Shown: positions 1-28,447 of the stretch, in pieces
How the letters are laid out: every line of letters begins with the position of its first letter
Numbering within the stretch: position 1 is the stretch's first letter
IMG/VR virus record: IMGVR_UViG_3300001681_000087
Location: 1-28,447 of that record
Strand: one strand, 5' to 3'
Origin: a virus
Length of the DNA: 28,447 nucleotides
Position numbers and translations under genes: made by a program
Notes under the pieces: generated by a model
The model's database searches: none
The model's input: the letters and a program-made list of their open reading frames with translations, nothing else
What the model was told of the DNA's origin: nothing

Positions 1-29
1 CGGCGACGGGCAGCGACGATTAAGCGCCA

Positions 30-70
30 GGCGTCCCCCTCGGCCATGACTTGCCACCGAGGGGGGCGCC
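30..70 (+). terminator. GC-rich hairpin, possible terminator
   Basis: Positions 30-43 (GGCGTCCCCCTCGG) pair with 57-70 (CCGAGGGGGGCGCC) over 14 base pairs, one of them a G-U wobble, around a 13-base loop. It lies between whatever gene ends at the left edge and the methyltransferase remnant starting at 96. No clear run of T follows (the next bases are CAGACTTTCC), so a classic Rho-independent terminator is only one reading. It could also be an mRNA-stabilising or regulatory hairpin. The structure is seen directly; the function is inferred. Confidence 0.5.
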
Positions 71-95
71 CAGACTTTCCACAGAAGGGAGGATG

Positions 96-213
96 ATGAA
101 TGAGTTGGCATTGTTCGCTGGCGTTGAAAGAGAATCGAGCTTCACGCTTGAAGGCAATCGGCAACGGCCAAGTCCCTGCCCAAATCCTCTTGGCTTGGGA
201 AGTGCTGGGGTAG
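96..213 (+). pseudogene. Remnant of a cytosine-C5 DNA methyltransferase (both ends kept, middle deleted)
   Basis: An ATG at 96 opens a frame beginning MNELALFAG, the usual start of phage C5-cytosine methyltransferases, which continues there into the glycine-rich SAM-binding motif I. Here that motif is missing. From about 121 a different frame reads RASRLKAIGNGQVPA followed by QILLAWEVLG and a stop at 211-213. This is the typical C-terminal end of the same family (motif X region, usually RLKALGNGQVP then LAW). The stretch of several hundred residues between, with the catalytic Pro-Cys and target-recognition domain, is absent and the two ends are out of frame. The frame from 96 reads on as an unrelated 42-residue peptide ending at 224. 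The remnant stop touches the ATG of the next gene (TAGATG), so the two were probably translationally coupled. It cannot encode an active enzyme. An assembly deletion is an alternative to true decay. Confidence 0.72.
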
Positions 214-738
214 ATGGGGCTTAGAATAATTCCACTAGATCTGAAGGAAGCCAATACGGTAGTCAAGAATCTCCATAGGCATCATAAGCCAGCGGTCGGG
301 CACCGTTTTTCTTTAGGAGTAATCAATGGCTCCACTGGGAAGTTGGTTGGAGCGGCTATAATGAGTAGGCCCATCGCTAGACTTACAGATCAACGAATGA
401 TTCTGGAAGTTACACGGGTTGCAACTGATGGAACTCGCAATGCTTGCAGTTGCTTACTAGGTGCGGCAGCAAAAGCTGCCAAGAGTATGGGCTACGCAAG
501 GATACAAACAACAACCTTGCAATCTGAATCAGGATCGAGTTTGAAAGCAGTGGGCTGGACTCCTGAAGTAATAAGCCAAGACGGTAGAGGATGGGACTCC
601 CGTGCAGGACGGCAAGTGGACTGTAAAAATGAATTGAAAGTTCGGTGGGTTTGCGAACTAAACGACTACCCTGAGATTGAGCAGATTGCTGCCGATAACT
701 TACACAGTCAAGTTACTGAACTTGGATTGTTTGATTGA
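214..738 (+). CDS. XF1762-family (GNAT-like) phage protein
   Basis: This 174-residue protein matches my memory of the XF1762 family, a phage and prophage family with a GNAT acetyltransferase-like fold whose substrate is not known to me. Features seen are HRHHKP (21-26) and GHRFSLGV (29-36) near the N-terminus, a central SRPIAR (51-56), and the signature LEVTRVATDGTRNACS (64-79), where acetyl-CoA-binding residues would be expected. SGSSLKAVGW follows (106-115). The length is normal for the family and the frame is intact. The start touches the stop of the methyltransferase remnant, and its TGA overlaps the ATG of the truncated RuvC gene by one base, so it sits in a former three-gene cassette. 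In other phages this family is often found near DNA methyltransferases and RuvC-like genes. There is no strong separate ribosome-binding site, in line with coupled translation. Function beyond the family name is unknown. Confidence 0.8.
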   Translation: MGLRIIPLDLKEANTVVKNLHRHHKPAVGHRFSLGVINGSTGKLVGAAIMSRPIARLTDQRMILEVTRVATDGTRNACSCLLGAAAKAAKSMGYARIQTTTLQSESGSSLKAVGWTPEVISQDGRGWDSRAGRQVDCKNELKVRWVCELNDYPEIEQIAADNLHSQVTELGLFD

Positions 739-908
739 TGAACAGAATACTGTGCTTGGATCTCGGCACCACTACCGGGTTCGCCTTCCACAGTGAAGGA
801 GATGTAAGCCACGGGATAAAGAAGTTCCCCAAAGACCTGGGCGAAAGGCTCCATGAGTTCTATGACTGGCTGCACACCCTCAGACCTGACAGGTGCCGTC
901 TCAGTTAG
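738..908 (+). pseudogene. Truncated RuvC-like resolvase (N-terminal part only)
   Basis: The 56-residue frame starts MNRILCLDLGTTTGFA and runs through HGIKKFPKDLGERLHEF to a stop at 906-908. By eye, about 25 of the first 44 residues match the N-terminus of the RuvC-like protein at 28020-28447 (shared LCLDLGT, HG, FPKDLG, RL, EF, WL). It keeps the first catalytic aspartate (in LDLGT) but stops before the second acidic motif (YEQP in the other copy) and lacks the C-terminal DEADA motif. It is about a third of the usual length and cannot be an active resolvase. The ATG overlaps the stop of the XF1762 gene (TGATG), so it was probably the third gene of that cassette. A short peptide with a regulatory role cannot be excluded, but decay is simpler. 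Confidence 0.75.
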
Positions 909-949
909 TTCTCGCGTGGAGTGTGTTGGGGGGCGCCTCCAACGCGGAA

Positions 950-980
950 GGGCCGCCGGAAAGGTAGCTCACAACGGCCC
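950..980. terminator. Possible bidirectional terminator in the convergent gap
   Basis: The gap 909-1027 lies between a plus-strand block ending at 908 and the minus-strand block ending at 1028, where transcription converges. It contains GGGCCG (950-955) pairing with CGGCCC (975-980), flanked by G-rich and C-rich runs, and a small hairpin AGAAT/ATTCT at 994-1006. None has a clean stem plus T-run, so the call is weak. I see no gene in this gap. Confidence 0.25.
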
Positions 981-1027
981 CCCCATGCATCGGAGAATCT
1001 TATTCTAGAGGATGGCGACGACCGCCG

Positions 1028-1216
1028 TCAAGGCGACTTGATCGCGATTCCTGCGTCATGTACTCCTCGGCCCAGGATATAGACTAGAACCGCATTGATG
1101 GCGGTTTTTGCCTGGTCTTCACTCAGACCCACGGAAGTTCCCCAGACCGCCAAAAGTACGGCCACGAGGGTCGCTTGGCACTTGCGACTCGCGAACACGT
1201 CTTGGAGAAGTTTCAC
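1028..1216 (-). CDS. Small membrane protein, holin-like
   Basis: This 62-residue protein starts at a GTG that overlaps the stop of the lipoprotein gene by four bases (GTGA). Two hydrophobic stretches are visible, about residues 14-32 and 38-53, separated by a short polar turn (SEDQAK), with a charged N-terminus (KLLQDVFASRK). Small proteins of this shape with a G-L-[ST]-E-x-Q turn are common near the end of late operons in phages. The two-helix layout and small size are compatible with a holin, but there is no sequence signature that proves it. It is the last gene of the minus-strand block, and its neighbours are two more small membrane proteins, supporting a lysis role by context. No endolysin is seen beside it. 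Confidence 0.6.
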   Translation of the reverse strand: MKLLQDVFASRKCQATLVAVLLAVWGTSVGLSEDQAKTAINAVLVYILGRGVHDAGIAIKSP

Positions 1217-1482
1217 GCTCCACCTCCCAACTCTTTTTTCTGTTTACCGTGCGCGTAGACAGCGGCCCCCGAAAGGAGGGCGCTCAAGCCGATTCCTACA
1301 ACAGGCGGTAGGGCAGGCCTCGCGAGTTCGATGGCCTCCACCAAGGCCTCGCCTGTAGTCCTCCCTGTATCCACCGGAATACCGCCGGGTTGCGCCGCAT
1401 TACCCACTTCCTGGATAAACGGCGCAAGACCCTGACAGCCCACCAAAAACAAAGCAGCGGCGAAGAACATCGCTCGCCTCAT
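1213..1482 (-). CDS. Small lipoprotein with C-terminal TM helix; candidate spanin
   Basis: This 89-residue protein begins with an N-terminal signal (MRRAMFFAAALF) ending in a lipobox LVGC with the lipid-bearing cysteine at residue 16. A proline/glycine-containing middle of about 40 residues follows, then a hydrophobic helix at about 57-77 and a positively charged tail (HGKQKKE). A lipobox at one end and a membrane helix near the other is the topology known for unimolecular spanins such as phage T1 gp11, which tie the outer to the inner membrane and disrupt the outer membrane at lysis. It is shorter than T1 gp11. Alternatively it pairs with the 93-residue gene upstream as an outer-membrane spanin subunit, or is an unrelated lipoprotein. 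GGAAGGGAAC precedes the ATG. The lipobox and helix are seen; the spanin role is inferred. Confidence 0.62.
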   Translation of the reverse strand: MRRAMFFAAALFLVGCQGLAPFIQEVGNAAQPGGIPVDTGRTTGEALVEAIELARPALPPVVGIGLSALLSGAAVYAHGKQKKELGGGA

Positions 1483-1541
1483 GTTCCCTTCCTTATCAGG
1501 CGCATCCCAAATGTAGAAAGGCTAAACTGTTTCCCTTAAGA

Positions 1542-1610
1542 AGGGCTGCCGCTGCCACGAAGACAGACGCAAAAGACGTGGCTGAGACGACCAAGTCTCG
1601 CGGCAGCCCT
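1542..1610 (-). ncRNA. Compact three-way-junction RNA structure between lysis-region genes
   Basis: An outer stem of 11 perfect base pairs (1542-1552 with 1600-1610, AGGGCTGCCGC / GCGGCAGCCCT) encloses two further perfect hairpins: 1554-1559 with 1577-1582 (GCCACG/CGTGGC, 17-base loop) and 1584-1588 with 1595-1599 (GAGAC/GTCTC, 6-base loop). Only one base separates each helix at two of the three junction points. The structure occupies most of the 126-base gap between the 93-residue and 89-residue genes. On the minus strand it starts within the stop codon of the 93-residue gene. A further short hairpin (1533-1545, CCCTT/AAGGG) abuts and overlaps the outer stem. Strand is given as that of the surrounding genes, but the pairing works on either strand. 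It may be a processing or stability element, an atypical terminator, or a small RNA. It resembles no RNA family I can name. Confidence 0.5.
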
Positions 1611-1890
1611 ATTTCTTCACCTCTTCCTTCAACTCCTTGATGTCCGATCTCGACTCCTTGACATGGTGTGTCAGGATCGTAATCAGTTGACTCAGGTTAG
1701 AAACTCCGTGGTTCAACTTCCTGAGTTCTGTATCGAGCGCACCCATTACTTTGCTCGACTCGAAGGCGAGGCGCTTGGTAGTGCCGTTGCCATTCCCGTT
1801 CCCGTTCTTACTCTTCAGGAAGTTGAAAACTTCTCTTATTATGAGAAGGGCAACGATGGCTGCCACACCGATGTTCTGTAGGTCTTCCAT
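1609..1890 (-). CDS. Small TM plus coiled-coil protein, possible holin or inner spanin
   Basis: This 93-residue protein has one N-terminal membrane helix (about residues 8-25), then a low-complexity linker of Asn-Gly repeats (NGNGNGNG, about 30-37), then a long charged helix (about 45-93, ending ESRSDIKELKEEVKK) with heptad-like hydrophobic spacing, probably a coiled coil. An N-terminal anchor followed by a periplasmic coiled coil is the shape of inner-membrane spanins (Rz-like), and also of XhlA-type holin partners. It directly follows the giant virion gene with a 14-base gap and precedes the three-way-junction structure and the lipoprotein gene. The ribosome-binding site is weak. The fold is seen from composition; the lysis role is inferred from context. 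Confidence 0.6.
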   Translation of the reverse strand: MEDLQNIGVAAIVALLIIREVFNFLKSKNGNGNGNGTTKRLAFESSKVMGALDTELRKLNHGVSNLSQLITILTHHVKESRSDIKELKEEVKK

Positions 1891-1904
1891 TTCAATTCGG
1901 TTCC

Positions 1905-4900
1905 TTACCGTCTCTGTCTTCCAGCCGCTTCTGTTCTGCGAGCGTTGTCGAGGGCTTCCTTCCTGAGTGTTTCGATGATACGAGCGGCCTCTACTGGCGC
2001 GGTTGTCCCTTCGCCTATCGTTGCAAAAAGGGCGTCAATCATAATCAGGGTGGGGAGTTCACGGAATGCCGACTCCAATCGTGAACCGCGTAGCAAGCCT
2101 TGAAGTCGATTCTCGATGTCCTTAATGACGACCGCGCCATTTTCGTCTCTAAGGTCCACGCCGCTTTTTTCCTTGAGGAGAGTGGCCAGGATCTCGATAT
2201 CCTCTAGGTACTCAAGGGCCATTTTGGGGGTGTTCGCGCCTGTCCCGCGATACAAGGCCGTGTATTCGGCAAGCGCCTTTACTCTCCACGCCATGTCGAG
2301 CTTCAACAGGTTGGGTGGGGAAACACCTGCTAGTTGGGCCTGACGGAACACCCAGTAGCGCGTCTCAAGGTCTGGGATCTGGTGGACCCTGGCCTCGAAG
2401 GGATCACGCTTAGATTGGACCAACTGGTCTCGCGCCCAAGACACTCCCAACTTCTTTTCTTCAGCCCACTTCAGCGCTGCTTCTTCTCCCCGGTTATCGA
2501 GTATGTCTTGGAACTCGACCACGTTCGCGCTTTTTACCCCTGTTCCGTGTGGGGAGAACCTATCCGCGATGTTTATGATGCGATTAATGCGCCTGCCGTC
2601 AGTTCCATGCTCTAACTTCAATCCCCCAAACACTCTCAACATTTCAATAGGAAACGAGTGCTTCCCCAACAGGAAGGGATTCTCAGCGCCCGTCTCTGCC
2701 AGCCGCAGCCTCTTCCCCTCCGGGCTCACTGCGTTGGCGAGGGCGCGAATGGCCATGACAAGAGCGTCCTCGTCGGACTTGTACTCGCGCTCTTCTGGAA
2801 GTTCTTCCGCAATCATCGAGGACAAAGCCGAAGCTCCGCGTTCCATCGCAAGCGCGTATGCCGCTCGATTTTGCCGACCCGGAACTAGGAGTCTTCCAAC
2901 AGTTCTGCCCAGGTAGGTGGGGATCGAGACTTCGGTTGGGGTTCCTTCTGGGACAATGGGGCGTCCAGTGAAGGGGTCAACGCCAGTCAATAGTCCTGCA
3001 AATGCGCTGACCAGCGGGCTCCCTCGGAACATCTGCAAGACTTGCCCAGAGACATAGTTGACCGCGTCGTTGTCTGTAGGTCGGTGGAAAGGTCTCGCGA
3101 AGACGGATGCAATAGCACCGGCGTTGCTGCGGTCCCACGTTACGTTGCCGTAGGGCTCTCCAAATGGAAGTGCCACATGGGACATATAGTCCTGGAAAAC
3201 CTCGAAACCAGACTTGGGGTCTGAGTAGCCAGCCAGCAGCTCAGACATGGCGGCGTCAGTTATCCCATAGCGTTGCTTTGCCATGACTGTGGGGGTGTGC
3301 CAGAAGGCCATGTTGGCAGCAACAAGGTGCGGCCTCTTCCTTAGGTTATTAAGCATTACCCGGTAGTTCTCGAAGGTGAACTTCAGGAAGTGGGAGGTGA
3401 AGGGGGTGTTGTTCTCCATCTCCGAGATAATCCTGTTGGGAACCGATCCAGAGGAGTAGTTCGGATACACGTCGTCAACAATACGGCCTATCCCTCTGAT
3501 TGGATGCCCTTCTGCCATGCGCTTGAGTGCCATGGCGACCCTCGCGGTGTCGTCAAGGCCGCCATAGAATCGAGAGGCGGAGTCCCGAAGGTTGCCCTTG
3601 ACGAATGTCACCTCCCCCAGACCCTTCAGCGCGAGGATCAAGGCGTCGGATGCTGTTCCCGCTACGGTCCTCTCGCCACCCCTGGAGAAGTCCTTGCCAG
3701 CCTTTAGAGCAAGTTTCTCCGAGATCGTCCTGGCAGCCGAACGGCCACCAGTAGCAGAAACGGCATCAACATAAGAAACTCCAACGACACCTTCAGCCAT
3801 CAGTAAGTCGTACATCGGGCCACGCTCAGAAACGATCTTGGAGGCCTCCAGGTAGTACTTGGCTCCTGACTTCGTGAAGATGTTCAACCCCCCCATTTGG
3901 AGGTACTCCAAACTGCTCATCAGGTTTCTGTTTGTAGTGTCTGCATTTAGGAAAGTCAGGTTTCCACGGACAAACCTGCCCACGGCACCCATTGCTTTCA
4001 GGGCAGCGCCCTGGCCTTCTGCCATTGCCTTGATGGTCTTGGCCATCGTCGGGTGGATGTAGGCCTTCATCTCCCTTGGCCTCTGGGCGTTGTTCCTGCC
4101 AATAACCCTCAGAACAGCAGGGCTATCTCTAAAAACTTCTTCAACAAGCTCTGCTTTCTCTCTGAATCCTCTGAAGTACACGGGCTTTCCCTCGGCTGCC
4201 CACTGAACGACACCTGGGTCGTCTAGCATCTCTCGGAATACCTTGGCTATTTCAATGTTCGCCATCTCCTGCTCAATGATCTTGGGGACAACGAACTTTG
4301 CCTCTTCTACCTTTGCGCTTTTCAGCAGATTGACCGGAGAATACTTCTTGCCGTGATCTATATCCCGCAACTTCAAATTCCTGAACATTACGTCGTAGTG
4401 AGGGACACGACCCAGAGTCAGGTTCTGCACCGCCTCGGTGGTTGGTAGGAGTTTATTGGTAACTGAGTCTCGCACCGAATCGACAAGTTCAGCCGCAATC
4501 TTTGGGTCTCGCATCGCTGCATCCGCTTCATCGGCGAGCCTGGACCCCCTAAGCCCTTGCCTTCTAAGGGCTTCGGTGACTCTTCCGAGTTTGTACAGTT
4601 GCCGCCTCTCGACAGACGATAGGTCGCTAACCAGCCTGTGGATGCCAGCTGAAGTTAGGCGCTTGAGGCTAAACGATGGAGAACTTGCTTCTTTCATTGC
4701 GCGGCCATTGAGAAAGAACTCAGGCAACTCGCTGATTAGCGCGTCCTGAACAAGACCGGCGTTCATTTTCTCAATGAAGCCTCTGTCGAGTTTCATCTTC
4801 TCTTTGACCTTGTGAGCCCGTTTCGGGCTGAGTCCATCCAGAAGATACAGGATCGACGCCGCTGCTCGCGCCTCCTCGCCCAGGGCTGATGCCTGCGCCT

Positions 4901-7900
4901 CACCGCGATGCAGGAATGGTCGAGCTGACGTGCCAGTGGTAGACCCCTTGTTGTCTGTTACGCCCCTCGCCTTTTTTGACCCCTCGGCAAAAACACGGAC
5001 AAACGGGAAGTAGGTTCCCTCGAAACGACCAGCGCCTTCAATCATTCCGAGGTCGCGCATCGATCTCTGCATTTCCAGGAGAACGCTGCGGACCCGCTCG
5101 ATGGCAAGGAGTTCCGAGTGGGTGAACTTCTTCACTTGCACACCACCCTGTAGGTAACGGGCAACGTCAACGTCACTCAGGGCGGAGACTTGATCGAAAT
5201 CCTTCTCTGCCTGTCTCCTCCTGGCCCGTGCTAAGTTCCGTGCGCCTTCATAGCGAGCCTTGTAGGCAGAGGCAGCCTGGTAGTTGAGGTACTTACTAAC
5301 GCCTGGCTCTATAAGTTTTGATATACCCAAGCCCTTTGAGGCCTTGCTAAGTTTGTCCAGTCCCCAAAGCGTCAGGATCTCCTTGCGAAGTTTCCCGAAC
5401 TTAACTGGCTCAAGAGCAGAGTTCACCACGATGTTCTCAAGGGCTCTGGCGGCCTGTGCCTTGCCTTCAGCCGTAATGGAGTTGTCGATGGCCTCGACAA
5501 GTTCACCCCAACTCTTCCCACGAACACCTAAGTCTGTCGCGTTTTTTCTTCCGAAGAGTTGTACCGCTTCCGCCTCCGTCAGGAACTTCACGCTCTTTGT
5601 CTTTTTAAGACGTTTCAGCATTTCCGATGAGGTTTCCGCATCCACCCGAGCCCTCCTGCCCTTGCGAAGCGGCGCTACCGTGACAGGCTCAGAGAGGTCT
5701 CGACCACGAAAAAGCGCGTCTGTGAAGTTCTCCTTGGTCATGCGGACTTGGATGGCGGCGATCAAATCCAGTCTCCCTTTTGCTTCCTGGCGCTCGACGC
5801 CGCTCCGCGTGGAGTCCTTATATATCTGTTTTTGTTCGGTCGCCCAGTCTTTGAGAGTATTATCGACCTCAGAAGCGATTCTTTTCGTAGCCTGTTTGAC
5901 TTCGCTACTCGCCTCTCTGCTGATTGCCTCAGTTTCAATAGTCCTCGCCCGTCTCTTCGAGACCGCTTCTCCGCCGGGAGCCCGCAGCGCCTCCCTGCGG
6001 GCTGCTTTATTTTTCGCTGCGCTGGTAAGGGCTTGTCTTCTTGATTGTGTAGCCGTCTCATCGAGTCGTCGAAGGTTGTTCCTCGCCTGCTTTGAGATCT
6101 CGGTGAGCGTTGTCCCCTTGGGGTACTTCACAGTTAAAGATAATAGAATCAAAGCCCCCTCGGCTCCAGAGACTTCATTCAGAACATTAAGGAGGCCGAG
6201 AACATCCGCGTTGACAGTGAGGCCTTCAGCAGAGGTCACTTTTGACTTCCCCTGATCCCTTGCAAGCTGAAGGCCCCTTGAGAGAGCCCTTATCGCTGAC
6301 GCTAGATCCCCTGCCCTACTGACACCGTCGCTAATTGAAGTAGAACCAGTCGAACGGTTAAGGTTTTCCACAAACTCAAGCGTGGCCTCGAAAGTATCGT
6401 CCGCAACGTCCGTCGCTACCCTTCGCAGCGCTTTCAGGGTCATCACTTCAGGAACTGGCTGCTTCTCACCGGACCTCCTGGCATTGATTTCGATTGTCCT
6501 CTGCGCCTCAAGAACCTCTCGGGCACTCTTAAGGCTAAACTTCGGTAGAGCGCCCTTGAGCTGCTTCGCGTACCCCTTGATTACTGAAGCAGCGGTCCTG
6601 GAGACGGCGAGACCCAACTTCAATCCACCTGCGGCGATCAAGGGGTCTGTGAGCGTCGAATAAGCAAATGACTGGAGAGATCTCTGGCCGACACCTCCGG
6701 CAATTGCTTCAAGCAATGCCTTCGCCTCGCCAAGGACTTTCTGTTCTGCTGTTTTAAGGTCGGTCATGCCCTCATTGTCCCAATGCTTAAATATCTTATC
6801 GATGTACTCAGGCGTTGCGGCGGGCCTTAGAATCTGCAAGAACTTCCTGCGGTTCTCTGGATCAGCAGCATATTTCTTCGCAACCGAGTGTCGGGGGTTT
6901 AGGGCGTCTCCAAGCGTGGCCCCAGACAATAGGGTGGAAAACTTGAACACGTCCTGTGGTGAGGCGTTTGTTGGCAACCCCTTTGGGAACTCAGTAATCA
7001 GGGCGGCAGCAGCCCCCCCGACCATTGCACCTGCAAACCGACCGCGCCCATTGCTGTCATGTTGTCCGCCTTGGAAGCGACCCAGAAGTCCATACGCATT
7101 CCCGAACTCATAACCAAGTGCCCTTTGCCATAGTTTGGCCTTGAGTTCCGTGTCTGTGACACCCTTGGAATCTGAACGGAACTTCGCCTCTGCCGTTTCC
7201 ATCGTCTCTTGCAGGAAGGACTGGTAGATCTGGAAGCGTTCATTCAAGTCTGCGATCTGTCCGGTCGTACCCTCGGCATCTCCAGAGAAGTTGCGATAAT
7301 ACGACTCGACCATCTCCACACTACCCTGGACCATTGGAGGAACCGATACGCCGTAATTCTTTAGGAGATTTTCTGGCGCTTCTCCTGTGCCAGGAACAAC
7401 CCTGTCCATTAGGTGGATCGCGCCCATAATGATTTCTCCAATTAACCAGAAGGCGCCCTCGGGAAGGTTCTTTACCCCCCAGTCCTTGCTTGCCGCGACA
7501 CCAACGTCTGAAATCAGTTCCTCAACTGCATTGTTGCTTGCGTTGAGGAACAGCTGATGCAGAGCCAGCCCCGTTCCTGCATATTGCAAGGGGCGGCCAG
7601 CTTTATCCTGTTCAAGCCAGGTCTTTACCTCCTCCTGGGCCTCGATCAATGCCAAGATGAAGTAGTCATTGCGTTTCTTGTTGTATATGTCCCCCCAGAT
7701 TTCGCTGCCAAAGAACCCAGCAACATTCTGAGCCTTTTTGGTTGCAGACAACTTCGCCTCTTCGACCTCCTTCTTTGTCCCCTTACGCAAAGCCCTGCTC
7801 AACTCAGGGTCTTCAATAACAAGGATGTCGCCTCGATCAATCTTTCTGAGGGGGTTCCAGGACTGCCAGACTCTTCGACCCTCCTTGCGAATGGACGGGT

Positions 7901-8612
7901 CACTGGAAGGTTCGACTCCACTATCCTCAAGCCATGAGAGCAGACCCCTGTTGTCCGAGAGAACTCCGACTGAAGCAAAGAGGTCTTCGTAACGACGGCG
8001 CAGGTGGGGGTCTGCATTCGCCAAATCCAGGTGGACTTGGTGTAGTTGAGTGCCAACCGTTGGTCCAAAGGCTTCGAGGAAATCAGCCTTACGGCCCTCA
8101 AGGGCTCCATCAAAAACCATGCGAAGGTGGGCTTCTGGAACAGTCACGAACCCCTCAGAATAGGTCCACACGCTCGGGTCCAACTCTCCGGAAATGGTGA
8201 GGTTGCTTAAAACCTGACCTGAACGAGAACCGAACCCAGCCTCCTTGCCGAACCCTTCCTGGCTTGTGATATCGAAGATGCCTTTGGTTACGTCCTTGAA
8301 GATCTCTCCAGCGGTTTCTGGACTTGTGGCCTCAATAAGACCCTGCACCGCTTTTCTCGCCGCACTTGTTACGACGGGTCCGTACTTTTCCCTGCTGTTG
8401 CTGAAGTCGAAGTTGATGGTCGGTATTTTATCGAGGGCAGATATCGTCGCGTCGGTCGAACCCAACCAGGGGACCGTCCATGTCCCGTCGAGGTTGTCGA
8501 TCCATTGGAGTGCGGTTGCCCCCTTTGAGAAGGCATCAAGAGGTCGGTTGATGTCCTCAAGGGAGGCTTCTGGAAGATCGACTGGTCCGGCTTGTCCTGC
8601 CTGCGTGGTCAT
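1905..8612 (-). CDS. Giant internal virion / DNA-ejection protein (2235 aa)
   Basis: This single open frame of 2235 residues is by far the largest gene. Its place, last of three probable internal proteins and after the nozzle and fibre genes, matches that of the large ejection proteins of podoviruses (T7 gp16, 1318 aa, in a different family). Several glycine/alanine-rich hydrophobic stretches are visible (near residues 385, 525 and 650-690), with a long Arg/Lys/Glu/Ala-rich helical region around 840-960. A central part near 1540-1570 reads GNLTFLNADTTNRNLMSSL and near 1735-1755 ENNTPFTSHFLKFTFEN; both look like segments of large phage polyvalent proteins (roughly N-P-A-F-x-x-R-N and P-F-x-x-F motifs). 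The C-terminus is basic. I see no lysozyme, transglycosylase or peptidase motif. The start overlaps the previous stop by four bases (ATGA) and has GGAGATGAAGA before it. The role is inferred from size and position. Confidence 0.8.
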   Translation of the reverse strand: MTTQAGQAGPVDLPEASLEDINRPLDAFSKGATALQWIDNLDGTWTVPWLGSTDATISALDKIPTINFDFSNSREKYGPVVTSAARKAVQGLIEATSPETAGEIFKDVTKGIFDITSQEGFGKEAGFGSRSGQVLSNLTISGELDPSVWTYSEGFVTVPEAHLRMVFDGALEGRKADFLEAFGPTVGTQLHQVHLDLANADPHLRRRYEDLFASVGVLSDNRGLLSWLEDSGVEPSSDPSIRKEGRRVWQSWNPLRKIDRGDILVIEDPELSRALRKGTKKEVEEAKLSATKKAQNVAGFFGSEIWGDIYNKKRNDYFILALIEAQEEVKTWLEQDKAGRPLQYAGTGLALHQLFLNASNNAVEELISDVGVAASKDWGVKNLPEGAFWLIGEIIMGAIHLMDRVVPGTGEAPENLLKNYGVSVPPMVQGSVEMVESYYRNFSGDAEGTTGQIADLNERFQIYQSFLQETMETAEAKFRSDSKGVTDTELKAKLWQRALGYEFGNAYGLLGRFQGGQHDSNGRGRFAGAMVGGAAAALITEFPKGLPTNASPQDVFKFSTLLSGATLGDALNPRHSVAKKYAADPENRRKFLQILRPAATPEYIDKIFKHWDNEGMTDLKTAEQKVLGEAKALLEAIAGGVGQRSLQSFAYSTLTDPLIAAGGLKLGLAVSRTAASVIKGYAKQLKGALPKFSLKSAREVLEAQRTIEINARRSGEKQPVPEVMTLKALRRVATDVADDTFEATLEFVENLNRSTGSTSISDGVSRAGDLASAIRALSRGLQLARDQGKSKVTSAEGLTVNADVLGLLNVLNEVSGAEGALILLSLTVKYPKGTTLTEISKQARNNLRRLDETATQSRRQALTSAAKNKAARREALRAPGGEAVSKRRARTIETEAISREASSEVKQATKRIASEVDNTLKDWATEQKQIYKDSTRSGVERQEAKGRLDLIAAIQVRMTKENFTDALFRGRDLSEPVTVAPLRKGRRARVDAETSSEMLKRLKKTKSVKFLTEAEAVQLFGRKNATDLGVRGKSWGELVEAIDNSITAEGKAQAARALENIVVNSALEPVKFGKLRKEILTLWGLDKLSKASKGLGISKLIEPGVSKYLNYQAASAYKARYEGARNLARARRRQAEKDFDQVSALSDVDVARYLQGGVQVKKFTHSELLAIERVRSVLLEMQRSMRDLGMIEGAGRFEGTYFPFVRVFAEGSKKARGVTDNKGSTTGTSARPFLHRGEAQASALGEEARAAASILYLLDGLSPKRAHKVKEKMKLDRGFIEKMNAGLVQDALISELPEFFLNGRAMKEASSPSFSLKRLTSAGIHRLVSDLSSVERRQLYKLGRVTEALRRQGLRGSRLADEADAAMRDPKIAAELVDSVRDSVTNKLLPTTEAVQNLTLGRVPHYDVMFRNLKLRDIDHGKKYSPVNLLKSAKVEEAKFVVPKIIEQEMANIEIAKVFREMLDDPGVVQWAAEGKPVYFRGFREKAELVEEVFRDSPAVLRVIGRNNAQRPREMKAYIHPTMAKTIKAMAEGQGAALKAMGAVGRFVRGNLTFLNADTTNRNLMSSLEYLQMGGLNIFTKSGAKYYLEASKIVSERGPMYDLLMAEGVVGVSYVDAVSATGGRSAARTISEKLALKAGKDFSRGGERTVAGTASDALILALKGLGEVTFVKGNLRDSASRFYGGLDDTARVAMALKRMAEGHPIRGIGRIVDDVYPNYSSGSVPNRIISEMENNTPFTSHFLKFTFENYRVMLNNLRKRPHLVAANMAFWHTPTVMAKQRYGITDAAMSELLAGYSDPKSGFEVFQDYMSHVALPFGEPYGNVTWDRSNAGAIASVFARPFHRPTDNDAVNYVSGQVLQMFRGSPLVSAFAGLLTGVDPFTGRPIVPEGTPTEVSIPTYLGRTVGRLLVPGRQNRAAYALAMERGASALSSMIAEELPEEREYKSDEDALVMAIRALANAVSPEGKRLRLAETGAENPFLLGKHSFPIEMLRVFGGLKLEHGTDGRRINRIINIADRFSPHGTGVKSANVVEFQDILDNRGEEAALKWAEEKKLGVSWARDQLVQSKRDPFEARVHQIPDLETRYWVFRQAQLAGVSPPNLLKLDMAWRVKALAEYTALYRGTGANTPKMALEYLEDIEILATLLKEKSGVDLRDENGAVVIKDIENRLQGLLRGSRLESAFRELPTLIMIDALFATIGEGTTAPVEAARIIETLRKEALDNARRTEAAGRQRR

Positions 8613-9748
8613 TCTTCATCTCCAAAGCCTGTCAGCCCTAGTTTTTCAAGGATCGCCAGCAACCGCTGCCGATCTTCTTCGCTTTCTGCCATCCGGAGAA
8701 TCTCTCGGATTTCTGCTGGGGGCAGGTGTATAACATTGCCCTGCCCCAATTCAGATCTCGACTTGACGCTTGTCGTCGGTCGAGGAGGCTCTGGATACAG
8801 ACTCCATCCAGTTATCCTGGAGATGCTGTTTGCTAGTCTTTGTTTCTCCTCCTCGTCAACACCGTGAGACTGAGTGTCTTCTTCAAAGAACCGGCGCAAC
8901 TCAGTCGAAGGACCGGGCACTCCTGCCGGAGGTTGGGTTGAGAATGCTGAAGAAGCCTGTTGTCCGGAGGAGATACCTTCGGAACGCGTTGTGTTCACAT
9001 GCTGGACGAGTCCTGCTGGATCAACGGATCCATATCCCTGAGTGAAGTAATTAGGCTTAGGACCGGGCACTCCTGCTGGCGGTGGGGGAGGGCCATCGGT
9101 AGCGGGTGCCTCACCGACAGGCGCTGGTGCGGGCTCTGCGAGGCTGAAGTGGCGCCTGATGGCCGCTGAATACTTAGGCATCAGTGCTCTAATCACCTCT
9201 CTATGTTCCTTCGCCATCAATTCGCGTTCAGTGGGGTTGTTTTGATCTATTATCCCAGCGATGACGCTGTCGAGTTTATCTATAAGCAACTGGCTGTCAC
9301 CAGGAGCTCCCGGAGCAGGCTCGCCGCTAGATTGAGCACTGACGAGGAGATCCCCAATAACACGGCCAATTTCACCGCCCACACCTCTTGAGGGAATCCA
9401 GAGTTTAGACAGGTTGCTAATGGTCGTGTTGTAATCTTTGATATCCTGCATACCAGAATCACTTTTCAGCTTATCAAGTTCGGCCACACTTTTTCCATAC
9501 TCGATCCTCCGCATTTGAGCAGCAAAAAACCGCGCTTCTTCGCTGTTTGCTAACTCTGCTGCCTTAATCTGTTCTTTCTTGAGATCCTGCTCCAGGGCGG
9601 AAGTCTCTTGGTTTGTCTGGAACGCCTTCGCCTGCATCACCATTTGAGCCTGTTGCATCGTTTGTTGCTGCTGCTGTTGCAAGAAACGAAGACCCGTGCT
9701 GATGTCAATCGGAGGCATGGGCTGAATGTTGAAGTTAGGCATCGGCAA
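8609..9748 (-). CDS. Putative internal virion protein, Gln-rich, coiled coil
   Basis: This 379-residue protein starts with a proline-rich peptide, then a glutamine-rich segment (QQQQQQTMQQAQMVMQ, about 24-39) and an alpha-helical, charged, coiled-coil-like region to about residue 115. The middle (about 210-275) is Pro/Gly/Ser-rich and carries the phrase PPAGVPGP twice, encoded by near-identical DNA at about 8910 and 9060. The C-terminal part (about 285-379) is helical and acidic. I recognise no family. Its position between the gp14-like gene and the giant gene suggests a second internal or ejection protein. GAGGAG lies 5 bases before a TTG (9748) and 11 before an in-frame ATG (9742), so either start is possible. 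Its stop overlaps the start of the giant gene, which suggests coupled translation. Confidence 0.7.
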   Translation of the reverse strand: MPMPNFNIQPMPPIDISTGLRFLQQQQQQTMQQAQMVMQAKAFQTNQETSALEQDLKKEQIKAAELANSEEARFFAAQMRRIEYGKSVAELDKLKSDSGMQDIKDYNTTISNLSKLWIPSRGVGGEIGRVIGDLLVSAQSSGEPAPGAPGDSQLLIDKLDSVIAGIIDQNNPTERELMAKEHREVIRALMPKYSAAIRRHFSLAEPAPAPVGEAPATDGPPPPPAGVPGPKPNYFTQGYGSVDPAGLVQHVNTTRSEGISSGQQASSAFSTQPPAGVPGPSTELRRFFEEDTQSHGVDEEEKQRLANSISRITGWSLYPEPPRPTTSVKSRSELGQGNVIHLPPAEIREILRMAESEEDRQRLLAILEKLGLTGFGDEE

Positions 9749-9757
9749 AGGGACTCC

Positions 9758-10414
9758 TCACAACCATGTCGGGGTGTTGTTGCCGGAGGCATTTCCACCT
9801 GAGTTGTTGAACCCTCCGCCACCGTACAAGTTCATTAGTTGGTTCTGGAATGACTGCTGGTTCTGCATTCCTTGGATCGCGAATGCGTTGTTCAGTCCAG
9901 CGTTGAGTTGGTTCAGCATCGTTGCTCTGTTTGCCTGTCTTGTCTGAGAATTCAGCGCGGCCTGCTCAAGTCCCAGGTTCGGACCAGCAACCTGCTGGAA
10001 GATCTGGTTGTAGGGTCCGCTTGTCATAAGCCCAAAGGCGTTATTCATCGCCTGGCTTCTCATCTGTTCGCCGAACTGTAGACCAGCGAAGCTCGACTGG
10101 AGGGCGGAAGTGGGGGAGTTCTGGACTCCGCGAGCAGCCTGTTGTTGGTAGACCCTGCTCTGGAAGGCATCCTCTAGTCGAGCGGTTCGCCCGGGGTCCG
10201 AAAGGCCACCGAGAACCATCCCCTCAAGGCCAGAGAACACAGGGTTCATCCCCCGGTATTGCTCCATAAACTGGGGGCCGAACTGGCGCAAGAACCCTAG
10301 TTGCCCCTGAAGACCTTGACCAAACGCTTGGTTCAGGTTGGGTGAACTTTGCCCCCCTCCGAACAAGCCCCCAAAAATGGAAGCACCAGCACTCAATGCC
10401 TGAAGCCAACTCAT
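9758..10414 (-). CDS. Internal virion / DNA-transfer protein, T7 gp14-like shape
   Basis: This 218-residue protein begins MSWLQALSAGASIFGGLFGGG, a short hydrophobic glycine-rich segment like the N-termini of podoviral internal core proteins (T7 gp14-like) and other DNA-transfer proteins. The rest is Gln/Asn/Ala/Gly-rich and low in charge (QMRSQAMNNAFGLM, LNNAFAIQGMQNQQSFQNQL), probably helical, with a Gly/Asn-rich tail. Position supports the call: it lies after the nozzle and fibre genes and before the 379-residue and giant proteins, as in podovirus ejection modules. AAGGAGGCCAA gives a strong ribosome-binding site before the ATG. The function is inferred from composition and order, not from a conserved motif. 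Confidence 0.65.
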   Translation of the reverse strand: MSWLQALSAGASIFGGLFGGGQSSPNLNQAFGQGLQGQLGFLRQFGPQFMEQYRGMNPVFSGLEGMVLGGLSDPGRTARLEDAFQSRVYQQQAARGVQNSPTSALQSSFAGLQFGEQMRSQAMNNAFGLMTSGPYNQIFQQVAGPNLGLEQAALNSQTRQANRATMLNQLNAGLNNAFAIQGMQNQQSFQNQLMNLYGGGGFNNSGGNASGNNTPTWL

Positions 10415-10423
10415 TTGGCCTCC

Positions 10424-11776
10424 TTATCTTTTCACTAACTGGAATGTTGGTGTTCCCATCCCATGGTTTTCCCAAGTGTCTATGCTAAGACTTGGTTGAA
10501 TGGCAATATCGGCCTGGGCCAGGCCTGGAGCCCCAACCTTAAGGTTCATGGTCGAACTACCCGAAGTAATAGGACCAAGCGCCCAGACGGCGAAATACTG
10601 GAGTTCGCAAGTGTAAACTCCGGTAGCCTCGACCAGATAAGTTGCTGATAAACCATGCAACCAGAGGCCAGATTTATAGGTCTGATTAGTTGTGCCCGGT
10701 GTCGCCTCCCCCCACTGAGTAAGATTGCCGCCTTCTAACCTTCTTGTAATAAGGTCGTCTTCTGGTTGGGGGTTTTCACCTGTGGCTTGAGCATGGAGAT
10801 TAGGTCTGAGGTTGTGCGCGACGGAGGACATTACCGCCTTCCCCGAGGAGTCCCGTATCAAAATCCTCCAGCCCTCTGGGGGTCTGTCGGTGCGTCCATT
10901 GCCATTGGCCCCAGGCTCATGGTTTCTTACGGCAAAGTCTCTAGCCTGAACAATCAACAATTCTCCAGCGTTGAGAGTCGGGCTGTCGATAGAGAAGTTC
11001 ACGTCAGAAGTTACTCCACCGATTGATACATCGCAGCGCAGGGTTGTCCAAGTATGCGCTGCGGCTGAAAAATTTCCAGCGAGGTCGGTTTTAGGGATAA
11101 CAGTGTCTGCTGTGGGGGCGATTGTTTTTGAAGCCAAGATGGAAGTGCCTGCAATGTTCGCCTTGACTGGGAAGATCAGCGCGTACCAGATCGTTGAGTC
11201 GGAAGGGTCTACTTGGACAAGACGACCAAAAACGCCGTCTGTCATGCTGGGTGCTGCTACTGCTTCGCCTTCAGTTGTTGACGAAGTAATGTAGTCGCCT
11301 CTAGCGGGAACTGGGTCGTTGCCAACCTTTACCTGCGCGTAACCATCTCGGCACACTCTTACCTTGTTGTTCTCAGGACTCTGAACCACAACACCAACAA
11401 CACCCGTGTCTGCCGCAGTCGTCGTCCTTACCACCGTATTGTCTGCGGTCGTGTCAAGGACAACCACCTCGCCTGCAAGCGGAGTTCCGGTATAGGAAAA
11501 CACCGTCTCTGCATTTAGGGCTGCTGAGTGCCAAACACCACCCGACCTCGCTTTGAACTCCCCGCCCTGAGCCCCAAAGGCAGCCCCGGTATCGAACCAG
11601 AGATCTCCCACGCCAGAGGACGGAACGATATTGTTCAGTTGCGGTAGACGGTGGTCTGTCTTTACGTCAGCCGACGTAATGTTCAGTACCGATGCATTGT
11701 CCACGAGGTTATTGAGGCTGTCAGCCGTAACTTCCTGTCCCGTTGCAAAGGTATGGCCCTTTTGTAGATCAGCCAT
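10424..11776 (-). CDS. Putative tail fibre / virion appendage protein
   Basis: This 450-residue protein starts MADLQKGHTFATGQEVTADSLNNLVDNAS; the phrase VTA-x-x-LN-x-LVD is common at the N-terminus of phage tail fibre and baseplate-attached proteins. Short beta-rich segments follow, including VGDLWFDTG (about 57-65), which resembles the 'GD-x-W-x-D' strips found in fibre proteins, and a region rich in Thr, Val and Gly (about 90-200). The C-terminal half (about 230-450) appears to be beta-sandwich-like. I recognise no enzymatic motif. It lies between the nozzle and the internal protein genes, and its ATG overlaps the nozzle stop (TAATG), so it is expressed with the tail. It could be a receptor-binding fibre or a capsid appendage. 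Confidence 0.62.
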   Translation of the reverse strand: MADLQKGHTFATGQEVTADSLNNLVDNASVLNITSADVKTDHRLPQLNNIVPSSGVGDLWFDTGAAFGAQGGEFKARSGGVWHSAALNAETVFSYTGTPLAGEVVVLDTTADNTVVRTTTAADTGVVGVVVQSPENNKVRVCRDGYAQVKVGNDPVPARGDYITSSTTEGEAVAAPSMTDGVFGRLVQVDPSDSTIWYALIFPVKANIAGTSILASKTIAPTADTVIPKTDLAGNFSAAAHTWTTLRCDVSIGGVTSDVNFSIDSPTLNAGELLIVQARDFAVRNHEPGANGNGRTDRPPEGWRILIRDSSGKAVMSSVAHNLRPNLHAQATGENPQPEDDLITRRLEGGNLTQWGEATPGTTNQTYKSGLWLHGLSATYLVEATGVYTCELQYFAVWALGPITSGSSTMNLKVGAPGLAQADIAIQPSLSIDTWENHGMGTPTFQLVKR

Positions 11777-13449
11777 TATTCAAGGTTCTCCTGTTCTGGT
11801 ATGGCGTTGACGCTGTAGTAGAGGATCTTGGTCCTGTTTGTCCCATACACACGGAACTTGAACTGCATCTCCCGAACAGCCCCAAACGAGTCTAGGTAAA
11901 ATCGATGCCTGTTTAGTCCCCCCTCGGTAAGCGTGAAGGGGAGCGTGAGGCCACCGACAGCAGGATCTGGCAGGGTTACAGCCCCGTCTGTTATTGTCAT
12001 CTGGTCGTGCTGGACAAGAGAAGCCTCGTCTGGAGCCACCCATAACTCTACAGCTCCCCCTGTCGCACCCATGCAGAACAGGTCCAGGAATTGGAAGTGC
12101 TTGCGGTAGTGTGTCCCTCCGAATGAAAACCGGGGAGTCTCTACAATGCTCTCGATAGGAGTGACATTGTCCGCATTGGTTGCCGAAGGGAAGACCTCGT
12201 AAACCTTGCCGTTTGCAGTGTCCCCGAAGTACAGACTCTCCATCCCGCTGAATCTGGCAAGCTGAAAGTCATTCACGTTCCAGCCTGTGAAGATTGACCA
12301 GGCCTTTTCCAGCATGTCGTAGACAAGGACAGTGTTATTCGAGGTCGCGGAGTCGAGGGGGACTGCAAGCATGTACAGGTTCTCCCAGACAACCCCAACT
12401 GCGTTTTCTGCATAGTCCCAATTGATCCTGCTGATTGTCCCCTGGATGTTGTCAGAGATCGGATGCACCACTCCGAGAGGTCGGTCCTGTTCTGTCTTTG
12501 AAAGACGGTGGACCCCAAACCGACTCAAGAAGAAGAAGTCGTGACCCGCCTGGACAACAGACTCAGGGGCGATTGTCCCGACATCGCTGTTCAGCGGCAT
12601 GATCGCAGTGGAGTCAAAGAGCAGGTCGCCAAAGTTGGCCTGGTCGATGTCAAGGAGCCAAATCGACTCTCGCATGAAGCAAATGATCCCGTTCTGCATG
12701 AAGGGGATGATCCGCTGCATCTGGTCGTTTGGGTTTATCAAATACCCCTCAGTTGTGTCGAACGTGGAAGGATTTCCAGGCTTGGAGAAGTAGACATACC
12801 CGTCATTTTCCCCTTCTCCTGCAATCCAAAGTCGAGAGAGCCAAAAGGCCGCGTCTTTGCCCTGGGGGACGCTGCGCTTGAGCCCATTGGCCTCCCCATT
12901 CACCTTGGATAGGGATCGGGATCCAGAAAATGCAAAGACATCCAGGTTCCCTTCCTCCAGGAAGTAGGTTTGGTCTTTTTGAGCGCTCATCGTATCGAAA
13001 ACCTGAACAAACCTAACCCGATTCCCTGTCGGACCACTACCAGTGGCACCAGAAGGGAGCTCCAGGACTTCCCAGCCAGTTCCAGGTGTCCCCTCCCAGC
13101 GGTAGTAACCTGTAACAGGAGGAGTCCCGCCGACGTTCTGCCCGATTGTGGCTAGGAGTCTGTTGCTGGGAACGGCAGCGTTCGGCAGGTGTGCGCCCAG
13201 TCCGTAGACCCTACCAGCTTGAGTGTACGTCTGAAGGCCAGCGGATGTTATATCCGATATACCCGGACGCTTCTCAGCAAACGCCCCCTGCTTGATTCTC
13301 ATATTCTGAATCAAGGAGGCCTCGTTTTCGGACAGGCGGGTTGGGTGAATCTTCGTATTCATCCCACCAGTCAAGGAGTCCACCACAAATGTTGCTGAAG
13401 GTGAGTCCAGCGCCTGTGGAAGCGCCCTGTAACCCTGAGTTCCTGCCAT
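11776..13449 (-). CDS. Tail nozzle / stabilisation protein (P22 gp10 / T7 gp12-like)
   Basis: This 557-residue protein shows features of podoviral nozzle (tail hub) proteins: an early GGMNTKIHPTRLSENEASLIQN (about 29-50), where such proteins typically have a 'GG-(L/M)N' followed by an E-A-x-x-x-x-N motif; then repeated beta-propeller-like strands (RLWIAGEGENDGYVYFS, IWLLDID, FFLSRFGVHRL, YMLAVPL, LVYDMLEKAWSIFTGW). Phrases such as VYD-x-x-x-x-x-W are typical of blades in this family. It would form the tube through which DNA leaves the head, below the adaptor encoded by the preceding gene. GGGAGAGTCTG precedes the ATG, and the start overlaps the adaptor stop (ATGA). The family call is from pattern memory; a structural comparison would settle it. 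Confidence 0.68.
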   Translation of the reverse strand: MAGTQGYRALPQALDSPSATFVVDSLTGGMNTKIHPTRLSENEASLIQNMRIKQGAFAEKRPGISDITSAGLQTYTQAGRVYGLGAHLPNAAVPSNRLLATIGQNVGGTPPVTGYYRWEGTPGTGWEVLELPSGATGSGPTGNRVRFVQVFDTMSAQKDQTYFLEEGNLDVFAFSGSRSLSKVNGEANGLKRSVPQGKDAAFWLSRLWIAGEGENDGYVYFSKPGNPSTFDTTEGYLINPNDQMQRIIPFMQNGIICFMRESIWLLDIDQANFGDLLFDSTAIMPLNSDVGTIAPESVVQAGHDFFFLSRFGVHRLSKTEQDRPLGVVHPISDNIQGTISRINWDYAENAVGVVWENLYMLAVPLDSATSNNTVLVYDMLEKAWSIFTGWNVNDFQLARFSGMESLYFGDTANGKVYEVFPSATNADNVTPIESIVETPRFSFGGTHYRKHFQFLDLFCMGATGGAVELWVAPDEASLVQHDQMTITDGAVTLPDPAVGGLTLPFTLTEGGLNRHRFYLDSFGAVREMQFKFRVYGTNRTKILYYSVNAIPEQENLE

Positions 13450-14357
13450 CAGACTCTCCCGGTCCTCACGTTCATGTCAGGCATGAACATGAAACTGTTG
13501 TCCTCGTTGATTCTGTCTTTTGTGAAGTCCTCTAGGAGTTCCTGAAAACGCCCCTCCTCGACCCCGGCCTGAGCGAACTGGCGGAGATTCTTCAACAAGT
13601 CGCTGAAAGCACCGACCACCAGAATGTCTTCGCATGGGAGAATGGTGGAGTCGTTGTCAATCTCAAGGTCGTCCATCATGATCGAGAACACCATGTTCAG
13701 AACCGTTTCGCTTGTTGGGATGGGATGCAACCGAATGATCGGGTAGCGGGAGACGCACTCCTTGGGTGCAATCGCGCCCATTGTCACAGGCGTCGATTCT
13801 ACTGAGACCAGCGTGACTGTCCCCCCTGTCCCACTCTCCTTTGAGAAGGACACCACTTCATCGTATAAATTTGCTGTCGTACCGCCCACAAAAGTCTCGT
13901 CCTCGAACATTAGGCCGTCTTTGTAGCCCTTTATCCTGTACTTGTAGACAAGGTTGTCCCCAGCGAGATCCGAAGTTGCGGTGAGTCGCGCTGCGGCACT
14001 AGGCTGGGTGTGGACGCCACGAGTTCCCAAGCGACTGTAGTAGCAGGAGACCCCGGTTCCGCTGCCAATGGTGTTAATGAACCGCTCAGTCAGATCCGTA
14101 TCCGGGAGCGGTAAAATCACTCGGTCATTGGCCCTGTCGTAGAGGCGGAGGATCTTATCGACATTCGCAGGAAGGCCGACAACCTCAGAAGAAACGGTAA
14201 CGGTCGTCTCCCCAACCAGCTCTGGCCATGCGTAGCGCCGCAGTATCTGCTTGTAACGCCTGTTAATAGCCTGCTTTACGACAGTCTCTTTCTCAGTATC
14301 TGTCCTGTTAGCGAGTTTCATTACCTCGCCCATCATCTCACCGAGGGTCTTCGCCAT
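13449..14357 (-). CDS. Putative head-tail adaptor protein
   Basis: I place the start at the ATG at 14357, not the longer frame upstream: GGAGGAAACGATA gives a strong ribosome-binding site there and the ATG overlaps the previous stop as TAATG. The 302-residue protein begins MAKTLGEMMGEVMKLANRTD with helices to about residue 45 (INRRYKQILRRYAWPEL), then becomes beta-rich with a glycine/threonine-rich middle and a helical C-terminus (FSDLLKNLRQFAQAG, EGRFQELLEDFTKD). Helical N-terminus, tyrosine/tryptophan before a beta domain, and the position directly before the nozzle gene match head-tail adaptors (gatekeepers) of podoviruses, for example T7 gp11, though this one is longer. The assignment rests on position and general shape. 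Confidence 0.6.
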   Translation of the reverse strand: MAKTLGEMMGEVMKLANRTDTEKETVVKQAINRRYKQILRRYAWPELVGETTVTVSSEVVGLPANVDKILRLYDRANDRVILPLPDTDLTERFINTIGSGTGVSCYYSRLGTRGVHTQPSAAARLTATSDLAGDNLVYKYRIKGYKDGLMFEDETFVGGTTANLYDEVVSFSKESGTGGTVTLVSVESTPVTMGAIAPKECVSRYPIIRLHPIPTSETVLNMVFSIMMDDLEIDNDSTILPCEDILVVGAFSDLLKNLRQFAQAGVEEGRFQELLEDFTKDRINEDNSFMFMPDMNVRTGRV

Positions 14358-17182
14358 TATCGTTTCCTCCGCATCCAGTTCGCCAATTGCCGCATCGCCC
14401 GCTCTCCTGCAAAGCAACAGTCAAGCACTGCATAACTACCCAACACCACTCCAGCACCCTCAGTGGCTTCGCCGGACATTATGTATTGCCCATGTATGTC
14501 TTTGTTTACTATAGGCGAAACAACTAGATACTCACCAGTAATCTGGTCCGCATCCTCTGCTCGAATCTCATAGGCACCACCCGTATCTGGCACAGACCTC
14601 ACCGAGAAAGTCGCAGTAGTGGTCTCTACCCCTGAAGAAGTGACGACATAGGCACCAGAAATGGTTCCCGAAGGTTGAACCTCGAAAGTGCCGGAAACTC
14701 CCGTTGTGGCTTCTACAGCGTAGGAACAGTCCGATATGGATGCCTGCCCCTGAACCGCGTAGGCCCCCGAAGTCACCTCAACCGAAGAGAAGGTCACTAC
14801 GAACGTAGCACCTGTATCAGGGGCCTGTTGATAGGTTATGGCGTAGAACGCGGAGACCCTCTTTGCCTCCGAAACAAGGTAGGTTGCGGCAACCGTCGTT
14901 CCTGAAGTGATTGCGAATTCTGCCTCGGCAGCAGTAGTAGCAGACTGAACAGCGAACGCTCCGGTTGCCGCAGTTACCGTACTCGCCGCCTCCACGACAT
15001 ACGTTCCGCCAGAAGTCGCCGCCACCTCGATGGCATAAGCTCCTCCGGTTGTCCCCGACAAACTCCCGCTATCCAACGAATAGGAGCCCGAAGTCTCTGT
15101 TGCCGTTTGGACTGCATAAGCAGCGGTTGGGGCAGCCGTGGATTGGTACTCAAGGACATACCCACCAGAAGTAGTGGTCCCAACCCTGACCGAGTACGAC
15201 CCTCCAGTCGCCGTAAGCGTCTGAGCCTCAACGACGTAGGTTCCGGTTCCGGCGGTTACCGTGTGCCCGATCTCAAAGGCACCGCCTACTGTTCCTGTCT
15301 GCGCTGACTCGACAACATACGTTCCGCCAGAAGTAGTCGAAGTTTGGACGGCATAGGCACCAGCAGGTTCGCTCGTATTCTGGTAGGTCAGAACATAGAC
15401 ACCAGCAGTTGTCGTTGCAGATCTCAGCGCGAAAGCGCCGCCAGCAGTACTCGTGAAACTTTCGACAACTTGGTATTCACCACCGGAAGTAGTTGCAACC
15501 TGGACGGCGTATGTTCCCCCAGGTGTTCCCGTCTCCTGGTAGGTGATGACATATTCACCGCCAGTTGTCGTCGCAACTTCAACAGCATAAGCACCACCAG
15601 GAGTTACTGACTCTTGGTAGGTGATTACATAAGTACCTGTGATCGTCGGCTGCTCTGATCCAGAGATGTTGTAAGAACCACTGGTATCCGTTGTTGCTTG
15701 TAGAGCGTAGGCTCCGCTGGGAGTCGTTGTCTCCTGGTAGGTGATTACAAAAGACCCGCCAGCAGTATCTGTCTCCTGATAGGTGATGACGTAAGAACCA
15801 CCAGCAGTATCTGTCTCCTGGTAGGTAACTACATAAGCACCCGTTATTGTCGGCTGCGATGACCCGGAGACATTGTAAGAACCGCTGGTGGCCGTTGTTC
15901 CTTGTAGAGCGAAGGCTCCACTAGGGGTCGATGTCTCCTGGTAGGTGACAACGTAGGCACCACTAGTAGTTGTTGACGCTTGAACCGCGAAATCGCCAAC
16001 TAATAGTGGCTTTACCTCCACAGCGACGGCATAGGCACCACTGGTTATAGTTGCGGCTTTTACAGCATAGGCTCCGCCAAGTGCAGTGGCCTCCGTAGCA
16101 GTGACTACATATTCTCCGCTGGTGGTGGTGGCAGCTTGTACCGCGAACGCTCCACCAGTAGTTGTGGAGCTCTTTACTGCATAAGCACCGCTTGGAGTTG
16201 CCGTATACTCAGTACTTGTAACCCCCTCCGGAATAACAACAGACAGGCCGGCAAAGCCATTCACTCTGGCGTCTGTACCCCAACCCATATAATCATTAGT
16301 CGCACCCCAATCAGTGTTGGCACTGGAAAACGATCCGTGCTTCTCAAAGTACAGAAGAGAATAACAACCAGAACCAGAAACCTCGTCGATCCCCTTGAAG
16401 GTCGTACCAGACCCATAGTCAACATTAGCGGCCCCATCGAGTAGGCCTACATTTCCTGACGGTGGGACAGTCAGCGTCCAAGGACAATTCAATACAGCAC
16501 TTGCTGGGAGAACGAATGTTTCTCCCTGGTCACCGGCAGTGGAAATCGTAACCAGATCCGATCCGGCCCTTCGCCACCCACCCCAACTGACGATTAGCGG
16601 ATTGTCCATGCCTGTAGCGGTGCCAACATAAGTGCCGTCGCTTGGTTGGTTCCAAAAACAAGCCTCTGTTGAAGTGTCATTGACACCATGGACAGACGAC
16701 ATGGAGATCGTCGCTATATCCGAGAGAGTCGCGCTGGCACCACGGACAACAATCATTCTTATGTGGCTGGCTCGACAGGTAGTAGAGCCAACGATCCGGC
16801 AAGCAAGTGCGGGGGCACTAGCACTACCAGTAGATTGAAAGTCTGTGCTTGTGAGGTACTTACCAAACGCTATCGACCCTTGCTGGTTTCCGTTGCCACC
16901 ACGAGCGAATCCAAGATCAACCCAACCAGTGGTTACCCAATCCGGTAAAGTTCCGGTGTCAAGGTTACTACAGGTAAAGGTGTGCCCAGTTGTTGGGTGT
17001 AGTCCATTGGAAGTGTTTGGCATGGGGCCATTACTTGACCGCTCGTAAGTTCCAAAGACAATAACGAGATCATCAACCTGTGGGACCAGCGAGCCACTGT
17101 GAGCAGCAACTGTTGTTGAAGTGGACTGATTGGCCGCTGGGGCTGCATCTTTCGCAGCAAAGTTGAGAATCTCAGTGGCCAT
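14357..17182 (-). CDS. Repetitive fibre / surface protein with ~40 short beta repeats
   Basis: The first 330 of 941 residues form a non-repetitive, Ser/Thr/Gly-rich N-terminal domain (with WVDLGFARGG, LIVSWGGWRR, MGWGTDARVNGFAGLS). Residues about 332-896 are an array of about forty imperfect repeats of 12 and 14 residues that mostly alternate, each starting G-x-[YF]-x-[VIL]; typical copies are GAYAVQxATTTS and GAYVVTYQETxTPS. The C-terminal 45 residues end in a different, basic sequence (RAMRQLANWMRRKR). Strict spacing of aromatic and beta-branched residues predicts a long beta-solenoid or similar rod. It lies between the LamG protein and the adaptor, so a tail fibre or capsid surface fibre is likely. 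The ribosome-binding site is weak. No enzymatic motif is seen and I do not know a named family for the array. Confidence 0.7.
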   Translation of the reverse strand: MATEILNFAAKDAAPAANQSTSTTVAAHSGSLVPQVDDLVIVFGTYERSSNGPMPNTSNGLHPTTGHTFTCSNLDTGTLPDWVTTGWVDLGFARGGNGNQQGSIAFGKYLTSTDFQSTGSASAPALACRIVGSTTCRASHIRMIVVRGASATLSDIATISMSSVHGVNDTSTEACFWNQPSDGTYVGTATGMDNPLIVSWGGWRRAGSDLVTISTAGDQGETFVLPASAVLNCPWTLTVPPSGNVGLLDGAANVDYGSGTTFKGIDEVSGSGCYSLLYFEKHGSFSSANTDWGATNDYMGWGTDARVNGFAGLSVVIPEGVTSTEYTATPSGAYAVKSSTTTGGAFAVQAATTTSGEYVVTATEATALGGAYAVKAATITSGAYAVAVEVKPLLVGDFAVQASTTTSGAYVVTYQETSTPSGAFALQGTTATSGSYNVSGSSQPTITGAYVVTYQETDTAGGSYVITYQETDTAGGSFVITYQETTTPSGAYALQATTDTSGSYNISGSEQPTITGTYVITYQESVTPGGAYAVEVATTTGGEYVITYQETGTPGGTYAVQVATTSGGEYQVVESFTSTAGGAFALRSATTTAGVYVLTYQNTSEPAGAYAVQTSTTSGGTYVVESAQTGTVGGAFEIGHTVTAGTGTYVVEAQTLTATGGSYSVRVGTTTSGGYVLEYQSTAAPTAAYAVQTATETSGSYSLDSGSLSGTTGGAYAIEVAATSGGTYVVEAASTVTAATGAFAVQSATTAAEAEFAITSGTTVAATYLVSEAKRVSAFYAITYQQAPDTGATFVVTFSSVEVTSGAYAVQGQASISDCSYAVEATTGVSGTFEVQPSGTISGAYVVTSSGVETTTATFSVRSVPDTGGAYEIRAEDADQITGEYLVVSPIVNKDIHGQYIMSGEATEGAGVVLGSYAVLDCCFAGERAMRQLANWMRRKR
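14494..16189 (-). repeat. Tandem 36/42-bp coding repeats in the fibre gene
   Basis: About forty in-frame units of 36 or 42 bases encode the 12- and 14-residue beta repeats. Some neighbours are nearly identical in DNA, for example three 42-base units around 15720-15840 that encode variants of GSYVITYQETDTAG. Such near-identical units can expand or contract by slippage or recombination and could change fibre length. Other units have diverged strongly at DNA level while keeping the G-x-[YF]-x-[VIL] pattern, which indicates selection on the protein. Confidence 0.8.
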
Positions 17183-17183
17183 A

Positions 17184-18299
17184 TCAGGTCACCGTGATCT
17201 CTACCGTCAACTCCCCTGGGTTCTGGCACTTCGTTATGTAGAAACGAAGCAAATCCCTGTCTGATATAGACTGACTTGTACTCGTTACAGTCCCATAGGT
17301 AGACGACAACGTGATGTCTGAAGACAGTTTATAGGTCGGTGCATACGGGTTGCTACTCTTGTACGTGTGGCCCGAAGGTAGCGGGTTGGCCTGTCCGCTC
17401 CCGAACCACTTATGGGCTAGGTATCCCTCCACAATATCCATGTTGGTTGCACTGAGAGCGCCCTCGAACATCAGCAACTCACTCAACCCAACCTCCATGA
17501 AATGCTGAGAACTTGAGTTCTCAGAGACGCCGATAGCGTTGAAGTTGAAGTTGTTATCTGGAGTCAGCCCAGTGCTCAATGTTGAGTTGGAATAGAGGGC
17601 TGCGGCCCCGTTTATGTACTCTGTCACACCCCCAGCGTTACTGTTTGCCGTAGCGTCGTATACCATGACTCGGATCTCGTCCCCACCCAACTCATCTCCG
17701 GAGGACGTAACCTCGTCGCCGTCGTCATTCCTTATCGCGTGGTCCCTGTTGCTTGTTCCCCACCGAGCCTGGAATGCAGAAGCGCCAGTGTCCCTTGTTC
17801 CTATTATGGCGTCGTCCCTTGCGGACCAGTAATCGCCAATCACAAAGACACAAGTCCAACTCTTTGCATCCGTGAGGTTATAAGTTCCCGAAGCACCGTT
17901 CAGGAAGTAGTCTGAACCGTCGAAGTAGACTGACTCTGATCCGCCAGGGCCATTATCAGTTGTGTATCTAGGGATCGCAGTTGAGGTTGTCTGATTAAAC
18001 CAAGCCAAATTCTTATTATAGGAATACCAACGACCGCTCGCGAGCGAGTTGCCGTCTGAAAGGGCAAAGTGGTCTTCTGCACGGAAGTGCCAGATCAACG
18101 GACCTTCAAGATCGGAGTCATCAATAACCGAAGCGGTTGTGGGATCGACCGAGTAGTTAAACGTCCCTGTCCCAGATGAAAGTTTTGCTCGAATGCCAGT
18201 TATCGTCGTTGAGCCGTGGTACAGTTTAACTCCAGCAACGTCTACGGCATGGAACCCGTCTGGGGCGCATGAGGAAACAGTGTGCTCGTAGGTCGCCAT
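17184..18299 (-). CDS. LamG / concanavalin-like lectin domain virion protein
   Basis: The 371-residue protein has a short N-terminal beta region (to about 80), then a LamG-like (concanavalin-type jelly roll) domain from about 85 to 310. Support: GPLIWHFRAEDHF at the domain start, SVYFDGSDYF, SWTCVFVIG, and a closing signature MDIVEGYLAHKWFG then LPSGHTYK (about 283-307), which is characteristic of LamG-like domains in phage and marine proteins. Such domains bind carbohydrates, so it is probably a surface appendage used in attachment or capsid decoration. GAGGAG nine bases before the ATG gives a strong ribosome-binding site. It lies just before the repeat fibre gene with a one-base gap between stop and start, so the two are probably made together. 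Confidence 0.72.
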   Translation of the reverse strand: MATYEHTVSSCAPDGFHAVDVAGVKLYHGSTTITGIRAKLSSGTGTFNYSVDPTTASVIDDSDLEGPLIWHFRAEDHFALSDGNSLASGRWYSYNKNLAWFNQTTSTAIPRYTTDNGPGGSESVYFDGSDYFLNGASGTYNLTDAKSWTCVFVIGDYWSARDDAIIGTRDTGASAFQARWGTSNRDHAIRNDDGDEVTSSGDELGGDEIRVMVYDATANSNAGGVTEYINGAAALYSNSTLSTGLTPDNNFNFNAIGVSENSSSQHFMEVGLSELLMFEGALSATNMDIVEGYLAHKWFGSGQANPLPSGHTYKSSNPYAPTYKLSSDITLSSTYGTVTSTSQSISDRDLLRFYITKCQNPGELTVEITVT

Positions 18300-18305
18300 T
18301 TGTCG

Positions 18306-18650
18306 TCACTCCTCGTGCAGAACGATCTTCCCTCCGACGAACTCCCACAGCCTCTTCCCTGAATCGGGTATCTCCCACCCGAATACTTGAGTCACTTCGT
18401 GTGTAGCCGTACCGCTGTCTTGAGAGACTCCGACTGTATGCTTTTCGTGGATCACCGGACGAGCCCCTAGAGGAAGCTCAATCAGGAACGGGTAAGGCAG
18501 ATTACGACCAGCGATCAGCAACGAACGAAGATCATGCTCGCGAGCAAACTTCTGCCCTTTGCCTCGACCGTCAACCAACACCCCGTTACTGGTACGACCC
18601 GACCAACCGAGCACTTCTTCATGTCCCCAGCGGTAATCTTCTTCTGACAT
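18306..18650 (-). CDS. Unknown small virion-region protein (114 aa)
   Basis: I recognise no family. The protein is soluble, with mixed charge: an N-terminal part with aromatic residues (YRWGHEEVLGWSGR), a basic middle (GRGKGQKFAREHDLR), and a strand-rich C-terminal half (YPFLIELPLGARPVI, WEFVGGKIVLHEE). No membrane helix or signal is seen. Its ATG overlaps the stop of the 199-residue gene (TAATG), so it is probably translated together with that structural gene, and a small virion or assembly role is the natural guess. The frame is intact and codon pattern is like its neighbours. Confidence 0.6.
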   Translation of the reverse strand: MSEEDYRWGHEEVLGWSGRTSNGVLVDGRGKGQKFAREHDLRSLLIAGRNLPYPFLIELPLGARPVIHEKHTVGVSQDSGTATHEVTQVFGWEIPDSGKRLWEFVGGKIVLHEE

Positions 18651-19249
18651 TACGCGCTAACTGTGTAGGTCGCCGTGAAGACTAGAGAAGAGGTTCCAGA
18701 ACTCGAAGTCGAAGTCGTTGTTATCTGAGTTTTGATGTACTCAGTGAAGATCGACCCCCCAGACGCAGTTTGGAGGCCAGTTGCCCAAGAAGTAGAGCTA
18801 GCGTCAGTAAAGGCACCACCAGTTACTGCGGCGCTGGCGCTTGTCCAGTCAGCATCTCCAGCGACCCCTGTACCAGAAATGGCGAGCAGTCCACTCGTTG
18901 TGAGCTCATTCGCAGACGAAGGAGTTTCAAAGGTGTCGTTGATTACACCCCTGCGGACCTTCGCAGACCCACTCAGGGGCGTCGCATCCGTCCTCTCGAT
19001 GCTGTTGACGGTAACAGTGTGCTGTTCACCAGTCCCAGATTTAAACTTCATCCGGTGCATCTTCCACCAACTGTTGTTCCCGGCGGTGATCGGATTAGAT
19101 GCAGGCGTCAGGTCGAAGTCAATCACTGTACCGTACTTAATCCCAGCGCCATTTGTTGCGCCATCTGCACCGCCAACAACTCCGCCTCCGGTCCCAACCG
19201 CAGTGGTTCCGTCTGCCCCGTACTCCATGTAGCCGAATGTGAGTGCCAT
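18650..19249 (-). CDS. Putative minor virion structural protein, Gly/Ser/Thr-rich
   Basis: The 199-residue protein is rich in Gly, Ala, Ser and Thr (GTGGGVVGGADGATNGAG near 20-37; SSTSWATGLQTASGG near 150-164; a TTTSTSSSGTSS stretch near 176-187) and ends in a hydrophobic strand pattern LVFTATYTVSA, typical of beta-sandwich phage structural proteins. It lies between the capsid region and the LamG/fibre genes. The stop of the 40-residue gene overlaps its ATG (TAATG), and its own stop overlaps the next ATG, so the three genes are tightly coupled. It could be a capsid decoration or minor tail protein; no motif decides between them. Confidence 0.6.
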   Translation of the reverse strand: MALTFGYMEYGADGTTAVGTGGGVVGGADGATNGAGIKYGTVIDFDLTPASNPITAGNNSWWKMHRMKFKSGTGEQHTVTVNSIERTDATPLSGSAKVRRGVINDTFETPSSANELTTSGLLAISGTGVAGDADWTSASAAVTGGAFTDASSTSWATGLQTASGGSIFTEYIKTQITTTSTSSSGTSSLVFTATYTVSA

Positions 19250-19371
19250 TACTTGGCCTTCTTTCTCTTCTTGGTGCTGGAAACCTTAGTTCCTGAACGC
19301 TTTGCATAGGCAGCCGCTGCCTTGCGTCCTGACTTTGAGTAGGCGAAATGCCTCCTACCAACCTTTGGCAA
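19249..19371 (-). CDS. Small basic phage protein (40 aa, TTG start)
   Basis: A short frame with a TTG start reads MPKVGRRHFAYSKSGRKAAA then AYAKRSGTKVSSTKKRKKAK and a TAA that overlaps the ATG of the next gene (TAATG). AGGGGGG lies just upstream of the TTG, a plausible ribosome-binding site. The opening MPKVG-[RK]-[RK]-x-F-x-Y-[ST]-K-x-G followed by repeated Ala/Lys matches a small, highly basic protein that I know from many phage structural modules, where its role is unclear (DNA or capsid-interior binding is plausible from charge). Its net charge is strongly positive. Confidence 0.7.
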   Translation of the reverse strand: MPKVGRRHFAYSKSGRKAAAAYAKRSGTKVSSTKKRKKAK

Positions 19372-19381
19372 AGTCCCCCCT

Positions 19382-19858
19382 CTACGGTAGATCTACTCTG
19401 CGCTGCCCAGGAGGGCGTTGCTGTCTACGAGAAAATTGTTTGCGTGCATCTTTTAGGTAATCTCGCAACATCTTTTTCGCGTTAGTACCTATGGGAACAC
19501 CCGCCTTACCCCGCGCTATGTCCCCTAAAGTACTGCCAAATCGACGCTCCACTGGTTTAACTGGAGCCGAGGGGGCCTTTTTTGGTACTGGCGGTACAGG
19601 CGGTTGACGCAAGCCCTTTATAGGCTGCTCGTAGGTAGTCTTACCCGCTTTCTGTATGCGCTGATACTTTCCTGGATTCTTCATGTACTTGATTTGCCCC
19701 GGACTGTACTTAATCGGAGCTGAAGGAGCCTTAGGAGCCTTTGCTTTCCCACGGGGCTTTCCACCCCTGCCCCCACCACCCCCCCCTCCAAATGCGGGTT
19801 GTTGTGGGTCACTCCGAAGGGTCCAAGGTTTGGTAATATCCTTTTTCTTGGGTGCCAT
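19382..19858 (-). CDS. Basic Gly/Pro-rich protein of unknown function
   Basis: The 158-residue protein starts MAPKKKDITKPW, then has a run of seven glycines (FGGGGGGGRGGKPRGK, about 23-38), two copies of KAPSAP (about 43-48 and 94-99) within a Pro/Lys-rich linker, and a more ordered C-terminal part (FGSTLGDIARGKAG, AKKMLRDYLKDARKQFSRR, about 107-146) that is probably helical and basic. The strong positive charge and disorder suggest binding to DNA or to the inside of the capsid. It lies in the capsid neighbourhood. AGAGG lies before the ATG. No family is recognised. The glycine tract is encoded by a long run of C and G and may be prone to slippage. Confidence 0.6.
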   Translation of the reverse strand: MAPKKKDITKPWTLRSDPQQPAFGGGGGGGRGGKPRGKAKAPKAPSAPIKYSPGQIKYMKNPGKYQRIQKAGKTTYEQPIKGLRQPPVPPVPKKAPSAPVKPVERRFGSTLGDIARGKAGVPIGTNAKKMLRDYLKDARKQFSRRQQRPPGQRRVDLP

Positions 19859-19869
19859 GATTGCCTCTC

Positions 19870-20217
19870 TTACTTCGGGTCGCGCAACTTGAGTCTTGAA
19901 AACGTATTGAGGAAGCGATCAACGCCCCCTTCGCGCTCCCAGAAGCCTGGGCACAACTTATTGATGAGATGCCACGGACGAATCGGAATCGCTGCCTTGA
20001 GCATGTGCGTCCCGCCAAGCGACATCCCGTTGCTCTTGTGTTTGGTCTCTCTTAGCAAGCGAACGTCCCGCATGAAGTTCTTGACCTCCTGTGGGTACTT
20101 TCGACGCCACAGTTCCATGACCTTGTCGAGCAGCCGCTCTTCGGCACCAGCAAGGTTAAAGGTCGGGGAGGCTGCCGAAGCAGCCCCCCCAGCAACGAAG
20201 GAGGTGCGATCACTCAT
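19870..20217 (-). CDS. Unknown protein following the capsid gene (115 aa)
   Basis: The 115-residue protein has a low-complexity Ala/Ser start (to about 25), then a helical, basic segment (EERLLDKVMELWRRKYPQEV, about 26-45), and a conserved-looking stretch with tryptophan and proline (NGMSLGGTHM, AAIPIRPWHLINKLCPGFW, about 63-93). I recognise no family. Its ATG overlaps the capsid stop (TAATG), without a clear ribosome-binding site of its own, so it is probably coupled to capsid translation. Being next to the capsid gene, it could be a capsid-associated, head-completion or neck protein. Confidence 0.6.
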   Translation of the reverse strand: MSDRTSFVAGGAASAASPTFNLAGAEERLLDKVMELWRRKYPQEVKNFMRDVRLLRETKHKSNGMSLGGTHMLKAAIPIRPWHLINKLCPGFWEREGGVDRFLNTFSRLKLRDPK

Positions 20218-21164
20218 TAAGTTACGCCGGTAAAGCGACCAAGCCCGTAAGAGTTGCGTACCTCAAGTGTCACTTCGTGGTAGACAGACCCTGGCTGGGC
20301 GTCAGTTGTCCGAGCATATTCTTCCGCACGGGTAGGCTGAAGGAATGCCTTCGCAAAAAGATCACGCTGGAAGGCGTAGCACTCGCCCGACACATTGTGC
20401 CGCGAAAGGTGGATCGAGAGATTCCCGAAGTCCGACTGGTAGTACATGATCGAATTCCGGATCGTATCGCCAGCGGACCCATCAATGTTCCTCTGGATGG
20501 TGGATCCAGCAGTAAACCCAGTGATGTCAACCTTGCCCGCCGCATTGGCAAGAATGGTGTCTGTTTTCGCTCCCTGGTCCCACATTCTCTCAAGCAGGGT
20601 ATTGAGTGTAGCTTCAGTCAGGTTTGCTACGCTATGGTTTTGGGCTGGGGTATCGATGATGTCGAGCGGGTCTCCAGGAGACCCAGCGGAGGCAGTACTG
20701 AGTGGCGTCCATTTAGTCAGCCCATTCATTACTCGTGCAGTGGCCGAGGTCCCTGCCGCCAGGGTTCCCGTCAGGAGTGCTGATTCAGTATTCCTGGCCA
20801 GTTCTCGCATCCCCTTGTCGAGTTGGTAGGCAAAGGCATCAGTCATACCAGCGTTATCAACCGCTCGCATGGTATCAGTGACCGCGAAGTCTCTCCGCAA
20901 GATCTGGGTGCTGTTGGTCTGCCTGACAGGCTTGCGAGTCACCGCATGAGCAAACGCAGTCCCTTCCGCTGACCCCGCAGCACTGACAGGCTCCAAGTCA
21001 TCAAGCAACCACTCGTGCGTTGTTGAACGCGCCACTGTAGATTCAATCATCGAAAAAAACGGGGTATCCGCAGGATCGATGTTCGAGATGATGTCAATTA
21101 AATCTTCGCGAATCGACGCGGCAAGTGTAGAGCCGGTGTCCGCCGCATAGGTATGAAGAGCCAT
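20217..21164 (-). CDS. Major capsid protein, SU10-type (HK97 fold)
   Basis: The 315-residue protein opens with the signature of SU10-like major head proteins: REDLIDIISNIDPADTPFFS (about 19-38) followed by a 'HEW-x-x-D-x-L' motif (HEWLLDDLEP, 50-59). In this family these lie in the N-terminal arm and early core of an HK97-type capsid fold. Further typical parts are TQILRRDFAVTDTMRAVD, LARNTESALLTG, and a C-terminal strand region RNSIMYYQSDFGNLSIHLSRH. The length is in the family range. It assembles into the icosahedral shell around the scaffold encoded by the preceding gene. The ribosome-binding site is not obvious, which is unusual for the most abundant protein of a virion; coupling or an upstream RNA element may compensate. 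Confidence 0.85.
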   Translation of the reverse strand: MALHTYAADTGSTLAASIREDLIDIISNIDPADTPFFSMIESTVARSTTHEWLLDDLEPVSAAGSAEGTAFAHAVTRKPVRQTNSTQILRRDFAVTDTMRAVDNAGMTDAFAYQLDKGMRELARNTESALLTGTLAAGTSATARVMNGLTKWTPLSTASAGSPGDPLDIIDTPAQNHSVANLTEATLNTLLERMWDQGAKTDTILANAAGKVDITGFTAGSTIQRNIDGSAGDTIRNSIMYYQSDFGNLSIHLSRHNVSGECYAFQRDLFAKAFLQPTRAEEYARTTDAQPGSVYHEVTLEVRNSYGLGRFTGVT

Positions 21165-21199
21165 TTGTTTTACTGCCGAGGGCTAGGCGAGAAGGGCCT

Positions 21200-22009
21200 T
21201 CAACCGCCTGACTTCGTCCAGGGCTGGTGCTTCGCCAGGAAGTCTCTGAAGTCCTTACGTTGACCACCGCGCTGAAGTGACCCAAGGTCTTCTTTGATAT
21301 CCGAGTCTGCTGGTACTTGCGGAGCCGGGGCACCGGTTTCCAGCCTAGTCGGTCTCTGAGAACCCTGGCCGCCTCTCTGCATTCTGCGAAGAGCAGCGGC
21401 TTGGACTGCGCGATACATCCCTGTTGGACTTGCTTGCAAACCAGGATCTGACTCGTATTCTGATGCGGCCTCTTTGAAAAGTCCACTGCTCTGGTCATTG
21501 AGTTCAGGGAACTCAGTAACAGCCTGGCCCCAGGATTGTTCCTGGATGCCCTGAAACTGCTGCTGTTGGTATTGCTGCTGCTGCTGCTGCAACAATCCTT
21601 CTAGTGTCGAGTTCGCTGTGCCCTGTGCCGACAGTTGAGCAATCTTCGTCATAGCGTCAACAAACCTGTCTGGGTCATTGTAACTATCACGAGCCGCTTC
21701 CGTTAATCGGTCGATCTGATTTGCCAGGTCCCCAGCAGGTTGCTGGGGCTGTGCCCTGACGAGCTCCAACTGTTGCTGGAGTTCAGCGGCCTTAGCCTCG
21801 GCTTCCTTTCTCTTTGAATTGACTTCCTTGAATCGGTCGTAAGGAACACGATGATCCTTTGGCGACCCGAAGCCCGAGGCGGGGGCAGTATCCGAAGTTT
21901 GCTCAGACGTTCTTGCCTCTTTCGGTGCCGGGGCACCGATGTCGGGTGTCTGGGACCCGGCTATTTCTCCCGGTTGGGCCGCAGGGAGGCCCTCTTTTTC
22001 ACCTGCCAT
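21200..22009 (-). CDS. Capsid scaffolding protein
   Basis: The 269-residue protein is hydrophilic, with a Pro/Ala/Gly-rich N-terminus, the phrase RVPYDRFKEVNSKRKEAEAK (about 53-72) seen in many phage scaffolds, a long charged and Gln-rich helical part (AAELQQQLELVRAQPQQ; LLQQQQQQYQQQQFQ), and a basic C-terminal tail (RGGQRKDFRDFLAKHQPW), where capsid-binding sites of scaffolds usually lie. It sits directly before the capsid gene, as is normal. AGGAGGAGACA gives a very strong ribosome-binding site, in keeping with high expression. It would act inside the procapsid and leave before or during DNA packaging. Confidence 0.78.
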   Translation of the reverse strand: MAGEKEGLPAAQPGEIAGSQTPDIGAPAPKEARTSEQTSDTAPASGFGSPKDHRVPYDRFKEVNSKRKEAEAKAAELQQQLELVRAQPQQPAGDLANQIDRLTEAARDSYNDPDRFVDAMTKIAQLSAQGTANSTLEGLLQQQQQQYQQQQFQGIQEQSWGQAVTEFPELNDQSSGLFKEAASEYESDPGLQASPTGMYRAVQAAALRRMQRGGQGSQRPTRLETGAPAPQVPADSDIKEDLGSLQRGGQRKDFRDFLAKHQPWTKSGG

Positions 22010-22031
22010 TGTCTCCTCCTAAACGCTTAGA

Positions 22032-22082
22032 AACCACTATGGTTCCTATGTAGAACCGATCAGTTAGTTAGTTCTTTGTCAA
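22032..22082 (-). promoter_or_regulatory. Mutually exclusive hairpins upstream of the scaffold gene
   Basis: In the 69-base gap before the scaffold-capsid genes, two small hairpins share one arm: 22032-22036 with 22040-22044 (AACCA/TGGTT) and 22041-22045 with 22053-22057 (GGTTC/GAACC). Only one can form at a time, a layout used by attenuators and switches. Just upstream on the minus strand (22077-22082) is a perfect TTGACA, a -35 box consensus, but I see no good -10 box at the right spacing. Both elements are seen in the sequence; a regulatory role is speculative. Confidence 0.3.
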
Positions 22083-22384
22083 GAGTAATCTTGAGGCTTA
22101 CGACCTGCTTCCGCGAAGACGCCAGTAAGGAGGTCTTCCACGCCCTTCACCGCGCCTCGAACCTCATGCAACTCAGCCTCTTCTCGCGTATTAACCATCC
22201 TAGAAAAAAGGTCGATCTTCTGACGTTCAGCCATGACCTCAAGGACTGCGAAAACGCCCCCCTGGATCATCTCCCTGCATGTTCCCGATATTCGGCGATT
22301 CTGCTCAACGTCCGGCTGAGACTTCAATTCATCCAGAGCGGCCTGGTGGGCGAGCTCAAGCGATGAGTTCCCCTGCTGGTTCAA
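22079..22384 (-). CDS. Unknown small protein between portal and scaffold (101 aa)
   Basis: The start is a TTG at 22384, inside the last codons of the portal gene (29-base overlap), with GGAGG six bases upstream. The 101-residue protein is helical and charged (SLELAHQAALDELKSQPDVEQ; VFAVLEVMAERQKIDLFSRM; EEAELHEVRGAVKGVEDLLTG). I recognise no family and see no membrane helix. Position between portal and scaffold suggests an assembly or head-related role. The deep overlap with the portal suggests coupled translation. Confidence 0.6.
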   Translation of the reverse strand: MNQQGNSSLELAHQAALDELKSQPDVEQNRRISGTCREMIQGGVFAVLEVMAERQKIDLFSRMVNTREEAELHEVRGAVKGVEDLLTGVFAEAGRKPQDYS

Positions 22385-24527
22385 CTCCTGCCTCCTGTCC
22401 CTGAGCAGGCGGAGCTTCGGGCAGCATCATGTAAGTCCTTGTGCCCTCAGTCTTTACCTGCGCCCCTTGTTGCTGTAACTGCTCAAGAAGAACGCTATCC
22501 CCAATCTTCGCAAGGTGTAGTGCGAGGTGGCCAGTGAGAAGGAGCGTCAGTTCCGGATCGTCCGCGTTGGCCTCAAGCGCCTGCTGAAGCACCGGGATGT
22601 GCAACTGGTGGGGATCTCCCTGGTCCACAGGCGCGACCATTTTCATCGTCTGCATGAGCTGGATCTCTGAGACTTGCTTCTGGGCGGCGTCCTCCTCGAA
22701 GAGTCCCGGCCCCCGCAACAACCTTCTTGAGGAGCGGAAATCAGAGTTCTCGAAGTAGTCTCTCAGGATCTCAAAGTGGTTTACAAACGGGCTGAACACC
22801 GGGTTTGCCGCCACTTGCATGTCTGCGAACGCCTTCTCCACTCGCGACCGACTGCTGATGTTGTCGAGTCGTCCAGTTGGAACCAGATCGAAATCCTTGT
22901 AGAGATCCCAGCGGTTAAATACCAACGGTTGAGCGCCACCATCGACGTTGATCATCACAGAGGGGTCGCCGTACTGCGCCCACAAGAACAGTGTTTGTCG
23001 GTGAAGCCTTCGCATCGACTCTTGGAAGATCTGAAGGTCGAGATTCGCAACCATATCGCTCATCCTGGAGATCTCTGAAACCTCCGTTGCCGTTCGGCGC
23101 TCAACTTTCTGGTTCACGTTCGAGATGCCGAAATCGGTAACTCCTACATACTCCTCTGCATATGCCTTGAGTGTGCGCTCTTCGTTATCGAAAGAGTAGT
23201 CAAGTGCCTGAAAGGCCAGGGGCTTGATATCGTCCATTCGCCTGACTGGGATGTAGGAACCCGGCCTGAACCTCAAGTTCGACGAGTTCCTGATCGACCC
23301 TTCACGCACCAGGAAGGTGAGCGAGTTCTGGATTGTCATGCGATCAAGTTTCGCATTGTGCTGGGCGTTGATCTCGGTCTGGATGTCGTTGAGCATTTCT
23401 GGGATCCCCCTGGGGGAGTACCATCTCGGCTCATTAGCCTCATGCACAAATCGAGTGAATGGCCACATCCCATGCTCGTAGGGGAACTCGACGAGGCGCA
23501 GGACTTCTCGCCCCTGCGGGCTGATTGTCAGGACGCACCTTTCGGCAATCCCGTCGCCATTGATATCGTGGTGGAAGTAGACCTCAAGAACCTCAACAAA
23601 CGAGGAGTCCTCTGCGCTTTGCAGCATACCCTCGCGCCTCTCTCGGATTGCGTCCAGGACAGAATCCGTGCGGAGTCTTTTGCTTGCACGTTCTCCGTCT
23701 GCAACCTTGCGAGCGGCCTCCATGTTGTACATACCGTTAATCCCTCGCTCGACGATCTGATCGGGCTTGAGGAACATACGATGTGCAATCCATGGAAGAT
23801 CGTCCACGTCATCTGTGGAGTCCCAGGGGACCACGATGTCCCTGGGGTCAACAAAGACCCAGCGTGGAGCGTTGTACTTCGTCACCTGGAGACTAACTTC
23901 CAGTTTCTCATTCCCAGCACGGAACTGGCGAGCCATTGATTCGTAGGCTGCCGCATCGTCGGGACTGTCGCCGACAATCCCCAACTGTTCTGCGAACTGA
24001 CCGAGCTCCTCGTCAGTAACTGCCCCCCGGTCAACTTTGAGTCCTGTTAGGTCTAGCACTCTGGTTGACCGTTCGGTCTTGTGCTCCCAAAGACATTTGA
24101 TAATGGACATGCCGTAAGTAAGGAACGAATCGATACTATGGAGCTGAGCTTCGCGGCACCGAGACATGCGGAAGCGCAGAAGCCAGTCGTAGAAGGCCTC
24201 GATCCTGTGCGACCGTTCCGGGTCGGCATCGCCAATCGCTTCTATTGAAACTACCGGGTTCATCCCGAATACCGCGTTCACAAAGACTGGCTTCTGGTGC
24301 CGAATGACCTTATCTGTGAGTGGCAGGTGGATGTTGGAACTTCCCGGCCAGGGGAAGTCCTTTTTCTTCCTGATACCGTAGCGTTTCTTGTAGTAGGCCT
24401 CAGACTTGGACTCCCATTCGCTTCGGTGGCTCAGGGCCTCACTTACAGACCCGACTATTTTATTGACCTCTTCGTCTGAGATCACAGCGGTGACCGCTGA
24501 CACTGCCTCTGGGTGTTGTTCTGGCAT
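22356..24527 (-). CDS. Portal protein
   Basis: The 723-residue protein carries features of P22-like portals: KDFPWPGSSNIHLPLTDKVI (about 56-75), a run of alpha/beta segments (SFLTYGMSIIKCLWEHK; WVFVDPRDIVVPWDS), a conserved core GIPEMLNDIQTEINAQHNAK (about 377-396) at the clip-wing junction, and a helical, Gln-rich C-terminus (LEQLQQQGAQVKTEG). The length fits the long portals of podoviruses. Twelve copies form the DNA channel at one vertex and dock the terminase motor encoded just upstream. GGAG lies before the ATG. The start is one base after the terminase stop. Together with TerL it supports the packaging module. Confidence 0.85.
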   Translation of the reverse strand: MPEQHPEAVSAVTAVISDEEVNKIVGSVSEALSHRSEWESKSEAYYKKRYGIRKKKDFPWPGSSNIHLPLTDKVIRHQKPVFVNAVFGMNPVVSIEAIGDADPERSHRIEAFYDWLLRFRMSRCREAQLHSIDSFLTYGMSIIKCLWEHKTERSTRVLDLTGLKVDRGAVTDEELGQFAEQLGIVGDSPDDAAAYESMARQFRAGNEKLEVSLQVTKYNAPRWVFVDPRDIVVPWDSTDDVDDLPWIAHRMFLKPDQIVERGINGMYNMEAARKVADGERASKRLRTDSVLDAIRERREGMLQSAEDSSFVEVLEVYFHHDINGDGIAERCVLTISPQGREVLRLVEFPYEHGMWPFTRFVHEANEPRWYSPRGIPEMLNDIQTEINAQHNAKLDRMTIQNSLTFLVREGSIRNSSNLRFRPGSYIPVRRMDDIKPLAFQALDYSFDNEERTLKAYAEEYVGVTDFGISNVNQKVERRTATEVSEISRMSDMVANLDLQIFQESMRRLHRQTLFLWAQYGDPSVMINVDGGAQPLVFNRWDLYKDFDLVPTGRLDNISSRSRVEKAFADMQVAANPVFSPFVNHFEILRDYFENSDFRSSRRLLRGPGLFEEDAAQKQVSEIQLMQTMKMVAPVDQGDPHQLHIPVLQQALEANADDPELTLLLTGHLALHLAKIGDSVLLEQLQQQGAQVKTEGTRTYMMLPEAPPAQGQEAGVEPAGELIA

Positions 24528-24528
24528 C

Positions 24529-25947
24529 TCAGACTCCGTATCCAGTTAGTCCTGCGTCTATTGATTCGTCTCTAACAAATCGCTGCCCCATGCTGTAAGC
24601 CGGTTCGTAGTCCAACAGATACCTGACAGCGTCGATCATGTCCTTGCCGCACTCGTCAGGCTTCTCCCTGGCCCCGTACTCTTTCTCAAGATCCTTGATA
24701 CACCAGATGTAGTTCTCAAAGGCCCAGACCATGTTCTGGCAAGAACGCAATATCAAAAACCTTGGCTCCCCGACATCGGTTCTTAATCGCTCATGTATCC
24801 GCTGGTGACCGAGTTGGATGTCGTTGTTAATGTCCGCATAGAAATCGAGGTTGTATTTTTCGTATTCCTCTATCAGTGTCGTCCCTGTGAACACAGAAGG
24901 GGTTTTGCCGAAGTTTGGGTCGATGATCCGCTCGTAGACCTCCTCAGTCCCCTCTTCGGTTCTAATGATCGAGGCGTAGTCCCTGACAGACTTGTGTGCG
25001 GTTTTGATCTTGGCGAACTCTTCTCGGGGCCACTCCCGATAACAGATGATCTGGTCTCTGGGGTTCACCGCAAACCATGCGATGTAACAGGGTCTGCGAT
25101 CATGCGGGTCCATGACCATGAAGCGCGGCCAGTCTTCGGGGATCGTGAAGTCATCGAGGACATGAGCATCCCTTGAAAAGGTCGGAAAGATGGACCCCGA
25201 AAGGTGGCTAAACTTCCCGTGGATTCTCGCCTCAATCTCTTCTGGGAGGAGGTCCGAAATGAAGTCCTCTTTTTCCTTCTCTGCAATATGCGGGTTATCC
25301 ATCAAGTCGAGGTGGAATGAAGAGATCCGCTTGCCGTCTGTTTTTGCGTAGAGCTCATTATAGATCCAGGGGCAAGCCAACGGGGTCAGGGTGAACCAGA
25401 GTCTGCCTCCGTGATCGAGGCAGCCGCGTCTTACACTGATAAACATCGACCTCGGCGGTGGCTCGTCGAACCAGACGCCGTGCCAGTCGTGGCCTTCGTA
25501 AGTTCCGGGATCCTGCTTGTAAGAGCCGATGAACAGGCGCGAGCCTGTCGAGAAGGTCAGGACTTCTGGGTAGCCATCAGTGCCGTTTTTTGTATGGGTG
25601 ATCCAGCCCTTTGGGCAGTAGGACTTGATTTTCTTCATCAGGATCTTATCGACGCTTTTGCGTCTGTCGTTGACCATCGCGAGAATATCGACAGGTGGGG
25701 TAGGCAGGTTTGTGCGCGTCCCGTCTTGGCGGAACCCCATGCAGTGGCTGATCGCTTCCACCACACCAACGGTGGACTTCCCGGTTCTGTTCCCGCCAGT
25801 AATGAGCCTTATCTTGGCTGGATCCTGTAGGAAGTCGATTTGGTCTCCGTAGGGCTCAAAAAAGAGAAACGGACATTCATCCATGGCCCGCTCCTTGTCC
25901 TTGAGCCTGCGATATTCTTCTTCTAGGCCAGGCCTGGGATCACTCAC
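24529..25947 (-). CDS. terL: Terminase large subunit (packaging ATPase and nuclease)
   Basis: I place the start at a GTG (25947) with GAGG six bases upstream; it gives a 472-residue protein beginning MSDPRPGLEEEYRRL. A longer TTG frame to 25983 exists but overlaps the previous gene more and has no better signal. The ATPase domain shows a Walker A loop GGNRTGKST (about 51-59), Walker B VWFDE (about 158-162) and a coupling-type TLTPL (about 186-190). The nuclease domain shows the acidic set D280 (VMDPH), D343 (IIDPNFG) and D436/D439 (GKDMIDAVRYLL). It cuts concatemers and drives DNA into the capsid through the portal. The start overlaps the small-subunit stop by 8 bases, so the two are probably coupled. 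Confidence 0.9.
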   Translation of the reverse strand: MSDPRPGLEEEYRRLKDKERAMDECPFLFFEPYGDQIDFLQDPAKIRLITGGNRTGKSTVGVVEAISHCMGFRQDGTRTNLPTPPVDILAMVNDRRKSVDKILMKKIKSYCPKGWITHTKNGTDGYPEVLTFSTGSRLFIGSYKQDPGTYEGHDWHGVWFDEPPPRSMFISVRRGCLDHGGRLWFTLTPLACPWIYNELYAKTDGKRISSFHLDLMDNPHIAEKEKEDFISDLLPEEIEARIHGKFSHLSGSIFPTFSRDAHVLDDFTIPEDWPRFMVMDPHDRRPCYIAWFAVNPRDQIICYREWPREEFAKIKTAHKSVRDYASIIRTEEGTEEVYERIIDPNFGKTPSVFTGTTLIEEYEKYNLDFYADINNDIQLGHQRIHERLRTDVGEPRFLILRSCQNMVWAFENYIWCIKDLEKEYGAREKPDECGKDMIDAVRYLLDYEPAYSMGQRFVRDESIDAGLTGYGV

Positions 25948-26659
25948 CTTGGTCCTCTTTTGCCTCCGGCGGCAACTCCCCAACGGCTTTCCGCAACTGG
26001 AGCACCTGGGCTTCTAGTTCTGCGGTCGGCAGCTTGGTTGGATCGAACCCAACAGAAACTCCGACCATATTGACATCTGGCTTCGAGAGTTCTGGGTAGA
26101 ACACTCTAAGGAAGTGCTCCATGCTACGCACATCGCCATCCCTGGCCTTCTTGAAGAGCGCGATAGCAACCTCGTGGCCGTTATCTCGGACCATCTTCAT
26201 CGTGAAGTCCTGAACGAGGGCCTTCACATCCGACCGCGCTAGATTATGTATTTTCCCCTTAAAATAGTCATTGGCTTTTTGGCGAGCATCTCCGACCTCA
26301 CAATCGCAGTCGGAAGCATTGAAGAAGACCACCTCGGTGTAGCGCATCGCCCACCAGGTGTGGTACACGCCAAGTGTTTTGGCTGTATGGCCCCCGACAA
26401 TGTCCTCAAGTTGCAGTCGCAATCGTTCGAGATCATCGGTGATCGCTAGTTTTCGCTCAAGCTGAGGCTTTGAGACTGGCCCAGAAGAGATAGGAAACAA
26501 CCTGGAGAGAACCTTGGAATAATCGAAGAGTCTCCCCTTCGCCTTTTCTGGGAGTTCCCTGATCGCGGCTGTGCCTGCATCCTCGCCGGTCTTAACAAGC
26601 GCAGCGAGTTTAATAGGCTTGTTATCTACAGACGTTCCTGGGGGGTTTACCGTTTCCAT
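25940..26659 (-). CDS. terS: Putative terminase small subunit
   Basis: The 239-residue protein is first in the minus-strand block and directly precedes TerL, the usual place for the DNA-recognition subunit of the packaging motor. An N-terminal region (to about 50) is basic and helical; a middle part has a Cys/Asp cluster (SDCDCE, about 116-121); the C-terminal third (DVRSMEHFLRVFYPELSKPDV, then LEAQVLQLRKAVGE) looks like an oligomerisation helix of small terminases. No clear helix-turn-helix can be confirmed by eye, so the assignment rests mainly on position. The ribosome-binding site is weak (GCCTGA before ATG). It could instead be an unrelated regulator. Confidence 0.6.
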   Translation of the reverse strand: METVNPPGTSVDNKPIKLAALVKTGEDAGTAAIRELPEKAKGRLFDYSKVLSRLFPISSGPVSKPQLERKLAITDDLERLRLQLEDIVGGHTAKTLGVYHTWWAMRYTEVVFFNASDCDCEVGDARQKANDYFKGKIHNLARSDVKALVQDFTMKMVRDNGHEVAIALFKKARDGDVRSMEHFLRVFYPELSKPDVNMVGVSVGFDPTKLPTAELEAQVLQLRKAVGELPPEAKEDQGE

Positions 26660-26765
26660 TCAGGCTACATAACACAAAGCAATGTTAATATACAGAATAA
26701 AAACATGGTTGAAATATATAGGTCACCTCTGTACTGTGGCGCAACGTCACCAGGAGGGGGGGGGC
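26660..26765. promoter_or_regulatory. Divergent AT-rich promoter region
   Basis: This 106-base gap lies between the first gene of the minus-strand virion block and the first gene of the plus-strand replication block, so it must carry at least one start of transcription in each direction, or be read through. It is much more AT-rich than the rest. On the minus strand TATATT (a good -10 box) stands 16 bases after TTTCAA (a poor -35 box). On the plus strand TATATA occurs around 26716-26722 with TTAATA further upstream. These matches are too weak to fix a start site. Confidence 0.4.
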
Positions 26766-27437
26766 TTGGCTGAGAATCTACCGGCGCGATCAGTGCCATC
26801 TCTGTTCACATTCGACCATGAAACCAAGGAGCGCCTTCGCCTGACAGCGAGGCTCTATGGGCTCTCAATGAGCCAGGTGTTGAGGCACCTCGTCCGGTCT
26901 CATTGCCCAAGCCTTGAGGAAGCGGAAAAACGCCTTCTGAAACACCCGACTGGCGTCACCTTCCTCGAAGACCCTGACGCAAAGCACCCACCAAACCTGG
27001 AAAAACTCGCCTCAAAGAAGGACGGGGTTCGGGTTGACTACGACTCTGTACGGAAGTGGTGGAACGCCGACGTGTCAGTCCTCCTGAACAAGCCAAAGAT
27101 TAAGGCCTTTTCCCCAACACGCAAAGCCAAGGTCAAGAAACGAATAAGAGATAACCCGGCAGTACTGGACGAGATCCGCGAGGAAGCCCACAAGATCGGG
27201 AAGTTCTACTACAACGCAACTTCATGGGGGGGATTCGACTGGCTCTTTAAAGGCGAGGGGAATGTCCAAAAGTTCCTGGAAGGGAACTACCGAGAAGAGG
27301 ACATGCATGTAGACAATGTTCCTTCTTTCTGGCAGGCTCCGGCATGGTTCCCGGAGAACTGGCAAAAAAAACCCGCCTACCGAAAAATGGCCATGGCGGT
27401 CGGCTGTCCCCCAGAGCAACTCAGGAGGGACAAATGA
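26766..27437 (+). CDS. RHH DNA-binding domain fused to a replication-protein-like C-terminus
   Basis: I choose a TTG start at 26766: AGGAGG plus a run of G stands just before it. Longer frames from GTG 26736 or ATG 26682 would run through the ribosome-binding site. The 223-residue protein has a ribbon-helix-helix pattern at about 12-45 (SLFTFDHETKERLRLTARLYGLSMSQVLRHLVR), the fold of small DNA-binding repressors. The C-terminal half (about 115-176) resembles the end of phage replication proteins (primosomal/helicase-loader-type): SPTRKAKVKKRIRD, then GGFDWLFKGEGNVQKFLEGNY, where those proteins have R-K-x-x-I-x-x-R, FDWLL-K and LEGNY. It may bind the origin and load a helicase. The combination is unusual; either half alone would be ordinary. 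The ATG of the next gene overlaps its stop. Confidence 0.68.
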   Translation: MAENLPARSVPSLFTFDHETKERLRLTARLYGLSMSQVLRHLVRSHCPSLEEAEKRLLKHPTGVTFLEDPDAKHPPNLEKLASKKDGVRVDYDSVRKWWNADVSVLLNKPKIKAFSPTRKAKVKKRIRDNPAVLDEIREEAHKIGKFYYNATSWGGFDWLFKGEGNVQKFLEGNYREEDMHVDNVPSFWQAPAWFPENWQKKPAYRKMAMAVGCPPEQLRRDK

Positions 27438-27904
27438 GCAGCCTAATCCCGGTTTTCCGCCACTCCTTCAAAGACATAGTTTCCGAGATCCCAAGAACGC
27501 TGGTGGTCACAGGAAACCACCGCAAGGGGCAGGTCGTCGTCGAGATCAGCCGCGATGATGGAGAAGCCGTCAGGTTTCTCGCGATGCCAGAATACAACAC
27601 GCTCACCGTCCTCGACGGTGAAGGGGCATTCAATCTCTTCGCGCTCTGCGAGAAACTTGGACTTGGGAAATCCCAAAGCAGCACTATTCACAAGGAAATC
27701 AAAGACGTTAAGACTTGGCTATTTAGCCATAAACACCCGGATGACAAATGGATGACTCTCTCTGAATACAATCGTCTATCAGACGGTGAAGAAGGAAACA
27801 GGGACACGTTCCACGAGGAACTCCAATCTGTTGAGGACTCTACCAGACCTAGCCCTGGAGCAAGCCCTAGCCAAGCAGAGCTGGATTGGCTCAACGAGGT
27901 CTAA
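27434..27904 (+). CDS. Unknown protein next to the replication gene (156 aa)
   Basis: The ATG at 27434 has AGGAGGGACAA before it and overlaps the previous stop (ATGA), so this start is preferred over a frame that begins inside the previous gene. The 156-residue protein has a beta-rich first half (RTLVVTGNHRKGQVVVEISR; AVRFLAMPEYNTLTVLDGEG), a helical middle (LFALCEKLGLGKSQSSTIHKEI), and an acidic, disordered C-terminus with SxxPSPGASPSQAEL. I recognise no family. It is coupled to the RHH/replication gene and precedes the RuvC-like resolvase, so a role in replication or its control is a context guess. Confidence 0.6.
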   Translation: MSSLIPVFRHSFKDIVSEIPRTLVVTGNHRKGQVVVEISRDDGEAVRFLAMPEYNTLTVLDGEGAFNLFALCEKLGLGKSQSSTIHKEIKDVKTWLFSHKHPDDKWMTLSEYNRLSDGEEGNRDTFHEELQSVEDSTRPSPGASPSQAELDWLNEV

Positions 27905-27948
27905 CTGCCAAACCATGGACTGATCGATTAAACAACGCCTTTCCAGAG

Positions 27949-28016
27949 GGCACCCCGGTCCCGGGCACTTACCTCCTCGCCCTCCTCACACGACCGGGGT
28001 GCCAAGTTTGCGAGGA
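27949..28016 (+). promoter_or_regulatory. Hairpin with loop complementary to the RuvC ribosome-binding site (possible pseudoknot)
   Basis: A perfect 12-base-pair stem (27949-27960 GGCACCCCGGTC with 27992-28003 GACCGGGGTGCC) holds a 31-base loop. The loop contains TCCTCGC at 27974-27980, an exact complement of GCGAGGA at 28010-28016, which is the ribosome-binding site of the GTG at 28020. The loop can therefore pair with that site, making an H-type pseudoknot that would hide it. A second TCCTC (27983-27987) could also compete. It is also usable as a terminator for the upstream gene, though no T-run follows. Confidence 0.45.
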
Positions 28017-28019
28017 CCA

Positions 28020-28447
28020 GTGAAAAGTTGTAACGTGCTATGCCTTGACCTTGGAACCAGCATGGGCTGGGCCAAACACCTCGACGGTAAACTCACCCAC
28101 GGTACAGTCGTATTCCCGAAGGATCTGGGGGACCGACTCGTAGAGTTCAGGAAGTGGCTCGAAAAAAACCTGACTGTCGGGCACGTCATCTACGAGCAAC
28201 CCTTCGGAATGCCAGGGAAGGCCGTCCTCACCCTCCATGCAATGATCGGGGTTCTCCTGTGCGTTTGCAGGGAAGGTGACGTTAATGCCATGCCCATCAG
28301 CCCAATGACAATAAAAAAGATGGCCACCGGGCACGGCCACGCGACAAAAACTCAAATGCTTGAGTCTATTCGCGAACGCTGGCCCGATGTAGACACTCAC
28401 GACGAGGCCGACGCCCTCGGTATCTTCCTCTGGTATTCCGAGGAAAA
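28020..28447 (+). CDS. RuvC-like Holliday junction resolvase (cut by window end)
   Basis: The gene starts at a GTG with GAGGA three bases upstream (a short gap) and runs off the right edge without a stop; 142 codons are visible. RuvC-type motifs are present: an N-terminal VLCLDLGTSMGWA with the first catalytic aspartate, a second acidic motif HVIYEQPFGMPG with the glutamate, and a C-terminal DTHDEADALGIF with the final acidic residues. These define the RNase-H-like fold of phage RuvC resolvases, which cut branched DNA during replication and before packaging. A truncated copy with about 57% identity over its N-terminal 44 residues lies at 738-908. The reverse-strand frame of 120 residues here is only a shadow. 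Confidence 0.82.
   Translation, partial: MKSCNVLCLDLGTSMGWAKHLDGKLTHGTVVFPKDLGDRLVEFRKWLEKNLTVGHVIYEQPFGMPGKAVLTLHAMIGVLLCVCREGDVNAMPISPMTIKKMATGHGHATKTQMLESIRERWPDVDTHDEADALGIFLWYSEE

Follow-up and report, generated by a model that had tools for sequence, protein, structure and literature searches.

An array of 44 short repeats lies in a protein encoded by an IMG/VR virus record of 28,447 nt (hereafter the window), and this protein is, on balance, probably a phage surface fibre in which a C-terminally anchored repeat stalk carries an exchangeable and probably host-binding N-terminal tip. Among relatives, the array gains and loses whole units, and the N-terminal domain is replaced together with the adjoining gene (gene 1) at sharp boundaries, while the C-terminal tail and the flanking genes remain constant. 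All sequences considered are metagenomic contigs, without isolate or known host.

Genomic context of the array gene

The portal, major capsid protein (MCP) and adaptor of the window all match SU10 Pfam families (Table 1). By these head and neck genes, the window would be assigned to an SU10-like (Kuravirus-type) podovirus; its source is a marine-type tailed phage. The order MCP, small genes, gene 1, array protein, adaptor and nozzle candidate is common to the window and to contigs L006 and L046, and gene 1, array protein and adaptor also follow one another in L042. More generally, the array gene adjoins the adaptor gene in L042, L048 and L050-L052 as well, and in the window the ATG of the adaptor gene overlaps the stop codon of the array gene (TAATG). 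The PHROG matched by gene 1, phrog_10356, is filed under 'head and packaging', and the gene 1 product looks concanavalin/LamG-like by eye only.

Elsewhere in the window, a 450-aa protein (10424-11776), possibly a second fibre, is 26% identical to that of L006 and evolves faster than the nozzle candidate (53%) and a 218-aa protein (69%). A 2235-aa protein without PHROGs or NCBIfam match (1905-8612) has an antisense open frame of 323 aa at 5284-6255, and a Mom-like DNA modification protein is encoded at 214-738 (phrog_1384, 5.7e-29). The terminase, portal and scaffold proteins of contig L004 are about 99% identical to their window counterparts, but the L004 MCP (10001-10948) is only 85% identical to that of the window (20217-21164); the contig ends inside a 199-aa gene.

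Table 1. Features of the window and of two related contigs (window positions unless a contig is named).
Feature	Position	Strand	Basis
Portal, SU10 family	22356..24527	(-)	PF23899, 4.5e-36
Major capsid protein, SU10 family	20217..21164	(-)	PF17236, 1.4e-69
114-aa gene, constant left flank of the cassette in relatives	18306..18650	(-)	48-50% identical orthologues in L006, L046, L008
Gene 1, 371 aa, travels in the cassette with the N-domain	17184..18299	(-)	phrog_10356 'virion structural protein', 1.6e-10
Array protein gene, 941 aa (N-domain, 44-unit array, C-tail)	14357..17182	(-)	ORF; orthologues at matching gene position in L006, L042, L046, L048, L050-L052
N-terminal globular domain, residues 1-331, non-repetitive	16190..17182	(-)	cassette half fused to the array
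Repeat array, 44 units, residues 332 to ~914	14441..16189	(-)	unit parse of the 941-aa protein
Segmental duplication, 192 nt, 78% identical, block of several units	15588-15779 / 15792-15983	(-)	DNA repeat family
Most recent tandem duplication of the array, 42 nt x2.7, TYQETDTAGGSYVI	15728..15843	(-)	DNA repeat
C-terminal tail, residues 915-941, conserved, candidate anchor	14360..14440	(-)	alignment of 6 orthologues
SU10-type adaptor gene, constant right flank	13449..14357	(-)	PF24175 SU10_adaptor, 7.5e-12
Nozzle candidate, 557 aa	11776..13449	(-)	gene order; 53-55% identical in L006 and L046; PHROGs connector/virion matches
Paralogous C-terminal domain of the array protein	L043:7255-7632 and L044:8984-9373		40% to next ORF, neck/tail gene region

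The repeat array and its relatives

The regular repeat array described in the original prediction is real: it contains the motif G.[YF].[VIL] 36 times, whereas 2000 shuffled sequences averaged 1.1 and never exceeded 5, and motif spacings of 12-15 number 31, against 0.006 in shuffles. The 44 units measure 14 aa (19 units), 12 aa (18), 13 aa (three), 15 aa (three) and 17 aa (one), and consist mainly of T, A, G, V and S. The span first given for the array, 14494-16189, is correct apart from one or two degenerate final units, with which it reaches about 14441. As for the strict rule that had been proposed for the units, position 3 is indeed Y/F and position 5 V/L/I in every 12-mer (18/18 for both) and every 14-mer (19/19 for both), whereas only 13/18 and 17/19 of them, respectively, begin with glycine. 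Alternation of 12- and 14-residue units is likewise frequent (24 of 43 adjacent pairs, P=0.0016 against shuffled unit order) rather than strict, runs such as 14-14-14-14 being also present and orthologues using units of about 15 aa.

Between units, the difference at codon position 3 is 0.52-0.65, even at the G/Y/V sites, and that at positions 1-2 is 0.13-0.29, a contrast that argues for an old array, maintained by selection at the protein level. Clear tandem repetition of the DNA is confined to the 42-nt repeat of Table 1, in addition to the 192-nt block duplication; this triplication and the block duplication are younger events within the array.

The orthologues are built of a 15-aa unit, GSYAVTSTGTVTTAT, present in 20 copies in L006, in two blocks in L046 and in about 41 copies in L042, L050 and L051, and the unit of L048 has 14/15 aa (TSYAVxSGDTQTLT). 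It had been suggested that array length can vary by gain or loss of units, and this is seen in relatives, where homologous runs of units in L006 and L046, 89-100% identical in DNA, are broken by whole-unit indels of 7, 3 and 4. A second globular domain, of 314 residues, sits between the two blocks of units in L046, and a homologous one (40% identical) is similarly placed between array blocks in L048, which suggests that the arrays act as spacers between domains. At the other end of the protein, YAV..G..A.RQL is found in 6/6 podovirus-type C-tails aligned, with Y, A, V, G, A, R, Q and L invariant.

Searches of Pfam, PHROGs, NCBIfam and PDB sequences with the array protein, its parts and its relatives returned sub-threshold chance matches only, and no Pfam, PHROGs or PDB family was found for the N-domain (residues 1-331); a cyclophilin match at 0.0013, spanning 50 residues of the N-domain profile, was discounted. 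Against 50,697 phage records, tblastn gave no match to the window protein or to four relatives, and a genome scan with the 15-aa array protein gave zero matches.

Fold of the array

The AlphaFold2 monomer model of ten window units has a mean pLDDT of 46.7 and a pTM of 0.39, and that of the N-domain with seven units a pLDDT of 34.3. One strand is placed in each unit, at residues 3-7 in 12-mers and 3-9 in 14-mers, at low confidence. Taken with the motif statistics and the gene location between MCP and adaptor, these strands agree with the original prediction of a repetitive virion-type protein with beta-type units. The further proposal of a regular rod, perhaps of a new beta-solenoid class, gains no support from the ten-unit model: AlphaFold2 over-predicts on perfect repeats, giving confident yet unrealistic beta-solenoids (PMC11795689), and the absence of a confident solenoid here therefore lends the solenoid reading no support. 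An intertwined trimer or multimer is possibly compatible with the low-confidence monomer model.

A regular beta rod, whether a beta-solenoid or an undescribed intertwined trimer, would be compatible with a C-anchored stalk and is conceivable, though somewhat doubtful. It would account for the strict Y-x-V ladder, the 12/14 alternation and the strands at an equal place in the units, but a confident model was not obtained, the orthologues have no such alternation, and the consensus of two known beta repeats fails. Triple beta-spiral shafts, as in the adenovirus fibre and reovirus sigma1, resemble the array in their ~15-residue beta repeats with Gly/Pro turns (PMC3150272). However, their a-o consensus (hydrophobic c, e, g, k and m; Gly/Pro at j; PMC3150272) is complete in no register of the 77 orthologue 15-mers (62 distinct), the best register giving 1.0 for c and e, 0.19 for g, 0.25 for k, 0.01 for m and 0.03 for j, and the 12/14-mers of the window are too short for 15 positions. 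The YadA left-handed parallel beta-roll is similar in having ~14-residue repeats in adhesins (PMC9543794), but its GxNSVAIGAxSxAx consensus (PMC9543794) is missing here, AIG being absent from the window array and S.A.G occurring once. On consensus, the array was assigned to neither family. An ice-binding TxT solenoid, prompted by the Thr-rich units, was dropped, as supporting evidence was absent.

It is rather unlikely that the Thr/Ser/Gly/Ala-rich array is chiefly a flexible low-complexity linker without regular fold. Its composition, unit lengths that vary between 12 and 18 both inside single proteins and among them, and the failure of AlphaFold2 to yield a confident fold would all fit such a linker. 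Against it, the 12- and 14-mers all have Y/F in third and V/I/L in fifth place, codon positions 1-2 are under selection, a Y is invariant across the 62 distinct 15-mers of the orthologues, and AlphaFold2 nonetheless sets one strand per unit, in register.

Cassette exchange between near-identical genomes

The exchanged cassette, which is the main feature here and was missed by the original prediction, measures about 1.1-2.05 kb, consists of gene 1 and the N-terminal domain of the array protein, and is bounded by the gene-1 start codon (cut after ...CTGGGTGGTGACATGGC) and the first array codons (cut before ACCACCGCAGGAACCCC). Its flanks are 95-100% identical, while the cassettes themselves cannot be aligned. 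For instance, L051 and L052 agree at 99.6% across the 900 nt that end at the gene-1 start codon and at 99.7% across 4.27 kb of array and downstream sequence; between these stretches they carry cassettes of 2051 and 1076 nt with 34 alignable positions. The comparisons of L006 with L046 (98.4% upstream) and of L050 with L052 show a matching left boundary and right junction, the left boundary lying after the 114-aa gene in L006, L046 and L050-L052. L050 and L051 have a single common cassette (100% identical), and the N-domain of L052 is of a third type. Gene 1 of L052 (2929-3440) is broken by a stop or frameshift; it begins like that of L046, then its frame shifts.

Types of gene 1 and of the N-domain co-segregate, A with A in the window, L006, L042-L045 and L050, and B with B in L046 and L048; homology among N-domain types A, B and C is undetectable by profile comparison. 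The window N-domain is homologous to those of L006, L043, L045 and L050 (BLASTP, 23-26% identity, E 1e-4 to 1e-8), and its pair of N-domain and gene 1 is merely homologous to the swapped type A. The window has one near twin, 99.97% identical; the swap is known from relatives, none of which shows one around the window's own cassette.

No serine resolvase/invertase (PF00239) or reverse transcriptase (PF00078) was found in seven contigs, which are possibly incomplete, while control genomes matched. Variation driven by a DGR or an invertase thus has no supporting gene in these contigs, and ordinary recombination at the conserved flanks is the simplest route of exchange.

The cassette in unrelated phage types

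Gene 1 and the N-domain are the sole detectable homology among L006, L044 and L045, with a DNA identity of 82% over 2065 nt for L006/L044, 84% over 2050 nt for L006/L045 and 77% over 2052 nt for L044/L045. The head of L006 is SU10-type, L044 combines a lambda-type portal (PF05136) with a Mu-type MCP (PF10124), and L045 has a third set of head genes. The N-domain family is fused in frame to different arrays, with units of 12/14 aa in the window, 15 aa in L006, about 20 aa in L044 (LLSGSVAGSSTLAATLSAVR) and 21 aa in L045 (ATFAAPSATTNRLESESVSAS). A tail terminator gene lies downstream of the cassette in L044; in L043 and L044, the C-tail is replaced by a domain that is 40% identical to the next ORF, itself followed by the tail terminator gene (neck region). 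The gene just before the L044 cassette (L044:4351-4764) matches PF23140 (Podophage GP4 fiber I protein gp80, 1.9e-22), and the cassette therefore neighbours other fibre genes.

These data raise the prospect that a two-gene tip cassette, made up of gene 1 and about 200-330 leading codons of the gene after it, travels as a single unit between unrelated head/neck types, landing in frame on the stalk of the recipient. The array would then be a stalk and also a universal docking junction for N-terminal adhesins, with a polarity opposite to that of classic tail fibres, a proposal whose chances we place a little short of even.

In L042 (1-9915), a lambda-portal head module (97.8% to L044) is joined to SU10-type array, adaptor and nozzle genes (99.8% to L050); the join falls precisely between N-domain and array, where only 6 bp are common. 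L042 may have arisen by genuine recombination between phage types or be an assembly chimera; it is suspect, and no conclusion depends on it alone. The L046 contig (L060, PSPX01000020.1, 37,887 nt) is binned in the MAG Euryarchaeota archaeon Guaymas_22, which is either a host hint or a binning error.

Proposed architecture of the fibre

The array, its gain and loss of units, the exchange of the cassette with its boundaries and the constant C-tail and flanks are read directly from sequence, and from this pattern we infer the virion location, anchoring end, stalk shape and binding function of the protein. Its short conserved C-tail, encoded beside and overlapping the adaptor gene, would most likely anchor the fibre at the head-tail neck, the repeat array would form a stalk or spacer whose length shifts by whole-unit gain or loss, and the N-domain would be the distal tip. 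Together with the gene-1 product, this tip would make up a replaceable unit whose most likely role is to bind surfaces of the host or the environment. By swapping gene 1 and the N-domain together, with cuts at the gene-1 start codon and the N-domain/array junction, recombination would let the phage change its tip and retain capsid, stalk and neck.

Capsid-side and adaptor-side genes are constant while the N-domain is replaced, which makes the N-domain an unlikely virion anchor; exchange of the N-domain above a constant C-tail and the likeness of the L043/L044 C-terminal domain to a neck-region ORF both point to C-terminal anchoring near the neck. A domain that is replaced could not fit closely to a capsid and adaptor that do not change, but the constant C-tail could. 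T4 Hoc offers a precedent for this polarity (PMC10385173); the array protein would work like it, yet is no member of the Hoc family. Receptor or surface binding is suggested by exchange between near-identical genomes, as in metaviromic islands (PMC3909814); since N-domain and array have no family match, binding is read from exchange and position only.

Alternatively, the protein could be a capsid decoration fibre like T4 Hoc, whose C-tail binds the capsid and not the neck and whose tip provides general surface adhesion. Hoc has a constant C-terminal anchor and variable N-terminal domains (PMC10385173), and the same polarity and layout are found here, in addition to the filing of the gene-1 PHROG among head and packaging families. 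We nonetheless regard this as distinctly unlikely: the array gene abuts the adaptor gene with the TAATG overlap, in L043 and L044 the protein ends in a domain paralogous to an ORF of the neck region, and Pfam, PHROGs and NCBIfam gave no Hoc-type C-terminal or Ig-like domain in the window protein or its orthologues. The likeness is one of analogy, not homology, as the spacer of Hoc is Ig-like and Hoc binds capsomer centres, whereas here the repeats are of 12-17 aa and the gene lies beside the adaptor.

Described tail fibres are mostly anchored by their N-terminus. Under this conventional and commonest layout, the N-domain, which is the larger folded part, would be the virion anchor and the array would lead to a distal C-terminus, as the N-termini of the SU10 long fibre bind the adaptor (PMC9509320). 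Such an arrangement is very unlikely here, as the N-domain is wholly replaced in genomes that remain 95-100% identical in capsid, small genes and adaptor, the same N-domain is found in phages with unrelated heads and necks, and the C-tail, of just 27 aa, is conserved and uniform. The SU10 long tail fibre proteins gp12 and gp13, anchored by their N-termini, are numbered after the adaptor, gp11 (PMC9509320); fibre genes lie near the adaptor gene there as in this SU10-like phage, but here the array gene precedes it.

Finally, it is highly improbable that the apparent exchange of cassettes arose in the assembly of mixed metagenomes, in spite of every contig being metagenomic, of near-identical flanks with replaced middles that could partly reflect assembly mixing and of the join of lambda-type head to SU10-type neck in L042, because the variants come from separate IMG metagenomes (3300022913, 3300023276, 3300027868, 3300001683 and 3300025873), the L042/L044 junction shares 6 bp only (ACCACC), too short for k-mer chimeras, and mis-joined reads cannot yield a cassette of 2.05 kb that recurs in three backgrounds at 77-84% identity.

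Relation to exchangeable host-recognition modules

With a C-terminally anchored stalk and an exchangeable tip, the protein can be set beside other phage modules. In metaviromic islands, host-recognition genes of marine phages, including tail fibres with repeat shafts, vary between near-identical genomes (PMC3909814). Repeat stretches there also separate constant from variable parts, but the constant end is the N-terminus and the variable one the C-terminus; this polarity is reversed here, where a second gene is moreover co-exchanged. Alteromonas phage A5 is reported to carry a host-recognition module that is common to distantly related phages (PMC10579305). There, a whole tail fibre and its chaperone are shared, whereas here gene 1 is shared with only the N-domain of the next gene, fused to a background-specific array.

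Phage host range is driven by the exchange of modules that bind receptors, for which the usual description is C-terminal swapping on N-anchored fibres. Here, the exchange boundaries are readable to the base and suggest the reverse layout, in which a two-gene tip cassette may cross phage types and the repeat stalk tolerates unit lengths of 12-21 aa. The resulting model is directly testable, through the virion-binding end of the protein and the binding partners of gene 1 and of the N-domains, and the arrays would provide structural studies with a naturally occurring series of beta-repeat stalks.
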